Assembly: GCF_023516715.1 (NCBI RefSeq)
Contig: NZ_JAMGSI010000002.1
Location: 744,001 to 808,000 of the forward strand
Origin: Akkermansia massiliensis
GTDB taxonomy: Bacteria; Verrucomicrobiota; Verrucomicrobiia; Verrucomicrobiales; Akkermansiaceae
Direction of reading: 5' to 3'
DNA length: 64,000 nucleotides
Part shown: piece after piece, positions 1 through 64,000 of the stretch
Layout of the letters: every line of letters begins with the position of its first letter
Numbering within the stretch: position 1 is the stretch's first letter
Notes under the pieces: model-generated
Database searches by the model: none
Told to the model about the DNA's origin: nothing
What the model saw: the letters and a program-made list of their open reading frames with translations, nothing else
Translations under genes and position numbers: made by a program

Positions 1-263
1 GGGGGGAAAAATGCGGAGTTCGTTGCTCATGTCGAAAAGGAGTCAGTCTTAAAGTCGAACGAACATTAACGAATAAGAAATCCGCAGACAACATGTTTTT
101 TTGAGGCAGAAAGGGTAGCAGCAGGAGAAAGGAGGATTGCAGAGCGATGGGAAAAGAACGCCCCTGCTTTTTTTTCTTCCAAACCTCCCATTAAATGGAT
201 GGTTCAAAGAAAATGTTCCGCTGTCGTCCAGTTGGCGGATTTCTTATCCGCAGTCCGAAGAGC
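1..263. other. Left-edge region without a supported gene
   Basis: No convincing coding region is seen. On the minus strand an ATG at 28-30 opens a frame that runs off the left edge after about ten codons, so a gene may begin here, but too little is visible to judge. The stretch between this and the aldolase terminator is AT-richer than the neighbouring genes and could hold the leftward promoter of that putative gene. Confidence 0.3.
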
Positions 264-301
264 GAAAAAAATGCCCGGTTCCTTTGGGGAAACCGGGCAT
301 T
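264..301 (-). terminator. Intrinsic terminator after the aldolase gene
   Basis: A perfect inverted repeat (ATGCCCGGTT at 271-280 pairing with AACCGGGCAT at 291-300) is followed on the minus strand by a run of T residues (264-270). It lies about 25 bases past the aldolase stop codon, the expected place for a Rho-independent terminator. Confidence 0.9.
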
Positions 302-325
302 GCATCAAAGCCGTTGAAGGGCTGT

Positions 326-1357
326 TTATATCTTGCCGAAGAGGGTCTTGCCGGCGGACATGAGGTTGTCTGCGGCTTCCTGGAGACGGGCGGCGACTCC
401 CTTTTCACCCTTGGCGAGGTAGGAACGGGGATCGTAGTCCTTCTTGTTGCCCACTTCACCGTCAATCTTGAGCACTCCGTTGATGTGTTCGCACATGTGG
501 GAGACGATCGGGCGGGTGAAGGCGTATTGCGTATCGGTGTCGATGTTCATCTTGACTACGCCGTAGGAAACGGCTTCGCGGATGTCGGAGAGTTCGGAAC
601 CGGAACCGCCGTGGAAAACGAGGGGCATGCGGGCCGCTTCGCCGTGCTTGGCGACCACGGCTTCCTGGCCGTCGCGCAGGATGCTGGGCTTCAGCTTGAC
701 GTGGCCGGGCTTGTACACGCCGTGCACGTTGCCGAAGGTGGCGGCCAGCATGAATTTGCCGAGGGGGGCCAGGGCTTCATACGTCATCAGCATGTCTTCC
801 GGAGAGGTGTAGAGCTTGTCAGCGGGGTGGCCGGAGTTGTCCACGCCGTCTTCTTCGCCGCCCACGACGCCGATTTCAATTTCAAGGACGATGCCCAGTT
901 CGGCGCATTCCTTCAGCAGTTCACGGGAAAGCTTGAGGTTTTCAGCCATGGGCAGCGTGGAGGCGTCCAGCATGTGGGAGTTGAAGAGGGGGGCTTCACC
1001 GCGTTCCACGCGGCGGCGGGATTCGGCGATCAGGGGACGCAGGAAGGTGTCCACGTGTTCGGGCTGGCAGTGGTCCGTGTGCAGGGCTACAAGCACGTTG
1101 TGCTTTTCAGCCAGGCGGCGCGTGGCTTCCGCCAGAACAATGGCGCCAAGGGCGGAACTGCCGATGGAGGTGCCGGAGGCGAATTTGCCGCCGCCGATGG
1201 AAACCTGGATGATGCCGTCGCTCTTGGCTTCGGAGAAGGCGCGGAGGGCGCCGTTGATCACTTCGATCGTGGTCACGTTGACGGCCGGATAGGCATAGCC
1301 TTCCTTCTTGGCCGTTTCAAGCATGGTAATGTATTGTTCTGGTGTGGCTATTGGCAT
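326..1357 (-). CDS. fba: Class II fructose-bisphosphate aldolase
   Basis: A 343-residue zinc-dependent aldolase that interconverts fructose 1,6-bisphosphate with dihydroxyacetone phosphate and glyceraldehyde 3-phosphate in glycolysis and gluconeogenesis; cytoplasmic. Visible family motifs are ALHTDHC (residues 91-97, catalytic Asp and zinc His), the GNVHGVY block (209-215, zinc His), VFHGGSGS (247-254, zinc His and phosphate-binding loop) and NIDTD (271-275). Length fits the FbaA-type subfamily. The ATG start gives the family's usual N-terminus. It is followed by its own terminator and is probably a single-gene unit, separated from the upstream hexosaminidase by about 90 bases. Confidence 0.95.
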   Translation of the reverse strand: MPIATPEQYITMLETAKKEGYAYPAVNVTTIEVINGALRAFSEAKSDGIIQVSIGGGKFASGTSIGSSALGAIVLAEATRRLAEKHNVLVALHTDHCQPEHVDTFLRPLIAESRRRVERGEAPLFNSHMLDASTLPMAENLKLSRELLKECAELGIVLEIEIGVVGGEEDGVDNSGHPADKLYTSPEDMLMTYEALAPLGKFMLAATFGNVHGVYKPGHVKLKPSILRDGQEAVVAKHGEAARMPLVFHGGSGSELSDIREAVSYGVVKMNIDTDTQYAFTRPIVSHMCEHINGVLKIDGEVGNKKDYDPRSYLAKGEKGVAARLQEAADNLMSAGKTLFGKI

Positions 1358-1444
1358 AACGGGGACATGATAGGTGTTTTTTTTCGGGAGGGCAAGGCTG
1401 AACTCAGGCGCGCGCAGGGGTTGCAGAGCTCTTGCGGGACATGG

Positions 1445-3097
1445 TCATTCGCGGATCATTTTCGCCTCCGGCTGCGCCGGTTCTCCGGAGTCCGTCCGGT
1501 AGTTGACGCGCTGCGCGTCCAGGAAGGGCTTGTGCCTGTCCAGGCGTTCCTTGAAGTCTGTGAAGTCCTTGCGGCCAGGCTGCGTCCAGCCCAGCTCCGC
1601 GATGGCGAACATGCGCGGAAATACCATGTACTGCCATTTGGCCAGTGTGGTCATGTATTCGCTCCAGCAGCTTCCCTGCACGCCCAGGATGTTTTTTTCC
1701 TGTTCCGGGGTGAGCCCCTTCGGAACGGGATTCATGTTATAGACTTTTTGCAGGGGAATGGTGGAGAAAGTCGCCATTTCATATTCGGGGCCTTCCGGAT
1801 GCGGCCCTTCCTGCCGGATCAGGTACGTGCTTTCAAAGGGAGTCATGATCACCTTGTTTCCGTGCTTGATGGCTTCCCGGGCAATGCCGGGATCATGCCA
1901 GACCATCAGGGTGGCCGTCTTGGAAAGGCCGCCTTCCCGGATTTCATCCCAGCCGATGATTTGCTTGCCGCGCGCGTTGACCAGCTTTTCCACGCGGTGG
2001 ATGAAGTAGCTCTGGAGCTCTTGTTCGTTTTTCAGGCCGTTTTTCTTCATCACTTCCTGGGCCTGGGGGGAGTTTTTCCACTGCTGTTTGGGGGCTTCGT
2101 CTCCGCCTATGTGGATGTAGGGGGAATCCGGGAAGAGCTGGCAGACTTCTTCTAGGATGCCGTCAATGAATTTGAAGGTGGGTTCCGTGGGGCTGAACGT
2201 GAAAGGGAGGATCCCCCAGCGCGTCGCCACCCGGGGCTTGTAGCCGGGGATGTCCTTGTTGCCGAATTCGGGATAAGCCGTGATGGCGGCCGCGGCGTGG
2301 CCGGGCGTTTCTATTTCCGGCACGATGGTGACGTGCCTGCGTTTGGCGTAGTCCACCAGCTCCTTTACTTCCTTCTGGGTGTAGAAGAAGGTGAAGGGTT
2401 TGCCGTCTCCCTTGTTGCGGTTGCCGGGAATGGGGCTTTCCGGGCGGGTGGCGCCGATGGAGGTGAGCCTGGGATATTTTTTGATTTCCAGCCGCCAGCC
2501 CTGGTCTTCCGTCAGGTGCCAGTGGATGGTGTTTACCTTGTAGCAGGCGAGCAGGTCGATGATGGTTTTCAGCTCCGCGATGGAACGGGGATTGCGGCCG
2601 CTGTCAATCATGATGCCGCGCCACGTGAAGCGCGGACTGTCCGTGATGGTCATGCAGGGAAGGGCCCAGTGGCCGGCGGCATCCTTTTCCAGAGACTGCT
2701 TGAGGGTTTGCGCCGCATAGAAAGCTCCGGCGGGAGACGTGCATGAGACGGTGATGCCCTGCGTGGAGACCTTGATGGAGTACCATTCCGGAGACAGGGA
2801 AGCGTCTTTTTTCAGGATGATCTGTACGGCATTGGCCGCGGAAGGAGCCGGGCTTACCTTGATTTGCCGGAGGTTGTTGGAGAACCCCGTCACGAAGGAG
2901 GCAATGCAGCTTTTGTCTCCCGTTTTGGAAACAGGCAGCGTGTTGCTGACCAGAAATCCCGGCTTGTTTTTTTCCACGTCCAGCGCGGATGGGAGGGGGA
3001 TGATGGCCGGGTCGCCCGGTACGGGTTTGGAGGGCAGGGAGAAGGCGGCGGACGCGGACAGGAGGCCTGCGGCTAGAAAGAGGCTTTTGGAAAACAT
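1445..3097 (-). CDS. Secreted beta-N-acetylhexosaminidase, family GH20
   Basis: A 550-residue exo-acting beta-hexosaminidase that removes terminal N-acetylglucosamine or N-acetylgalactosamine from glycans, probably host mucin chains. A signal peptide is visible (Lys at residue 4, hydrophobic core to about 18, then SLPSK). Residues of about 30-150 look like the GH20 non-catalytic N-terminal domain and about 155-500 like the catalytic barrel. The signature HIGGDEAP (329-336) carries the Asp333-Glu334 pair used in substrate-assisted catalysis; HWHLTEDQGWR (192-202) is another family block. There is no lipobox, so a periplasmic or exported soluble enzyme is likely. The exact substrate cannot be read from sequence. 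Confidence 0.93.
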   Translation of the reverse strand: MFSKSLFLAAGLLSASAAFSLPSKPVPGDPAIIPLPSALDVEKNKPGFLVSNTLPVSKTGDKSCIASFVTGFSNNLRQIKVSPAPSAANAVQIILKKDASLSPEWYSIKVSTQGITVSCTSPAGAFYAAQTLKQSLEKDAAGHWALPCMTITDSPRFTWRGIMIDSGRNPRSIAELKTIIDLLACYKVNTIHWHLTEDQGWRLEIKKYPRLTSIGATRPESPIPGNRNKGDGKPFTFFYTQKEVKELVDYAKRRHVTIVPEIETPGHAAAAITAYPEFGNKDIPGYKPRVATRWGILPFTFSPTEPTFKFIDGILEEVCQLFPDSPYIHIGGDEAPKQQWKNSPQAQEVMKKNGLKNEQELQSYFIHRVEKLVNARGKQIIGWDEIREGGLSKTATLMVWHDPGIAREAIKHGNKVIMTPFESTYLIRQEGPHPEGPEYEMATFSTIPLQKVYNMNPVPKGLTPEQEKNILGVQGSCWSEYMTTLAKWQYMVFPRMFAIAELGWTQPGRKDFTDFKERLDRHKPFLDAQRVNYRTDSGEPAQPEAKMIRE

Positions 3098-3289
3098 GAG
3101 GAAAAAAGGGAGGGAAAATTTTTAACGTAAATAGTATATTCCGCGGGTGTTTACAAGGCGGCTTTACGGGATTTGCCCTGGAGGGAATAAAGAAGTCCTG
3201 TCTCCGGTGCCGGGGTGGACCGGAAAGCTGCAGGGCTGAGGCCGTGGCACGGATTTTTTTGGAGATCCGGGAATGTCCGGCCGGGTGTG

Positions 3290-4816
3290 TTATTTCAGGG
3301 TGATGGAGGCGGTTCCGGGCTTGATGGCGTATTTTTTACCGTTAATCACCAGGGAATAAGGGTTGTTGCTTGTGACGTCAACGGTGTTTTTGCCGTCAAA
3401 AACGATGTCGGTGGTAGTCGTCCCGAAATGAAGATTTTTTAATCCGTGCCTGCCTTTCTCCCTTTTCAATCTCCACTGGATTTCATTCCGGAGTGCAGAA
3501 ACCTTATGGAATCCCAGAACGTTTTCAATAAAGAGGGAAATGGGGCCCAGCGCCGACCAGCCGCAAAATTCCGGACGGGCCCTGCGGCCATGTTCGGTAG
3601 ACGGCTCGTTGGCACTGGGGCTGTAACATTCCCATATCGTGTGCGGTTTGATGCCGTGGTAAGCGGCAAGCTGCTGGCGGATGATTTTTTCAGCGATCAT
3701 GTCGGCTTCCTCATGGTAGCCGTATTCTTCAAGCGCCTTGACAGTCATGTACGTGGTGGGCAGCCAGATGCCGCCGCGCCAGTAATCCCCGGTTTGGTCA
3801 TGGTAATCCCTATCCCTGCGGGAAAGGGTGGGCGTCGGGTAGTTTCCACCGAATTCCTGCGGGTCCCGAAGGTATTTTACCATTTTTTCCGCCTGGGCCG
3901 GCGAAGCAACTCCGGCTAAAAGCGGCCAGTAGGAGGCCATTGTCCTGATGCGGCAGGGCTGCCTGCTTTCTATCGCCACATCATAGTAGAACCCGTCCTG
4001 CTCATCCCAGTACAGTTCGTTTATTTTGTCTTTCAGCTTGCGGTAGACGGCCTCCCATTTCCCGGCTGCGCCTGCATTGCCCAGTGATTGTTCCAATTGG
4101 GCCATGCAGCGTGCGCTCAGGGCTTGCTGGGAAATGGCGTCAATCCATAGAATCTTATTGTAGCCGCCTGCGTCCCGGCCTCTGGGCGTGTTGTCCATTC
4201 CGCTGGCGCCCCCCGTCCATGTAAAACCATCTTCACCAATGGCGTTCAGGTGGATGTTTTGGGGAGAGCATTCGAAACGTTCTCCCGCTTTGGCATTGGC
4301 AAACCAGTCAAAATGTTTTTGAAGGTACTGTTTCCGATTCAGGATTTCATGGATGCGGTTTTTGTTTCCGGTAAAGTCGTAGTATTCCTTTTCAACCCAT
4401 GCGAACAACGGAGGATTGTCCACGAGGTGAATGCGAAGCGGAGTTTTTTCCTTATCCCAAATGGGTTTGTACAGATTGTCCATGCTTCCCTCTCCGGGGA
4501 ATGAGTTCGGCGCATACTTGGCAAAGAGCACCATGAAACAGGTATCCCAAATCCAGATTTGGTCTTCGTAACAGTTTTCATCCATGTAGGGCGACCCGGG
4601 GAGGCCCTCAGGGCCTTTTCTTACCCGTCCGGCCGTGATTTCCCATGTTTTATGGTAAAGATCCACGAGGTCTTTGTCAGGGTAAACCGGCTGGGGAATT
4701 TCTTCTTTCCAGCCTTCCTGAATGCAGCTGTCATGATGGGCCGTCGCTCCCAGGCCTTGCACACAGGCCATTGTTCCCAGGATGATGCCGCATGCTGTCC
4801 GCAGGTAGTATTTCAT
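3290..4816 (-). CDS. Secreted (alpha/alpha)6-barrel glycoside hydrolase, GH63/GH37/MGH1-like
   Basis: About 508 residues from the ATG at 4816, chosen because it puts a signal peptide (MKYYLRTACGIILG...) at the very N-terminus; an ATG 72 bases further upstream would add a basic leader. The body has the pattern of (alpha/alpha)6 glucosidases and trehalase-like enzymes: WIWDTCF near the start, WTGGASGMDNTPRGRD with an acidic residue likely to act in catalysis, ELYWDEQDGFYYDV, DYWRGGIWLPTTYM and a C-terminal GWSALGPISLFIE. This fits the GH63 / MGH1-like superfamily, but I cannot assign the sugar cleaved. It sits leftward behind the GH20 gene with a gap of 190 bases, so co-transcription is possible but not shown. 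Confidence 0.72.
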   Translation of the reverse strand: MKYYLRTACGIILGTMACVQGLGATAHHDSCIQEGWKEEIPQPVYPDKDLVDLYHKTWEITAGRVRKGPEGLPGSPYMDENCYEDQIWIWDTCFMVLFAKYAPNSFPGEGSMDNLYKPIWDKEKTPLRIHLVDNPPLFAWVEKEYYDFTGNKNRIHEILNRKQYLQKHFDWFANAKAGERFECSPQNIHLNAIGEDGFTWTGGASGMDNTPRGRDAGGYNKILWIDAISQQALSARCMAQLEQSLGNAGAAGKWEAVYRKLKDKINELYWDEQDGFYYDVAIESRQPCRIRTMASYWPLLAGVASPAQAEKMVKYLRDPQEFGGNYPTPTLSRRDRDYHDQTGDYWRGGIWLPTTYMTVKALEEYGYHEEADMIAEKIIRQQLAAYHGIKPHTIWECYSPSANEPSTEHGRRARPEFCGWSALGPISLFIENVLGFHKVSALRNEIQWRLKREKGRHGLKNLHFGTTTTDIVFDGKNTVDVTSNNPYSLVINGKKYAIKPGTASITLK

Positions 4817-5034
4817 TTCCAGTATACGGCCAGGGAGGCGAGAAAATATCTTTTTTCTCGTCCCGTACCGGGTGGAAGGATTTTCCATGCCGTCATGTTC
4901 CCCTGGCAGGCCAATGATGGCATGGAACCGAATTAGTATTACTGAAGGCGGCGCTGCCGCCGGAAGGATGAAAGTGAAGCGACAGCGTGGAGGAAAGGGA
5001 AAATGATTTTTTCCGTCAACATGGAATAATAGGA

Positions 5035-5082
5035 AAAGGGACGTCCCTCCTCCGGTTTTTATCTTCGTGAGACGCCCCTTTG
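5035..5082 (-). terminator. Probable terminator after lysA
   Basis: AAAGGGACGTC (5035-5045) can pair with GACGCCCCTTT (5071-5081) with one mismatch; on the minus strand it is followed by a T-rich stretch. It lies just beyond the lysA stop. The 25-base loop makes it weaker than the other terminators in this window. Confidence 0.5.
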
Positions 5083-5110
5083 AAAGTGGGGAAAGATGAA
5101 GCGCGGGAGG

Positions 5111-6400
5111 TTATTCCGGAATGGATTCCCCCCGGATGAGGTCTTCCCAGGTCTGGCGGCTGCGGATGACGTTCCACTGGTTTCCGTCCACCAGCACTTC
5201 TTCCGCCATGGGGCGGGAATTGTAGTTGGAGGACATGGAAAAACCGTAGGCGCCGGCGGACAGCACGGCCAGGAGTTCTCCCTGGCGCACGTCCGTCATG
5301 TCCCTGTTCTGGGCCAGGAAGTCCCCGGATTCGCAGATGGGGCCGACGACGTCCGTGGTAATGCAGGATTCGGAGAGGTGTTCCCTGACCGGGATGATTT
5401 CATGATACCCCTGGTAGAGGGCGGGGCGGATGAGGTCGTTCATGCCCGCATCCACGATTTTAAAGGTTTTGGCCTTTCCAGTCTTTTCATACAGGCAGCG
5501 AGTGATGAGCGCGCCCGCATTTCCCACGATGAGGCGTCCCGGTTCCACGATGATATGCAGGCCCAGAGGCTGGAGGGTGGGAACGACGGCCTGGGCGTAA
5601 GTGCTCAGCGTGAGCTGGGCGCAGTCTTCATTCCACCATTCCTTGACGCCGGAATCCAGCGTATCCTGGTAAACGATGCCGATGCCGCCGCCGATGGAGA
5701 AGAATTCGATGCCGTGCTTTTCTTTCAGCGCGGCGGCCAGCGGAGCCACTTTCCTGACGGCTTCCAGGAAGGGTTTCGCCTGGGTGAGCTGGGAGCCGAT
5801 GTGCATCTGCAGGCCCTTGAGTTGGAGGTTCGGAAGTTCGCGGGCCGCCATCTCGTAAAGAGGTTCAATGAGTTCAAAGTCCACGCCGAATTTGTTTTCA
5901 GCCTTCCCGGTGGTGATGTATTTGTGCGTTCCCGCCTCCACATTGGGATTGACGCGCACGGCTACCGGAGCCTTTACTCCCATGGACGCGGCGATGGCGT
6001 CAATGGCGCGCAGTTCCGTCTCCGATTCCACATTGAAGCAGTAAATGCCCTGTTCCAGGGCGTAGCGGATTTCCGCCTCTGTTTTTCCCACGCCGGCATA
6101 GGTGCATTTGGAAGGGTCCCCCCCGGCCTTGAGGACGCGAAAGAGTTCTCCGCCGGAAACGATGTCGAACCCCGCGCCATTGCGGGCCATGAGGTTCAGG
6201 ATGGCGATGTTGGAGCTGGCCTTGACGGCGTAGGCCACTTCCGCGTTAAGGGGCGCCAGGGCTTCCCTGAGGCGGTGGAAATGGTTCAGAATGGTCTGCT
6301 TGCTGTAGACGTACAGGGGGGTGCCTTCCTTGTCCGCCAGTTCCTGGAGGTTGACGTTTTCACAGTAGAGCGTGCCGTTTTTATATGCGAATGAATGCAT
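5111..6400 (-). CDS. lysA: Diaminopimelate decarboxylase
   Basis: A 429-residue PLP enzyme of fold type III that decarboxylates meso-diaminopimelate to L-lysine, the last step of lysine biosynthesis. The PLP lysine is in VAYAVKASSN (Lys60). The glycine-rich phosphate-binding block GGGIGI and the EPGRLIVGNAG block follow, and the C-terminal CESGDFLAQ motif supplies the substrate-contacting Cys and Glu of the dimer partner. The ATG start matches the family. It begins three bases after the stop of the upstream AI-2E-type permease, which argues for one transcript. Its presence with mpl at the other end of the window agrees with a DAP-type peptidoglycan. Confidence 0.95.
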   Translation of the reverse strand: MHSFAYKNGTLYCENVNLQELADKEGTPLYVYSKQTILNHFHRLREALAPLNAEVAYAVKASSNIAILNLMARNGAGFDIVSGGELFRVLKAGGDPSKCTYAGVGKTEAEIRYALEQGIYCFNVESETELRAIDAIAASMGVKAPVAVRVNPNVEAGTHKYITTGKAENKFGVDFELIEPLYEMAARELPNLQLKGLQMHIGSQLTQAKPFLEAVRKVAPLAAALKEKHGIEFFSIGGGIGIVYQDTLDSGVKEWWNEDCAQLTLSTYAQAVVPTLQPLGLHIIVEPGRLIVGNAGALITRCLYEKTGKAKTFKIVDAGMNDLIRPALYQGYHEIIPVREHLSESCITTDVVGPICESGDFLAQNRDMTDVRQGELLAVLSAGAYGFSMSSNYNSRPMAEEVLVDGNQWNVIRSRQTWEDLIRGESIPE

Positions 6401-6403
6401 GGA

Positions 6404-7516
6404 TTATTCCTTGGTTGTGCTTTCGTTGGTTTTCCCGGAATGGAGAGGAGGGAGCGGGAATCTGGGCGTAGGGGGGTTGTCGATGAGCTGGGCGATCCAG
6501 GCGAGATCCTTGGAGCTTTCCAGCCCGAGCTTGATCAGCATGGTGATGGGGACGGCCAGCAGCATGCCGATGGGGCCCCATACCCAGCCCCAGAAGATGA
6601 CGGAAAGCAGGACCATGCTTGTCACGATGCCGAATTGGCGGCCCAGCAGCATGGGTTCCAGGCAACTCCCCAGGACCGTGTTGATCACCAGGTAGCCGCC
6701 GGCTACGATGATGCCCGCGGTGGGGCTGATCAGGAGCATGGCGAGCAAGGTGGGGGGAATGGCCGCGATGATGGAGCCGAAGGTGGGGATGAAGTTGAGC
6801 GCGAAGGCCACGATGCCCCACAGCAGCGGGAAGTCCACCTTCATGTAGTAGCAAAGCAGGAAGGCCAGCAGTCCGGTGGCTGCGCTAATGAAGGTCTTGA
6901 TAATCAGGTATTTCTGTACTCCGGCCAGAGCTTTGGAAAATTTGCGGATTCCCGTGTCGCTGTTGTTGCCCAGTTTGTTGATGTTCATCCGGAAGCGGGG
7001 GGCTTCCCCCAGGAAGAAGGTCATCAGGATCAGAATCAGGGTGGTGAAGGTCAGCATGGAGGCGAGCTGCCCCATCACCCCCGTGGAGAACGCCACGATG
7101 CGCTGCCCGTTGAGCAGGTCCGGGAGTTCCTGAAGCATCTGGTCCGCCAGATTGTTCCAGTCACGTTCAATGAGGAAGGCGCGGAGTTCGTGGATTTTCT
7201 CCATCATCAGGGGCTGGTATTTGACCGTGACCGTCCGGGCCAGGTCCTGCCCCAGGTACTGGGCCAGATAGGCCAGGCCCACAAGAATGCCGAAGTCCAT
7301 GATCACCGTGAAGGTTACCGCCAGCCAGTGCGGAAAACGAAGACGGCCCTTGAAAAAAGTGGTCAGCGGGTAACTGACGATCGCCAGAAAGCCGGACAGG
7401 ACGATGGGGAGCAGCACCGGCTTCCCCGCCTGCAGCCCGGCCGTGATGACGATGACGCTGGCGAGCATGAGCAGGATTTTCAGGCCCTCTTTTCCGGATT
7501 CTTTCTGGGGAGTCAT
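6404..7516 (-). CDS. AI-2E family transporter (PF01594-type permease)
   Basis: About 370 residues from the ATG at 7516; a longer frame opens only with TTG. It is an integral inner-membrane protein with about eight hydrophobic segments: two near the N-terminus, one near residue 70, a long amphipathic stretch, then a cluster of closely spaced helices in the C-terminal half with the family block ALNFIPTFGSIIAAIPP. Members of the family export small molecules, with autoinducer-2 or sodium/proton exchange proposed in different bacteria; the substrate here is unknown. It lies directly upstream of lysA and just after the HAD phosphatase gene, all leftward. Confidence 0.85.
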   Translation of the reverse strand: MTPQKESGKEGLKILLMLASVIVITAGLQAGKPVLLPIVLSGFLAIVSYPLTTFFKGRLRFPHWLAVTFTVIMDFGILVGLAYLAQYLGQDLARTVTVKYQPLMMEKIHELRAFLIERDWNNLADQMLQELPDLLNGQRIVAFSTGVMGQLASMLTFTTLILILMTFFLGEAPRFRMNINKLGNNSDTGIRKFSKALAGVQKYLIIKTFISAATGLLAFLLCYYMKVDFPLLWGIVAFALNFIPTFGSIIAAIPPTLLAMLLISPTAGIIVAGGYLVINTVLGSCLEPMLLGRQFGIVTSMVLLSVIFWGWVWGPIGMLLAVPITMLIKLGLESSKDLAWIAQLIDNPPTPRFPLPPLHSGKTNESTTKE

Positions 7517-7575
7517 GGAAGGATTGGTGTTAACGGGGTGAGTAATGGTGTCCGATTTCCTGCGGGATTGCAATA

Positions 7576-8241
7576 TTAAAGGCCCTCATTCCCATCATGT
7601 TCCCGGAAAAAGCGGTCCAGGTCTTCAAAGCGGGTCAGGAGGTAGTCAGGCTTCCGTTCTTCGAGCCCCTTTACATCCGCCTCCGCGGCCCATCCTGCGG
7701 CAAGAATGCGGATGGGAACGGCGCGGCATGCGTCCACGTCCGTGGGGGAATCCCCGATGTAGATGGCTTCCCCGGCGGAAGAGTCCAGGCGGTCCAGCGC
7801 CCGCCTGATGCGGTCCGGCTTCACGCCGCCCTCAGGGGAGCCTGTTTCCAGAATGGGGAAGAACTCGGCCAGATGGAAAAATTGAAGGGAAATCTCCGCG
7901 CTTTCCAGGCGTTTGCCGGTGACCATGGCCAGACGGATGCCGCGGCTGCGCAGGGCGTGCAGCAGTCCGGCCGCCCCGGGGAAGGGAGTGGGCGCCAGTT
8001 CCGGATGCAGCTCATGGTAATAGCGGAGGAACAGTTCCCTGCCTTTTTCGTGCAGTTCCGGCTTTCCGGGAAGCAGTCTTTGGATGACGCCCAGGTCGTC
8101 CGGCCCGAACTGGCGTTCGATTTCCTCATCCGTCAACGTTCTGCCGTCCAGTTCCCGGACGGCGCGGCGGAAGGCTTCCCGGCACAGGGGTATGGTATCC
8201 GCAAGCGTTCCGTCAAAATCAAAAATGGCGGTTTTGATCAT
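7576..8241 (-). CDS. HAD-superfamily phosphatase, phosphoglycolate-phosphatase-like
   Basis: About 221 residues from the ATG at 8241, which places the HAD motif I DFDGTLADT at the very N-terminus as usual. Motif II (MVTGK) lies mid-protein, and motif IV (IYIGDSPTDVDACRA) near residue 170; the helical cap between motifs I and II is of the C1 type. The family hydrolyses small phosphate esters such as 2-phosphoglycolate or pyrophosphate (Gph/PpaX type). The substrate is not determinable. It sits 60 bases upstream of the AI-2E permease in the same direction and diverges from the amino-acid permease on its other side. Confidence 0.85.
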   Translation of the reverse strand: MIKTAIFDFDGTLADTIPLCREAFRRAVRELDGRTLTDEEIERQFGPDDLGVIQRLLPGKPELHEKGRELFLRYYHELHPELAPTPFPGAAGLLHALRSRGIRLAMVTGKRLESAEISLQFFHLAEFFPILETGSPEGGVKPDRIRRALDRLDSSAGEAIYIGDSPTDVDACRAVPIRILAAGWAAEADVKGLEERKPDYLLTRFEDLDRFFREHDGNEGL

Positions 8242-8394
8242 CAGCCGTACCCTACATGCCGCCTGCGGACGGTTCAAGGGGAAAGCCGTGCCTGAATAGT
8301 CATGATGACGCTGCGGGGCGTTCCGGACCGGCAGGACGTGTCATCTCGTATGGAAAGGTCAACGTTCCGTCCCTGTAAGCTCTCTAATTCCCTT

Positions 8395-9699
8395 ATGCAC
8401 GGGAAGGCTCCAAAAGAATATTTATCCCTGTGGAGCGTGATTGCATTGGGAATAGGTTCCATGGTAGGAGCGGGAATTTTCGCCCTCATGGGTCAGGCGA
8501 CCCTGATGGCGGGCAAAAACGTGTACTGGTCCTTCCTGCTGGGAGGCGTCGCGGCCCTGCTTTCCGGTTATACCTACGCCAAGCTGGGTTCCCGTTATCC
8601 CGGTTCCGGAGGAATCATGGATTATTTCAACGAGGCTTTTTCCCATAAGACCCTCTCCGGCGCGCTGACGCTGATTTACCTGGGAACGCTGGTCATTACC
8701 GTGGCCCTGGTCGCCAAGTCCTTCGGGGCCTATGCGTCCCGCCTGTTTTTGCCGGACGAATTAACCAACATCTATTCCACCGCCCTTTTCGCCAGCGTGG
8801 CCATTCTGCTGCTGGGAGCATTGAACATGGGAGGAGCCAAGGCCGTAGGGAAGTCGGAGGTGGTGATGGTGGCGTTCAAGCTGCTTATTCTGACGGTTCT
8901 GATGCTTGCCAGCTTCGGTTCTTCCGTGCCAGTGGGCGCGGACCCCATTCCGGTGAAAGGACTGGACGGGCTGCTGGGGAGCGTGGGACTGACGTTTTTC
9001 GCGTTTGCCGGCTACGGCATGATGGCCAATACGGCGGGCAATCTGAAAAATCCTTCCAAAACATTGCCCAAGGCCATTTTCCTGGCTATCGGCATCGTGC
9101 TGGTTCTGTACCTGGTGCTTTCCTACGTAGTGCTGACCAACGTTCCCGCCACTTCCCTGGAAAGCCACACGGAAACCGCCGTGGCGCAGGCCGCCTATCC
9201 CGTGCTGGGCGTGTGGGGCTTCATGGCCGTATCCGTGGCGGCGCTCATTGCCACGGCGTCAGCCATTAACGCCACCATGTTCAGCATGCTGGACATTTCC
9301 CGGGCACTGGCGCGCAACGGCCAGCTGGGAGCCATCTTCAAGCAGCCTTTCTGGGGCAGCGGCACGGAAGGCTTTTTCTATCTTCTGCTGGGCATTCTGG
9401 TGATGACGAATGCCTTTAACCTGGTAGCCATCGCCAATCTGGCGGGGGCCTGTTTCCTGATCAGCTACCTGGCGGTGTTCGTTGCCCATTGGCGGCTCCG
9501 GAAAGAGACGCAGGGGAACGCGCTGCTGATCATCCTCGGGTTCCTGCTGATGCTGTTTATTCTGGGAGCCTTTTTCTACCAGATGTTCTTCAGCCAGCCT
9601 TATCTGATTCCGCTGATCCTCCTGTTTGTGGCCGCCTGTTTCATTCTGGAATTTTTCATTCGCAAAAAGCTGGCGAAGGGGGCTTCCAAGGCTTCCTAG
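8395..9699 (+). CDS. APC-superfamily amino-acid permease
   Basis: About 434 residues from the ATG at 8395. I chose this start because the first transmembrane helix with the APC substrate-binding signature GIGSMVGAGIFA then lies close to the N-terminus, as in the family; the frame opens further upstream without obvious protein character. About 12 hydrophobic segments can be counted, including GLTFFAFAGYGMMAN (typical of helix 6) and two closing helices near the C-terminus. It should import an amino acid or polyamine with protons or exchange it; the substrate cannot be assigned. It is transcribed divergently from the HAD gene and converges on thiG. Confidence 0.87.
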   Translation: MHGKAPKEYLSLWSVIALGIGSMVGAGIFALMGQATLMAGKNVYWSFLLGGVAALLSGYTYAKLGSRYPGSGGIMDYFNEAFSHKTLSGALTLIYLGTLVITVALVAKSFGAYASRLFLPDELTNIYSTALFASVAILLLGALNMGGAKAVGKSEVVMVAFKLLILTVLMLASFGSSVPVGADPIPVKGLDGLLGSVGLTFFAFAGYGMMANTAGNLKNPSKTLPKAIFLAIGIVLVLYLVLSYVVLTNVPATSLESHTETAVAQAAYPVLGVWGFMAVSVAALIATASAINATMFSMLDISRALARNGQLGAIFKQPFWGSGTEGFFYLLLGILVMTNAFNLVAIANLAGACFLISYLAVFVAHWRLRKETQGNALLIILGFLLMLFILGAFFYQMFFSQPYLIPLILLFVAACFILEFFIRKKLAKGASKAS

Positions 9700-9743
9700 G
9701 CTGTGGGGGTTAGGAAAGAAACGCTTTCCCTCCCGTTGCACTT

Positions 9744-10526
9744 TTAATGCAGGAAGGAAGTGAGGGGGCTGGTGGCGGCAGCCCGGACGGAAACGGCGGG
9801 AAGGCCGGCCAGATGGGCCATGCGCCCGGCGCGGCAGGCCAGCGCGAACGCTTCCGCCATGGAGGCGGGGTCTCCGGCGGCGGCGATGGCCGTATTGACG
9901 AGCACGGCGTCCGCCCCCATCTCCAGGGCTTCCGCCGCATGGCTGGGGGCTCCCAGCCCGGCGTCCACCACTACGGGCACGACGGCCTGTTCAATGATGA
10001 TGTTGATCAGCTCCCTGGTCAGCACGCCCTTGTTGGTGCCTATGGGAGCGCCCAGAGGCATGACGGCTGCCGCTCCGGCTTCCTGGAGGCGTTTGGCCAG
10101 CACGGGGTCCGCATTGATGTAGGGAAGCACCGTGAAGCCTTCCCTGACCAGGATTTCCGCCGCTTTCAGCGTTTCAATGGGGTCCGGCATCAAATACTGG
10201 GCGTCCGGATGGATTTCCAGCTTGATCCAGTTGGGGAGTCCGGCTGCCGCCGCCAGTCGCGCCAGTCGCACGGCTTCTTCCGCCGTTGTCGCTCCGCTGG
10301 TGTTCGGGAGAATAAGGTATTTTTCAGGGTTGATGAAATCCAGAATATTGGCGGCGGGGTCATGGGAGCCCGTCAGGTCCGCCCGGCGCAGAGCCACCGT
10401 CACAATTTGGGAGCCGGAAGCTTCCAGAGCTTCTTTCATGCTCTCATTGGAAGAAAACTTTCCCGTTCCCACCATCAGGCGGGAGGTGAATTGGCGTCCG
10501 GCTATCTGCAAAGGTGAATCTGTCAT
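9744..10526 (-). CDS. thiG: Thiazole synthase
   Basis: About 260 residues from the ATG at 10526. ThiG forms the thiazole phosphate part of thiamine from deoxyxylulose phosphate, dehydroglycine and ThiS thiocarboxylate. Recognisable blocks are the N-terminal [12 protein letters not shown], the ILPNTSGA loop, WIKLEIHPD with the lysine expected to form the Schiff base, [21 protein letters not shown] and [24 protein letters not shown] split over a phosphate-binding barrel end. Starting earlier would add a non-homologous leader. No thiS, thiH or thiF is adjacent, and I saw no convincing TPP riboswitch upstream. Confidence 0.94.
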
Positions 10527-10771
10527 TGCGGGTGAAGGGTACCTCCCCTTTCCTTTCCAGGCAAGGGGGAATGAAGAAAAAGGCAGGAGTTGCCGCGGCA
10601 TGGACGAGCGCCTCCGACTGGGAATGAAAGGTTGATTCATCCATCTTCCAGATTTACCCGCCCTGCGGGCTTCAAGATGAGCTTTCCATCCAGCCGGACT
10701 TGTCCGGTTTCCCGGCCTTCATACAACCTTCCCGATAAAAAATATTCTGAAAACTTTCCTTCAAATCCAGG

Positions 10772-10818
10772 AAAAACCGGTTTTTGAATGGACGGAGGGA
10801 GAAACCCCCTCCTCCCCT
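10772..10818. other. Palindrome and hairpin between thiG and the floA neighbour
   Basis: A perfect 14-base palindrome (AAAAACCGGTTTTT, 10772-10785) is followed by a short hairpin (GGAGGG at 10794-10799 pairing with CCCTCC just before 10813). The pair lies immediately beyond the stop of the leftward gene at 10822, so it may act as a weak terminator or as an operator. There is no clean T run behind the second hairpin. Confidence 0.35.
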
Positions 10819-10821
10819 CTA

Positions 10822-11472
10822 TTATTCCCCGCTGAAGGAAATGCCCCGGAGCGCTCTGGGCTTGCCCAGGATTTCCTGATAAAGAATGGCCGTTTTCAAG
10901 GATTGGGAACGGCGCAGGGAGTTTTTCAGGGAAAGAGGTTCGGACGCGGCGACCGTGGGAAGCGGTTCAGGCCGGCTTTCCTTCATTTCCCTTTCCTGCA
11001 AACGATGCAGGGCGGCCTGTTCCGCGTCAGACAGGGAACGCATGGACTGCCGGGCTTCTTCCGTGGCCTTTACGTAGCGTTCCAGCACGTTCTGGGCGGT
11101 TTGCTGGGCGGTTTCCGCCGTCCACTCCGGCTTGGGTTCCGGTTCAGGACGGCGCTTGCGGGCCACGGCGGGAGTGGGAAGCTCCACGGGTGGGGCGGAG
11201 GGGCGCGGAGCGCGCGCCGGAGCCTGTGGCCGTGCCGGCTGTGGCTGCCGCGGCTGCGGATTGGTCCGGCGCATTTCCGCAATGACTTCCTTCACGCGTT
11301 TTTCATGATGGTCTTCCGTGTCCAGGACGGGCGTTTCCTCATCTTTTTCTTTTGGTTTCAAAAACTCAATTACTTTCTTGATGAGAAAGATCGCCCCCAC
11401 GATCAGCCAGAACCAGAGCTTCAGGCTGTCGTCATCGCCGCCGGAGGCGAGCATGTATGCCAGTGAATCCAT
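10822..11472 (-). CDS. Small membrane-anchored protein next to floA, unknown function
   Basis: A 216-residue protein I do not recognise. One hydrophobic segment near the N-terminus (LWFWLIVGAIFLI, about residues 20-33) is followed by a lysine/glutamate-rich strip, a long Pro/Arg/Ala-rich linker (about 75-125) and a C-terminal part predicted to be helical with many Glu, Gln and Arg. The layout is that of a single-pass inner-membrane protein with a cytoplasmic tail. It lies 54 bases behind floA in the same direction and is separated from it by a perfect 14-base-pair hairpin. Co-transcription and a role as flotillin partner are inferences from position only. Confidence 0.6.
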   Translation of the reverse strand: MDSLAYMLASGGDDDSLKLWFWLIVGAIFLIKKVIEFLKPKEKDEETPVLDTEDHHEKRVKEVIAEMRRTNPQPRQPQPARPQAPARAPRPSAPPVELPTPAVARKRRPEPEPKPEWTAETAQQTAQNVLERYVKATEEARQSMRSLSDAEQAALHRLQEREMKESRPEPLPTVAASEPLSLKNSLRRSQSLKTAILYQEILGKPRALRGISFSGE

Positions 11473-11483
11473 AAAGGAGGAAG

Positions 11484-11519
11484 GGCCACCGGAGAGAAAA
11501 TCCGGTCTCTCCGGTGGCC
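11484..11519 (-). promoter_or_regulatory. Perfect 14-bp hairpin between floA and its downstream neighbour
   Basis: Bases 11484-11497 are the exact reverse complement of 11506-11519, with an eight-base loop. There is no T run behind it on the minus strand; the next gene begins 12 bases on. It could be a partial terminator, an RNase-protection stem that sets differential expression, or a structure that masks the ribosome-binding region of the next gene. Confidence 0.55.
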
Positions 11520-11526
11520 TGAGAAT

Positions 11527-12576
11527 TTATTTAATGGAAGAGGGGGAAGCATCCGGCTTGGCAATGGAATCCCTCATCTTGGTATCGGCCACTACGTTCT
11601 GGTAGCGGGCATAATCCAGCACTCCCAGGTTGCCGTTGCGGAAGGCTTCCGCCATGGCCATGGGAATCTGGGCTTCCGCTTCCACCACCTTGGCGCGCAT
11701 TTCCTGCGTTTTGGCGGCCATTTCCTGTTCCGTGGCTACGGCGGCGGCGCGGCGGACTTCCGCCTTGGCCTGGGCAATCTGCTTGTCCGCTTCCGCCTGT
11801 TCGGCCTGGAGGCGCGCGCCCACGTTGCCGGCCACGTCCACGTCTGCAATGTCAATGGAAAGCACTTCAAACGCCGTGGCGGCGTCCACGCCCTTGTCGC
11901 TCACGGTGCGGGAGATTACCTCCGGTTTTTCCAGAACATCCTTGTAGGAGGGCGCGGAGCCTACGGCGGAGACGATGCCTTCCCCGACGCGGGCGACCAC
12001 CGTTTCTTCCGTGGCGCCGCCTACGAAAAGGTCCAGGTTGGTGCGCACCGTCACGCGGGCACGCACTGCCACGGCAATGCCGTCACGGGCCACCGCCGTC
12101 AGGCGCGTCTGGCCGGAGCTGGGGTTCGGGCAGTCGATGACGCGGGGGTTGATGGAGGTTCGCACGGCTTCCAGCACGGTCTTGGACGTGCCTTTCACGG
12201 CCAGGTCAATGGCGCAGGCACGGTCATAGCTCAGCGGGATGCCGGCTTTTTCCGCAGCAATCAGGGCGAGGACGCAGTCCACGATGTCGCCGCCGGCCAG
12301 GAAGTGGGCTTCCAGTTCATCCGTGCTGATGTCCAGTCCGGCCTTGGCCGCCGTGATGCGGGTGTCCACTACCAGGGGGTAGGGCACTTTGCGGAGCCAC
12401 ATTCCCAGCATGTTGCTCATGGAGACAGGGGCTTTCGCGAGGCGCGCGCGCAACCATGTCTTGAAGAATTTGGCGATGATGGCGAAGAAGATGACCAGGA
12501 AGATGACGAGGACGATCACCAGGATGGTCCCCCAGGCGGTGGCGTTGGAGATGTTTGCTAACAGCAAATTGTTCAT
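11527..12576 (-). CDS. floA: Flotillin-like protein FloA
   Basis: About 349 residues from the ATG at 12576, which is preceded by AAGGA at a good spacing; another ATG lies four codons upstream. FloA-type flotillins organise functional membrane microdomains. A single hydrophobic hairpin (about residues 14-35) anchors the protein; residues of about 50-270 form the SPFH/band-7 region with [15 protein letters not shown] near its start, and about 260-310 is an Ala/Glu/Lys-rich coiled coil of the flotillin type ([19 protein letters not shown]). Length matches the UPF0365/FloA family. It diverges from queA. Confidence 0.93.
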
Positions 12577-12670
12577 GTATCCTTCCATACCATATTAACC
12601 GAAGCAGGGTAAAGATATAATTGTGTTACCTATGGTTTAAAGGTATTGACCTTTCGGCGGATTCGTGGCA

Positions 12671-13660
12671 ATGCACTTGGCCGTGCGCACCATTGATTTT
12701 GATTATCCGCTGCCGGAAGAGTTGATAGCGGACCGCCCCCTCCCGGACCGCGCCGCCTCCCGGATGATGGTCATCCACCGGGATACCGGCCTGATTGAGC
12801 ACAGGCATTTTTGCGACCTGCCGGAATATGTGCGGGAAGGGGACCATTTCATCCTGAATGATACCAGGGTGGTTCCCGCAAGGTATTTTTCCAATGACGG
12901 CGCCATTGAAGTGGTGCGTGCAGAGGTGCTCAACCCCCTGCTGTGGAAGTGCATGGTGCGCCCCGGGCGCAAGATGAAGCTGGGGCGTACGGTCTCCATC
13001 GGTGATGCGGTGGGCACCGTGGAAGGCATTGACGGGGAAGGCTACCGCCTCATCCGGTTTGACCGGGAGGTGGATGAGGAAAAGTACGGCCGCCTGGCGC
13101 TTCCCCATTACATGAACCGGGAGAGCGACCCGTCCGACAAGGAGCGCTACCAGACTGTTTACGCCAGGCATGAAGGGGCGATTGCCGCTCCCACGGCCGG
13201 GCTGCATTTTACGCCGGAGCTGCTGGCGGCCGTTCCCCATGATTTTCTGACGCTGCACGTGGGCGTGGGAACGTTTCGTCCCGTGAAGGCGGACAGGATT
13301 GAAGACCACCAGATGCACACGGAACATTTTTTCCTGCCTGAAGCCACCGCGAGGGCGATTAATGAGGCCGGGAGGGTGATTGCCGTGGGCACCACCAGCG
13401 TTCGCGTGCTGGAGCATGTGGCTACCGCGGAAGGACTGCCGTTAAGGGAGTGCTCCGGGTCAACGAACATTTTTATTTATCCACCCTACAAGTACAAGGT
13501 GGTGGATGCCCTGATCACGAATTTCCACCTGCCCCAGAGCACGCTGCTCATGCTTGTCAGCGCCTTTGCCGGCAAGGAGCTGGTCATGAAAGCCTACCTG
13601 GAAGCCATCCGGGAACGGTACAGGTTTTTTTCCTACGGGGATTGCATGCTGATTCTGTAG
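12671..13660 (+). CDS. queA: S-adenosylmethionine:tRNA ribosyltransferase-isomerase
   Basis: About 329 residues from the ATG at 12671 (a GTG lies two codons upstream). QueA transfers and isomerises the ribosyl part of SAM onto 7-aminomethyl-7-deazaguanine in tRNA, giving epoxyqueuosine. Family blocks are YPLPEELIADRPL at the N-terminus, FILNDTRVVPAR, YQTVYARHEGAIAAPTAGLHFT, LHVGVGTFRPVK, GTTSVRVLE and the C-terminal LITNFHLPQSTLLMLVSAF, all in order. Length is slightly short of, but within, the family range. It sits alone between divergent floA and a convergent orphan gene; queE of the same pathway lies 14 kb away. Confidence 0.96.
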   Translation: MHLAVRTIDFDYPLPEELIADRPLPDRAASRMMVIHRDTGLIEHRHFCDLPEYVREGDHFILNDTRVVPARYFSNDGAIEVVRAEVLNPLLWKCMVRPGRKMKLGRTVSIGDAVGTVEGIDGEGYRLIRFDREVDEEKYGRLALPHYMNRESDPSDKERYQTVYARHEGAIAAPTAGLHFTPELLAAVPHDFLTLHVGVGTFRPVKADRIEDHQMHTEHFFLPEATARAINEAGRVIAVGTTSVRVLEHVATAEGLPLRECSGSTNIFIYPPYKYKVVDALITNFHLPQSTLLMLVSAFAGKELVMKAYLEAIRERYRFFSYGDCMLIL

Positions 13661-13709
13661 GGTTCCGGCGGCCTTTCCTTCCCTCTGGCGGAAGAAGCGC
13701 AGGCTGCCT

Positions 13710-14387
13710 TCAACGCTTGCCGCACGGAAGTTGTTCCGGGCTGCGAGGGGATGAAGACGGAGCGCCGTCCGGGGAAGCGTCCGGGTGCTGCTCTTTTTTA
13801 AGCTCCAGCAGGGTTTTTCCGTGGTCCCTGATTTGCTGGAGGGCAGTCAGGAAGTGCAGCGTTTCCCCCAGCAGTATGTTCATGACGTTGGCATAGTGGC
13901 AGTCCGTGTTTTTCAGGCACAGCCGGGGAAAATAGGAGGCTTCCAGCTCCGGCGCATTCCATTTGTCCCGAATGATGCGGCTTCTGCGGGATGCCGGAGG
14001 CCAGCAGGGATGCTGCCGGTCCCTCAAATAAAGGAGGTAGCAGTCTTTTAACATGTCGAGCTGGGAGACAACACCGGCACGTGCAGGAGGAGTGATGGAC
14101 GGCTGGACATCCTTTACTCCTTCAAGCGTCATGTTGATGGTTGTTTCCGCAAGGACGGTCCAGTAAAGAATAGGTTCCGCCACGGAACGGCTCCGCCTGC
14201 GGAACCGCAGGTAGAAATGATGGCTGAGTTCCAGGGCCGACAAGGCTTTTACGTAATGCACCAAAACCACCCGGCCATATTGCCGGAAAATGAAGTGTTC
14301 CAGCTTTTGCCGGAGGGGAGCGTCTTCCATTCCCGTTTCCTTCCTGAGAAGGGTCCACTGTTCCTCGAATGTTGAATTTTCAGCCAT
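13710..14387 (-). CDS. Orphan helical protein behind a Fur-box-like site, unknown function
   Basis: A 225-residue protein without a signal peptide or clear membrane helix. It is basic and probably mostly helical, with strings such as YVKALSALELSHHFYLRFRRRSRS and a C-terminal LLGETLHFLTALQQIRDHGKTLLELKK, ending in a Ser/Pro-rich tail. I do not recognise the family. It converges on queA with a 49-base gap. A sequence close to the Fur consensus lies about 60 bases upstream of the start, so iron control is possible. His and Glu are common, but I see no ferritin or heme-oxygenase signature. Confidence 0.6.
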   Translation of the reverse strand: MAENSTFEEQWTLLRKETGMEDAPLRQKLEHFIFRQYGRVVLVHYVKALSALELSHHFYLRFRRRSRSVAEPILYWTVLAETTINMTLEGVKDVQPSITPPARAGVVSQLDMLKDCYLLYLRDRQHPCWPPASRRSRIIRDKWNAPELEASYFPRLCLKNTDCHYANVMNILLGETLHFLTALQQIRDHGKTLLELKKEQHPDASPDGAPSSSPRSPEQLPCGKR

Positions 14388-14634
14388 GAATTTGGGAAGA
14401 GGTTATTTTTAATAAATATAAATTATGTTACCATGAAATTCAAATAAAATAACAATCATTATCAATGTTTATCAAAATAATCCGGGGAAAAAGAGAGGAA
14501 TTCCTGCGGATGGGGCGGTAACACGGTAACCGCCTGGCGCAAAGGCGTACGAGAAACACCTGCGTCCGGAAAAACAGCCTGGGAGGTGGTAAGCCCGTGC
14601 ACGACGGCTTGAGATGTGGATGCCGCGGATAATG
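14388..14634. other. AT-rich intergenic region
   Basis: Apart from the Fur-box-like site at 14445-14463 no gene is supported. The part next to 14388 is very AT-rich and is the likely promoter of the leftward orphan gene. Short open frames occur in the GC-richer right half, but they lack protein character. Confidence 0.5.
14445..14463. promoter_or_regulatory. Fur-box-like operator
   Basis: The 19 bases TAAAATAACAATCATTATC agree at 15 of 19 positions with the classical Fur consensus, the right half (ATCATTATC) exactly. It lies in the AT-rich promoter region about 58 bases upstream of the leftward orphan gene that starts at 14387. The match was made by eye, and the consensus comes from Proteobacteria, so Fur binding here is an inference. 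Confidence 0.45.
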
Positions 14635-14670
14635 AAAACGCCATGCCCGGACATGCAGGCATGGCGCTTG
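14635..14670 (-). terminator. Intrinsic terminator after the metalloprotease autotransporter
   Basis: CGCCATGCC (14639-14647) pairs with GGCATGGCG (14658-14666), and the minus strand continues with TTTT. It lies about 25 bases past the autotransporter stop codon. Confidence 0.8.
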
Positions 14671-14691
14671 TCAAATCAGGCCTGAGCCGGA

Positions 14692-17600
14692 TCAGAAGTT
14701 GTAACGGTAGCCGAGGGCTCCGCCGATGGAGGTGTCTCCGGAGCGGAGATCCGCATTGCCGTCCACATAAACGGCGCCGTAGTCGGAGCAGGGAATGCTG
14801 AGGCCTGCGCCCAGCTGGACGCCGGTGCGGCCGAGCTTGGCTCCCCTGATGGTCTGGACAAGGCCCGGATTGGCCAGGTAGGCCACGTTGGCCTGTGCCT
14901 TGTCCTCCCCGAAGTCCTGAGAAACCAGAACGCGGAATTCTCCCGTGATATCACGCCCGGTCAGGTTGGAACCCAGAACGCCTTTCAGGCGCAGACCGGC
15001 GGCCACGCTTCCGGTGGTAATATCCATGTCATCCACGCGGAGTCCCGCTCCGCCTGCGCCGGCTTCATTGAAGCCGTCCACGGAGGAGTGCATGACGCTG
15101 ACATTGGCGACCGGCTGAAGGATGGCCGTCCGGCGTTTGTTGAGAACCAGGTCATAAGTGAGCTCATACATGGCTCCGAAACTCATGCCGGTGGTGCTGA
15201 AGCTGGCCTGGTAGCTTCCCAGTTCATGGCGTACGCTGCGGGTAATATCCGCATCTGACCAGCCTCCGGAGAGAATGAGGGAGTGGCCCCATTTCCTGTG
15301 GCGGTAGTGGCCGAAGAGGCTCACGTAGTAGGTGTCCAGGTCGCCGGAGGCGGAATCAGCCCCGTCAGAGGAGTAATCCCCATAGTTGGCGGAGAAGGCC
15401 GCGCCCAAAGTGAAATTCTCCGAGCAGTTGACGTCCAGCCCGGCGGTGCCTCCCCAGGAGTTAAGGGTGAAACCGTTGCCTTCATTGGAACCGTCCAGGG
15501 AATCCCTGCCCCCGTTGGCTTCAATCCAGCCGTTCACCTGGGGAAGGTCTCCCTGAATGTAGTCGGGATTGAGGCCCATGGTTTCCGCGCGGTTGCGGAT
15601 GAAGGTCATTTCCCTCCGCAGGCCGGACCTTTGCGCGGCCAGGATGCCGGGAATGGCCGTTCCGGCGGAGGCGCTCAGAAGGCGGTTGGCCCTCGCGTAA
15701 TCTCCGTCGTTCCAGGCGTTGGAAACGGCGCGGTTCAGGGAGCTCAGCTCCGTTCCGTCCTTGATCTCCCCGCAGTTCCAGAGCAGGACGGCCCCGGCGG
15801 CGGAATTGGAGGTATCAGCCGTGGCGAGCAGGGCGTTGTCCGCCTTGCGGGTTCCTGTCAGCACGATTTGGCCGTCCCGGTTTTCCGCATGCAGCTCGGA
15901 ATAATAGGTGCCCAGCGCGCCGTAAGCGTTGATATTGAGGTAGCTGCCCACCATGTTCCCTTCAAAGAGAACCAGTTCCAGCATCCTTTCCGGCGCGGCG
16001 ACGTTGGATTCAATATTGAGGGTGGTCCCGTTGCGGTCTCCCTGAATGGTCAGCGTGGCTCCGTCTTCCGTGGAAATGAAGGGAGTATTGGTCTGCGCCA
16101 GCAGGGGATTAATCACGAGCGTGATGGTGGAACCGTTCATGAACTGGCTTGTTCCGTTAAGGAGAAGCGTGGTATTATGGGCGGCTCCGGCGGAGGCCAT
16201 GGCGAGCGTAAGCGTCCCGGTGGCATCAACCGTCAGGGAATGGAGCAGAATGGGATTGGCTGAATCACGGATCAGGGCCACTTCCCCTTCCGTAATGTTG
16301 AGGTTCAGGGTGTCTGACCCCGCGCCGGTGTAGGTCCATGCCGCTTTCCCCGCCTTGTTGATTGTGCCGTTCCCCTGGAAGGAGCCGGAAAAAACGGAGG
16401 ATTTTTCCGCATGGAGGGCGAGTTCCCCGTTGTTGAAGATCACGGAGCCTTTCCCCAGCAGGCCGCCCACCATGGAATTGCGTGTGGAGCCCAGGTCCAG
16501 CGCGGCGGCAGCGGATTCCGGACCCACGGCGACCGCCGCTCCGTCAAACCTGGCATTTCCGGACAGGGTGAAGGTTCCTTCCTGGACGGCCAGCAGGCCG
16601 GAGCCGGCAATAGTGATGTCCGTGTCCAGCTTGTTGCCGTTGCGGATGGCCAGCATGGAATCCGCGTTCAGCCGCAGGATGCCGGTGCCGGTGATGGAGG
16701 CGTTTTCCGTCAGGACATTGGCCGTTCCGCTCATCTCCAGGGTGGCGTCATTCAGTGTTAGAGCGCCTTCCTGCCCGGAGAAACGGGTGGTGGAGGACGC
16801 ATGGAAGATGGAAATGCCGCCTCCGTTCAGCATCATGGCTCCGTAGGCGGAGGATTCGGAAGCGAGGATGATGGCTCCGCTGGTGGAATCCAGATGGAAC
16901 CCCGCGTTTCCGGCGCTTCCCAGCGTCAGGGCGCCGGCTCCTTTCTTGCTGAGCGTGCCCGTGCCCTGGAGAGTTCCGTTCCACGTGAGGGGATTGGCCG
17001 TATCCAGGGTGATTTGGCCGCCCTGGGCGGCCAGAACACCGTCTCCCGTGATGGAATGAATGACAATGTTCCGGGTGGCTCCCGCGTTCAGGGTGGAAGC
17101 GGCGGAATCCAGGGCCAGCGTAGCTATTTCCATCCGGGCCTGGTTGGTGAAGGCCAGCGTTCCCTGGGTGATGTGCAGGGTACCGTTCCGGGTACCGTCA
17201 ATGTAGATGGCGTCTCCAATGGTGTTGCTGCCGTCAAAGGCAAGCGACTTTCCTTCCGCCAGGGCGACGGTGCCGGAGCCTACCAGTTTGAGGCCGCTGG
17301 AAATGGTATTGTCCGTTCCGGTCAGAGTAAGGGTGGAATGGAGAAGATTGATGGAGCCCCGGGTGCCGGTCAGCTTTCCGACCTTGGCTGTGGCTTCCTC
17401 CCTGGCAAGCTGGGACACGCCGAAGGTTCCTCCGTTCATCTTCAGCTCCCCGATGGTGTTGGAAGCGCCGGAAAGCACCAGTCCCCCTGCTGTACGTCCA
17501 GAGCTCCGCTGGTGGAAAAGCCGCCGCCCAGCACCAGGTTTTTAGCCCCCGTCTTGATGAAATTGGCGTCATTGCCGATGACCTCTCCGGCGCAGATGGA

Positions 17601-18647
17601 GTCCATGGCGGTGTTGGAGAGATTGACGGTCAGCGCTTTCCCCGCAGTGATGGTGACGTTGTATTCCGCCTTGTCTCCTCTGAGGGAGGGCAGGACGATA
17701 GTAGCGCCTTCACCCGGATCAATGGTCATGTTCCGGTTGACGAGAACGGAAGTGAAGAAATTCAGGTCAATCTGGTCCGTGATGGAAGCGCCGTCCACGG
17801 ACGCATAATAGGTGGGGTCATCCTTGAGCACCCAGCCCATCTCCGCAAGGAGGGCTTTTTCCTGGTCGCTGGGGTTTCTCCTCTGGATGCCCTCCCCGAT
17901 GGAATATTGCATCAGGGCGTTCGGGTCGCTTGCAGCGTCCACGTGGGACATGCTGGAACCGGGAGCGAAAACAAAGGGATTGTAAACAGTGAGGCCTCCG
18001 GAACCAATCGTGTAGGAAACGCCGGTCTGGTAATTGAAGCCCGCATCTCCCGGATGGTTGCCCTGGGCATCCGTGATCAGGGAATCCCAGATCGTGTAGT
18101 ATTCTCCGTATGTTCCTGTATCATTCAGCGAGTTGAAGCCGACGTTATGCCCGATTTCATGCAGAAGGACGCTGATGAAGTCTGTGGCGTTCTGGGGCGT
18201 GGTATTGCCTGTGCTGAAACCGTAGACGGGATTGAATTGGAGCCTGAAATCCATTTCCCCTTCCTCCATCACGACGTCTTCCCCTTCTTTCCAGATGACT
18301 TCCGTGGAAGTGGCCGCATTGTAGTTTTCCCCGTCGTATTCGACGTAATTGGAGAAAGAACCTGCCAGGACGCCTTCTTCAAGGGCCCCCCAGGAAATGG
18401 TCGCTTCAATCTTCCGGGAAGCGGTGTTGCGGAAGGTATCGTCCCAGATATTGAGGGTGGTGGTGACGGCGGCTATCTGGTCGTCACTCCAGTCACGGGT
18501 CCCCATCCAGTCCGCCGGACCGTCCCCGTTGCCGAGGAGCGTGATGTGGAAGTTCTTGGTAGTGATTTCATGGGTGGCTGCCCAGCCCATGGGGGCCAGG
18601 GTAGAGAGGCCCGTCAGACAGGATAGGATAGATAGGGTGAGTTTCAT
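14692..18647 (-). pseudogene. Metalloprotease autotransporter split by a one-base frameshift
   Basis: Two frames that together make one protein of about 1,320 residues. The first starts at the ATG at 18647, has a signal peptide (cleavage near GWAA), a zinc-metalloprotease domain with HEIGHNVGFNSLND (HExxH, residues about 163-167 of the mature frame; the usual third His of metzincins is Ser) and a later SHVD...NALMQYS segment like a Met-turn, and ends at 17442. The second continues from about 17480 with a long beta-helical passenger full of Gly/Ser/Thr repeats, then an outer-membrane autotransporter barrel of about 290 residues ending in YRYNF, and stops at 14692. The join is at five G residues on the coding strand (17483-17487): a sixth G would restore LDVQQGGLVLSGAS, a normal passenger repeat. 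The downstream half has only a GTG to start and no signal peptide, so it is not an independent gene. The break may be a real mutation, slippage-based switching or a base-call error. Confidence 0.85.
17483..17487 (-). other. G5 run at the frameshift point
   Basis: On the coding strand the sequence CAGCAGGGGGACTGG shows five G residues where six would keep the passenger frame open. The upstream frame ends 13 codons later. Five bases is short for a classical phase-variable tract, but homopolymer G runs are where both polymerase slippage and sequencing errors concentrate. Confidence 0.8.
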
Positions 18648-18908
18648 CAACACGCTTTATAGGAATCCCGTATGCGTAAAGTCAATTAGAAACGATTGAA
18701 AATACAATAAAAACGGAGTTTTTAATAAAAATAAAAATATGATAGAATCCTGCCAGGCCCCGTTTTTCCTGCCGCAGATTCCCCCCGGCAAGAAAAATGC
18801 GACTGCATTCCAGTGCGGCGCAATGCGTTCTTGTGAGGGGAAATCAAACGCGATAGCGTAGGAACGACCTGGTGGTCAAAGATACCCTCTTAGACTTGTC
18901 ACGCGCGT

Positions 18909-20651
18909 ATGGATCACGATTTCAGCCTCATCTTCACTTTTGTCGGCGGATTGACCGCCGCTCTCCTTTTCGGCCTTATTGCCAGAAAACTGCATTTGTC
19001 TCCGCTGGTCGGGTACCTGCTGGCCGGGGTAGTGGTAGGGCCGTATTCGCCGGGATTTGTGGCGGATTCCCACACGGTGGAGCAGTTCGCGGAGCTGGGC
19101 GTTATTCTGCTGATGTTCGGCGTGGGGCTCCATTTTCATTTGAAGGATTTGATTGCCGTGCAGAGGGTCGCGGTGCCGGGAGCCGTGGTGCAGATATCCG
19201 TGGCTACGGTGCTGGGGGTACTGGTGGGCTGGATGTTCGGATGGTCCACGATTTCCGGGCTGGTGTTCGGCATGGCGATCTCCGTGGCGAGCACCGTAGT
19301 GCTTACACGAGTCCTGGAAGACAACCAGAACCTCCATACGCCGAGCGGCCATGTGGCCCTGGGGTGGCTGGTGGTGGAGGACCTGTTCACCATTCTGCTG
19401 CTGGTGCTCATCCCCGCCGTGATGGAGGCGCGCCAGAGCGGTGCCGGGGACTGGAGCGGCATTCTCTACGAACTGGGCTGGATGTTCGTCAAGCTGTCCC
19501 TGCTGGTGGCCCTGACGCTGTTTGCCGGAAAAAAAATCATTCCGCTGGTGCTGCGCTACGTGGCGCGGACGGGAGCGCGGGACCTGTTTACGCTGGCGGT
19601 GCTGGTCATTGCTCTGGGCGTAGCGGTGTGCTCCGCGAAATTCTTCGGCGCTTCCATGGTGCTGGGAGCGTTCCTGGCGGGGATGGTTGTGGGGCAGTCG
19701 GACTTTTGCGCTCGCGCGGCGGCGGAGGCCATGCTGATGCGGGATGCCTTTGCCGTGCTCTTCTTTGTTTCCGTGGGGATGATGTTTGACCCGATGTCCG
19801 TGGGGGATTGCTGGCCGCTGGCCCTGGCGACGCTGGGGGTGGTAATGATCGGCAAGCCGCTGGCGGCCTATGCGGTGGTGCGGTGCCTGCGGCGTCCGCT
19901 GCCGCTGGCGCTGAGCGTATCCGTAGCCCTGGCGCAGGTGGGTGAATTCTCCTTCATCCTAGCCGGGATGGGGCTCATGTACAACATTCTGCCGCCGGAC
20001 GCCAACCAGGCCATCATTCTGGCGGCCGTCGTCTCCATTTCCCTGAATCCCATCCTGTACCGCCAGATTGGCCCTGTGGTCAAGTGGCTGCAAAAGCGCG
20101 GCATCGGCCTTACGGATCTGGGCGGAGTGAACAGCCTGGCGCTCCCGTCGCCGGACGCGCGGCGCGTGGTGCTGGTGGGGTTTGGCCCTACGGGGCGCAT
20201 TCTTAAAAGAATATTGAATGACAACGGGGTGGAAGTCATCATCGTGGAGATGAACATAGACACGGTCACCGCCATACGTGAACAGGGCGGAGACATCGTT
20301 TACGGGGATGCCAGCCAGCGTGAAATCCTGCGCCATGCGGGCATTGAATATGCGGAAAGCCTGATTCTCTCCGCCTCCATTCCGGATGCCAAGGAAATCG
20401 TGGGGGTGGCTCTGGAGCTCAACCCCCACATTGACGTGATGATCCACACCAAGTACATGAGGGACGTGGACGTGCTTAAGGAAGCCGGCGCCTCCCAGGT
20501 CTTCTCCTCGGAATCGGAAGTGGCTCTGTCCATGGCGGAATACTTCCTGCGGGAAGGCGGCGCGGACGACGAACAGATCGTTTCCGAACGCCAGCGCATC
20601 CGTGCGGAACTGGACAGGGAAGTGCCCGGAGCTTCCGCCGCGGGGCACTGA
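18909..20651 (+). CDS. CPA2-family cation:proton antiporter with RCK domain (KefB/YbaL-like)
   Basis: A 580-residue inner-membrane protein. About 12-13 hydrophobic segments span residues 5-385, opening with FVGGLTAALLFGLIARKL and containing the family blocks LLAGVVVGPYSPG, LLMFGVGLHFHL and MVLGAFLAGMVVGQS. From about residue 417 a Rossmann-type TrkA-N (RCK) domain follows with VVLVGFGPTG, an acidic residue at the end of the second strand (VEMN) and YGDASQREIL. Such proteins exchange potassium or sodium for protons, gated by nucleotide binding. No KefF/KefG-like partner is next to it. It diverges from the metalloprotease autotransporter across 260 bases. Confidence 0.92.
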   Translation: MDHDFSLIFTFVGGLTAALLFGLIARKLHLSPLVGYLLAGVVVGPYSPGFVADSHTVEQFAELGVILLMFGVGLHFHLKDLIAVQRVAVPGAVVQISVATVLGVLVGWMFGWSTISGLVFGMAISVASTVVLTRVLEDNQNLHTPSGHVALGWLVVEDLFTILLLVLIPAVMEARQSGAGDWSGILYELGWMFVKLSLLVALTLFAGKKIIPLVLRYVARTGARDLFTLAVLVIALGVAVCSAKFFGASMVLGAFLAGMVVGQSDFCARAAAEAMLMRDAFAVLFFVSVGMMFDPMSVGDCWPLALATLGVVMIGKPLAAYAVVRCLRRPLPLALSVSVALAQVGEFSFILAGMGLMYNILPPDANQAIILAAVVSISLNPILYRQIGPVVKWLQKRGIGLTDLGGVNSLALPSPDARRVVLVGFGPTGRILKRILNDNGVEVIIVEMNIDTVTAIREQGGDIVYGDASQREILRHAGIEYAESLILSASIPDAKEIVGVALELNPHIDVMIHTKYMRDVDVLKEAGASQVFSSESEVALSMAEYFLREGGADDEQIVSERQRIRAELDREVPGASAAGH

Positions 20652-20663
20652 TGACCGGGGGCG

Positions 20664-21398
20664 CTACTTCTTGCGGGCGGAGATAATCAGCATCATGGGG
20701 CGGCGCAGCTCTTCCTGCATGCCGGGGACGGAATCCAGAAGTTCACGGGACGGCTTCGGTTCCTCCATGGCGGTAACCTCAAATCCGCCGGCGGCCAGAG
20801 CGCCGAGATAGGAAGTAAGCGTCCTGTGATACTTGGTCACTTCCTCCCCCAGGAAAACGGCCTGCCGCGGTCCTTCCATGAAATAGCCGTCCACGGGCCA
20901 GTGCATGATCTGGCCGGATTCATCGTAATGCCAGTCCTGCGTTCCCTGGGCGGTGAAAACGGGATGCTCCACGGAGAAAATAAAGGCGCCTTCCGGCTTG
21001 AGCCAGCGGGAGACATTCCGGCAGACTGCCTGGAAATCCGGCGTGTAATGGAAGGCCAGGGAGCTGAGGACAATGTCGAAGGAAGCCTCGGGAAGCAGGA
21101 TATCCTCCATGGGCATGCAGCGGTACTCGATAATGCCTTCGTTTCCCATGGACCTGGCTTTGGCGATCATCTTTGCGGAAATGTCCACGCCCAGCACGGA
21201 GGCCGCCCCGTGCTCTGCCGCATACCGGCAGTGCCAGCCGAATCCGCATCCCAGGTCCAGAACGTGCTTGTCATGGAAATCCGGCAGCAGCCGTTCCAGT
21301 GTTTTCCATTCTCCGGCCCCTTCCAGCCCCTTTACGGAACGGTCCATTTGACTGTATTTCTGAAAAAAGACGTTATCGTCGTACTTGTTTTGTTTCAT
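20664..21398 (-). CDS. Class I SAM-dependent methyltransferase
   Basis: A 244-residue Rossmann-fold methyltransferase. Motif I is VLDLGCGFGWHCRYA (about residues 45-60), followed by VLGVDISAKMI and, at the end of strand 4, FDIVLSSLAFHYTPDF. The pattern is that of UbiE/COQ5-like small-molecule methyltransferases (Methyltransf_11/25), but the acceptor is unknown. It converges on the CPA2 gene with a gap of 12 bases and lies about 40 bases downstream of the CDF gene in the same direction, so the two may be co-transcribed. Confidence 0.85.
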   Translation of the reverse strand: MKQNKYDDNVFFQKYSQMDRSVKGLEGAGEWKTLERLLPDFHDKHVLDLGCGFGWHCRYAAEHGAASVLGVDISAKMIAKARSMGNEGIIEYRCMPMEDILLPEASFDIVLSSLAFHYTPDFQAVCRNVSRWLKPEGAFIFSVEHPVFTAQGTQDWHYDESGQIMHWPVDGYFMEGPRQAVFLGEEVTKYHRTLTSYLGALAAGGFEVTAMEEPKPSRELLDSVPGMQEELRRPMMLIISARKK

Positions 21399-21440
21399 GA
21401 TGGGGAGGAAATGAACGTTGCGTGGAAATAAAATGCTGTT

Positions 21441-22859
21441 TTATTTGGCCGGTTTCAGAATGACGGTAACGCGGCCCAGGTGGTGCAGGGCATTTTCTAT
21501 CTGGTCTTCCAGTTGGGAGGCGATCTGGTGGCATTCCCGGATGGTCAGGGATGCATCCGCGGAGCATACGCAAGTCAGGGTGGGGAAATTGTCCTCCCGT
21601 GCCAGGTCCAGCTTGAGAACCTTGCAGATATTCCTGTGCTGCTGGAGGATAAGGTTCACCTTCAGGCGGACTTCCTCCGGCGGAACGTGCTCCGGAATGG
21701 CGTTCGCCTTCATATCGCGGCAGTCCGGCTCAATGCGGCAGATCACCTTCTCCGGCTTGAGCGCATGCTGGACGGAATCCCGGAACGCCTTCACCACATG
21801 GTAGCCGCGCTCCAGAGGCCAGTCCGCGGGAATCTCCACATCCATGAAATAACAGGGAGCATGTTTGCCGCTGCCTGCATAGAACCCGTGGATGCGGACA
21901 TGGTGGCGCAGGGCCAGCCGGTGGACGACCGTGTCCGGCTCCATGTTGGAAAAATTCTCACGGGCCGGTTCGATATGGACGATCACGTCCGCTTCCGGCA
22001 GCTCGTACTTGACAATGCCTTCGATGGACTCCGCCACATCATGGGCGTCGTCCACGTGCAACTCCGCGGGCGCTTCCACGTCCAGCTCCACAAAAATGCG
22101 GGCGCCGCCGTCGCGCAGACGGATGCGCTTGACCGGGTAATCCGGGGCGTTCTTCTTCATGGCGGTTAGAACCTGCTGCGTCAGGGCGGAAGAACCGCCG
22201 TCCATCAGGGCGTGAATGGAACGTTTGGCAAGGCCGAAGGCCACGGAACAAACCAGGGCCGCCACAAACAGGGCTGCGATGGCGTCCGCCTTCTCCAGCA
22301 AGCCGTGCCAGACGGAATCTGCGGGAACCAGGTGCGCCAGCCATACGCAGAAAAGGCCCAGCAGCACGACGGCGGAAGACCAGATATCCGTGGTAAAATG
22401 AAGGGCGTCCGCTTCCAGCGCCTGGCTCTTGTGCTTCTTGGCCACCCGGCGGAGCATGGCGGAGCGGTTCACGTCCACCAGCAGGGAAACGGCCACCACG
22501 GCGAAGGCCCACCAGGTGAGGGTGATCTCCGCCTCATTGTAAAACAGCCGGTCCACAGCCTCCCATACAATCCATGCGCAGGTAATCAGGAGCAGGGCAG
22601 TTTCCGCAAGCGCGGAAAGATTCTCCACCTTCTCATGCCCGTAGGGGTGGCTCTCGTCGGCAGGACGGGCGGCCACCTTCACGGCGTAAAAAGTCATGGC
22701 CGCAGCCATCAGGTCCAGGCCGCTGTGCAGGGCCTCGGAAATGATGCCCAAGCTGCCCGTCACGATACCGGCCCAGAGCTTGATGCCCGTCAAAAAGGCG
22801 GACCACAGGACGGAGGAAAAGGCCGCATGTGATTTTTCTTGGTGCGCTGCTTGTTCCAT
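21441..22859 (-). CDS. Cation diffusion facilitator transporter with extended C-terminus
   Basis: A 472-residue inner-membrane metal exporter of the CDF family, which moves zinc, iron, manganese or cobalt out of the cytoplasm against protons. Six hydrophobic segments lie in residues 15-215. Metal-site motifs are HSGLDL in helix 2 (Asp retained, first position His) and DALHFTTDIWSS in helix 5 (His and Asp), with PYGHEKVE in the loop between. The cytoplasmic tail of about 250 residues is more than twice the usual length and appears to hold two ZT-dimer-like segments in tandem (KRIRLRDGGARIFVELDVE and later RVTVIL near the end). Confidence 0.88.
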   Translation of the reverse strand: MEQAAHQEKSHAAFSSVLWSAFLTGIKLWAGIVTGSLGIISEALHSGLDLMAAAMTFYAVKVAARPADESHPYGHEKVENLSALAETALLLITCAWIVWEAVDRLFYNEAEITLTWWAFAVVAVSLLVDVNRSAMLRRVAKKHKSQALEADALHFTTDIWSSAVVLLGLFCVWLAHLVPADSVWHGLLEKADAIAALFVAALVCSVAFGLAKRSIHALMDGGSSALTQQVLTAMKKNAPDYPVKRIRLRDGGARIFVELDVEAPAELHVDDAHDVAESIEGIVKYELPEADVIVHIEPARENFSNMEPDTVVHRLALRHHVRIHGFYAGSGKHAPCYFMDVEIPADWPLERGYHVVKAFRDSVQHALKPEKVICRIEPDCRDMKANAIPEHVPPEEVRLKVNLILQQHRNICKVLKLDLAREDNFPTLTCVCSADASLTIRECHQIASQLEDQIENALHHLGRVTVILKPAK

Positions 22860-23335
22860 AAGACAGAGAAAAGGAAGAGGAGCATATCTAAGCCCGCCTC
22901 CCTTTCTTAGTCAATGATAACACAGACGGCGTTGAACTTCGGTCCCGTTCCATGACGGAATAGAGGTTTTCCCGGGAAAATGCGGGACAGAATATCGCGG
23001 ATACTTTTAATGTTTATTATTATCTTGAATATTTTTTGAATGGATTTCTAATCAAGCCGGAACATGCCGGGCGTGTGGCGGAATCCTTTTTTCCCGTGTA
23101 AAAATGATTACGGGGGTTCTTTCAACAAGTGGAAATGCCATCCTGTCCTCCCTCTGATGGACTGTGTCAGGAAAAGGCGGAGAAGGGGCCGGCAAAAGTG
23201 GTTATGCTCCACGTCCGGATGGTCGTGACATTTTCCGAAAATGGTTCTAAAAGATCAAATAAAGAGGGTTCGGTTTATTGAAATAATTGATATATCCTTC
23301 ACATCATATTAGGATACATCATTCAGGGTAATGAT
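22860..23335. other. Intergenic region of about 475 bases
   Basis: No coding region, RNA gene or clear hairpin terminator is seen. The sequence is AT-richer towards the right and probably holds the promoters of the divergent CDF gene (leftward) and the orphan secreted protein (rightward). Frames within it are short and broken. Confidence 0.5.
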
Positions 23336-24637
23336 ATGGATCATGTTATGAGGTGTTCTTTATACATTTTTTTAATAGCAGTTTCAGGCGGGATAACTTT
23401 TTCGGAAGGGGCGAGGCGAATGATTGACCCGGTTGGGCATCCTGTGATGGATTTATGGGAGCCCCTCAACCCCGGCTATTCCGACCGGAAGTATCCTCCC
23501 GTCAATGGAAGATGGATTGAACAAAAGTTGATCGAATTCAATGATCATCAATATCTGCAATGGAAACTGATTCTTAATTGTGAAGAATGGATCGACGCGC
23601 CCCGCGGAACAAACCGGAAGCAGGGAGGGGTTTTGAATCTCCTGTCCGGATTCTACCCCAAAAAGGATTATGATGAAACGAACGACCGGGAATGGACGGA
23701 CATTCAGGAATATGCGTTGTGCATTTACACCTATTTCACCGCGGATGGGAAAATCTGTGACCTTGACGATCAGGGCTATCACATGCGTGTGGTGGAAGAG
23801 AATAGGGGACGCAGGTGCGTCACTTTTTATGGTGTACGGGGAGAAGATGCCCTTTGTGCAAATGGTTATCACCGGGGAGAGGTTATTTGCCAGGAAGGGG
23901 CAGGGATTCTCAATGGTCCTTTCATTTTCAGGGAATCCTTTTTTGGAAAAGGAGATGATTCAAGAAATGTCGTAAGCCAGGAGCCTGTGGATGTGGAACG
24001 TCCGGCTATTTTTCCGAAAGGACGAATGATCCGTTACCATCAGTACAAGGCAACGCCTGCCGTGGAGGCGGGCGTTGCCTGCCTGGAAGTTCATCAAGGA
24101 TGGGAAGCGGAATTGACGGCTTCCACAAGAAAAACCTTTTATTTAAAAGAAAGATTTGGTGATTGGAACGATATCGATCAATTGCGGTTACTTCTTCCTG
24201 AAGATTTGCTTCAAGCAAAGTATTATCTGGACCCTTATGATGTAGCTGAAGCGGAATATACGGACAAGTTTGGCCGGTTGACTCGTGGCCTCCAGGGGTG
24301 GGCCCGGCGTTGTGCAGACCATTATGAACCTGGGAGTGATTTGGGAGGAGGCCGCGCCGTGAAGGAAATCCGCTATTACGACGAAAACGGAGAGTTAAGT
24401 TCCGATCATTTAATGAAGTGTGCTATTATCCGTTTTTCCTATCCGGAACATGGATTCCAGCAAATCAGCTATTTTGATGAGCATGGCAGGGAATTGAAGC
24501 ATTTTCAAAAAGCAAGGGAAGGGCCTTTGGAAAAGGAAGAGCCATATAGTTACTATTCCATGTTAAACGAAGATGTTACCTGCTATGAGCCCGACAACCG
24601 GGATGAAGGGGAAATAATAGAGCGTGAGGCGGACTAG
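23336..24637 (+). CDS. Orphan secreted protein, unknown function
   Basis: A 433-residue protein with a likely signal peptide (MRCSLYIFLIAVSGGITF; an ATG four codons further in gives an equally good peptide). The chosen ATG has AGGG about eight bases upstream. The mature part is rich in Tyr, Trp, Asp, Glu and Arg. Two C-terminal segments resemble each other: EIRYYDENGELSSDH and QISYFDEHGRELKHF, reminiscent of beta-strand turn repeats of YD/MORN-like type, with a similar ICDLDDQGYHMRVVEE earlier. I do not recognise the family. Its base composition is visibly AT-richer than its neighbours, hinting at horizontal acquisition. It stands alone, flanked by gene-free stretches of more than 400 bases on both sides. 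Confidence 0.65.
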   Translation: MDHVMRCSLYIFLIAVSGGITFSEGARRMIDPVGHPVMDLWEPLNPGYSDRKYPPVNGRWIEQKLIEFNDHQYLQWKLILNCEEWIDAPRGTNRKQGGVLNLLSGFYPKKDYDETNDREWTDIQEYALCIYTYFTADGKICDLDDQGYHMRVVEENRGRRCVTFYGVRGEDALCANGYHRGEVICQEGAGILNGPFIFRESFFGKGDDSRNVVSQEPVDVERPAIFPKGRMIRYHQYKATPAVEAGVACLEVHQGWEAELTASTRKTFYLKERFGDWNDIDQLRLLLPEDLLQAKYYLDPYDVAEAEYTDKFGRLTRGLQGWARRCADHYEPGSDLGGGRAVKEIRYYDENGELSSDHLMKCAIIRFSYPEHGFQQISYFDEHGRELKHFQKAREGPLEKEEPYSYYSMLNEDVTCYEPDNRDEGEIIEREAD

Positions 24638-25059
24638 CGGAGAGAGGATAAAGCGGCCGTCCATCTTTTCCTGGAGATGCTCGCGCTTTCATCAAATTAA
24701 ATAAGACGGGCAGTCTTTCCGTAGAATGATTACTCCAGACTGTGGGAGGAATTGTTTATCCGGTTCCCTGGGGTTTGCTTCCATGCTTCCGTGACCTAAA
24801 AAAGTATTGCCAATGCTGGGGAATACGTTATTTTGCGTGTGTTGAGAGTGACTGCCAAGCGGTAGCCGGAGCCCCTTAAGGGAGTGCGGCGTGTTCCCCG
24901 GCAGAGTATCCGGTCCCTGTAACCTATTTACGGATGGCCGCACCCTGATTCCCTTCCTGCGTGGTATTTGCGAAAGACAATGTGTTCGCCCGGGTTGAAG
25001 AACAGTTCCACTTGTTAGTTTGTCTCTTTTCACATACACTTACTATTATTCCCAATTCT
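24638..25059. other. Intergenic region of about 420 bases
   Basis: No supported gene. The stretch contains several GC-rich inverted segments around 24860-24930 (for example around GGAGCCCCTTAAGGGAG) but no recognisable tRNA, SRP or 6S signature. It probably carries the promoter of the YebC gene. An open frame that overlaps the yebC start upstream lacks family character. Confidence 0.45.
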
Positions 25060-25815
25060 ATGTCAGGACATAATAAATGGTCTAAGATCAAGTACGTTAA
25101 GGCTAAGGAAGATGCCAAGAAGGGCAAGGTGTTTGCCCGCTTTGCCCATGAAATCATGCTGGCCGCCAAGAGCGGCGGCGGAGATCCTGATCTGAACCCT
25201 CGCCTGAGGGCCGCCATTGACGGGGCCAAGGCCGTGTCCACCCCCAAGGAGAATATTGAACGCGCCATCAAGAAAGGCACCGGGGAACTGGGCGGCGCCA
25301 CCATCCAGGAGATTACTTATGAAGGCTACGGCCCGGCGGGCACGGCTTTCCTGATTGAAGTGGCGACGGACAACACGAACCGTTCCGCTTCCGAGCTGCG
25401 CACTCTGTTTACCAAGAACGGGGGCAGCATCGGCACTCCCGGTTCCGTGGCCTACCAGTTTGAACGCAAGGGAGAAGCCCGCATCATGGCGGAAGGCCTT
25501 ACGGAGGATTCCGCGATGGACCTGGCGCTGGAATGCGGCGCGGACGATGTGGAGCAGGGTGATTCCGACAATGAATGGGTGTTTGTTACGGACCCGACGG
25601 AATTGAACAATGTGTGCGCCGCCCTGCGCGAGGCCGGGCATACGGTGATTTCCATGAAGCTGATTTCCGTGGCGCAGAACGTTTCCGTGATTAACGATCT
25701 GGAGACGGCGAAGGCCGCCCTGCGCTTGTATGAAGCGCTGGACGATTACGATGACGCGCTGAACGTCTTCTCCAATTTCGACGTGGCGGAAGAAATCCTC
25801 GAACAGCTTGACTAA
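25060..25815 (+). CDS. YebC/PmpR-family protein (transcription regulator or translation factor)
   Basis: A 251-residue protein from the ATG at 25060, which gives the exact family N-terminus MSGHNKWSKIKY; the open frame extends upstream without similarity. The three-domain YebC fold is evident: the first domain with KGKVFARFAHEI and NPRLRAAIDGAKA, then VSTPKENIERAIKKGTGE and YEGYGPAGTAFLIE, and the acidic third domain ending near LDDYDDALNVFSNFD. YebC proteins were first described as DNA-binding regulators; more recent work links some to relief of ribosome stalling at polyproline. The gene lies 51 bases upstream of rho in the same direction. Confidence 0.94.
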   Translation: MSGHNKWSKIKYVKAKEDAKKGKVFARFAHEIMLAAKSGGGDPDLNPRLRAAIDGAKAVSTPKENIERAIKKGTGELGGATIQEITYEGYGPAGTAFLIEVATDNTNRSASELRTLFTKNGGSIGTPGSVAYQFERKGEARIMAEGLTEDSAMDLALECGADDVEQGDSDNEWVFVTDPTELNNVCAALREAGHTVISMKLISVAQNVSVINDLETAKAALRLYEALDDYDDALNVFSNFDVAEEILEQLD

Positions 25816-25866
25816 CGCCGTTGTCTTTCAGGAGACGCCTGTTGTTGCAGTCCAATTTTCTTTTCC

Positions 25867-27858
25867 ATGTCTGATACCCCCCCAGATTTGACTCCGGAAC
25901 AGGTTTCTCCGGAGCCATCGCCCAAAAAACGTATTGTCCGCAGAGCCAAGTCTGCGGCGGAAGCTCCGGCAGAGTCCCACGCCGCTGCGGAAGTTTCCGG
26001 GACGGAACAGGGTTCTTCCCCGGCCCCCCGCAAGCGGACGGCAAGGAAGAAGGTTCCGGAATTGGCGGGTGAAGGGATGGAGAGCACGGATGCGCCGCAG
26101 AAGAAGAGCGCCCGCAAAAGCAGCGCTGAAATTCCGGCGGCGGAAGGGACGGAGGAAGCTCCTGCCAAGCCCCGGCGCGGACGTCCCCGCAAGAAGCCCG
26201 TGGAGGAAGTTCCGGAAACTGCCGGTTCCCCTGATGTTCCCGTAACGGAAGCTCCCGTCAAGCCGGTGCGCAGGCGTTCCGCCAAGACCATTGCGCCTGA
26301 AGACGATGCCGCAGAGGGCGCCAAAACGGACGCTGCCGTTTCCATGGCGCCTGCCGAACCGGCCGCCAGTCCTGCGGATTCTGCTCCGGAACAGTCCGAA
26401 GGAGGCAGGCCGAAGGTGATCCGCCAGAGGTTTGTGAGAAAACCGCGGGTACAGGAGACAGGGCCGGATGCGGATTCTGCCGCTCCGTCCATCAAGGTGG
26501 TACAGGAAGGCGCTACGGATTTCTCCGGAGATGCCGCGCGGGAATCCCATCGGACGAATGAACCGCAAAGGCAGCGTTTTGAGAGACAGAACCGCCGCAA
26601 TAACAACGACCGTTTCAATAAGAACCGGAACAACCGGCAGGACGGCCGCAATGGCAGGAACGGCAATGACCGGGTTAAAAACCGCTGGAACAATAATCAC
26701 CAGGAGGGGAATGCTCCCCAGAATAATGCTCCCCGTGAGCTGGCGCCTCCGGAACCGGTGGACGGCCTGCTGGAAATCACGAATAAGGGATTCGGCTTTT
26801 TAAGGAAGCCGGATAATGATTTTGACGCTTTTGCGGAAGCCGTGTACGTTCCGCAGGACATGATCCGCAAGTTCGGCCTGCGTCCCGCCGTTTGGGTGCA
26901 TGGACAAGCCTGCCGCCATGACCGCGGCATTCTTCTGACGGAGATATCCGCCGTCAACGGAGATGCTCCGGAGAAGGCCCGCAAGAGCCCGCATTTTGAA
27001 GAGCTCAAGGCGGTCAATCCGAATAAGCGCATTTCCTTTGAAACCCGTCCGGAGCGCTATACCACGCGCACGCTGGACCTGATTGCGCCTATCGGGCGCG
27101 GCCAGCGTGGCCTGATCGTTTCTCCGCCCCGCGCGGGGAAGACGACGCTGCTGCAGCACATGGCGGAAGCCATTCTGGAGAATTACAAGGATTCCATCCA
27201 CCTGATGGTGCTGCTGGTGGACGAGCGCCCGGAAGAAGTGACGGAGTTCAAGCGTTCCCTTCCCGGAGCCGAGGTATACGCTTCTTCCAATGACGGCAGG
27301 GTGCGTGACCACTGCCGCATGGCGGAGCTTTGCATTGAGCGCGCCAAGCGGCTTGTGGAAGCCGGCCAGCATGTCTTCCTGCTGATGGATTCCATCACGC
27401 GCCTTGCCCGTGCCTATAATAACGCGGACAAGGGAAGCGGCCGCACCATGTCCGGCGGCATTGATGCCCGTGCACTGGAAATGCCCCGCCGTCTTTTTGC
27501 CGCCGCCCGCAATACGCGCCAGGCCGGTTCCCTGACCATCATCGCCACTGCACTCGTGGAAACCAACAGCCGTATGGATGACCTGATTTTCCAGGAGTTC
27601 AAGGGTACGGGCAACATGGAGCTTGTCCTGAACCGCCGCATTGCGGAGCAGTATATCTTCCCGGCCGTGGATATCCTGAAATCGGGAACGCGCCGGGAAG
27701 AACTCATCATGCCGGAAGCGTGGCTGTACAAGATGAACCTGATCCGCCGCGCGCTGGCGGGGCACAAGCCTGTAGAGGCCATGGAACGCTTCCTGTTTTT
27801 CCTGAACAAGTACCCAAGCAACGCCCAGATGCTGCTGGACCTGAAGCAGAAGGCATAA
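25867..27858 (+). CDS. rho: Transcription termination factor Rho with long disordered N-terminal extension
   Basis: A 663-residue Rho, against about 420 in E. coli. The conserved core starts near residue 297: the cold-shock-like primary RNA site (GLLEITNKGFGFLRK), then the RecA-like ATPase with the P-loop PPRAGKTTLLQ (about 420), LLVDERPEEVTEF (Walker B region), SITRLARAYN and the Q-loop/R-loop region up to LDLKQKA. The first 295 residues are low in complexity: Pro/Ala/Glu/Lys-rich up to about 230, then an Arg/Asn-rich block (for example RRNNNDRFNKNRNNRQ). The N-terminal helical Rho_N domain is not visible. In Bacteroides, disordered Rho insertions drive phase separation, so a similar role can be proposed. 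A terminator follows. Confidence 0.95.
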   Translation: MSDTPPDLTPEQVSPEPSPKKRIVRRAKSAAEAPAESHAAAEVSGTEQGSSPAPRKRTARKKVPELAGEGMESTDAPQKKSARKSSAEIPAAEGTEEAPAKPRRGRPRKKPVEEVPETAGSPDVPVTEAPVKPVRRRSAKTIAPEDDAAEGAKTDAAVSMAPAEPAASPADSAPEQSEGGRPKVIRQRFVRKPRVQETGPDADSAAPSIKVVQEGATDFSGDAARESHRTNEPQRQRFERQNRRNNNDRFNKNRNNRQDGRNGRNGNDRVKNRWNNNHQEGNAPQNNAPRELAPPEPVDGLLEITNKGFGFLRKPDNDFDAFAEAVYVPQDMIRKFGLRPAVWVHGQACRHDRGILLTEISAVNGDAPEKARKSPHFEELKAVNPNKRISFETRPERYTTRTLDLIAPIGRGQRGLIVSPPRAGKTTLLQHMAEAILENYKDSIHLMVLLVDERPEEVTEFKRSLPGAEVYASSNDGRVRDHCRMAELCIERAKRLVEAGQHVFLLMDSITRLARAYNNADKGSGRTMSGGIDARALEMPRRLFAAARNTRQAGSLTIIATALVETNSRMDDLIFQEFKGTGNMELVLNRRIAEQYIFPAVDILKSGTRREELIMPEAWLYKMNLIRRALAGHKPVEAMERFLFFLNKYPSNAQMLLDLKQKA

Positions 27859-27928
27859 GCTGCCGGAATGATGGGGCGAAGAGCTCCACGCAGGATGCCT
27901 GCCAGGGAATATTTTCCTTTGACTATAC

Positions 27929-27954
27929 AAGGGCGTTTTCAAACGCCCTTTTTG
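27929..27954 (+). terminator. Intrinsic terminator after rho
   Basis: GGGCGTTT (27931-27938) pairs with AAACGCCC (27941-27948), followed by TTTTT on the plus strand. The stem overlaps the last codons of convergent queE, so the two transcription units end against each other. Confidence 0.88.
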
Positions 27955-28622
27955 CTGTCCCAAATGGCGATGTGCAGACGGTCTGAAAAGCGGAGGCCAT
28001 AACGGAGGCACCATTCCACCGTCTGCGCGCGCATGGCGTCCAGCTCTGCCCGTGTGGAGGCCAGTGGCATGAGCAGGATGCGTTCTGCGGGAATGTCTGC
28101 CCCGGAAGCCTGCCGCAGGGCGGTTTTTACATCTTCCTCGCACGCCACTACGAATTTGAACCACGCTTTTTCCGTGAAAGCCAGACGGCGCAGGATGTCC
28201 GGTTTCCATGTTCTGGCGGTTTCATTGCCGGAGTGGGGGAGTTTGGGAGACACGTTGAATTGCGTGATGCGTTCCAGCAGTTCCGCATCCGGCATAATGG
28301 TGCCGTTGGTTTCCAGCTCCACGGCATGGTCCGGCAGCAGGCGCAGCAGGGCGGGAAGGGCTTTTTGCTGAATGAGCGGTTCTCCCCCGGTCAGTACCAG
28401 GCGGCGGCATGGATAACGGAGCGCCAGTTCCGCCGCCTTTTCAGGCGTGAGCCGCACTCCGGGAACTGTCCCGTTCCAGGAGTACGCCGTGTCACACCAG
28501 GAACAGGCCAGGTTGCAGCCTGCCAGGCGCAGAAAGACGCAGGGAGTCCCCTGGGAGACGCCTTCCCCCTGGATGGAATGGAAAATTTCCGGTTGTCCGT
28601 GAAGCTGGGCCAGTGTGAGCAT
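27939..28622 (-). CDS. queE: 7-carboxy-7-deazaguanine synthase, radical SAM
   Basis: A 227-residue radical SAM enzyme that turns 6-carboxytetrahydropterin into 7-carboxy-7-deazaguanine, the base precursor of queuosine. The cluster motif is CNLACSWC (CxxxCxxC, residues 36-43) followed by DTAYSWNG, as in QueE. Other family features are FHSIQGEG at residues 14-21 (SIQGEG signature), LTGGEPL for SAM binding and ELETNGT. The N-terminus starts at an ATG immediately before the family sequence. It converges on rho and overlaps the rho terminator. No queC, queD or queF is next to it. Confidence 0.95.
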   Translation of the reverse strand: MLTLAQLHGQPEIFHSIQGEGVSQGTPCVFLRLAGCNLACSWCDTAYSWNGTVPGVRLTPEKAAELALRYPCRRLVLTGGEPLIQQKALPALLRLLPDHAVELETNGTIMPDAELLERITQFNVSPKLPHSGNETARTWKPDILRRLAFTEKAWFKFVVACEEDVKTALRQASGADIPAERILLMPLASTRAELDAMRAQTVEWCLRYGLRFSDRLHIAIWDSKKGV

Positions 28623-28753
28623 GATCAGGCAGGCCTGAGACTACCATATCCCTGCCGCCCGTCAACGCCTCCCTGCGGAGGGCGCCGGAAGAGCGGCAAA
28701 CGGGACGCAGGAGCTTTTCTTCATTCCGTGCCCTCAAGTTTTCAGGAACACGC

Positions 28754-29803
28754 TCAGCCGTTGCTGCGGCGGAAGGCCCCCACCGTGAACAGGAGGAGGA
28801 TGAATCCCACAACGGAGGCAGCGCCCGTGAACAGCTTCTGGAAGGAGGCATGGTCTTTTTCCTCCTTCTCCAGCTTTTTCACTTCTTCTCTGGAAGACTT
28901 GCGCATTTCAGCTCGGGCCTCGTCATAGGTCCGGGACGCCTGTTCCTCTTCTTTCCGGGCTTGTTCCAGAGCGTTCCGGACGGCTTTGGACTGCTCCCTG
29001 TATCCGGCTGTAGCCAGCAAATCGTCATCTCCCGGGTCCGGGGCGGCGGTTTCTTCCCGGTCATCGTCGGTTAAGGCCTTGTTTTTTTGTTCGGTGAGTT
29101 TTTCCTCCGCTTTCTGCATCAGTAGCTGCTGCTTGCCGGTTTTTTCTTCCAGGGCTTCCAGGGCGGCGTCCAGAGCCTGCATTTTTTTCTTTGTGGCGGA
29201 GGTTTTCAGGCGAATGAAGGCTATTTGCGATTGAAGTTCCGAGATGTTCTCCTTCTGGGGAGCGGCTCCTGAAAATTTCTTTTTGGCTTTGGCATCCTCC
29301 CGGTTCTTGGCCAGTTCCCGTTCGGCCTGCCCCAGTTCCGCCTGAATACTTCTCTGCTTGTCGGCCAACTTCGCAAGCAGGGTTTTCATTCCCTCCCTCT
29401 TTTGAAGCAGTTCTTCCCTGGCGGACTTGGAGTTTTCCCTCTGCCTGCTCATGCGGCGGCGCAACTGGTCAATCCTCTGGTCGTGTTCCTTCACTTCCTC
29501 CTGCTGGTCCGCCATGCTTTTTTGGTAGGCGGCAACCTGGGCTTCCTGCTGCTGCTGTCTTTTCTGCTCAAGATAGGTTTCCTGGAATTTTTCCATGGCC
29601 TCTTCCGCCGTCCGGGTGGCGTCCTGGGCTTCATCCAGTTTCTTCCGGGTCTGGCTGACGGTTTTCTCCAATACTACGGCCTCCTGTTCCATGGCTGTTT
29701 TCCGGGCGGCCAGTTCCTTTCCTTCCGGGGAGATATGGTGTTGATAGTACCAGACGGAGAATCCGGCGGTTAAAATGGTCAGGAGAAGCAGTACATAGCG
29801 CAT
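28754..29803 (-). CDS. Coiled-coil membrane protein with a helix at each end, unknown function
   Basis: About 349 residues from the ATG at 29803, which puts a hydrophobic segment (YVLLLLTILTAGFSVWYY) at the N-terminus; the frame opens 11 codons earlier. A second hydrophobic segment (VVGFILLLFTVGAF) closes the C-terminus. Nearly everything in between, about residues 40-310, is a charged Gln/Glu/Lys/Arg coiled coil, interrupted near the middle by a short Pro/Gly/Ser gap and near residue 255 by an acidic DDDREE...PDPGDDD stretch. The arrangement suggests a rod in the periplasm with both ends in the inner membrane. No family is recognised. It lies leftward, downstream of the serA terminator. Confidence 0.65.
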   Translation of the reverse strand: MRYVLLLLTILTAGFSVWYYQHHISPEGKELAARKTAMEQEAVVLEKTVSQTRKKLDEAQDATRTAEEAMEKFQETYLEQKRQQQQEAQVAAYQKSMADQQEEVKEHDQRIDQLRRRMSRQRENSKSAREELLQKREGMKTLLAKLADKQRSIQAELGQAERELAKNREDAKAKKKFSGAAPQKENISELQSQIAFIRLKTSATKKKMQALDAALEALEEKTGKQQLLMQKAEEKLTEQKNKALTDDDREETAAPDPGDDDLLATAGYREQSKAVRNALEQARKEEEQASRTYDEARAEMRKSSREEVKKLEKEEKDHASFQKLFTGAASVVGFILLLFTVGAFRRSNG

Positions 29804-29863
29804 GAGAGTGTTCCAACGATTCGGGTAAAAGTACAAAAAGGAGTGTGCCTTGTCAACATGGCA

Positions 29864-29915
29864 GAAATAAAGGCAACCCGCCTCCCTCCGGGAATGGAGA
29901 GGAAGCGGGCTGCCT
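29864..29915 (-). terminator. Intrinsic terminator after serA
   Basis: GGCAACCCGC (29872-29881) pairs with GCGGGCTGCC (29905-29914) with one mismatch and a purine-rich loop; the minus strand continues with TTTATTT. It lies about 45 bases past the serA stop. Confidence 0.75.
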
Positions 29916-29959
29916 GGAAGGCGGGTTCCGGCAGAGTCCGGAAATGAGTCTAATTCCTG

Positions 29960-31531
29960 TTAAAGATTCAGGGAGAAGGCGGAGATGGCGTCTATCTCTT
30001 CCGCAATCTTGTTCAGCAGTTCATCGGAAACGGGTTTGTTGGTCTTGAGGACGGCCAGGGCTTCCCGCGTGGCGTGATCGGCCGGAGCGGCGATGTTGTC
30101 AATGTTGATGCCGTTGGAGTACAGGGCGGAACCGATGGTGGCGATGATGCCGGGACGGTCCTTGTAATGCAGGAACAGCGTTGTGCCGCGCAGGTCCGCA
30201 TACAGCCCGTTGAAGTTGTTCAGGCGGGAGACCATGGGAATGCCTTCCGTCACCACGCCGCGCACGCTGGTGTTGAAATATTCCCCCTCATCTTCCATCA
30301 CCACGTCCAGCGTGATGGAATCTTCATAGGGCTTGTCGTCCTTGGGCTCCCGCGCCTTGAAGACGATGCCGTGCTCCCGCAGGGATTCTTCCGCGGCGGC
30401 GGGCATGAGGCCCTTTTCCGCGTGCGGCAGCAGCCCTTCCAGAATGGGGGCAGTGAACCATTTGCGGAAGACGCGCAAGTTGCCGTAGAAGGTGCATTCC
30501 ACCCGGCGGATAGGCTTGTTGCCTCCGGCTTTGCGGGCCAGGGCAGCGAGCAGGAAAGCCAGTTGGAGATGGGCCGGATTGAGACCGTTGGGGGATTCCC
30601 CGTTCACCACGCAGGAGGTGTCTCCGTCAGAAAAATAGGCCACCATCTGTTCCGCGGCGCGCTTGGCCGCCTTCGTGTTGGCCTCCCGGGTGTTGGCGCC
30701 CAGGTGGGGAAGGATGAGGTCCGCCATGGCGGCGGAAGGTTTTTCTCCTGGCGCGTCCTTGGGGTGGACGTCCGTCAGGTAGCCGATGTTTTTGCCCGCG
30801 GCCTTGGCGGCGGCCAGCGCTTCTTCATCCACCACGCCGTAGCGGGAGCAATTGATGAGCACCGCGCCGTCCTTCATGCTGTCGATAAGTTCCGCGTTCA
30901 CCATGTGGTGGGTGGAGGGACCGCCCGGAACGTGCAGGGTGATGATGTCGCACTGGGAGAAGATGTCTTCAATGCTGGTGGGGGTGACGCCGATGTTCAG
31001 GGCGCGCTGGCGGGCCAGAAAGTGGTCGTAGCCCAGCAGGGTGGGTTCAAATCCCTGGAGGCGCTTGACGAGGTTGCGGCCGATGTTGCCCAGGCCGATG
31101 ATGCCCACGGTTTTTTTGGTCAGCTCGCTGCCCATGTATTTTTTCTTTTCCCACAGGCCTTCCCGGGTGGTGGCGTCCGCCTGGACGATGTGGCGGTAAT
31201 ACGCCAGAATCATGGCCATGACTTCCTCCGCCACGGCGTTGGAGTTGGCGCCGGGGGTGTTCATGACGTCCACATTCTTCTTGCGGGCGTACACGATGTC
31301 AATGTTGTCGTAGCCGGCTCCGGCGCGGATGACCAGCTTCAGGGAGGGGAGGGCGTCCATGATTGCCGGAGTGACTTTTTCACTGCGGACGATCAGGGCC
31401 ACGGTGTCCGGATGGGCGGCGGCCTGTTCTTCCAGAGGCGTGTCGGCGTCCTGGACGACTTCATAGCCGGCCGTTTTAAGCGTATTGGCCGCTACGTCGG
31501 AGAGTTTGGTGGGAATAAGAACCTTGTTCAT
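29960..31531 (-). CDS. serA: D-3-phosphoglycerate dehydrogenase, long ACT-type
   Basis: About 523 residues from the ATG at 31531, which gives the standard N-terminus MNKVLIPTKLSD; extending it would add a leader unlike the family. SerA oxidises 3-phosphoglycerate to 3-phosphohydroxypyruvate, the first step of serine synthesis. The NAD-binding fold has VGIIGLGNIGRNLVKR (about residues 145-160), the catalytic Arg is in LINCSRYGVVDEEAL, and the His of the relay in LPHLGANT. After the catalytic core come the allosteric substrate-binding domain (about 320-445) and a C-terminal ACT domain (LFLHYKDRPGIIATIGSALYS), the likely serine sensor. It follows the DUF1015 gene by 19 bases. Confidence 0.94.
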   Translation of the reverse strand: MNKVLIPTKLSDVAANTLKTAGYEVVQDADTPLEEQAAAHPDTVALIVRSEKVTPAIMDALPSLKLVIRAGAGYDNIDIVYARKKNVDVMNTPGANSNAVAEEVMAMILAYYRHIVQADATTREGLWEKKKYMGSELTKKTVGIIGLGNIGRNLVKRLQGFEPTLLGYDHFLARQRALNIGVTPTSIEDIFSQCDIITLHVPGGPSTHHMVNAELIDSMKDGAVLINCSRYGVVDEEALAAAKAAGKNIGYLTDVHPKDAPGEKPSAAMADLILPHLGANTREANTKAAKRAAEQMVAYFSDGDTSCVVNGESPNGLNPAHLQLAFLLAALARKAGGNKPIRRVECTFYGNLRVFRKWFTAPILEGLLPHAEKGLMPAAAEESLREHGIVFKAREPKDDKPYEDSITLDVVMEDEGEYFNTSVRGVVTEGIPMVSRLNNFNGLYADLRGTTLFLHYKDRPGIIATIGSALYSNGINIDNIAAPADHATREALAVLKTNKPVSDELLNKIAEEIDAISAFSLNL

Positions 31532-31550
31532 GTTGGTATGGTGGAAAATG

Positions 31551-32804
31551 TCATTGTTCAATGGTATGGACAAAAAGTCCGCTGCGCAGCTTGGGCTCAA
31601 ACCACGTGGACTTGGGGGGCATGATTTCCCCGGCATCCGCCACGCGGAAGAGGTCGTCCATGGTGACGGGGTACAGGGAGAAGGCCAGCGCCATTTCTCC
31701 GGAGCAGCGGCGTTCCAGTTCTCCCAGGCCGCGGATGCCGCCTACGAAGTCGATGCGGTCGCTTGTGCGCGGATCGTCAATGCCCAGGATGGGGGCCAGC
31801 ACATTCGCCTGGAGAATGGCGCAGTCCAGGCTTTCGATGGGATGGTCCGCCGGGAAGGTTCCCGGTTTGGCGGTGAGGGAATACCACCGGCCGTCCAGAT
31901 ACATGCCGAATTCGTGCTTGGCGCGGGGGGCGTAGCCTTCTCCGGGAACGGCGTCCGCAGGCGCCACGTCAAAGGAGGCGCGGAGCTTTTCTAGGAATTC
32001 TTCCCTGGACAGGCCGTTCAGGTCGCGCACGACGCGGTTGTAGTCCATGATGAAGAGGTCTTCATCACAGAAGACGACGGCCATCAGGTAATTGAATTCC
32101 TCCTGTCCCGTGTAGTCCGGGTGCTCCTTGCGCCGCCTGGCGGAAACGGCGGCGCTGGACGCCGTACGGTGATGGCCGTCCGCTATGTAAAGAGCATCCA
32201 CTTCTTCAAAGCCTTTGCGGATGGCTTCCACCGTGCCGGGATCGGAGACGGGCCACAGGATGTGGGTAACGCCGTCGTCCGTGGTGAAATCGTACTCCGG
32301 TTTGTGGAATTTGATCCATTCCCGGATGATGCCGGAAAGGCCCTCGTGCTTGCGGTAGGCCAGGAATACCGGTTCCGTCTGGGCGGAACAGGCGTCAAAG
32401 TGCTCAATGCGGTCCAGCTCCTTTTCCCTGCGGGTCAGTTCATGCTTTTTGATGACGTCGCTGGCGTATTCATCCACGGAGGCGCAGCCGACGATGCCCG
32501 TCTGCACGCGGCCCCACATGATCTGGCGGTAAATGTAGAAGGAAGGTTTTTCATCCCGGACGAGGTAGCCCTTGCGGACGAATGCTTCCAGGTTTTCCCG
32601 CGCCTTGGCATAGGTTTCCGGGGCGTGGATGGCGGTTTCGCTCGTGTCGATGTCGGAGCGGCAGATGTGGAGGAAGGAGGCGTCGTTTCCGGCGGCCATT
32701 TCCCTGGCCTCCCGGTGGTTCATGACGTCATAGGGGAGGGAGGAAACCCGCGCGGCCAGTTCCCGGGGCGGACGGAGGGCGGGGAAGGGATGGAGTGTGG
32801 ACAT
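31551..32804 (-). CDS. DUF1015 family protein in the serine cluster
   Basis: A 417-residue cytoplasmic protein of the DUF1015 family. Family features visible are the N-terminal PFPALRPP and LPYDVMNHREARE blocks, the central RREKELDRIEHFDACSAQTEPVFL, and YIADGHHRTASSAA, a His-rich motif strongly conserved in the family. The biochemical role is not established to my knowledge, but DUF1015 genes are repeatedly found beside serA or serC, and that is the case here: serA starts 19 bases downstream and a class V aminotransferase lies upstream. A role in serine or phosphoserine metabolism is therefore the most reasonable inference. Confidence 0.88.
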   Translation of the reverse strand: MSTLHPFPALRPPRELAARVSSLPYDVMNHREAREMAAGNDASFLHICRSDIDTSETAIHAPETYAKARENLEAFVRKGYLVRDEKPSFYIYRQIMWGRVQTGIVGCASVDEYASDVIKKHELTRREKELDRIEHFDACSAQTEPVFLAYRKHEGLSGIIREWIKFHKPEYDFTTDDGVTHILWPVSDPGTVEAIRKGFEEVDALYIADGHHRTASSAAVSARRRKEHPDYTGQEEFNYLMAVVFCDEDLFIMDYNRVVRDLNGLSREEFLEKLRASFDVAPADAVPGEGYAPRAKHEFGMYLDGRWYSLTAKPGTFPADHPIESLDCAILQANVLAPILGIDDPRTSDRIDFVGGIRGLGELERRCSGEMALAFSLYPVTMDDLFRVADAGEIMPPKSTWFEPKLRSGLFVHTIEQ

Positions 32805-32828
32805 GGAAAAATGAGAGAGTACAGAAGG

Positions 32829-33290
32829 TTAATGACGGAGGGAGCAATGATATAGCGCACGGATGCCGGAGACAAGCCCCGCCAAAATACATGCCGCAAT
32901 GAACAGCAGCAGGTACCGCATGGGCGCTCCTGCCGCTTTGAGAAAATCCAGGGGCTTGAACAGGAGAAGCCGGACAAACTCTCCGCCTCCCGGAATGCTG
33001 TTCAACAGCAGGAGCATCCCGATGAGCAGCAGGAACAGGCTTGCCGCGGCGGCCATGCTCCATGTGCAGGAGCGCGCCATTTCCCCCGCCTGTTCCCGGT
33101 CCAGGCGTTTTTTCACCAGGATCAGGTAGTACGGAACAAGCATTAGAAAGAAGGCTCCGGACCAGGGGCGCATGGCTTCATTCAAGGCTCCGGCGATGAT
33201 GAGGGCCGTCAGGACGCAGGCGGAGGCGATGATGAACAGAGCCTGGAGCGCCGTGTGAAGAACCTTGTTCATGGCGGCTGTTCCGTTCAT
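32829..33290 (-). CDS. Small four-helix membrane protein in the serine cluster
   Basis: A 153-residue protein with four hydrophobic segments: about residues 14-36, 42-60, 80-100 and 125-145. A second ATG six codons in is an alternative start. No family is recognised. It lies between the aminotransferase gene (a hairpin in the 60-base gap) and the DUF1015 gene (24-base gap) in the same direction, so it is probably co-transcribed with both. A transport role linked to serine can be imagined but nothing in the sequence shows it. Confidence 0.6.
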   Translation of the reverse strand: MNGTAAMNKVLHTALQALFIIASACVLTALIIAGALNEAMRPWSGAFFLMLVPYYLILVKKRLDREQAGEMARSCTWSMAAAASLFLLLIGMLLLLNSIPGGGEFVRLLLFKPLDFLKAAGAPMRYLLLFIAACILAGLVSGIRALYHCSLRH

Positions 33291-33302
33291 TCTCCGGAGG
33301 AG

Positions 33303-33354
33303 GCGTTCTTCCCTCTTTCCCGGGCGGGGCCGGAAAAGAGGGAAGGGAAAACGC
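33303..33354 (-). promoter_or_regulatory. Strong intra-operon hairpin behind the aminotransferase gene
   Basis: CTTCCCTCTTTCC (33308-33320) pairs with the GGAAAAGAGGGAAG at 33332-33345 (one bulge), extended by GCGTT/AACGC at the base. No T run follows on the minus strand. It lies between the aminotransferase stop and the next start and may act as a partial terminator or as an RNA-stability stem. Confidence 0.55.
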
Positions 33355-34428
33355 TTACTTGAGTTTCAGGATGTCCACGATGTTGGACGTGATGGAGCGC
33401 ATGTCGTCCATCGTCAGCTCACCCATGTGGGCGATGCGGAAGGTCTTGTTCTTCAAATCCCCGTAACCGTTGCCGAGCTGCATGCCGCGTTCGATCAGCA
33501 CGTTGTTCAGGGCGGCGATGTCAATGTCCCTCGTGTTGCTGATGACCGTCAGGGTGCGGGAAAGATGGTCCCGGTTGGCGAAGACGCTGAAATATTCATC
33601 CGCCCAGGAGCGCACGAATTCCGCCATGGCTTCATGGCGCGCAAAGCGGTTTTCCACGCCTTCCTGCATGATGCGCTGGAGCTGGAGGTCCATGGCGTAC
33701 ATGATGGAGACGCAGGGGGTGTTCGTGTACTGGTAGTCCTTTTTCTGGATAGTGTCGTAAATGGAGCGCAGGTCAAAGTAGCAACCGCGGTTGGGGACGG
33801 AGGCGGTGCGTTCATAAGCCTTTTGGGACAGCGTGCAGACAGCCATGCCGGGGGGGAGCGCCAGCGCCTTCTGGGTGGAGGTCACCAGCACGTCCACGCC
33901 CAGCCTGTCCGTTTCAATCCGGGAGCCGGCGGCGGAACTTACCGCGTCCATGCACCATACGACGTCCGGGTATTTTTTGAGTACTTCCGCAATTTCCTCC
34001 ACCGGGTTCTGGACGCCGGTGGACGTTTCATTATGGGTGATGCAGATAGTGTCGTACTTGCCGGTGGAGAGGGCGGCGTCCACCATTTCCGGGGTGGTGG
34101 GCTGGCCGAGTTCGCTCTTGAAAATGTCGGAGGGAACGCCGTTGCCCGTGGCAATCTTGTACCATTTGTCGCCGAAGGCGCCCACGGAAAAAATGGCGGC
34201 TCGCTTGGCGGTGCAGGAACGCACGGCGCCTTCCATCAAGCCCGTACCGGAGGAAGTGGAGAGCAGGATTTCCTGTTCCGTCAGCAGAATGCGGCGCAGA
34301 TTGTTGGAAATGCGGCGCTGCAGGGCGGAAGCCGCCTTGGATCGGTGCCCCATCATCGGGCCGCTCATGGCGGCAAGTACTTCAGGTGCTACTTCAGTGG
34401 GTCCGGGAATGAATAATTTGGTTGCCAT
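33355..34428 (-). CDS. Class V aminotransferase, probable phosphoserine aminotransferase
   Basis: A 357-residue PLP enzyme of the alanine-glyoxylate / serine-pyruvate aminotransferase group. The N-terminus FIPGPTEVAPEVLAAM and the MMGHRSKA block are typical; CMDAVSSAAG binds the PLP pyridine nitrogen through Asp, and the PLP lysine is in VTSTQKALALPPG. By sequence alone it could use glyoxylate, but it heads a same-direction run ending in serA with a DUF1015 gene in between, so conversion of phosphohydroxypyruvate to phosphoserine is the better reading. No canonical serC or serB is seen in the window. Confidence 0.85.
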   Translation of the reverse strand: MATKLFIPGPTEVAPEVLAAMSGPMMGHRSKAASALQRRISNNLRRILLTEQEILLSTSSGTGLMEGAVRSCTAKRAAIFSVGAFGDKWYKIATGNGVPSDIFKSELGQPTTPEMVDAALSTGKYDTICITHNETSTGVQNPVEEIAEVLKKYPDVVWCMDAVSSAAGSRIETDRLGVDVLVTSTQKALALPPGMAVCTLSQKAYERTASVPNRGCYFDLRSIYDTIQKKDYQYTNTPCVSIMYAMDLQLQRIMQEGVENRFARHEAMAEFVRSWADEYFSVFANRDHLSRTLTVISNTRDIDIAALNNVLIERGMQLGNGYGDLKNKTFRIAHMGELTMDDMRSITSNIVDILKLK

Positions 34429-34732
34429 TTGTTTTAAAAACTGGGTACGTGTACTATAGCGTCTCCAAACGGTTTGGCTATGAATTTTTGTTGGGGCAGG
34501 CTGGGAAAACCTGCCGCAGCAGCGGGAATAGGAGCGGTTTACTGCCCGGATCCGCCGGGAAACGAATGATAAATCCGGAATCAGGGGCTGCTTTTTATCT
34601 CAAGGAACTCATGTTGAGTAGCCGTTTCTCTGTTGGAAACCGTTCCGTTGCGGATGAAACGGCCTTTTTGCTTCCGTACGGGGAGGAGACGCGGATGCAT
34701 GCTCCCCCCCGCAGGCGAAAGGTCTTTAAAGT
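34429..34732. other. Intergenic region of about 300 bases
   Basis: No gene is supported. Two small hairpins stand out: GGCAGG (34495-34500) with CCTGCC (34510-34515), and CCCGG (34545-34549) with CCGGG (34555-34559). Neither has a T run. I compared the segment by eye with cobalamin, SAM and TPP riboswitch cores and saw no match. It should contain the promoter of the leftward serine cluster. Confidence 0.45.
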
Positions 34733-35755
34733 TTAGAAGCTGATGAGCTTGACCAGCCAGTAGCCGCCGAAGAAGAGCCAGACGTACAGGAGGCCCGCAA
34801 GCAGGAAGGGGCGCGCTCCGGCTTTCTTGAACTTCTCAAAGCTGGATTCTGCGCCCAGAGCCGTCATCGCCATGGTCAGCAGGAACGTGTCCAGGGTGTT
34901 GATGGCGTCCACCAGTTCGGCAGGCAGCAGGTGCAGGGAATTGAAGCCGATGACGGCGAGGAACAGGAACGCGAACCAGGGGATGGTGATTTTACGTTTT
35001 TCGCTGTTTCCTCCGGCGGCGGAGTCCCGCCGCGCCAGGATGATGCTCAGGATGACCAGCACCGGGGCCAGCATCATCACGCGGATCATCTTGACGATGA
35101 TGGCCGGGTCGGAGATGGCCTGCCCCATGGCGTTGCCGGCGCCCACCACGTGGGCCACTTCATGAAGGGTGGCTCCGGTAAAGAGGCCCATCTGTTCCGT
35201 CGTCAGGTTCAGCATTCCGGCCCGGTACAGGGCCGGATACAGGAACATGGATAGCGTGCCGAAGATGACGACGGTGGAAACGGCCACGGCCGCCTTGTAA
35301 GGCTTGCTTTTCACGACGGGTTCCGCGCCCAGGACGGCCGCCGCCCCGCAGATGGAACTGCCGATGGAGGTCAGAAGGGCCGTGTCCCGGTCCATTTTCA
35401 GCAGCCGCCCCAGTCCCGCGCCCAGCAGAATGGTGAGGGAGACCACAATGAGGTCGATCAGAAGAGCCGCGCCCCCGATGTCGATCACGCTCTGGAAAGT
35501 CAGCTTGAACCCGTACAGGACGATGCCTGTTCTCAGCACCTGCTTGGTGCAGAACTGGATGCCGGGCACCCACGCTTCCGGAAGGTGGTTGCGCAGGCTG
35601 TTGGCGTAAAGCATCCCCAGCACGATGCCGACGATCAGCGGACTGAAGGAGAGGTGTTTCACCCATTCAAAGTCCGCAATGTAGAAGGCGGAAAAGGAGA
35701 ACAGGACGATGAGCAGGATGCCGTGGAGCGGATTGGCGAGATGTTTGGGGGACAT
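34733..35755 (-). CDS. YeiH-family (UPF0324) membrane protein, putative sulfate/sulfite exporter
   Basis: A 340-residue inner-membrane protein with about ten hydrophobic segments. Blocks of the family are SPLIVGIVLGMLYAN near residue 40, VLRTGIVLYGFKLTF, SIGSSICGAAAVLGAEPVV, GATLHEVAHVVGAG and the C-terminal TMAMTALGAESSFEK. Annotation of the family as a sulfate or sulfite exporter is based on limited data. The upstream gene in the same direction codes for a LysR regulator; in Enterobacteria yeiH is likewise paired with a LysR gene (yeiE) linked to sulfite, which supports a related role here. Confidence 0.87.
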   Translation of the reverse strand: MSPKHLANPLHGILLIVLFSFSAFYIADFEWVKHLSFSPLIVGIVLGMLYANSLRNHLPEAWVPGIQFCTKQVLRTGIVLYGFKLTFQSVIDIGGAALLIDLIVVSLTILLGAGLGRLLKMDRDTALLTSIGSSICGAAAVLGAEPVVKSKPYKAAVAVSTVVIFGTLSMFLYPALYRAGMLNLTTEQMGLFTGATLHEVAHVVGAGNAMGQAISDPAIIVKMIRVMMLAPVLVILSIILARRDSAAGGNSEKRKITIPWFAFLFLAVIGFNSLHLLPAELVDAINTLDTFLLTMAMTALGAESSFEKFKKAGARPFLLAGLLYVWLFFGGYWLVKLISF

Positions 35756-35876
35756 GGGCTGTAGAATGATGGCTGCGGCCGCCCGTCTTGTCCGGAGGGG
35801 GAACGTGCCGGAACGGCTGCGTGGGAGATATACTCCACAATCATCATAAAATCTAATCAGAAATTGTTATAGGCGA

Positions 35877-36776
35877 TTAGATTTTGTTATAATAATTCCG
35901 GCAGAATTTGATGAATAATTCATTGATTCTGCTGTAGTCTCCGTGCCCGTTGGCAAAGTGGAAGGAACGGCGGATTTCCAGATGGCGGAGATGGATTTTT
36001 TTCAAATCCCCGCGTTTGAGCTCTTCCCGCACGGCGAGGGAGGAGAGAAAAGAGCATGCCGGAGAATGCGCCAGATACATCTTGATGCTTTCCGTATTGC
36101 CCAGCGTCATCAGGACGTGGAGGCCGGAAGCGGCGATTCCGTGTTTCTTCAGGACTTCCTCTACCACCCGGCGCGTGCCGGACCCCGGTTCCCGCATGAT
36201 CAGGGGAACATGGGAGAGCTGCGGGAGGGAGAGGCCTTCCCGCGGGGCGGCGGCATGAGAACCGCCCGCCAGAATGATTTCATCCTCCATGAAGGGCAGG
36301 TAATGCAGGTCCGTACGCCTTGCGGTGCCTTCCACGATGCCGAGCTGCACGGCTTCATCCTGCACGGCCTGTTCGATTTCCTCCGTATTGCCGCTTTTCA
36401 GCCGTATGCGTATTTCCGGATAATGGCGGTTGAACAGGGCCAGCAGCGGAGGCAGGACGTACTGGGACATGGTGGAGCTGGCTCCCAGGCTCAATTCACC
36501 GGAAACGGGCGTATTCCGGCCGGAAGACATGTCTTCCGCCAGCGTTTCATATTCCTTGAGGATGCGGCGGGAATGGACCAGCAGGCGCACGCCTTCCGCC
36601 GTCAGGGCGATGCCGCGGCCTTCCCTTTTGAACAGGCGGGCGTCCAGCAGGCGTTCCAGCTCCTTGATATGCCGGGTGACGGCCGGCTGCGTGATGAACA
36701 GCTCCTCCGCCGCGCGCGTGAAGTTCAGGCGCCGCGCGACGGTCTCAAACACTTTCAGCCGGAAATCCGTAATCAT
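35877..36776 (-). CDS. LysR-family transcriptional regulator beside yeiH-like gene
   Basis: About 299 residues from the ATG at 36776 (another ATG lies five codons upstream). The N-terminal winged helix-turn-helix is clear: FETVARRLNFTRAAEELFITQPAVTRHIKELE, here split at about residues 10-40, then LFKREGRG. Residues of about 90-290 form the periplasmic-binding-like effector domain (ELSLGASSTMSQYVLPPLL; SHVPLIMREPGSGTRR). The GAS...YVLP pattern resembles the CysB/YeiE branch. It lies 121 bases upstream of the YeiH-family gene, same direction, and probably controls it in response to a small sulfur anion; the effector is inferred from the family. Confidence 0.88.
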   Translation of the reverse strand: MITDFRLKVFETVARRLNFTRAAEELFITQPAVTRHIKELERLLDARLFKREGRGIALTAEGVRLLVHSRRILKEYETLAEDMSSGRNTPVSGELSLGASSTMSQYVLPPLLALFNRHYPEIRIRLKSGNTEEIEQAVQDEAVQLGIVEGTARRTDLHYLPFMEDEIILAGGSHAAAPREGLSLPQLSHVPLIMREPGSGTRRVVEEVLKKHGIAASGLHVLMTLGNTESIKMYLAHSPACSFLSSLAVREELKRGDLKKIHLRHLEIRRSFHFANGHGDYSRINELFIKFCRNYYNKI

Positions 36777-36928
36777 GGAGAAGGCATGCATTCAACCACG
36801 CCTCCGCGTTCCCGGCAAGCTCCTTTCCTTCATGCGGTTGCCCGTTGAAAAGAAAAGGCCGTGAAATCCGGATGATGACATGATGGCGGCTCGTGCGGGG
36901 AAGCCGGAAGGAAGAGAACAGGAGCAGC

Positions 36929-38485
36929 ATGGGCATGAGATGGCGGATTATGGCCGCGGCGGCATTTTGCGTGGCCGGGTGGGCTTCCGGGGATGTGCCG
37001 TCCGATCCTTCCAGGGAGTTTTTACTGCCTTCCGGAACGTTGAAGGCGTTCGCCGAATATATACCAGCCTATGGAAAAGGTGCGGTTCCTGGTCCGGAGG
37101 GGACGGAGCCTGTCCGTCTGGAACAAGCGATAGACGCCACCCGGGCGGCGAAGGATGCTCGTGCGCTGAAGGAAGCCGCCGCACTGGACGCCTATTGGCA
37201 GTCCCGGCTGGATGCTCTTTATGCTCCCGTAGCCGCCTGGTTGGCTTCACGGTGGTTTGTAAAGTCGGAATTGATTGAACATCAATCAAAGTGGTTTAAG
37301 GAAATGCCTCTTCAGGAATTGCAGGATGAAATAGTGATGGAATCCTGGGTGCAGGCGCAGGTGGCTTGGGAGGCATTTTTAAGAGCGGATGAGAGGTTTT
37401 ACAGGGCGTGGATGCTGGCCGACCAAAACCGGCGCTCTGCCATGAAGGGGGAGGGCGTACCCGATGCCGGGTCATTGGGAGAGCTGGAGGAGGCGGAAGT
37501 CCATGTGCGCCGGGCCTTCAAGAAGATGGAACGGATGATGGCTATTGCGGATACGGCCTGCGCGACGAATGCCTACCCTCTGGTGGACATTGCGCCCGTT
37601 GATCCCGGCTGGCAGGAGAATGACCCCGTGCTGCAAAAGGTGGAACAGGCCGTTTGTTCTTCTGAATATCCCTTCGTCAAGTTCCTGCTGGGCTCCTACC
37701 GGAATTACTGGAAGGCCCGGTTGTCCGGTATCCGGACGGCTTTCTTGCCGTAGAATGGCTGCAGTTTCATGCGTACCGGATGGGAGGACAGGCTCCGGGA
37801 GGCGGACCGGGCGTGGCGGCGTGATGTGGTTTTTTCCGTGGAGTATGAAATTCAGCCCGGCATTTATTTCTGGAGTTCCGGGATAGGCATTTACATGACG
37901 GCGCATGAGTCGTGGCTGTACCGCCAGAGGTGCCGGGATTTGCTGGCCGTCGCGGGGCTGGTACCGGAGAGAAGATCAGAGGGCTTCACCAGCCCGGCCC
38001 GGAATTTTGCCGGCTTTGGGGAAGCGCGTCTGATCGTGGAGCGCATGGCAGCGGCCGGAGGATCGTCCGCTGCGGCTTACCGAAAATTGTCTGAAAACCT
38101 GGAAAGGCTGCGCACGGATTTATTCAGTTCGGTTTCTCCCTGGCCAGCCGTTTTTTTGGCCGTGGAAACGGGGGATGAGAGCATGCTTCGTTTTCTGATG
38201 TCCCGGCTTCGCCTGTCCGGGGAGGATATGCTTCCGGGCGGTACGACGACTCCCCTGATGAAGGCCGTTGCCTCCCGATCCGCTCCCCTGGCGGATATTC
38301 TGGTTTCGTGCCGGGAGCTGCTCAATGCGGTGGATGCCAGGGGCCGTACGGCGTTGGACATGGCGCTGGAGCGCGGGGATGGGGAGATGGCCGCGTTGCT
38401 GCGGCGTCACGGAGGCATCACCGGAGAAGAACGGAAAAAGGAGAGAGAACATTCCTCCCCTTCCTCTCCGCCTGCGTATGACTGA
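36929..38485 (+). pseudogene. Secreted ankyrin-type protein interrupted by one in-frame stop
   Basis: Two open stretches in the same frame, 36929-37753 and 37769-38485, separated only by a TAG at 37751-37753 and five codons before the next ATG. The first part (about 274 residues) starts at an ATG with AGGAG upstream and has a signal peptide (WRIMAAAAFCVAGWASG); it is helical and Trp/Glu-rich. The second part (238 residues) has no signal peptide and ends with ankyrin-like repeats (VSPWPAVFLAVETGDESMLRFL; GGTTTPLMKAVASRS; DARGRTALDMALERGD). Read through the stop, the product is one secreted protein of about 518 residues. I take it as one gene broken by a point mutation; stop readthrough or two real proteins are less likely. 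Family unknown apart from the ankyrin part. Confidence 0.7.
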
Positions 38486-38825
38486 GCCGGAGCCGGGAAC
38501 GTTTTTCAGAGCTGGTGCGGGAGGTCATTCCCGGCAGGTTTTTTTGTTGGAAGGGGAATGGTTTTTGTTAATGCCGCCTTACCTGCCCGGAGCATGGTTG
38601 TCCGGAATATTCCGGAGGGTGCAAGGGCTGGAAGAGGTCCCGATGGTTTCCGGCGTGCAGCAACGCGTTCAAGACGGAGATAAGACAAACGGGCGGAAGT
38701 TCTGTCATTCATAAACGTTTCTGTTTGAAAATAAGTGAATTTGGAAAGTTTTCACGGCATAGTGGAAGTTCCCGGAACCGTGCATCGTCTGAACGGAACG
38801 AGACGGGAGGGAATCAAATGCCTAT
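38486..38825. other. Intergenic region of about 340 bases with a possible terminator
   Basis: No supported gene. GCCGGGAA (38492-38499) can pair with TTCCCGGC (38528-38535), followed by AGG and seven T residues, which may terminate the ankyrin-type gene despite the 28-base loop. The AT-rich stretch around 38700-38760 probably holds the promoter of the lipoprotein gene. Confidence 0.4.
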
Positions 38826-39245
38826 ATGAAACTGCATTCCATGATCATTGTCGGCGGAGCCGGCCTTTTGCTGTTGGGGGCCTGTTCCCCTTCTTCCTAT
38901 CAGACCACGTTCCCGGAACCGGCCTATGTGAAGGTTTCCACCAATAACGGAGCCTATGCGCCTTATCCGGACAACCCCATCGGCCAGCAGGAACTGGTGT
39001 ACTGGTATGATTCCCTTACTACCCCCATGACGGTGGTGGCGGAAGTACCGCCCACTCCCATCGTCACCAAGGGCCCCGGCCCGGTGATCCTTGATTCCAA
39101 CGATTTCTCCGCGAAGCTGTACCGGGACAGAACGGAAATCAAGAAGAAGGACAAGGATGGCAACTGGGTCACCAGCGTGCGCCCCACCACTCCCGCTGAC
39201 CAGCGCATGAGGAATTATGTGATGGCTTCCAAGAAAGCCCGTTAA
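38826..39245 (+). CDS. Small lipoprotein, unknown function
   Basis: A 139-residue lipoprotein. The signal peptide ends in the lipobox LLGAC (Cys at residue 20), so the mature protein should be lipidated and held in the outer or inner membrane. The mature part is short and Pro/Tyr-rich at first (TFPEPAYVKV, GAYAPYPDNP), then has a basic stretch (RTEIKKKDKDG). No family is recognised. The gene stands alone and is followed by a strong terminator shared with the convergent gene. Confidence 0.72.
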   Translation: MKLHSMIIVGGAGLLLLGACSPSSYQTTFPEPAYVKVSTNNGAYAPYPDNPIGQQELVYWYDSLTTPMTVVAEVPPTPIVTKGPGPVILDSNDFSAKLYRDRTEIKKKDKDGNWVTSVRPTTPADQRMRNYVMASKKAR

Positions 39246-39263
39246 TCTTTTCCTCCGTTAAAT

Positions 39264-39719
39264 TCACGAAAACCTGTCCGGCCTGCTTTCCTCTCCGGAG
39301 GAAGCAGGCCCGGCTTGTTTACAGGCAGGTTTTTCTTCCCATTCATCCGCGGAAACGGGACGGCGGCGAACGCTTTTCCCCGGCCATGGGAGATAGGCGT
39401 CCGTATAAAAGGAGGAGCCGCAGCCCCGGCATTCCAGCATGATGCCTGTGTCCGGCCTTCCCTGTTCCTCCGGCGTCTGCGAGGCGGGGCGAAGCCCGGC
39501 ATGCCCGCAGTGTGGGCAGCGGATGGGGAGAGGGGCGGCATATTGAATCATCAGAACTGCCGTGCAGACGAGCGCCCAGGCAATGTAACCGGCCCAGAAA
39601 GGCCATTCCGGATTCAGCAGCCAGATTGCCGTGACGACGGGAATGGAGCACAGGGCATATAGCAGGGTGCGCTTCTGCCTCGTGGCCAGGAGGTGGAAGC
39701 AGTAGATCGTATCCTGCAT
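39264..39719 (-). CDS. Small membrane protein with zinc ribbon, unknown function
   Basis: About 151 residues from the ATG at 39719. Two adjacent hydrophobic segments (about residues 15-35 and 42-62) are followed by a zinc ribbon with two Cys pairs, CPHCGHAG and CRGCG, about 30 residues apart, and a basic, probably disordered tail. The arrangement suggests a membrane hairpin with a cytoplasmic metal-binding knuckle. It begins 20 bases after the stop of the downstream GH43-like gene, so it may be the last gene of the leftward run from 45.7 kb. No family is recognised. Confidence 0.6.
   Translation of the reverse strand: MQDTIYCFHLLATRQKRTLLYALCSIPVVTAIWLLNPEWPFWAGYIAWALVCTAVLMIQYAAPLPIRCPHCGHAGLRPASQTPEEQGRPDTGIMLECRGCGSSFYTDAYLPWPGKSVRRRPVSADEWEEKPACKQAGPASSGEESRPDRFS
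39278..39322. terminator. Convergent (two-way) terminator
   Basis: GGCCTGCTTTCCTC (39280-39293) pairs with GAGGAAGCAGGCC (39298-39310) around a four-base loop. The plus strand continues with a TTGTTT stretch and the minus strand reaches GTTTTC. It lies between the lipoprotein gene and the end of the convergent zinc-ribbon gene, inside the latter's last codons. Confidence 0.75.
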
Positions 39720-39739
39720 GAAAGGGGGGAAGGAAACGG

Positions 39740-40849
39740 TTACAGATCCTTCAGGGTCCATTCATCCTTCCATTCCAGAATGATCTGGTCGCCGTCCCAT
39801 TTCATGGGAAGCCACATGTGGCGGCCGTCAATGGCGTTTTTAGGCCGCCAGATGTCCGCCATGAAGATGAATTTGCCGGGCTTGCCCTGTACGGGCAGGA
39901 TGTAGGTGCTTTGTCCGCCGAAGGTGATATTGGCCTTGGGCCCCACGCAGGGATTTTTGAGCTCCGTCCACGGTCCGGCCATGCGGGGGGCCACGGCGCT
40001 GCGAGCCGCGTTGGGTGCCCAGCCGGAGCAGCCGGAGGCGATCATGTAGTATTTCCCGTTGTGCTTGCAGATGGCGGGAGCTTCCATGTAGCGGTTGACG
40101 AAGACGCGGACGTATTTTCCGTTATGCCCGGTGTAGTCCGGCGTCAGTTCCGCGATGTGCAGGGTGATGTTCCCTTCGGAGGAGTAAATATGGTAGGCCT
40201 TGCCGTTGTCGTCCACAAAGATGGTCATGTCACGGCTCATCTGGCCGCCGGGGAAGTCCCTGCGGATGATGCGGACATAGTCAGGCATCTCCTTGGTGAA
40301 CTCGGTCGTCTGGTCCTTTTTGTCCAGATTCAGGGGCCATTTGCCCGGATTGACGCGCCCGGCTTTCAGGAACGTGAACGGTCCGGTGGGCTTTGTGGCC
40401 GTAGCCACGCCCGCGTACGCGGAACCGTAGCCCTTCCCCCTGAGTTCCAGGTGGAACCACATCACGTACTTTTTGGTCTTCTTGTTGTAGACTACCTTGG
40501 GGCGTTCCAGGATGCAGCCCTTGGCGATGGGGTGGGAGTTGTCCCCTTCCACCACTTTCAGGGCGATTCCTTCGTCCTTCCAGTTGTAAAGGTCCCTGGA
40601 GGAATAGCAGTGCACGCCCACCTGGGCGCGGTTTCCGGCGTCCCCCTCCACCTTGTGCTCCCCGTACCAGTAGTAGGTGCCCTTGTCGTACAGGATGCCG
40701 CCGCCGTGGGCATTGATGTGCACGCCGTTGTTGTCCGTCCAGATTTCACCGGGCTTGAAGGACGTGTGTTTGACGGGGGCGTCAGCCGTGGCAACGGAGG
40801 AGAGGCAGCAGGCCAGTCCGGCAAAAAAGGTGAGCAGCAGTGTTTTCAT
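39740..40849 (-). CDS. Secreted GH43-like glycosidase, copy B
   Basis: A 369-residue five-bladed beta-propeller enzyme with a signal peptide (MKTLLLTFFAGLACCLSSVATA). The N-terminal block NGVHINAHGGGILYDKG and WYGEHKVEGDAG is typical of GH43 subfamilies that act on beta-galactans; an acidic residue in CILERPKVVYN is a candidate catalytic residue, and YMEAPAICKHNGKYYMIASGCSGWAPN is another conserved block. It is a close tandem paralogue of copy A (long stretches of identical protein and DNA) but is shorter between residues about 190 and 215. Exact activity cannot be given; exo-beta-1,3-galactanase-like is a guess. It starts 21 bases after copy A. Confidence 0.8.
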   Translation of the reverse strand: MKTLLLTFFAGLACCLSSVATADAPVKHTSFKPGEIWTDNNGVHINAHGGGILYDKGTYYWYGEHKVEGDAGNRAQVGVHCYSSRDLYNWKDEGIALKVVEGDNSHPIAKGCILERPKVVYNKKTKKYVMWFHLELRGKGYGSAYAGVATATKPTGPFTFLKAGRVNPGKWPLNLDKKDQTTEFTKEMPDYVRIIRRDFPGGQMSRDMTIFVDDNGKAYHIYSSEGNITLHIAELTPDYTGHNGKYVRVFVNRYMEAPAICKHNGKYYMIASGCSGWAPNAARSAVAPRMAGPWTELKNPCVGPKANITFGGQSTYILPVQGKPGKFIFMADIWRPKNAIDGRHMWLPMKWDGDQIILEWKDEWTLKDL

Positions 40850-40870
40850 GCGTGTTGGCGGTGAATCGGG

Positions 40871-42016
40871 TTACATGTCTTCCAGTTTCCATTCGTCTTT
40901 CCATTCCAGTTTGATCTGGTCTCCGTCAAACTGGATGGGAAGCCACATATAGCGGCCGTCAATGGCGTTCTGGGGCCGCCAGATGTCCGCCATGAAGATG
41001 AATTTGCCGGGTTTGCCCTGTACGGGCAGGATGTAGGTGCTCTGTCCGCCGAAGGTGCTCCCGGCCTTGGGACCCACGCAGGGGTTTTTGAGCTCCGTCC
41101 ACGGTCCGGCAATGCGGGGAGCCACGGCGCTGCGGGCGGCGTTCGGCGCCCAGCCTGTGCATCCGGAGGCGATGAAGTAGTATTTGCCCTTGTGCTTGAA
41201 GATGGCGGGAGCTTCCATGAAGCGGCCGGGGAAGACGCGGACGAATTTTCCGGTGTGCTCCGTGTAGTCCGGCGTCAGTTCCGCGATGTGGGTAGTGCTG
41301 TTTTCCTCGGAGGAATAGATGTGGTAGGCCTTGCCGTCATCATCCACAAAGATGGTCATGTCCCGGCTCATCTGTCCTTTTTCAAAGTCCTTCTTGAACA
41401 TGTCCTCGGAACGCACGCCTTCCGGCAGGGCGCTGGAGGTCAGGCCGGGCACTCCCTTGAACGTTTTCATGGTCTGGTCCTTCTTGTCCATGTTCATGGG
41501 CCATTTGCCCGGATTGACGCGCCCGGCTTTCAGGAACGTGAACGGGCCGGTGGGCTTTGTGGCCGTAGCCACGCCCGCATAGGCCGCGCCATAGCCTTTT
41601 CCCTTGAGCTCCAGATGGAACCACATCACGTACTTTTTGGTCTTCTTGTTGTAGACCACCTTGGGGCGTTCCAGGATGCAGCCTTTGGCGATGGGGTGGG
41701 AGTTGTCCCCTTCCACCACTTTCAGGGCGATTCCCTCGTCCTTCCAGTTGTACAGGTCCCTGGAGGAATAGCAGTGCACGCCCACCTGGGCGCGGTTTCC
41801 GGCGTCCCCCTCCACCTTGTGTTCTCCGTACCAGTAGTAGGTGCCCTTGTCGTACAGGATGCCGCCGCCGTGGGCGTTGATGTGCACGCCGTTGTTGTCC
41901 GTCCAGATTTCACCGGGCTTGAAGGACGTGTGCCGGACCGGCGTTTCCGCGGTGGAGACGGCGCCCGCGCCGCAGAACAGGCAGAGCGCCAGAAGGGATT
42001 TCATGGTGTTTGTCAT
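40871..42016 (-). CDS. Secreted GH43-like glycosidase, copy A
   Basis: About 381 residues from the ATG at 42016, which overlaps the stop of the upstream toroid gene as ATGA and so is the likely coupled start; an in-frame ATG four codons later begins the signal peptide MKSLLALCLFCGAGAV. The propeller fold and blocks are as in copy B (INAHGGGILYDKG, CILERPKVV, FMEAPAIFKHKGKYYFIASGCTGWAPN). Compared with copy B it carries about 15 extra residues (around KGVPGLTSSALPEG). The two copies are nearly identical in the N-terminal third, which indicates recent duplication or gene conversion. Confidence 0.8.
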   Translation of the reverse strand: MTNTMKSLLALCLFCGAGAVSTAETPVRHTSFKPGEIWTDNNGVHINAHGGGILYDKGTYYWYGEHKVEGDAGNRAQVGVHCYSSRDLYNWKDEGIALKVVEGDNSHPIAKGCILERPKVVYNKKTKKYVMWFHLELKGKGYGAAYAGVATATKPTGPFTFLKAGRVNPGKWPMNMDKKDQTMKTFKGVPGLTSSALPEGVRSEDMFKKDFEKGQMSRDMTIFVDDDGKAYHIYSSEENSTTHIAELTPDYTEHTGKFVRVFPGRFMEAPAIFKHKGKYYFIASGCTGWAPNAARSAVAPRIAGPWTELKNPCVGPKAGSTFGGQSTYILPVQGKPGKFIFMADIWRPQNAIDGRYMWLPIQFDGDQIKLEWKDEWKLEDM

Positions 42017-43266
42017 GGCCGGAATGGTGTGGAAGTAAGGGATGAAGGCGGTTCCGGCTGTCCGTACAGCTTGTCCCACGCGCGGGAAAGGGCGTAAAGG
42101 GCGTAGCCGGTGCCGTAGAATTTGTGATAATTGTACAGGGGGTAATCCCACCAGGAACCGTCTGTTCCCTGACGGGTGAGGATGTCGTCCGCCAATAGAG
42201 ACGCATGGCGTTTTACCTGATTTGGGGCCAGCATGTCCAGACACATTCCTGAATAATAGTATCCGTAGTAGAAAAAGTAGCCGGAATTCTGAGCGAAACT
42301 TTCATGGGGAGTGGGCTTGTGCAGGGCCATCGTCAGCCATCCCCGGCGGCTCCACAGGCGGTCCAGTCCGTCCACGAGCTGGCGCAGGGAGATGTCCTCC
42401 GGCTCCCAGAGCCTGATGGCGTAGTCACAGGCGGGGGTGCGTGCCAGGCTGCCGGTGTGGCGGTTGATGGGCCGGCCGGGATAGAAGGCATGCCCCAGAG
42501 AATAGACGTAGGTTCCCGCCGGCGTCCTCTGGGATTTGAGGAATTTCAACGCGCGGCTGAATATTTTGTTGTCCAGCGACAGGCCGAATGATTTTCCGGC
42601 CATCCAGGCGGAGATGAGGACGGTTCCCGTCAGGAAGGAGGTAGGCTGCGCCGCGGGCCGTTTGCTGAAGCCGGAATAGGTGAGGTAGCCCCAGCCCCCC
42701 ATGGCGGAAGCCAGCTCATTGAGCTTTTTCACCTGGGAGCCGGCGCAGCTTTTCAGCTCCCGGTAGCGCGGGCTGTTCCGGTCCAGTCTTGCGGCCCGCA
42801 TGCTCATGGCGTCCAGCACGTAGGTATGCGCCCAGGTGTTGTACACGCAAAGGGAGTCGCCGCGCTTCAAATGGGGCATCGTACGGATCAGGTAGTTTTC
42901 CGCGCGGGTCATGGCCTGCTGCACGGCGGGTTCGTTGTGCAGGGGGCTGGCGTTAAGCCCCGCAATGCACAGGGCGGTGCTTGCCGTCTTGAAGGTGAGC
43001 GGGCCGTCCGGATAGGGGCAGAGGATGTTCCAGGTGCCGATCACCCGGTGGTCGCCCCAGGAGCCGTCCCTGTTCTGCGTTTTCAGCAGGAAGTCTACGC
43101 CGCGGCGGAACGCCTGGTCAAATTGTTCGGATTTCGCGGGCGGGATGTCCGGAATTTTGGCGATCTGGATGGCATCCGCCTTTTCCGCCTGCGCGGGTTT
43201 CCCGTGCGCTGCGGGAAGATGCAGGCACAGAATCGCGAGAAGGCTGGTCGTCAGCAGGCGGAACAT
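42013..43266 (-). CDS. Secreted alpha/alpha-toroid protein (prenyltransferase/squalene-oxidase repeat), copy B
   Basis: A 417-residue protein with a signal peptide (LLTTSLLAILCLHLPAAHG). Repeats of the QW type are visible: TQNRDGSWGDH near residue 65, MGGWGYLTYSGFSKRP near 190, and QGTDGSWWDYPLYNYHKFYGTGYALYALSR near the C-terminus, written here in part. The fold is that of terpene cyclases and protein prenyltransferases, but the usual DxDD or DCTAE acid motifs are not seen, and export makes a classical terpene cyclase unlikely. The family is annotated only by repeat. It is paralogous to the next gene (3-base gap) and overlaps the GH43-like gene by four bases. Confidence 0.78.
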   Translation of the reverse strand: MFRLLTTSLLAILCLHLPAAHGKPAQAEKADAIQIAKIPDIPPAKSEQFDQAFRRGVDFLLKTQNRDGSWGDHRVIGTWNILCPYPDGPLTFKTASTALCIAGLNASPLHNEPAVQQAMTRAENYLIRTMPHLKRGDSLCVYNTWAHTYVLDAMSMRAARLDRNSPRYRELKSCAGSQVKKLNELASAMGGWGYLTYSGFSKRPAAQPTSFLTGTVLISAWMAGKSFGLSLDNKIFSRALKFLKSQRTPAGTYVYSLGHAFYPGRPINRHTGSLARTPACDYAIRLWEPEDISLRQLVDGLDRLWSRRGWLTMALHKPTPHESFAQNSGYFFYYGYYYSGMCLDMLAPNQVKRHASLLADDILTRQGTDGSWWDYPLYNYHKFYGTGYALYALSRAWDKLYGQPEPPSSLTSTPFRP

Positions 43267-43269
43267 GGG

Positions 43270-44496
43270 TCAGGAGGCCGTTGCGGCATTGGAAGGGTAC
43301 AGGGATTCCCTGACGCGGGAGACGGCGTACAGGGCATAGCCGGTACCGTAGAATTTATGGTAGTTGTACAGGGGATAGTCCCACCAGGAGCCGTCTTTTT
43401 CCTGCATGGGCAGGAGGTCGCTTGCCAGATGGGAGGCATGGCGCGCCAGATGTTCCGGGGCCACTTCCTCCAGGCAGCGGGCGGCGTAATAATACCCGTA
43501 GTAGAAGAAGTAGCCCGCGTTCTGGGCAAAGCTTTCATGGGGAATGGGCTTTTTCACGGCCAGGGAAAGCCAGCCGCCGCGGCTCCAGATGCGTTCCAGG
43601 CCGTCTTCCAACTGCCGCCTGGAGATGAAAGCCGGGTCATACCGCATCAGGGCCAGGTCTCCGGCGGGGGTGCGGGCCAGACTGCCGGTGTGGCGGTTGA
43701 TGGGCCGGCCGGGATAGAAAGAGTGGGAAAGGGAATAGACGTAGCTGCCGGCAGGGGTCCGCAGTTTTTCCAGGCAGGCGACGGCGCGTTTGACGACTCG
43801 GGCATCCGGCTTGAGGCCGAAGGCCTGTTCCGAGTCCTTGTAGGCGAGCAGGACCGTAGCCGTCAGGAAGGAGGTGGGCTCTCCGATGGGACGTTTGGAA
43901 AAGGTTTCAAACGTATAATAGCCCCAGCCGCCCTGGACGTCCGCCATCTGGTCCAGCGCCTTGACCTGAAGGCCGGCCACTTTTTTTAGTTCCGCATACA
44001 GGGGGGAATCCGCAGGAAGATTGCGGGCCGCCCGGCTCAGGGCGGAGAGGCCGTAGGCATGGCCCCAGACGCCGAGCACGGTGCGCGTGTCTCCCCGTTT
44101 CAGGGTGGGCAGCGTGGTTAGCAGGTATTGCACGGCCTTGTCCAGCGCGGCCTTGACGGCGGGGTCCTCCTTCAGGGGGCTGGTGAGCAGGCCGATTACG
44201 CACAGGGAGGTGGAGGCCGTTCTGAACGACCTGGGCCCTTCCGGGTAGGGGCAGATGACGTTCAGCCCCTTGGTGCGCGTATGGCTTCCCCAGGAGCCGT
44301 CCCTGTTCTGTTCCTTCAGCAGGAAGTCCGCCGCCTTCCGGATGGAGGCGTCCAGGGTTTCCCGGGAGGGCGGCGGAACGTCCGGCACCCTGGCAATGGG
44401 AATGGTATCCCTTTTTTCCGCGTTTTCCGCCGGAATGGAGGCGCAGAGCGCCGTGCTGGCCCCCAGGGCGGCGAGAAAAAAGACGGCTTTATTCAT
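43270..44496 (-). CDS. Secreted alpha/alpha-toroid protein (prenyltransferase/squalene-oxidase repeat), copy A
   Basis: A 408-residue paralogue of the next gene with a signal peptide (VFFLAALGASTALCAS). It has the same repeats: EQNRDGSWGSHTR near residue 65, VQGGWGYYTFETFSKRP near 195, YPGRPINRHTGSLARTPAGD in the middle and EKDGSWWDYPLYNYHKF near the end. The HTGSLART and HESFAQN segments are nearly identical in both copies and may mark the active or binding site. The acid motifs of triterpene cyclases are missing. It begins 17 bases after the adaptor gene, so the whole run is probably one transcript. Confidence 0.78.
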   Translation of the reverse strand: MNKAVFFLAALGASTALCASIPAENAEKRDTIPIARVPDVPPPSRETLDASIRKAADFLLKEQNRDGSWGSHTRTKGLNVICPYPEGPRSFRTASTSLCVIGLLTSPLKEDPAVKAALDKAVQYLLTTLPTLKRGDTRTVLGVWGHAYGLSALSRAARNLPADSPLYAELKKVAGLQVKALDQMADVQGGWGYYTFETFSKRPIGEPTSFLTATVLLAYKDSEQAFGLKPDARVVKRAVACLEKLRTPAGSYVYSLSHSFYPGRPINRHTGSLARTPAGDLALMRYDPAFISRRQLEDGLERIWSRGGWLSLAVKKPIPHESFAQNAGYFFYYGYYYAARCLEEVAPEHLARHASHLASDLLPMQEKDGSWWDYPLYNYHKFYGTGYALYAVSRVRESLYPSNAATAS

Positions 44497-44513
44497 GGAG
44501 GTCCGTAGGGGGA

Positions 44514-45698
44514 TCAGGCCTGCTGGTCCTTGATGGTGACCTGGACGGGGAGGCCGGGAGCGAAGATCTGGCTGGCGGGAACCTTGGGCGTGATGATGAT
44601 GCGGCGCTTGCCGTCCGCCCCCGGAATGGGGCTGGCTTCCGTAATGACGCCGGGAATCTGCATGTTCGTTACCTTGATGACGACGGCTTCCCCCACCTTG
44701 GGCGTGGCGGTGGAGTCCGGCAGCGTGGCCTGCACGATCAGTTCCGAGTTCGGCGGGACGATGGTGGCGATTTTGTCAAAGGCTTCCAGCTTGCCGCCGG
44801 GCTTGAGCTTTTCCGCCACCGGAATGGCTACCCATTTGTCCGCCACATAGCCGCCGTACAGCAGGATGCCGTTTTCAGGGGCCTTGAAGGCGGCCATTTC
44901 CCGGTCCGCTTTCAGTTCGTTGTATTTGTCCTGAAGGCGGCGCAGGGACACCTCCGCCTCCGTCAGGGCTATCTTTTTCTGTTCCAGGTCAAAATCAGCC
45001 TGCTTCCGGGCCTGTTCCAAATCCATCTGCTTTTCCTTGACCGCCGTGGCGTAGTCTTCCCCCAGGCGGTGGATGTTGCGCAGCTTGGCCAGCTCCGCGA
45101 CTAGCTTGGCTCCCTGGACGGCAAATTCGCTTTCCCCCAGTTCGTTTTTCAGGCGCTTGAGGATGATTTCTTCCGTTTCCTCCGCCACCTGGTCATCCTT
45201 GTACATCTTGGTAAGCTGGTTCAGCTCCTCCTGCTTGTAGGACATGTGGCGCAGGGCCTTGTTGACGCGTTCCTCTTCTTCCGCCAGCATGCGGGCCTTC
45301 CGCTTTTCCAGGAAGTCTTTCTGGTCCTCCTCCGTCCGGGTCAGGGCCGTCTGGTATTTTTGCAGAGCCAGCGCGGAGCGTTCCTTCTGCTGGTCCAGGG
45401 CGTACCGGAGTTTCAGCACTTCCAGGTTTTTGCTCTTGATGGTGCGTTCGTAGTCTTCAATGCTCTTGTCCAGGATGCGGAAGTCCGCCTGCGCCACGGA
45501 TTCCCCCTTCTTGACGGAGCTGCCCTGCGGCATGATGCCGAGCAGGAAAATGTCCGAGCTCCCCTTGGGGGAGAAGGAAATGGACTTGGTGTTTTTCTTG
45601 GGAAGCAGGATGCCCGGGGCAATGGAATCCGCCAGGGCGGGAATTCCGATGAGCAGGGCGGCCAGAAGTCCGGCCGTTGTAAGAGTTGTGCGGTTCAT
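44514..45698 (-). CDS. Secreted HlyD/RND-adaptor-like protein
   Basis: A 394-residue protein with a signal peptide (LLAALLIGIPALADS) and no N-terminal membrane anchor beyond it. The N-terminal part has a short lipoyl-like beta segment (IMPQGSSVKKGESVAQADFRILDKS), then a long Glu/Lys/Gln-rich alpha hairpin (about residues 75-275), the returning lipoyl half (MAAFKAPENGILLYGGY) and beta-barrel and proximal domains (VKVTNMQIPG; RRIIITPKVPASQIFAPGLPVQV). This is the architecture of periplasmic adaptor subunits of efflux pumps. No inner-membrane pump or outer-membrane channel gene is adjacent; instead the two toroid and two GH43-like genes follow. Confidence 0.78.
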   Translation of the reverse strand: MNRTTLTTAGLLAALLIGIPALADSIAPGILLPKKNTKSISFSPKGSSDIFLLGIMPQGSSVKKGESVAQADFRILDKSIEDYERTIKSKNLEVLKLRYALDQQKERSALALQKYQTALTRTEEDQKDFLEKRKARMLAEEEERVNKALRHMSYKQEELNQLTKMYKDDQVAEETEEIILKRLKNELGESEFAVQGAKLVAELAKLRNIHRLGEDYATAVKEKQMDLEQARKQADFDLEQKKIALTEAEVSLRRLQDKYNELKADREMAAFKAPENGILLYGGYVADKWVAIPVAEKLKPGGKLEAFDKIATIVPPNSELIVQATLPDSTATPKVGEAVVIKVTNMQIPGVITEASPIPGADGKRRIIITPKVPASQIFAPGLPVQVTIKDQQA

Positions 45699-45713
45699 GG
45701 TGGCAGGATGGAA

Positions 45714-46394
45714 TCAGGATTGATGCGCGGAAAAGGGGACGAAGCGCCCCTTCTTTCCAAGAATAACGGTGTGAAAAGTGGTTTTCTTTCCTTTATGTGA
45801 GGCAGGCACGGCCTCCGTGCTCACTTCAAAACCCGCTTTTTGGAGTGTGCGGGCAAGCCGGACGTCCGGCCGGGCCACGGTGATGACCAGCAGGCCGCCC
45901 TGCTTGAGCGCGGCAAAATAGTCGGAAGCCTCCGCCACGCTCAGGTTCATGCGTTCATGCGTGGAACGGCACAGGATGGCGTGGAAGCTTTTCGGGTTTT
46001 TGCGGGCGATCTGGAGCGCCGGAGTGAATTCCACGCTGACGCGGGGATCGTGCAGGAAGCCGGGGCGTTCCCCGTCCATCAGCTCCTGGTGCCAGTCAAC
46101 GAGCGGCTTGCAGGGCTCCGCTACGATGAAGCGGGCCTTTTCCCTCTGGACCAGGTCCATCAGGGCAAACAGGGTGAACCCCAGGCTTAGGCCGTCCAGG
46201 AGAAAAGCGGGCTGGTTGGCCCTTTTAACCGGGGCTGCCGCCATGGCCGCTGCCGCTTCATTGCTCCCATGGGAAAAACTGGACGCGAGCTGCACGCCGT
46301 CACGAAGAAGAAAATGGAAGCCGTCCCGTTCCCAGAGGTCGAGAATGGAACCGTCGGGCAAGGTGGTGGAAGCTAATTTGGTAATGGGTTTCAT
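45714..46394 (-). CDS. Spermidine-synthase-like methyltransferase-fold protein
   Basis: About 226 residues from the ATG at 46394. The core resembles SpeE-type Rossmann proteins: the N-terminal beta segment LPDGSILDLWERDG, LLDGLSLGFTLFALMD in the place of the SAM-binding glycine motif, ARFIVAEPCKPLVDWH at the end of strand 2, VSVEFTPALQIA and FHAILCRSTHERMN. The motif I glycines are degenerate (GLSLGF), and the usual Asp pair of spermidine synthase is not evident, so the reaction is uncertain. It lies 15 bases upstream of the adaptor gene, same direction, and could be the first gene of that run. Confidence 0.7.
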   Translation of the reverse strand: MKPITKLASTTLPDGSILDLWERDGFHFLLRDGVQLASSFSHGSNEAAAAMAAAPVKRANQPAFLLDGLSLGFTLFALMDLVQREKARFIVAEPCKPLVDWHQELMDGERPGFLHDPRVSVEFTPALQIARKNPKSFHAILCRSTHERMNLSVAEASDYFAALKQGGLLVITVARPDVRLARTLQKAGFEVSTEAVPASHKGKKTTFHTVILGKKGRFVPFSAHQS

Positions 46395-46583
46395 ATGAAA
46401 TAATGCCGGATACACAGCGTAGGAAAGAACGCTTTTCAGGGCAAGTCCGGACAGCGTGTTTAGGATGGAATACGCTCCAAATTAAAAAAAATTGCACGGA
46501 ATTTGGGCTTTGCGCATTCTTTTTCTTGATTTACGGTCGGAAATAAGCGAGAGCTATCGTTCAGCACAGCTATTTTTTCCGAT

Positions 46584-47303
46584 ATGAGTAATCCACCTCC
46601 CCCCTCCATTCCGGGCGGTACTCCGCCTCCGCCCAGCATTCCGACTCCGCCGGCCGCTCCCTCCGTGCCCAAGGCACCGGCGGCTCCCTCTGTCCCTCCC
46701 GCCTCCGGCGCTCCTGCGGCTCCCGCCGCACCCGCCGCGCCGCCCGCTGCTGCTGCGCCCACCATTCCCCTTCGTCCCGCCGGGCTCGGCGGAGGCATCA
46801 AGCTTGGCGGCGGGTTGAAGACGGTTGCTCTCGGCTCCGCCACGACGCCCGTGGCTCCTCCCGCCGGTGCGGCACCCGCAGCCGCTGCGCCCACCGTTCC
46901 CCTGACCCCTCCCGGGGCAGGCATGGCGACCGCCCAGCTTCCGCAGGCCACCATCGGGCTGAATACCGCTCCTGCGGCCGCTCCGGTTTCTTCCGCCTCC
47001 TTTACGGCCAAGAAGTTTGAAGAAGATACGGAAGCGTCTCCCAATACGCTGCTCAATATTCTTTCCTTCGTGGCTCTTGCCTTTGCGCTTATTTTCGTTG
47101 GTTATCAATACGCCACGGATACCCTGGAAGCCCGTAGCATGACGGGCTGGCTGGGGAGCGACTCCAAGCCCGCTGCCGCGGCTCCCACCTCCGCCGGTGA
47201 AGAAGCGACCGATGACGCGGCCGCCGAATCTTCTTCCGATGACGCCTCCTCCGATGCCCCTGCAGAAGAGTCTTCCGATGATGGCGCCGATGCAGAAGAA
47301 TAA
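46584..47303 (+). CDS. Pro/Ala-rich single-pass membrane protein, unknown function
   Basis: A 239-residue protein of three parts: residues 1-150 are made of Pro, Ala, Ser and Gly with collagen-like and PPPP stretches; one hydrophobic helix (ILSFVALAFALIFVGYQYA, about 158-176); and an acidic tail of Ala, Ser, Asp and Glu. The first part has no signal peptide, so it is probably cytoplasmic, with the acidic end outside. I do not recognise it. It lies about 40 bases upstream of thioredoxin in the same direction, and the polyproline stretches make it a plausible client of factors that rescue ribosomes stalled at proline, such as EF-P. Confidence 0.6.
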   Translation: MSNPPPPSIPGGTPPPPSIPTPPAAPSVPKAPAAPSVPPASGAPAAPAAPAAPPAAAAPTIPLRPAGLGGGIKLGGGLKTVALGSATTPVAPPAGAAPAAAAPTVPLTPPGAGMATAQLPQATIGLNTAPAAAPVSSASFTAKKFEEDTEASPNTLLNILSFVALAFALIFVGYQYATDTLEARSMTGWLGSDSKPAAAAPTSAGEEATDDAAAESSSDDASSDAPAEESSDDGADAEE

Positions 47304-47341
47304 GTGAACATAATGACTGTTGAAATACTCTAAGCGGTACT

Positions 47342-47659
47342 ATGGCAAACGTATTTTCTGAAGCAAATTTTGAGGATGAAGTCCTGAAGTCCGACATTCC
47401 TGTGCTTGTCGACTTCTGGGCTACATGGTGCGGCCCCTGCCGCATGATCGCCCCGATCATTGACCAGCTTTCCACGGAACTGGCCGGCAAGATCAAGGTG
47501 GGCAAAGTGGATGTGGACGCCAACAACGGCCTTGCCGCTACCTATGGCGTGCGTACCATTCCCACCCTTCTGGTTATCAAGGACGGGGAAATCATGGATA
47601 CGATGGTGGGAGCCTCTTCCAAGGACGCCATCATGCAGCGTTTGCGTCCGTTCATGTAA
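47342..47659 (+). CDS. trxA: Thioredoxin
   Basis: A 105-residue thioredoxin, the standard length. The active site [10 protein letters not shown] (residues 25-34) has the WCGPC core with the two redox cysteines, followed by the buried Asp at the strand before it and the cis-Pro in RTIPTLLV (about residue 75). It reduces protein disulfides in the cytoplasm using electrons from thioredoxin reductase. It follows the Pro/Ala-rich gene by 38 bases and ends in a strong terminator. Confidence 0.97.
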
Positions 47660-47680
47660 CCGGACTGGTTTATTCATTCA

Positions 47681-47723
47681 AGCCGGCCTGCTGCGGAATG
47701 TACCGCGGCAGGCCGGTTTTTTT
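47681..47723 (+). terminator. Intrinsic terminator after trxA
   Basis: CCGGCCTGCTGCGG (47683-47696) pairs with CCGCGGCAGGCCGG (47703-47716), one mismatch, followed by seven T residues. It lies about 25 bases past the thioredoxin stop. Confidence 0.92.
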
Positions 47724-47882
47724 GTTCCTGGGGCCTGTCTGAATGAATCCGGTGAAGGGAAGGCTAATAACGGACCGTCCGCCGGGGTAAGATTCATTTT
47801 TTCTTGGCAGGACCGCCATGGAAGAATACATTGTCAGCATGGGCCCCGAGCAGCGGGACCGTTCCTCTACTCCTTTGCCGTT

Positions 47883-49163
47883 ATGCGATTTATCTCTTCA
47901 TTCCTCTCTGTCTTTTCCGCCTGCTGCCTTCTTCCCGCCGCATGGGGGGCTGGCGACATGGCGCCGGATTTAAAATCCGGCGCGTTCTGGACCCTCCCGC
48001 AACCGGATTTGTTTGGGAAATATTTCAACGGGGAATCCGGAGGCTGGGTGGACAGGGACAAGACCCAGCTCCGGATTGCGAAGCCTGCAATCAAAATAGG
48101 GGAAATGTCCCTGGGGGAAATGCTGGTGCACTGGAAGGAAGGCGTTCCCCAGTCCATGACCGTCATGATGTACAACAAGGGGGACAACGGGGCCATTGAC
48201 AAGGATGAGTTTGAAAAACGCCTGGACCGCGTCAGGGAAGGGCTGACCGCTCTCACCGGAGTGCAGCCCAGGGAGTACCGGGCCACCCGGAAGGAGGCGG
48301 TGGTCAAGGTCAATGGCTGGTCCTGGATTTGGGACAAGGGGGCGATTACCCTGGAAACCAATACGTCGCGGGAGGGCAGGGAATTTGAAGCGGAATTCAT
48401 CCGGTTGAAGGCCGGCCCCACGGAGGCTTCCATCGCGAGGGGCGACGCTTCTTCCCGCGCCAGAAAGGCGGACATCAAGCAGCACGTCAGGAAAGAAGGA
48501 AAACGGGTGGTCATCCAGGACATTCCCATGGTAGACCAGGGGCAGAAGGGTTATTGCGTGGTGGCGACCGCCGCCCGGATTTTTGCCTATTACGGAATGG
48601 ATTACGTGGACCAGCACGAACTTGCTTCCCTGGCCAATTCCTCCGCGGAAGGAGGAACCAGCACGGCGGCAATGGCGGAGAACCTGAAAAAGATAGGGGC
48701 GCGCTTCCAGATCCGGATCAAGGTGCTGGATTCCCTGACGGACACCCGTGATTTCCGGAATCTGCTGAAAGCCTACAACCGCGCCGCCTCCAAATTAAAA
48801 AAGGAGAAGGTGGAGAATGAATATGACTGGTCCGGCTTCTGGGACAATGCGGACGGGGAGGTGCTGAAGCTGGCGCGCGCCGGATCTCCGTCCCAGATGG
48901 ACAAATGGCTCAACGCCATCAGGCCCTACATCACGGCGGGCATTCCCGTGCTGTGGTCCGTTCAACTGGGCATCGTTCCTGAGCCGCTGCGCCTGTCCCA
49001 GACGCGCGGTGGCCATTTGAGGCTCATCATCGGCTTTGACGAGGAAAAGAAGACGCTCATCTTCTCGGATTCCTGGGGTGCGGCCCACACGGAAAAGGAA
49101 ATGCCGCTGGCGGACGCCATCGCCATTACGACGGGGCGGCAGGTTATGCAGCCCTCCAAATAG
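47883..49163 (+). CDS. Secreted C39-like cysteine peptidase
   Basis: A 426-residue exported protein from the ATG at 47883 with a signal peptide (ISSFLSVFSACCLLPAAWG); the open frame upstream runs through the thioredoxin gene and its terminator and is not real. Residues 20-190 are a domain I do not recognise (Trp-rich, with YNKGDNGAIDKDEF). From about 205 the papain-like C39 peptidase domain starts: VDQGQKGYCVVATAARIFAYYG with the nucleophile Cys225, GGHLRLIIGFD with His378, and SDSWG with Asp396 as third residue. Such enzymes cleave peptides or bacteriocin leaders in other systems; no transporter is fused here. The gene is alone, between trxA and asnS. Confidence 0.85.
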   Translation: MRFISSFLSVFSACCLLPAAWGAGDMAPDLKSGAFWTLPQPDLFGKYFNGESGGWVDRDKTQLRIAKPAIKIGEMSLGEMLVHWKEGVPQSMTVMMYNKGDNGAIDKDEFEKRLDRVREGLTALTGVQPREYRATRKEAVVKVNGWSWIWDKGAITLETNTSREGREFEAEFIRLKAGPTEASIARGDASSRARKADIKQHVRKEGKRVVIQDIPMVDQGQKGYCVVATAARIFAYYGMDYVDQHELASLANSSAEGGTSTAAMAENLKKIGARFQIRIKVLDSLTDTRDFRNLLKAYNRAASKLKKEKVENEYDWSGFWDNADGEVLKLARAGSPSQMDKWLNAIRPYITAGIPVLWSVQLGIVPEPLRLSQTRGGHLRLIIGFDEEKKTLIFSDSWGAAHTEKEMPLADAIAITTGRQVMQPSK

Positions 49164-49268
49164 AGCCGTGCTGCACGCCCTCCTTCCGCTGCCGGAAGCG
49201 CCTGAATATTCTCTCCGGAGAAAAGTAATTCTGCTGGCATGGGAAAGGCGCTGTATTATACTTGCGCC

Positions 49269-50639
49269 ATGATCAGCAGAACATTGGTGAAATATGCTTT
49301 GAACAGTGAGGCGGAAATGCCGGACGTACTGATTCAGGGCTGGGTGCGTACGCGCCGTGATTCCAAGGCTTTTTCCTTTCTGGAAGTAAATGACGGTTCT
49401 TCCGTGGCTTCCCTCCAGGTGGTGGCGGATGCAGGCATTCCCGGTTATGAACGGATTGGGGAAATGACCACGGGCTCCGCCGTGAGCGTTCGCGGGGCTC
49501 TGGTTGCCGGACAGGGCAGGCAGCGATGGGAACTGCGCGCTGCCTCCCTGGAGCTGGTGGGGACCGCTCCGGATTCCTACCCTTTGCAGAAAAAGGGGCA
49601 TACGCCGGAATTCCTGCGTTCCATCGCCCATCTGCGCCCCCGCACCAACCTGTTTGGCGCCGTGTTCCGCATGCGTAGCAGGCTGGCCTATGCCATCCAC
49701 CGGTTTTTCCAGGAGAGGGACTTTTCCTGGGTCAGCACGCCCATTATTACCGCCAGCGACTGCGAGGGCGCCGGTGAAATGTTCCGTGTGACGACGCTGG
49801 ACGTGGGCGACGCCGCCTCCCGTGACGCAGCCCTGGATTTCTTCGGCAAGGCGGCCTACCTCACCGTGAGCGGACAGCTTGAAGGGGAGGCGTTCGCATG
49901 CGCACTGAGCAATATTTATACCTTCGGCCCCACTTTCCGGGCGGAGAACTCCAATACCACGCGCCATGCGGCGGAATTCTGGATGGTGGAGCCTGAAATG
50001 GCCTTCTGCGACCTGTACGGAGACATGGACATGGCGGAAGCGTTCGTCCGCTTCCTGGTCGGCGACGCCCTGGAGAACAGCGCGGAAGAGGTGGAATTCC
50101 TGACCCGCTTTGTGGACAAGGGACTGCGGGAACGCCTGGAGCATGTGAAGGAAACGCCGTTTGTGCGCTGTTCCTATACGGAAGCCGTGGATATTCTGCT
50201 CAAGAGCGGGAAAACGTTTGATTACCCCGTTTCCTGGGGCATCAACCTCCAGAGCGAGCACGAACGCTTCCTGACGGAAGAGCATTTCAAATGCCCGGTC
50301 ATCGTTTACAATTACCCGAAGGAGATCAAGCCTTTCTACATGCGTCTGAACGAAGACGGCAGGACCGTTACCGCCATGGACGTGCTGGTGCCCGGCATCG
50401 GGGAAATCGTAGGGGGAAGCCAGCGTGAGGAACGGCTGGACATTCTGGAGGAAAACATGCGCCGCATGGGCATGAATGAGGAAGCCTACCGCTGGTATGC
50501 GGATCTGCGCCGCTACGGCACGGTTCCGCACGCCGGATTCGGAGCCGGGTTTGAACGCCTGCTGATGTTCGTGACCGGAGTGACGAACATACGCGACGTA
50601 CTGCCCTTTGCCCGCACGCCGCGCAACTGCGAGTTCTGA
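49269..50639 (+). CDS. asnS: Asparaginyl-tRNA synthetase
   Basis: About 456 residues from the ATG at 49269 ([12 protein letters not shown]). A class IIb synthetase: OB-fold anticodon-binding domain first ([25 protein letters not shown]), then the catalytic domain with motif 1 around [15 protein letters not shown], motif 2 [22 protein letters not shown] written here in part, and motif 3 [12 protein letters not shown] near the C-terminus. The GAGEMFRV and [13 protein letters not shown] segments and the ending PRTPRNCEF-like tail (ARTPRNCEF) are typical of AsnRS rather than AspRS. It charges tRNA-Asn in protein synthesis. No transamidation genes are seen nearby. Confidence 0.95.
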
Positions 50640-50744
50640 CCTGCGCGGGGAAGCTTCCGTTTTTCCGTTCGGGGCGGCGTTGCGCGGCCCCGGAGCGGCC
50701 GCGTTGGCGAATGGGGAAATGCTTGTGAAAATTGACCCCGCCGG

Positions 50745-50787
50745 CAAAAGAAAACCCCGGCTTTCCCTTTGGGGAGCAAGCCGGGGT
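50745..50787 (-). terminator. Intrinsic terminator after the PEP-CTERM gene
   Basis: CCCCGGCTT (50755-50763) pairs with AAGCCGGGG (50778-50786); the minus strand continues with TTTTCTTTT. It lies about 25 bases past the stop of the leftward gene. Confidence 0.9.
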
Positions 50788-50809
50788 AAAATCGGTGCTG
50801 GGGCGGAGA

Positions 50810-51553
50810 CTACTGTCTCTTTCTTCTTAACAGCAGGGAGCCCAGTCCCAGCAGGCTCAGCGTGGCCGTTGCGGGTTCCGGAACGGTTTCATAGTTGATC
50901 AGTACCTTGGTGACGCCGTTTTCCGTGACCTGCGTCACGGTCGCCTGTACCTGGGAGTTGCTGGCGATGTTCAGGCCGCTCAGGTCCAGATTGAGGTTGC
51001 CTCCCTGCTGGGCGGATTTGATGGAAGCCAGTTCAATCGTTCCGCTTCCGGAAAGGCTGTTCATATCCAGCGTGCCGGTGAAGGTGACGGTTTTTCCGTT
51101 GGTCCAGAAGTTGGTGAGGTCCGTAGCGGTCCAGGAACCGTGTTCCGCCGCCGTAAAGGTGCCGAAATCCAGCGTAAAGTCACGGCCCAGTCCAAAGGCG
51201 TTGCTGGATTCAAATACCAGATGGGAATTGCCTTCCAGGGTAAAGGAATTGACGTTGAGATCCCCTATCGTAGTCGTGCAGACCAGGGTGCTTCCGGACC
51301 CTACCTGGACCGTATTGGTGGCGCCGAAGAAGGATTGCGCGGTGGACCAGGTAACAGTTCCGGCGTTTTCCCCGATGATGGCGTTGTCATTGGTGCTGTG
51401 CTGCGGGAAGTAGCCGTTCGGCGCGCCGTCCACCGTCCAGTTGTTGGAATCTCCATAGATCCCGTTTCCTGCCGCTCCGCTCCAGACATAGGTGGCAGCC
51501 TGGGAAATCCCGGCGGATAGGCAGCATAAAATGCAGAATGTAGATAATCTCAT
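50810..51553 (-). CDS. PEP-CTERM sorted surface protein with beta-helical repeats
   Basis: About 247 residues from the ATG at 51553 (an in-frame start nine codons upstream also exists). A signal peptide (FCILCCLSAGISQA) is followed by TYVWSGAAGNGIYGDSNNWT, the opening typical of autotransporter-like and PEP-CTERM proteins of Verrucomicrobiota, then a Gly/Ser/Thr/Asn-rich beta-helical body. The C-terminus has the sorting signal VPEPA, a hydrophobic helix and the basic end RRKRQ, recognised by an exosortase that moves the protein to the surface. The function of the body is unknown. It is a single gene with its own terminator. Confidence 0.82.
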   Translation of the reverse strand: MRLSTFCILCCLSAGISQAATYVWSGAAGNGIYGDSNNWTVDGAPNGYFPQHSTNDNAIIGENAGTVTWSTAQSFFGATNTVQVGSGSTLVCTTTIGDLNVNSFTLEGNSHLVFESSNAFGLGRDFTLDFGTFTAAEHGSWTATDLTNFWTNGKTVTFTGTLDMNSLSGSGTIELASIKSAQQGGNLNLDLSGLNIASNSQVQATVTQVTENGVTKVLINYETVPEPATATLSLLGLGSLLLRRKRQ

Positions 51554-51842
51554 GCTCAACAGATACTTTAACAGAGACACGGATAACGGATTTCCAATCC
51601 GGCGTCAATGCAAATGTTTGAAGGAGGAACACATCAGGCAAACATATCTTTACTACAACTTAAACGGAAAAGAGGGCACGAGCATTTAATTAATTCATAA
51701 TTCATTTATTGTAAAATATTTATTTTTTAATAAACCGGGAATCGGATTGGAAATCCGTGCAGACGTCATTCCTTTATTCGGAGATGCCGTTTTTAAAAGA
51801 AAAGATTTAATGTGCGGCAGGAGACAGTGGCTGAAACATACG
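51554..51842. other. Intergenic region of about 290 bases
   Basis: No supported gene. The stretch around 51660-51740 is very AT-rich and is the likely promoter of the leftward PEP-CTERM gene. No RNA gene or operator was recognised. Confidence 0.45.
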
Positions 51843-51876
51843 GAAAACCCTTTCCCGCACAGGGCGGGAAAGGGCC
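51843..51876 (-). terminator. Intrinsic terminator after the large autotransporter
   Basis: CCCTTTCCCGC (51848-51858) pairs exactly with GCGGGAAAGGG (51864-51874) around a five-base loop; the minus strand continues with TTTTCC. It lies about 45 bases past the autotransporter stop. Confidence 0.85.
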
Positions 51877-51918
51877 TACCATAACCAAGTAAAAGCATGC
51901 GCTGAAGCGCCGTCCTAC

Positions 51919-54900
51919 TTAGAACGTATAGCTGATGGCTCCGTTGATTCCATGGGAGGTCAGCTTGTTGCGGGTCTCGAACTGATAGCAGACCCGTGCT
52001 CCCCAATTGCTGGAGAAGAGCACGTCAATGCCGGCATTCAGGCGGAATGCGGTGCGACCGACGTTGACGCCGCGCACGTTCCAGGCTCCCAGGGGTCCGC
52101 TGACGTTGGACTTGGGATTCATGCGGCTCACATCCTGCGCCGCGGCCACCGTCAAGGCCGGGGTGATGGTGGTGCCGCCGTCCGTCTGGTAGGCGCGGGC
52201 GATGGTCACGCCCAACGGAATGGTCCAGTTCTGGGCGCGGGCGTGGTCAAAGGAGCGGCCGTAAGGTCCGCTTTCCGAGAAGCCCTTGAGTTCGGTGGTC
52301 ATGAATTCGATACCCGTGTAAGGCGTTACGAAGGCCTTGCCGAGTGCGAAGTGTTCCGTCCAGGTGGCGTACAGGCCGCCGCTGAAGGAGTCCGCATTTT
52401 CATTGCCGTTGGCGGCGGTTCCCATGATGTAGGAATTGCCCTTGAACTTGGAGCGTCCGTAGGCGCCGTAGCCGTCCAGCGTGAACTTGCTTTCCCTGAA
52501 GGGATGCATGCGGCCGTAGATCATGGCCATGAAGGAATCCACGTCGTAGTCGGAGCCGAATCCGCTCTTGTCCTTGATGTCGCCGAAGCTCTGGCCCACT
52601 GCAATGCCGATCAGGGAACCCTGGGCAGCCTTGTAGTCAATACCCACGGCATAGCCGCCTGCATTGTACTTGTAGCCGGAGATGCCTCCGCGGGCGTCCT
52701 GGTCATCCCAGTTGCCCATGCCGCCTACCCAGATGTTGCCGTTGCCCTTGGCGATCGTCTTGCGGGCGATCGGGGAGCCCTTGGCGTCCACCACTTCAAT
52801 GGTGTCTTCCGTCTGGCGGGCCATGGAGGCGGCGGACTGGATGCGTCCCAGGTCGGCAAAGCTCCTCAGCGTCCGGCTGGCGGCCCACGCGAAGTTCATC
52901 ACGTTTTCACCGCTGACGGACTGAATCATGTTGGCAGCTTCGTTCGGGTCCGTCACGCGCAGCAGGGTTTCATAGAACTGGGCGGCGGGAGAACCGGCGG
53001 CCACGTTCAGGCGGTTGCTTTCCAGAGCGGCCGCTACGGTGTAAACGTTGCCGTTGTAGCCGGACATGGGACCGTCAATGCCCCTCATGTTCTGGGTGAT
53101 GGTGGTGGTGCCTTCCGTCGTTCCCGGAGCCATGGTGGTGGTCAGGAACAGGTTGTTCAGCAGGCGTCCGGAAATGTCCGTGCCGTTCAGCGTGACGTTC
53201 ACGCTTTCCGTGCCCTTCTTCAGCTGGGCGATTGGGACGGGATTGCCGGTGGCGTCGGATACCTGGATGCCCACGCGGGAATTATCCGTGAAGGTGGCCG
53301 GGGTGCCGAAGTCAAGCACGGAGCCGTCGCTCAGGAGCAGGGTGGAATCGCCTCCGAAGGAGGCGGAAGCCCCCTTCATGGTGGAATTCTGCGCCAGGGT
53401 CACCTGGCCCGTCCGGATGTCGTAAACCGTATCGTCCGTGCCCATTACGGCGGCGCCGATGGACTGGAGGGGGCCGACTTTTCCGGTAGCGGCGTCCACG
53501 GTTCCAAAGGTGGCGTGGCCAATGATCAGGTTGCCTTCAAGCTGCTGGTAGGTGCCTCCGAACGTGTCGGTGGCTCCGCCGCCGCCGTAGACGAGGGTGC
53601 CCGTGCCGGTCTTCGTCATGACGGTCTGGTCAGCGGCCAGAGGGGCGGCGTCAGCCGTGGGGGCCGCGGGAGCCGCGGTGTCAATGCCGTCATTGATGAA
53701 GGTGTAGGCGGTGCCGTCCGTATAAACGTTGATCTGGGTGTTCTGGCCCGCATGCACGGAACCGAGGACGCCGTTGGACGTGTTGCCGGAAAGAACTGCG
53801 CCGGAACCGATGTACAGGGTCTGGCCGTCGGCCAGGTTGATGGCGGCCTTGCCGGCGTTGGTGGCGGTGTTGCCCACGACCTGGGTGCCGTCTCCGATGG
53901 AGATCTGGCCTCCCGCAGTGATGATGCCGTCAGCGGCGGTATTGCCGGTGATCACGCTGTTGGTGCCGATGGCAATATTGTCATCCGCCGTCAGGGTGGA
54001 ATTCCCCTTGACGGTGGTGTTGTTGCCCAGGGTGACGCTGCCTTCGATGGTGTCCAGCTTTTCCGTGCCCACAACCGTATTCCAGTTGCCGTCGTCATTG
54101 CTGTAAACCGTCTTGTTCAGGTCGACGGATTCCGCGGAAACGGTGGTGCCGTTCAGAACGGTGTTGTCTCCCAGGGAAACATTGCCGCCTACAGTCTTGA
54201 TGGTGATGGATCCGGCCGTGGTTTCACCAAGGACGATGCCGCCGGAAATGCTGTCATCCATGGAATCGATGACGGTTTTGCTGTTCTGGTTGTTGGCCGC
54301 GTCAAACTGTTCCGTGGTCACGGTGCCGATCCCGGCCGTGGAGGTCACGTCTCCGTTCAGCGTAACTTTGGCCGCCGGATCACTGACGATCTGGCCGGTA
54401 GCCGTCACGGTATCCTGCATGGTGACGTTGTTGCCCAGGACCACGGCCTGCTCGTTGGAATTGCTGTAGGTGTCGTAGGTCGTCCTGGTATAGGCCTCAC
54501 CTGCCGGGGGCGTGGAGGGGTCCACCGTGTGAGCCGCCTGGCCGGTAACGGTGACGGCTTTTTCCATGGAAACGTTGTCGCCGATGCCTACCTGTCCGTT
54601 CGTGGAAGTGACGGTGGCGCCTACCGTCTTGGGATTGGCGGCGTCATTCGTTCCTTCGATGGCAATGTTCCTGCCGTCAATGGTGGTGGTGTCCGTGGCG
54701 TTCGTGACTACGATGTCATTGTCGCTTCCCAGGGGTTCGCTCAGTGTGATGTCGTTGAAGCTGACCTGTCCATTAACCAGATCATAATTGAAATTAACCA
54801 GTTTGCCGCTGGGGTCCGCCATTTGGACGGTAACGTTGCCCGTTCCGGAGATGGCGTTCAACTGGGCCCGTTGTTCCTGGGTCAGTGTGATGTTATCGGA

Positions 54901-55077
54901 GCCTGCCGGCACGGTGATAGTGATGGTTGACGCTTCATTCGAGGCGGCAGCCTGGTTCCAGGCCGTCACGAATGAATCGGCGCTGTTGGCCGCATAGTTA
55001 GCTGCCGTAGCAACGGAGAAACTGCCAAGGCAAGCGATAACTGCTGCCAGCAGCATATGTGGGAGTCTTAATTTCAT
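51919..55077 (-). CDS. Autotransporter with repeat-rich passenger and outer-membrane barrel
   Basis: A 1,052-residue type V secretion protein. A signal peptide (MLLAAVIACLGSFSVATA) leads into a passenger of about 740 residues; its middle (about 170-460) has degenerate repeats of the form (V/I)xLGxNxxVxGxT, for example VVLGNNVTMQDT, VSLGDNTVLNGT, VTLGNNTTVKGN, ISIGDGTQVVGN, LYIGSGAVLSGN, each preceded by a variable strand, as in a left- or right-handed beta-helix. A linker with AWAASRTLRSFADLG precedes the autotransporter barrel (about 790-1,052), which ends in ISYTF with the C-terminal Phe needed for Bam insertion. No protease or lipase motif is seen in the passenger, so adhesion is the default guess. 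It stands alone. Confidence 0.88.
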   Translation of the reverse strand: MKLRLPHMLLAAVIACLGSFSVATAANYAANSADSFVTAWNQAAASNEASTITITVPAGSDNITLTQEQRAQLNAISGTGNVTVQMADPSGKLVNFNYDLVNGQVSFNDITLSEPLGSDNDIVVTNATDTTTIDGRNIAIEGTNDAANPKTVGATVTSTNGQVGIGDNVSMEKAVTVTGQAAHTVDPSTPPAGEAYTRTTYDTYSNSNEQAVVLGNNVTMQDTVTATGQIVSDPAAKVTLNGDVTSTAGIGTVTTEQFDAANNQNSKTVIDSMDDSISGGIVLGETTAGSITIKTVGGNVSLGDNTVLNGTTVSAESVDLNKTVYSNDDGNWNTVVGTEKLDTIEGSVTLGNNTTVKGNSTLTADDNIAIGTNSVITGNTAADGIITAGGQISIGDGTQVVGNTATNAGKAAINLADGQTLYIGSGAVLSGNTSNGVLGSVHAGQNTQINVYTDGTAYTFINDGIDTAAPAAPTADAAPLAADQTVMTKTGTGTLVYGGGGATDTFGGTYQQLEGNLIIGHATFGTVDAATGKVGPLQSIGAAVMGTDDTVYDIRTGQVTLAQNSTMKGASASFGGDSTLLLSDGSVLDFGTPATFTDNSRVGIQVSDATGNPVPIAQLKKGTESVNVTLNGTDISGRLLNNLFLTTTMAPGTTEGTTTITQNMRGIDGPMSGYNGNVYTVAAALESNRLNVAAGSPAAQFYETLLRVTDPNEAANMIQSVSGENVMNFAWAASRTLRSFADLGRIQSAASMARQTEDTIEVVDAKGSPIARKTIAKGNGNIWVGGMGNWDDQDARGGISGYKYNAGGYAVGIDYKAAQGSLIGIAVGQSFGDIKDKSGFGSDYDVDSFMAMIYGRMHPFRESKFTLDGYGAYGRSKFKGNSYIMGTAANGNENADSFSGGLYATWTEHFALGKAFVTPYTGIEFMTTELKGFSESGPYGRSFDHARAQNWTIPLGVTIARAYQTDGGTTITPALTVAAAQDVSRMNPKSNVSGPLGAWNVRGVNVGRTAFRLNAGIDVLFSSNWGARVCYQFETRNKLTSHGINGAISYTF

Positions 55078-55585
55078 GCTTTTTTATTTGTTTAATGATT
55101 AGGTGGTTATGCGTTCGTGACAATCACGGCGCCCGAGGTTTTAGATGATTCTCGTTCCGGGCTGTTCAGTGGGATGACATGGGAAGGTTTGATGGAGATG
55201 GGAATGAAAATGATTCAGGATAAGATGGTTGCGGCTATTGTCTGGCGGTCTTTGTCATGACAGGGTTTTTAAACCTGGAGCCGGAAAGGAATTCCAGAAA
55301 GCTTCCAGTAAATTCATTTTCCTGAGAAGAAAAAATATCTCATTGATGGTGAGGGATGTATGATGTTTTCTGGGTCCTCTTTTATTTTGCTGTTTCCTTC
55401 CCGGAATAATGGCCGTGAAAATGGTTCAAATATAAATAAGAAAATTTGTTTCCGGCTGTGGTGGCAGTTTGGATGCTCCGTTCCGCCTCTGCAAGAATGG
55501 AGCTTTCCGAACAGGGATGTGCCCAAAGCTGTGCAATCAGGCGAATTTTATTGACTGCCAACGGTCGGCAGCCTATTACCGGGGA
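55078..55585. other. Intergenic region of about 510 bases between divergent genes
   Basis: No supported gene. The region is AT-rich near both ends and should hold the promoters of the leftward autotransporter and the rightward esterase. A reading frame leading into the esterase from 55469 has no protein character and lacks the signal peptide that starts at 55586. Confidence 0.5.
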
Positions 55586-56551
55586 ATGACTACCCGATTG
55601 TTTACGGTCCTCGCGGCCGTGTTGCTGCCGCTTGCCCCGGCGCAGGAGGCCGATGTGCCGCACCAGCCGCGCGTGTGGACCAATACCGCCGGCAAAACCA
55701 TCACGGCGGCTTTTGTCCGCTTCAACGCCGCCGGCAGGAAAGTTTCCCTTAAATTGGAGAAAGGCCGACAGGTGGAACTGCCTCTGGCAAGCTTGTCCGG
55801 GAACGACGTGGACTGGATCAAGGAGCATGTTCCGGAAGCCATGAGCAACCAGGAGCGCATGCAGCGGCATACGGAAGGAAGGCTGGGGAAGATCACTAAA
55901 ATCCCCGCTACGGATTCCTATCCGGAAGCCTTTGTCTATTATCCATCCACGCTGAAGGCGGAAACTCCGCCTCCCGTCATCATTCTGTTTAATTCCGTAG
56001 GCAATGGACAGCACATGGTCCAGAAATTCCGGAAGGCCTGCGAGGCCAACGGATGGGTGGCCCTGGGATTGACGACGTTTAAAAATTCGGAGTCCAAGGA
56101 ACATGAAGCCGGACTGGGCAAGCTGTGGACTTCCACGAACGGGAGTTTGGAGAGAATGGCCTTTTTTGATGCGGACCGCATGTACATGGGCGGCATTTCA
56201 GGCGGAGCGTCCCGTGCCTTTACATATAGTGAGCGCAGGATTCCGCCCGTCCGCCCGTGGAAGGGGATTGTATCCATGGGCGGCTGGCTGGGAGGGAAGG
56301 ACCGCCTCACGTGCCCCACGCGCATGGCGGTGGCTATTATCAATGGAGACAAGGACGGAGGAGCCAACAGTGCCGTCAGCCATGACGTCAAGGTTCTCAA
56401 AAGAAGGCAGTGCGCCATCAAGGAATTTCCCTTTCCGGGAAAGCATGAAATGCCGCCGGACGAGAATTTGGTGGAAGTCCTCAAATGGATGGAGGAGGTG
56501 TCACCCCAGACCTCCGCGCAGCGTCTTCCCTCCCCGGCGGAAAAGGATTAA
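55586..56551 (+). CDS. Secreted alpha/beta-hydrolase with SHD1-like N-terminal domain
   Basis: About 321 residues from the ATG at 55586, which starts a signal peptide (FTVLAAVLLPLAPAQ). Residues of about 25-75 are an SHD1-like beta domain (VWTNTAGKTITAAFVRF, then GRQVELPLASLSGNDVDWIK), a module often found fused to hydrolases in Planctomycetes and Verrucomicrobiota. The rest is an alpha/beta-hydrolase fold: VIILFNSVGNGQ (oxyanion region), MYMGGISGGASRA (nucleophile elbow GxSGG), AIINGDKDGGAN (Asp region) and FPGKHEMPPDEN with the likely catalytic His. It is probably an esterase of the dienelactone-hydrolase/feruloyl-esterase type; substrate unknown. It converges on the helicase gene. Confidence 0.78.
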   Translation: MTTRLFTVLAAVLLPLAPAQEADVPHQPRVWTNTAGKTITAAFVRFNAAGRKVSLKLEKGRQVELPLASLSGNDVDWIKEHVPEAMSNQERMQRHTEGRLGKITKIPATDSYPEAFVYYPSTLKAETPPPVIILFNSVGNGQHMVQKFRKACEANGWVALGLTTFKNSESKEHEAGLGKLWTSTNGSLERMAFFDADRMYMGGISGGASRAFTYSERRIPPVRPWKGIVSMGGWLGGKDRLTCPTRMAVAIINGDKDGGANSAVSHDVKVLKRRQCAIKEFPFPGKHEMPPDENLVEVLKWMEEVSPQTSAQRLPSPAEKD

Positions 56552-56597
56552 AGACCCAGTGCGCCCCGCATTTACCGCAGGAAGGGGGACAGGCTTC

Positions 56598-58607
56598 TTA
56601 TTCTACCGCCCACTCCTCCACCAGGCTGGCCGGGAATTCATCCAGAAAGCGGGAGGGCATCTGCATGAAGGTTCCTCCCTGCGCGCGGCAGTTCCAGCGG
56701 GGGTAGGTCAGGTAAAGCTGGTCTTTGGCGCGGGTGATGCCCACGTAGAAGAGGCGGCGTTCCTCCTCAAGACCCGCCAGGTCTCCGTCGTCAATCACCC
56801 GCTGGTGCGGGAACATGCCGTCGCACAGGCCGATCAGGAAGACGACGGACCATTCCAGCCCCTTGGCCTGGTGGATGGTGGACAGGGTGACGGCGCCTCC
56901 GGAGAGGTCTGCCGCCGCGCTTTCATCATCCGTATTGCCCAGCAGGGAAAGCTGGGAGAGGAAATCCTCCGTGGATTCAAAGCGTTCGGAGAATCCGGCC
57001 AGGTGCAGGAGGTCCTGCCTGCGCTGGTCGTAATTCTCAAAGGCGGCCTGCATGTACTCGTCATACACGGCTTCATTGATGGAAATGAGCATGGAGGCCG
57101 GCCCGGCGATTTTTCCGGCTGGGGCCAGTTCATCCAGCGTGTAGCAGAGCTGCGTCCAGGCCGTTTTGGACTTGGCCGGGACCGGAAAATCCAGCATCAG
57201 GGCGGAGAAGGATTCCGGCGGCGTTTCCAGCCGGCTTTCCGGGCAGGCGGCCCAGCGTATCCAGAGCTTCTGGGCCATGCCGGGACCGATGCCGGGCAGC
57301 AGCATCACCATGCGGCGGAAGGAGAGTTCATCCCTGGGATTGACCACAAAGCGCATGAACGCCACCACGTCCTTGATATGGGCCTGTTCAAAAAACCTGA
57401 TGCCGCTGGTGATGCGGAAGGGGATTTCCCCGCGGGTCAGTTCCATCTGCAATTCCATGCTGTGGAAGTGTGCGCGGTAGAGCACGGCTATTTCATTGGG
57501 GTCCGTGCCTTCTTCAATGAGGTCCCGGATGCGCTGGGCGACAAATTTGGCCTGCATCCTGTCGTCGTTGAGCGGAACGAGGGCCGGGGGCATTTCCCCG
57601 GTAGGCCGCACGGAGCGGAGCCTTTTTTCAATCTGCACCTCGTTGGCGGCGATGGCCGCGTTGGAGAGCTCCAGAATTTCCGGCACGCTGCGGTAGTTGG
57701 TCTCTATCTTGAAGGTCTTTGCCGCCGGGTAGCGGGTAGTGAAGCTGAGGATGTTCTCCATGTCCGCCCCCCGCCAGGAATAAATGCTCTGGGCGTCGTC
57801 CCCCACTACCATGAGCTGGCCGTGTTCCCGGGACAGCAGGTCGATGAAGCGGCTCTGGAGGTAGTTGGTGTCCTGGTATTCGTCCACTAGGATGTGCTGG
57901 AAGCGGGAGCCGTACAGGGCGCGCAGATGCTCCTGTTCCTGGAAAAGCCTCACGACGTTGAGCAGCAGGTCGTCAAAGTCCATGCTATTGGTTTCCTGCT
58001 TGCGGGCCACGTATTGTTCATGCACGTCCAGGATGGCGTCCAGGTGGTTGGAGAGGTACGGATAGGCGTTTTCCAGCGTTTCCTGGATATTGGCGCCCTC
58101 ATTGTCCGCCAGGCTGAACAGGGAGGAAAGGACTTCCGGTTTGGGGAAGCGGGTGGATTTCTCATCCAGTTTGAGGGACTTGACCACGCTTTTAATCATG
58201 GATTTGCGGTCGTCGGAATCCATGATCGTGAAAGCCGGAGTATAGCCCAGGTATTCCGCGTGCTGGCGCAGGATGCGGTTGGCAATGGAATGAAACGTGC
58301 CGCTCCACAGGCGGGACAGGTCCAGGGGAATCAGGGAGCGAACCCGTTCCGTCATTTCACGCGCCGCCTTGTTGGTGAAGGTCAGCAGCAGGATGTTCCA
58401 CGGGTCCGTGCCGTGGTCCAGGAGCCACGCCACGCGGTAGGTCAGCGTGCGCGTTTTTCCCGAACCGGCCCCTGCAATGACGAGCGCCGGCCCCGGTTCC
58501 GAAGAAACGGCTGCATACTGTTCTTCATTAAGGGCCGTGCGGTAGTCGATTCCGGAGATGGGCGCGGCTGGCGCGGCATCCTGCTTGATGACGTAACGGC
58601 GGGCCAT
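56598..58607 (-). CDS. UvrD/PcrA/Rep-family DNA helicase
   Basis: A 669-residue superfamily 1A helicase acting in DNA repair and replication restart. Motifs in order: Q-motif and Walker A (VIAGAGSGKTRTLTYR, about residues 44-58), Ia (LLLTFTNKAAREM), II (ILVDEYQDTN), III (LMVVGDDAQSIYSWRGAD), IV (IETNYRS), V (GAVTLSTIHQAKGLEW, about 560) and VI (RRLFYVGITRAKDQLYLTYP). The 2B region is present, and the C-terminus ends shortly after motif VI, without the Tudor-like tail of PcrA/UvrD, so a Rep-like or short PcrA-like form is possible. Transcribed leftward; the region just upstream carries short repeats. Confidence 0.93.
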   Translation of the reverse strand: MARRYVIKQDAAPAAPISGIDYRTALNEEQYAAVSSEPGPALVIAGAGSGKTRTLTYRVAWLLDHGTDPWNILLLTFTNKAAREMTERVRSLIPLDLSRLWSGTFHSIANRILRQHAEYLGYTPAFTIMDSDDRKSMIKSVVKSLKLDEKSTRFPKPEVLSSLFSLADNEGANIQETLENAYPYLSNHLDAILDVHEQYVARKQETNSMDFDDLLLNVVRLFQEQEHLRALYGSRFQHILVDEYQDTNYLQSRFIDLLSREHGQLMVVGDDAQSIYSWRGADMENILSFTTRYPAAKTFKIETNYRSVPEILELSNAAIAANEVQIEKRLRSVRPTGEMPPALVPLNDDRMQAKFVAQRIRDLIEEGTDPNEIAVLYRAHFHSMELQMELTRGEIPFRITSGIRFFEQAHIKDVVAFMRFVVNPRDELSFRRMVMLLPGIGPGMAQKLWIRWAACPESRLETPPESFSALMLDFPVPAKSKTAWTQLCYTLDELAPAGKIAGPASMLISINEAVYDEYMQAAFENYDQRRQDLLHLAGFSERFESTEDFLSQLSLLGNTDDESAAADLSGGAVTLSTIHQAKGLEWSVVFLIGLCDGMFPHQRVIDDGDLAGLEEERRLFYVGITRAKDQLYLTYPRWNCRAQGGTFMQMPSRFLDEFPASLVEEWAVE

Positions 58608-58614
58608 GCGTTTC

Positions 58615-58689
58615 AGTTAATAGTTAATAGAGAATAGTTAATGGGATTGGTTGAAAAACTTTTCTCTCCACTCTCCACTCTAATCACTC
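58615..58689. repeat. Short direct repeats upstream of the helicase gene
   Basis: An AT-rich tract repeating AGTTAATAG-like units (58615-58643) is followed about 20 bases on by a CT-rich tract with TCTCCAC repeated (58662-58679). Together they fill the 80 bases between the OmpA-like gene and the helicase gene. Repeats of this composition occur elsewhere as dispersed intergenic elements in some Gram-negative genomes; whether this one is dispersed cannot be seen from one window. Confidence 0.6.
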
Positions 58690-58690
58690 T

Positions 58691-60010
58691 TTAAAAGTCC
58701 AGGTACATTTCCGCGCGGCGGTTTTCCTTGCGGGCTTCATCACGCGTTCCTTCGTCCGCCGTGGGGGAGTAGGTGCGGCGCGGTTGTGATTTGCCGAATC
58801 CCTTCGTGACGATTCTTTCCGCAGGAACGCCGAACTGGACGAGCTGGGCCTTCACGGCCGCCGCCCGGCGTTCGGAGAGGCCCTGGTTGTAGCGTTCACT
58901 CCCCACATCGTCCGTGTGGCCGCTGATTTCCAGCTTCTTGCCGCTATCCGTCTTGATGGCCTCCGCCACAATCTGGAGCTGGCGTTCGGAACGCTTGGAC
59001 AGAGAATCTTCATTGAAACCGAAGAACAGGGCCAGGGAATCGCCCCCCTGCGGATTCTTCACGATGGGGATGAAAATGTCGTCTCCGGCCCCCTGCCGTT
59101 TCGTGTAGGCTTCCAGCATGTTGTCCAGGGAGGCTTCCGCAATCAGCCATTGTTCATCCTTCTTGGCTACGGTCAGGCCCACGTTGCCGGCTTTCCTGCC
59201 CTGGGCGTCCTGCAGGTGGACGAAAAAGCCCGCATTGGTGGGCGCTTCATAGGCGGTTTTGATGGGAGCGTCCTCCCGGAGGCGGAAGGCGCCTTCTTCA
59301 AACAGGATGCACAGCCCGGCCACGGTGGCGTCCTGCACCTTGGTTCCGTCCACGAATTTCCGTGCCGTGCGGAAGTCCGCCTTGGCAACGGCGTCCATGA
59401 AGGAGCTGACGATGCCCATGGGATCGTTCATGGCCATGGGGGCGGCCTTGTCCTTGGCCAGGTCCTGCTTGCTGGGCAGCGTAAGGGTGTCCAGTGTCCA
59501 CTGCTGCTTGTCATTGCGCTTCATGTCCAGGTAGCCGCGCGCGCCGCTGCTGAAGTTGAGCGTGTATCTGGCCGTGGGGTTGGCCCCCTGGTTATTTGCG
59601 CCGATGCTGGTGATGCCGGGGGTGGAAAGGCGCACATGGCGCGCTTCCATGAGTTCCCGGATGATGCGGCCCTGGGCCTCCGTGACGGCCTGCTGGATTT
59701 GCAGGGATTTCAGGGTGTCCGCGTCCCGGTCCTGAATAACCTTGGCAATCGCCTGCGCCAGCGTCTGGGGGGAGCTGAGGTTGACCAGGGAGGACGGCGT
59801 GGCCGTCTGCCGGCTGATGTCTTCCTTGGTGAGCGGGTCCACGGTGGGCTGGGGCGTCACCGTCTGGCGCGGAGGAACTTCCGTTTGCGCCGCGGGTTCA
59901 GCGGGGGCGGGCTCCTCCTCCCGGTTTCCCAGGAACAGGAAGACCAGAGCCAGGCTGCCCACGACCAGGAAGCTGATGATGAAGGCGGTGATGGTGGATG
60001 CGTTTTTCAT
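58691..60010 (-). CDS. OmpA-C-terminal-domain protein with N-terminal membrane anchor
   Basis: A 439-residue protein. One hydrophobic helix near the N-terminus (TITAFIISFLVVGSLALVFLFLG, written in part) anchors it in the inner membrane; a Pro/Glu/Thr-rich linker follows (about 30-70), then an alpha/beta region of about 250 residues I do not recognise, and from about 330 an OmpA-like peptidoglycan-binding domain (FGFNEDSLSKRSERQLQIVAEA, EISGHTDDVGSERYNQGLSERRAAAV in two parts). The Asp and Arg residues that bind DAP are present. It thus links inner membrane and cell wall, like MotB- or TssL-type anchors. It ends the leftward envelope run after mpl with a gap of 25 bases. Confidence 0.82.
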   Translation of the reverse strand: MKNASTITAFIISFLVVGSLALVFLFLGNREEEPAPAEPAAQTEVPPRQTVTPQPTVDPLTKEDISRQTATPSSLVNLSSPQTLAQAIAKVIQDRDADTLKSLQIQQAVTEAQGRIIRELMEARHVRLSTPGITSIGANNQGANPTARYTLNFSSGARGYLDMKRNDKQQWTLDTLTLPSKQDLAKDKAAPMAMNDPMGIVSSFMDAVAKADFRTARKFVDGTKVQDATVAGLCILFEEGAFRLREDAPIKTAYEAPTNAGFFVHLQDAQGRKAGNVGLTVAKKDEQWLIAEASLDNMLEAYTKRQGAGDDIFIPIVKNPQGGDSLALFFGFNEDSLSKRSERQLQIVAEAIKTDSGKKLEISGHTDDVGSERYNQGLSERRAAAVKAQLVQFGVPAERIVTKGFGKSQPRRTYSPTADEGTRDEARKENRRAEMYLDF

Positions 60011-60034
60011 TGGAGGTGAATGTATGAAAAAGGG

Positions 60035-61417
60035 TCAGGCGTTCAAGGCTTCCAGCAATTTGGCGTGAATGCCGTCAAAACCGCCGTTGCTCATTACCAG
60101 AATAACGTCTCCCGGCTGGGCTTTCTTGCAGACGGCGGAGACGATTTCCTGCGCCTGTCCGCCGATCAGGGCGTCCTTGCCCAGCGCGGAGAGATCATTG
60201 GAGAGTTTGGTGAGGTCCAGGCGTTCCTCCAGGGCCACCTTGTCCGGATGGTCCACGGCGGCCACCACGGGGAAATCCGCCGTAGCGAGGGATAACGCCA
60301 GTTCATTCTGGAAGATGTTTCTGCGCGTGGTGTTGGAGCGCGGCTCAAAAATGGCCCAGATGCGTGATCCCGGGTAGCGCTGGCGCAGGCCCAGGATGGC
60401 CTGCTTGATGGCCGTGGGGTGGTGGGCGAAGTCGTCCACCACGGAAATGCCGTTGACCACGCCCTTTACTTCCTGGCGGCGGGCCACGCCTTCAAAGCGG
60501 CCCATGGAGTCCGCCAGCTGCTTGACGTTCAGCCCCGCAAATTGTGCGGCGGCAATCGCCATGGCGGCGTTGCGGATGTTGAATTCCCCGATCATCGGCA
60601 CATAGTAGCGGGTGCCTTCCAGCGTGAAATGGCTGCCGTCCGTGGAGGTTTCCACGTCCAGGATGCGAATGTTGGAAGAGTCGGAAAAGCCCAGCGTCTT
60701 GACGGGGCAGGGGGCCCCCTTCACCACGTCCAGGCAGTTGGGATCGTCCGCGTTCACCAGCGCCAGGCCGTTGCGGGGAATGATCTGGGTCAGGCGGCGG
60801 AAGCTCAGCTTGATTTCCTCCAGGGAATTGTAAATGTCCGCGTGGTCGAACTCAATGTTGTTGATGACCACCAGTTCCGGCAGGTAATGCAGGAATTTGG
60901 AGCGTTTGTCGAAAAACGCCGTGTCGTATTCGTCCCCCTCCAGCACGGAGAAATCGGAATCCGTAAAACGGCCGCCGCGGCCCAGATTGCGGGCGATGCC
61001 GCCGATCATGAAGCTGGGGTTCAGCCCGGAGTCCTCCATCAGCCACGCCAGCATGGACGTGGTGGTGGTTTTGCCGTGGGTGCCGGTCACCACGTAGTTG
61101 CGCTTGCCGCGCAGGAAGTATTCCTTCATCGTCTCCGGCAGGGAGAGGTAGCGCAGGCGCCGCTGGAGCACGGCTTCCACCTCCTCATTGCCGCGGCTCA
61201 TGGCGTTGCCGATGACGATGACGTCCGCGTCCGCGGGGATGTTGGAGGCCTTGTAGCCTTCAAACAGGGTGATGCCCTCCTCCTCCAGGAAGGTGGACAT
61301 GGGGGGGTAAACGTTGGCGTCTGAGCCGGTGACGGTAAAGCCGCGGCGGGCCATGGCGGCGGCTACCGCGCCCATGGCGGTTCCGCAGATGCCGAGGAAA
61401 TGAAAATGGCTGTTCAT
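60035..61417 (-). CDS. mpl: UDP-N-acetylmuramate:tripeptide ligase
   Basis: About 460 residues from the ATG at 61417, which gives the family start MNSHFHFLGICGTAMGAV; a longer frame overlaps the HAD gene. Mpl joins recycled L-Ala-gamma-D-Glu-meso-DAP to UDP-MurNAc, saving peptidoglycan precursors. A Mur-ligase architecture is clear: nucleotide-binding N-domain, central ATPase with the P-loop VVTGTHGKTTTTSMLAWLM (written in part, about residue 105), SVLEGDEYDTAFFDKRSKF (characteristic of Mpl) and the C-domain with VVDDFAHHPTAI and IWAIFEPRSNT. It overlaps no gene and lies between the HAD gene and the OmpA-like gene, both leftward. Confidence 0.94.
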   Translation of the reverse strand: MNSHFHFLGICGTAMGAVAAAMARRGFTVTGSDANVYPPMSTFLEEEGITLFEGYKASNIPADADVIVIGNAMSRGNEEVEAVLQRRLRYLSLPETMKEYFLRGKRNYVVTGTHGKTTTTSMLAWLMEDSGLNPSFMIGGIARNLGRGGRFTDSDFSVLEGDEYDTAFFDKRSKFLHYLPELVVINNIEFDHADIYNSLEEIKLSFRRLTQIIPRNGLALVNADDPNCLDVVKGAPCPVKTLGFSDSSNIRILDVETSTDGSHFTLEGTRYYVPMIGEFNIRNAAMAIAAAQFAGLNVKQLADSMGRFEGVARRQEVKGVVNGISVVDDFAHHPTAIKQAILGLRQRYPGSRIWAIFEPRSNTTRRNIFQNELALSLATADFPVVAAVDHPDKVALEERLDLTKLSNDLSALGKDALIGGQAQEIVSAVCKKAQPGDVILVMSNGGFDGIHAKLLEALNA

Positions 61418-61445
61418 GACGGGGGGAGAGGAATGGAGCAGGTTT

Positions 61446-62330
61446 TTATTTGGAAAAGGTGGGGGCCGCAATGCAGGAATCCGCCAGGGCGCGGTCACGG
61501 CGGCGCACGATGCCGTTGGCGATGTCCGTCACCATGCCGGACAGCAGGCGGGTAAGGTGGCTGCCGGGCGTGTAATCCGCCGGGGCGATGAAGTTCACGC
61601 GGTCGGAATTGGAGGCCAGGTTATAGCACTTGCGGAAGCTGCGGCCCGTTTCGTCCTCCGGATTGTACACGGCCACGGCGTGGCCGCCGTTCCTGCGCAT
61701 GACGGTGAAGCAGGGCACGTCCGTGGGGCCGTCGCCGATGTAGATCATGTTGGCGAAGGGAATCGGGCGCATGTCCTCCGGCATGTGGTCGTTCACGTCC
61801 TGGTCGTAATCCAGCATGCCCTTGTTGATGCGGAAGAGGTACTGGGTCTTCGTGGTGTGGGAAATGACCCTCTTGGGAAAGTTGATGTAGCCGTTCTCCT
61901 CGCTGAACTCGCACCCGAACACGGCCTTGAAATAGGGGCGCAGGGCAGAGCCGTCAATCAGGGCTTTCAGGCCGGAGGAAATGATGTAGTATTCAATGTT
62001 GATGCCCAGGTCCGTATGAAGGGAGGACAGGGTCATGGACGGGAAGGCGTCAAAGAAATCCGGCAGGCCGGGGTAAAAGGTGAGGCGTTCCCCAAGCTGG
62101 GTGAGCCGGGCATTGCTGACGCGGTCCAGGGAGAGGGCGTCCAGCAAGCTTTTCATGTAAATCAGTTCCCCGTCCCAGCCTTCCCGTTCCCCGGTGGCGT
62201 TGCACCTGGTCCAGAACTCCTGCGGGGAGATGCCGAATTCCGGAAAAATGGCCTGATCCTGCATGTAGAAGGGGCTCAGGGTCTGGTCATAGTCGAACAC
62301 CAGGGCGATCGTATTCTGCGGAGAGGACAT
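61446..62330 (-). CDS. HAD-superfamily phosphatase in the Lpt/Mpl cluster
   Basis: A 294-residue HAD phosphatase. Motif I is [12 protein letters not shown] (DxDxT, residues 10-21), motif II is [12 protein letters not shown] (SSG), the lysine of motif III is in [17 protein letters not shown] and motif IV is [17 protein letters not shown] (DGPTD). The SSG and DGPTD versions resemble phosphoserine-phosphatase/MtnX-like members rather than sugar-phosphate enzymes, with a large insertion after motif I. The substrate is unknown; the serine cluster in this window lacks serB, so phosphoserine is one candidate, but the gene's place between lptB and mpl points to the cell envelope. It lies 20 bases after lptB. 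Confidence 0.78.
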
Positions 62331-62350
62331 GGGAGGGGCGGAAAGTGGCG

Positions 62351-63097
62351 TTACATGCGGAACTGGTCGCCCAGATACTGCTTGCGGGCGATGGGGTCGT
62401 TGGCGATTTCCTCGGAAGTGCCGTGCTTGATGACCTTCCCTTCAAACAGGATGTAGGCGCGGTCCACGATGTGCAGGGTTTCCCGCACGTTGTGGTCCGT
62501 AATCAGGATGGAAAGGCCGTCCGTATCGCGCAGCTCCATGACGATCTTCTGGATGTCTGAAACGGCGATGGGGTCCACGCCGCTGAACGGTTCGTCCAGC
62601 ATCAGCAGTTTGGGGCTGGTGGCGAGGGCGCGGGCGATGGTCAGCCGCCTCTTTTCCCCGCCGGAAAGCTGGATGGCCATGGAGCGGCGCAGCTTGGTGA
62701 TGCCGAAGCGGTCCATCAGCTCCACGGCGCGGTCCTTCTGCTGGCGGGAGGTCATGTCCTTGCGGGTCTGGAGAATGGCCAGGAGGTTGTCCTCCACGGA
62801 AAGCTTGCGGAAGATGGACTCCTCCTGCGGCAGGTAGCCCATGCCGCGCCTGGCGCGCAGGTTCATCGGCAGTTCCGTGATATTCTCGCCCGCAAAAATC
62901 ACGCGGCCTTCGTCCGGGCGCACGAGCCCCGCCACCATGTAGAAGGAGGTGGTTTTTCCCGCGCCGTTCGGCCCCAGCAGGCCTACGATCTCGCCATGGC
63001 CCACCGTCAGGCTGACCTGGTCCACGACGGTCCGCGTTTTATAGGTTTTGCAGATGCCTTCGGCTCTCAGCAGATGGGTGGATAGGGGGGAGCTCAC
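62351..63097 (-). CDS. lptB: Lipopolysaccharide export ABC ATPase LptB
   Basis: A 248-residue ABC ATPase that drives extraction of LPS from the inner membrane together with LptFG. All motifs are present: Walker [16 protein letters not shown] (about residues 40-54), the Q-loop in [18 protein letters not shown], signature [15 protein letters not shown], Walker [17 protein letters not shown] and the His switch [21 protein letters not shown] and [10 protein letters not shown] are specific to LptB. The start is GTG and overlaps the lptA stop as GTGA, so translation is probably coupled. It is followed 20 bases on by the HAD gene. Confidence 0.95.
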
Positions 63098-64000
63098 GGC
63101 TTGCGGTTGGTTTTCTGTTTGTCCCGGTCGGAAAGCTTCTTGTCTACGTGGCGGAACGTGGTCTTGGTGCCGCGGCTGCTGTACATATTCCCGTTCGAGT
63201 ACACGCGGATGAAGGCGTCCTTGTTCGGATTCTTGATGATGGCGTCCGGCGTAATAATCACCGGGGAGCCTGTCAGGATGATTTCCCCGGTTTTGGCGTT
63301 ATAGGTGATCTTGTCCGCCTGGGCGTTGCTGGTTTCCCCCTCCTTGTTGGTATAGCTGGCTTTCACGTTGCCGGAGGCTGCGACCGTTTTAATGGAGTTA
63401 TAGTCAAAATTGCCGCCGTTGGGGAGGGCCACCTGGGGCTTCTCCCCTTCTTTTTCCTTTTCCTTCTCTTTTTCCTGCTTGCGTTCGGAGGGCTTCTTGT
63501 CGCCCGGCTTCTTCGGCACGAACTCCGCATAAATTTTCAGGTGGTCCGCACAGTCCATGGAAAGATTGGGGTTGCGCACCCGGACGTTTTTCATGAACAC
63601 CAGCACGCCTTCTTCCATGTCGAAGTACAGGTCCCCGTCACAATCTACGGAGTACAGGTTGTTTGAGGAATTGGCGCGCATGAAGTTCTCTTCCGGATTG
63701 GGCGCAGCGGGAGCGGTGTCCGCAGCCGGGGCGGCGGCATTGCCGGTGACCTGGTGCTGCTGGCGGAATTCCTGAATCTGCCCGTCAACGGTCTTTTCCT
63801 TCACGTTGTACGCTTCAATCGCCTTCTCACCGTCTTCCTTCAGGCCCGCGGTCGGAACGGGGGCCAGTTCCCGTTCCCTCCGGGCGGTTTCCTCCGCCGT
63901 CAGGGGACGCACGATGCCGGAGGGGGGAGCCAGGGGCGGCTCCAGGCGTGGATCCAGTTCCTTGGGCAAAGGCTGTACGATATGGGCGGGAACGCCGTCA
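63094..64000 (-). CDS. lptA: LptA/OstA-like periplasmic LPS-transport protein, 5' end beyond the window
   Basis: The open frame continues to the right edge without a stop, so the start lies outside; about 300 C-terminal residues are visible. After a Pro/Glu-rich linker (to about 40 residues from the TTG at 63969) comes an OstA-type beta-jellyroll: LYSVDCDGDLYFDMEEGVLVF, VRNPNLSMDCADHLKIY, a Lys/Glu-rich insertion, KITYNAKTGEIILTGSPVIITPD, written here in pieces. LptA bridges LPS from LptC to LptD across the periplasm. The linker and the highly charged insertion (KQEKEKEKEKEGEK) are unusual for LptA. The stop overlaps the start of lptB. Confidence 0.85.
   Translation of the reverse strand, partial: DGVPAHIVQPLPKELDPRLEPPLAPPSGIVRPLTAEETARRERELAPVPTAGLKEDGEKAIEAYNVKEKTVDGQIQEFRQQHQVTGNAAAPAADTAPAAPNPEENFMRANSSNNLYSVDCDGDLYFDMEEGVLVFMKNVRVRNPNLSMDCADHLKIYAEFVPKKPGDKKPSERKQEKEKEKEKEGEKPQVALPNGGNFDYNSIKTVAASGNVKASYTNKEGETSNAQADKITYNAKTGEIILTGSPVIITPDAIIKNPNKDAFIRVYSNGNMYSSRGTKTTFRHVDKKLSDRDKQKTNRKP

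Follow-up and report, generated by a model that had tools for sequence, protein, structure and literature searches.

The window analysed here, a 64,000-nucleotide stretch of the genome of the gut-mucus bacterium Akkermansia massiliensis, carries on its minus strand (39264-46415) a run of genes built around an HlyD/EmrA-like periplasmic adaptor and two toroid proteins, and this adaptor-toroid pair is an old two-gene unit, widespread in Verrucomicrobiota and Planctomycetota. We tentatively favour, at slightly below even chances, the reading that an ancient periplasmic adaptor-toroid unit without a linked pump has been recruited for mucin-glycan use in Akkermansia. This reading is supported by the close linkage of the two genes, their co-occurrence in genomes, the conservation of the adaptor tip and of the toroid mouth, the lack of a recurring pump and the three glycoside hydrolase families found behind the toroids. 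The run comprises the following genes and motifs, with the N-terminal signal peptides of the exported proteins judged by eye and not by a signal-peptide predictor:

45714..46415, minus strand: cytosolic methyltransferase-like protein; its gene opens the run and lies 15 bases upstream of that of the adaptor
44514..45698, minus strand: HlyD/EmrA-like periplasmic adaptor of 394 aa (HlyD_3, E = 3.8e-6; export by eye)
45153..45230, minus strand: adaptor hairpin-tip motif, residues 157-182, inside the conserved tip 146-195
43270..44496, minus strand: toroid a, an (alpha/alpha)6 barrel (SQHop_cyclase_C, E = 1.7e-7; export by eye)
43501..43581, minus strand: mouth loop of toroid a, residues 306-332, a conserved loop on face A
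43342..43404, minus strand: mouth loop of toroid a with the beginning of its last helix, residues 365-385, with the invariant residues
42013..43266, minus strand: toroid b, paralogue of toroid a with about 56% identity (SQHop_cyclase_C, E = 6.3e-8)
40871..42016 (start inferred), minus strand: GH43 a, subfamily-24-type (Glyco_hydro_43, E = 7.7e-20; 6eug/6euh/6eui group, E = 1.5e-130)
39740..40849, minus strand: GH43 b, subfamily-24-type (Glyco_hydro_43, E = 6e-20; 6eug group, E = 9e-125)
39264..39761, minus strand: membrane protein with a zinc ribbon (by eye), whose gene overlaps that of GH43 b at the latter's end and may be the last of the run

From the adaptor to GH43 b, successive genes are separated by a 17-base gap, a 3-base gap, a 4-base overlap and a 21-base gap, and the ORF calls thus agree with the five closely spaced leftward genes of the preliminary description. 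For GH43 a, the longest ORF spans 40871-42244, but 76 codons at its beginning run over toroid b in a different frame; the start at 42016 is the one that agrees with its relatives. The same gene order, sought as a check on the preliminary description, recurs in further Akkermansia genomes and is therefore not a chance arrangement. The two flanking genes had escaped that description; both are also present in the genomes G074 and G180, where the zinc-ribbon gene likewise comes after GH43. The methyltransferase-like family, for which we found a weak Methyltransf_23 match (E = 0.023) and nothing in Pfam at 0.01, occurs at 20 of the 73 loci outside Akkermansia, directly preceding the adaptor at all 14 listed positions. 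A promoter and terminator scan of 38400-46700 gave counts at the level of shuffled sequence, and is therefore uninformative on the transcription units of this region.

We examined the best 79 loci, from Verrucomicrobiota and Planctomycetota, among 548 public-genome stretches that encode a toroid. In 75 of the 77 that could be scored, an HlyD/EmrA-like adaptor gene immediately precedes the toroid in the same orientation; the sequences of the two unscored ones (L089 and L127) begin at the toroid. The strict count is 71/77, to which we added four loci (L071, L079, L093 and L125) having the adaptor directly upstream and a spurious ORF called between. As for the misses, one gene separates adaptor and toroid in L128 and no adaptor was found in L110; toroids without an adjoining adaptor occur in L028 and L110. 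Toroids are thus far from lying mostly apart from adaptor genes, a distribution that the preliminary description had named as evidence against a common system. ORFs in the retrieved loci were called mechanically and their starts are uncertain; a 4-base overlap of adaptor and toroid was seen in 16 of the 69 gaps measured outside Akkermansia. The two genes also co-occur at the genome level. They are present in the same 9 of 59 sampled Akkermansia genomes and, in a class-level sample of 188 genomes, 22 of the 23 with a toroid (13 of these 23 being from a single genus) also encode an adaptor scoring above 240 bits, all 22 such adaptor genomes having a toroid. This threshold was chosen after seeing the score gap (250 versus 173 bits), which arises partly by construction because the profile was built from toroid-linked adaptors. 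Thirty adaptor loci were kept: the 22 above 240 bits all carry the tip motif described below, and the eight below it have neither the motif nor a toroid. The toroid lies in the same stretch for 21 of those 22, the exception (L220) stopping at a contig end. L065 and G166, whose contigs share a length of 56,235, were counted as one genome, as were L092 and G044 (37,732 for both). No name or description of the pair was found in the open-access literature, which lends weak support to the earlier statement that no system with this gene set has been described.

The AlphaFold model of the adaptor (pLDDT 86.3, pTM 0.66) and its PDB matches display the beta-barrel, split lipoyl domain and alpha-helical hairpin typical of adaptors (MFP), with EmrA (4tko) as the best Foldseek match (E = 3e-16; VIA Z 15.8 over 316 residues, rmsd 10.4). 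The modelled hairpin is very long, 95 residues (helices 74-168 and 174-268), and conservation peaks at its tip: in an alignment of 70 sequences (69 of the 70 listed adaptor stretches, without L098, plus the window adaptor, seven shorter stretches having been dropped beforehand), the 50-residue stretch 146-195 accounts for 16 of the 24 positions that reach 90% conservation. The hairpin tip is the part that meets the outer-membrane channel in tripartite efflux and type I secretion systems. Toroid-linked adaptors do not have the usual tripartite-efflux tip motif and share instead E-E-L-x-Q-L-x-x-M-Y followed by E-E-T-E-E, whereas the six unlinked related adaptors that we compared over their full sequences have a tip of the G-[YF]-x-[ST]-[KR] type. 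In addition, about 60 C-terminal residues are missing in 12 of the 70 aligned rows, including all seven from Akkermansia; adaptor C-terminal residues contribute to the pump-facing domain.

Inspection by eye of the 30 largest gene clusters in the 79 loci revealed no pump gene recurring near the pair, and no pump family is found in the 25 listed of 54 Pfam families among 99 neighbour ORFs (150-900 aa, two neighbour positions, 73 non-Akkermansia loci). The neighbourhoods of the 79 loci therefore do not show the pump encoded together with its adaptor that characterizes tripartite efflux or type I secretion, and the pump-less adaptor beside exported toroids noticed in the preliminary description is upheld. 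Single cases seen by eye are an RND-like pump about 1-2 kb downstream of the pair in L030 and ABC-transporter-like genes further downstream in L025 and L027; a mechanosensitive channel adjoins the pair in 4 of the 99 neighbour ORFs. The pair might nonetheless belong to ordinary tripartite export, the adaptor working with an unlinked ABC, MFS or RND pump and a TolC-like channel while the toroid finishes or modifies the exported compound. Such a role would fit the retained barrel, lipoyl-type and hairpin parts, the likeness to EmrA above all, the match of 63 of the 70 adaptors to an RND adaptor model (E 0.01 or better) and the pump of L030, even if the latter comes with its own, weakly matching adaptor. 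We consider it unlikely, given that no efflux-type pump or channel recurs next to the pair, that the tip is unlike those of six of the next-best adaptors and that the C-terminus is shortened in the rows mentioned.

The AlphaFold model of toroid a (pLDDT 85.8, pTM 0.88) is an (alpha/alpha)6 barrel, and all 77 aligned toroids (from 74 of the 79 loci, plus the second toroid of L065 and both window copies; L061, L080, L098, L102 and L136 were left out) match SQHop_cyclase_C at E 0.01 or better, in keeping with an alpha/alpha toroid with QW-type repeats. The alignment has 78 columns that are at least 90% conserved; toroid a retains 73 of these and toroid b 71, with changes including K315H and E366G. 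Of the 78, 46 map to the outer-to-inner face and two to the opposite one. Q365, G369, W372, D373, Y379, H380, Y383, G384 and T385 are invariant. The conserved H320, E321, D373, Y379, H380, R275 and N267 in the barrel mouth could include catalytic acid or base residues. The nearest sequence relatives are squalene-hopene cyclases (profile E = 5e-14 to 2sqc, summed over weak repeats of which none is significant singly). In structure, terpene cyclases, GH76, AprG and an unsaturated glucuronyl hydrolase (GH88 type) are tied among the fold matches listed (VIA Z 23.0 over 294 residues, rmsd 3.8, for 8paj; Z 22.4 over 302, rmsd 3.7, for 6shm; Z 21.9 over 332, rmsd 4.2, for 2zzr). TED_complement matches 16/77 sequences weakly, but a LanC-like or thioester (TED) toroid was rejected because the toroids have no invariant Cys.

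These relatives raise the question of lipid or terpenoid handling, in which the toroid, as an exported squalene-hopene-type cyclase derivative, would bind a membrane lipid or convert it, and the adaptor would ferry the lipid between membranes. Class II terpene cyclases are indeed the closest relatives of the toroid in sequence and fold, and a bile-stress study counts such A. muciniphila genes as hopanoid genes and cites KEGG for the hopene cyclase AMUC_RS02875 (PMC7671984). However, the DxDD string, general-acid motif of these cyclases, is absent from 75 of the 77 toroids, including both window copies as the preliminary description had stated (L074 and L097 hold it), and the sugar-enzyme folds match equally well. 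A hopene cyclase model was also unmatched at 1e-20 in all 59 sampled Akkermansia genomes, the nine toroid-bearing ones included, with a weak control that gave a match in 1 of 14 genomes and never above the cut-off. In G180, outside that sample, PF13243 matches near 617 kb and, together with its neighbours in a 394-residue frame, exceeds the cut-off. Because DxDD is missing and the hopene cyclase model is unmatched in the sampled genomes, we do not prefer a hopanoid enzyme, and lipid handling in general appears quite improbable.

The last two genes of the described set had been called GH43-like, in agreement with their Pfam matches, and judging from their residues they are ordinary subfamily-24 enzymes with an intact catalytic set. 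This subfamily has a Glu as catalytic acid, a Glu recognizing the C4-OH and a Gln replacing the Asp base; Glu102, Glu208 and Gln263 of the Pc enzyme correspond to E116, E268 and Q325 of GH43 a in an alignment to 7bys, and GH43 b has the same motifs. Their predicted activity is of the exo-beta-1,3-galactosidase type. Nine of the 59 sampled Akkermansia genomes have toroids, and in eight of them GH43 adjoins these; the slot is occupied by GH36 in G166 and by GH36 plus GH20 in G015, so that GH43, GH36 and GH20 all sit behind toroids within the genus. Of 13 genomes with GH43, seven have two copies, and all seven belong to the muciniphila-type clade; four of the 13 have no toroid, two of these four being less than 90% complete. 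The toroid is already in two copies in the distant G015 and G166, and the tree path between the window copies is 1.23 changes per column for the toroids against 0.34 for GH43, in a GH43 tree with five of seven inner branches unresolved and without L042 and L043, for which no frame was found. The toroid duplication is thus far older than that of GH43. This age difference, the other families in the same slot, the single GH43 beside two toroids in G074 and the occurrence of toroids mostly apart from GH43 outside the muciniphila-type clade make the earlier proposal, in which toroids and GH43 enzymes act as matched pairs in a system of their own, barely credible, despite both genes being doubled and adjacent in seven of the 59 genomes; what stands of that proposal is the pump-less adaptor-toroid association and the glycan connection in Akkermansia.

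Outside Akkermansia, no glycoside hydrolase recurs beside the pair, and none is present in the 25 listed Pfam families of the 99 neighbour ORFs: sugar enzymes joined the adaptor-toroid unit only in the Akkermansia lineage. Three of those 99 ORFs are sulfatases, and members of a sulfatase cluster turn up, with no fixed position, in 18 of 73 loci; sulfatases are generally abundant in Verrucomicrobiota and Planctomycetota, and for this reason we see no link.

Under our preferred reading of an adaptor-toroid unit recruited for mucin glycans, the adaptor, with its specialized tip, and the toroid would form one periplasmic complex working without a dedicated pump gene alongside. The adaptor may place the toroid across the periplasm or at an outer-membrane channel, and the toroid most probably binds a ligand, or acts on one, in its conserved, aromatic and charged mouth, a glycan-type ligand being the leading guess. 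In Akkermansia, where the toroid was duplicated early, the operon would have gained exported glycoside hydrolases of family GH36, GH20 or GH43_24 that are expressed along with it and serve in the use of mucin glycans; the muciniphila-type clade has one or two of the GH43_24 type. A more specific version, in which re-made hairpin tips of a pump-free adaptor tube hold the exported toroid enzyme, either in place of a TolC-type channel or at its rim, across both phyla before the turn to mucin in Akkermansia, is rather unlikely. The cyclases as nearest sequence relatives of the toroid and the lack of a recurring glycoside hydrolase outside Akkermansia weigh against our preferred reading, as does PMC11790493: recombinant A. 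muciniphila GH2, GH35 and GH43_24 enzymes were screened and lactosylceramide activity was ascribed to GH2 and GH35, not to GH43. In its favour, other papers report GH43 as raised on mucin and required for growth on it (PMC12631272, citing Davey et al. 2023) and Amuc_0697 and Amuc_0698 among the proteins of mucin-grown cells (PMC12834350). In our open-access search by locus tag, the GH43 genes were the only ones of the run covered; the remainder, probably the genes just before Amuc_0697/0698, offers targets for the study of mucin handling. If our reading is correct, the roles of adaptors, so far known as pump parts, would extend to a family with no linked pump, a re-made tip and one exported partner across two phyla, and the hopanoid interpretation of such 'terpene cyclase' genes under bile stress would be called into question.

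Compared with known systems, the adaptor shares with EmrA, HlyD and MacA the beta-barrel, lipoyl-type halves and long alpha-helical hairpin but differs in having no recurring linked pump, a cleavable-looking signal peptide (by eye) with no membrane anchor, a distinct conserved tip and, in Akkermansia, a shortened C-terminus. The toroid resembles squalene-hopene and other class II terpene cyclases in its alpha/alpha fold with QW-like repeats, whereas it appears exported, consists of a single domain of about 370 residues without DxDD and carries a distinct set of conserved residues at the mouth of the barrel. With GH76, unsaturated glucuronyl hydrolase and other (alpha/alpha)6 sugar enzymes it shares the barrel, with tied Z scores, but has 9% sequence identity in the alignments to both 6shm and 2zzr. 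Finally, the GH43 proteins share sequence and the Glu/Glu/Gln set with the GH43_24 exo-beta-1,3-galactanases BT3683 and Pc1,3Gal43A, from which they differ by having no visible carbohydrate-binding module and by lying in an operon with an adaptor and toroids.

Seven closely spaced minus-strand genes were delimited by ORF calling between positions 46415 and 39264 of the window, which belongs to a 3.28 Mb genome:

45714-46415, minus strand, methyltransferase-like gene (ORF)
44514-45698, minus strand, adaptor (ORF)
43270-44496, minus strand, toroid a (ORF)
42013-43266, minus strand, toroid b (ORF)
40871-42016, minus strand, GH43 a (ORF, start corrected)
39740-40849, minus strand, GH43 b (ORF)
39264-39761, minus strand, zinc-ribbon membrane protein (ORF)

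The five genes from adaptor to GH43 b, and their spacings, agree with the preliminary description. Genome G180 carries the same seven-gene run and G074 the same run with a single GH43. The methyltransferase-like product matched no Pfam family at E 0.01; members of its family turn up in 20 of the 73 loci outside Akkermansia, and all 14 positions listed immediately precede the adaptor. Elsewhere in the window, a large autotransporter-like protein (51919-55077) adjoins a PEP-CTERM-type protein (50810-51580), both named by eye.

The adaptor and the toroid are an old pair. A 13-sequence toroid alignment used to scan genomes of bacteria returned 548 stretches encoding relatives, the best 80 of which gave 79 loci, from Verrucomicrobiota and Planctomycetota wherever the record titles name a group at that level. 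Among these best loci, the gene immediately upstream of the toroid, in the same orientation, is a profile-found adaptor in 71 of 77 by strict count, and in 75 of 77 once spurious intervening ORFs are set aside; two stretches that start at the toroid (L089 and L127) are not among the 77. One gene separates the partners in locus L128, and no adaptor was detected in any frame of the L110 stretch examined. Outside Akkermansia, 55 of 69 measured adaptor-toroid gaps fall between -4 and +70 bases, 16 of the 69 being exactly -4. In the order-level sample, the adaptor adjoins the toroid in six of seven toroid loci outside the genus, the toroid standing alone in L028.

The two genes also co-occur at the genome level. 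In the genus sample (59 genomes) the toroid is present in nine and the adaptor in the identical nine. In the class sample (188 genomes) 23 have a toroid, and adaptors scoring above 240 bits occur in 22, all within those 23, the next adaptors reaching at most 173 bits; this threshold was chosen after the gap was visible, toroid-linked adaptors had supplied the training set of the adaptor profile, and the species do not count as independent, since a single genus contributes 13 of the 23 toroid-bearing genomes and five families the other 10. In G265, the lone toroid genome without such an adaptor, the toroid is partial and lies close to the start of a contig. Among the 30 adaptor loci kept, all 22 above 240 bits carry a characteristic hairpin-tip motif (E-E-L-x-Q-L-x-x-M-Y then E-E-T-E-E), and 21 have a toroid in the same stretch; the other, L220, stops at a contig end, and in its genome, G370, a toroid lies on a different contig. 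The eight loci below 240 bits have neither tip motif nor toroid, and the six examined as full sequences have tips of another kind, G-[YF]-x-[ST].

The AlphaFold model of the adaptor (70 sequences, pLDDT 86.3, pTM 0.66) comprises a beta-barrel, lipoyl-type halves and a hairpin of two 95-residue helices. The tip of this hairpin contacts an outer-membrane channel in known adaptors; here, the 50-residue stretch around it forms a conserved surface holding 16 of the 24 columns conserved at ≥90%. As aligned, about 60 C-terminal residues are missing in all seven Akkermansia sequences and in 5 of 63 others, which, judging from known adaptor architecture, would remove part of the pump-facing domain.

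Our best reading, still tentative, is that adaptor and toroid would work as a single periplasmic unit in which the toroid handles a ligand, along a path tied in Akkermansia to mucin glycans; what the data show directly is the linkage, the co-occurrence and two conserved surfaces, while the complex, the ligand and the topology are what we infer. One of two main doubts is that an unlinked pump serves the adaptor, which we consider unlikely. An adaptor without its pump had been proposed, and indeed none recurs beside the pair, either among the 30 largest neighbour clusters (judged by eye) or among 25 listed of the 54 Pfam families matched by 99 neighbour ORFs. Single cases exist: downstream in L030 there is an RND-like pump accompanied by a weakly matching adaptor of its own, and L025 and L027 have ABC-transporter-like genes further downstream (all by eye); because of these genes the unlinked pump gains slightly and the periplasmic unit loses slightly. 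Mechanosensitive channels account for 4 of the 99 neighbour ORFs, and genes of this kind immediately precede the adaptor in L115, L117, L119 and L120, four loci of Opitutia type or related. The other main doubt is that the toroid ligand may be a lipid.

As for how the Akkermansia operon was assembled, the genomes G015 and G166 have two toroids each; in both, one copy clusters with toroid a, though the support of 85/85 is not strong, and this fits a toroid duplication preceding the split of these lineages from that of the window. Toroids a and b are 1.23 changes per column apart whereas GH43 a and b differ by only 0.34, in trees with several poorly supported inner branches. Of the 13 genomes with GH43 in the genus sample, seven have two copies, and these seven are all of muciniphila type. 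Directly behind the toroids, G015 and G166 have GH36 in place of GH43, G015 also GH20:

L023:3819-8326, GH36 and GH20 behind the toroid pair of another Akkermansia, in GH43's place
L167:10951-13182, GH36 behind the toroid pair of another Akkermansia, in GH43's place

Among the 59 genus genomes, the 13 with GH43 carry it beside toroids in eight cases, elsewhere in G015, and without any toroid in four. The slot behind the toroids therefore accepts different glycosidases, which supports a glycan role in Akkermansia but not a fixed toroid-GH43 partnership. The unequal duplication distances, the substituted glycosidases and the four toroid-less genomes thus argue against the matched toroid-GH43 pairs of the preliminary description; its gene order is retained in G180 and its adaptor-toroid part is widespread, but G074 has a single GH43 there, and G015 and G166 have other glycosidases.

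GH43 a and b match enzymes of known structure from GH43 subfamily 24 (6eug group; E 1.5e-130 and 9e-125, respectively) and, by alignment, keep the residues to which PMC7939473 assigns the roles of catalytic acid, of Gln base and of C4-OH recognition; for these reasons they are probably exo-beta-1,3-galactosidases of known kind. A table in PMC12834350 has Amuc_0697 and Amuc_0698 as GH43 proteins in mucin-grown cells, "important for growth on mucin". Passages of PMC12631272 report GH43 higher on mucin and credit Davey et al. 2023 with GH43 growth defects, the individual gene being unspecified in both statements. GH43_24 enzymes were screened among nine candidate beta-galactosidases in PMC11790493, a section of which attributes lactosylceramide activity to GH2 and GH35, not GH43.

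Searches of the open-access literature turned up nothing on the adaptor-toroid pair. An A. muciniphila bile study (PMC7671984) includes two neighbouring "terpene cyclase/mutase" genes, AMUC_RS03775 and AMUC_RS03780, and treats such genes as hopanoid genes rising slightly under ox-bile (log2 0.211 for AMUC_RS03775; this tag is printed twice, so the AMUC_RS03780 value is ambiguous). Interpolation in G180, assuming that two PF13243 matches there are RS02875 and RS06010/06015, places RS03775 near 827 kb, with toroid a at 820 kb, and the two genes are therefore probably the apparently exported toroids lacking the cyclase acid motif.

The toroid model (AlphaFold, 77 sequences, pLDDT 85.8, pTM 0.88) is an (alpha/alpha)6 barrel with a second conserved surface. 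Loops of the outer-to-inner-helix face hold 46 of the 78 columns conserved at ≥90%; the inner helices account for a further 22, the outer helices for 8 and the opposite face for 2. Every one of the 29 invariant columns, including N267, R275, R306, H320, Y329, Y337, D373, Y379 and H380, sits in those loops or inner helices, and E321 is present in 76 of 77 sequences. Together these positions look like a catalytic or ligand-binding site. Of the 78 columns, 73 are kept in toroid a and 71 in toroid b, where the changes include K315H and E366G. Elsewhere in the genome that holds the window (L162:6303-11232, about 169.3-174.2 kb of contig C2), three tandem paralogues each combine what looks like an N-terminal membrane helix with a toroid domain at the C-terminus, and are weak relatives of toroids a and b. 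A 976-residue frame (L066:1173-4103) fuses a toroid to a GDSL-lipase domain (9.4e-18) and also gives a weak GDPD-like hit that stays under its cut-off. The DxDD string is absent from 75 of 77 toroid sequences, including toroids a and b, for which the lack of terpene-cyclase acid motifs had been noted. Among known systems, EmrA is the best PDB match of the window adaptor model; squalene-hopene cyclase is nearest to the toroid by sequence (profile E 5e-14 summed over repeats, none significant alone), and by fold its top matches are class II terpene cyclases, GH76, AprG and unsaturated glucuronyl hydrolase, which score about equally (VIA Z 21.9-23.0).
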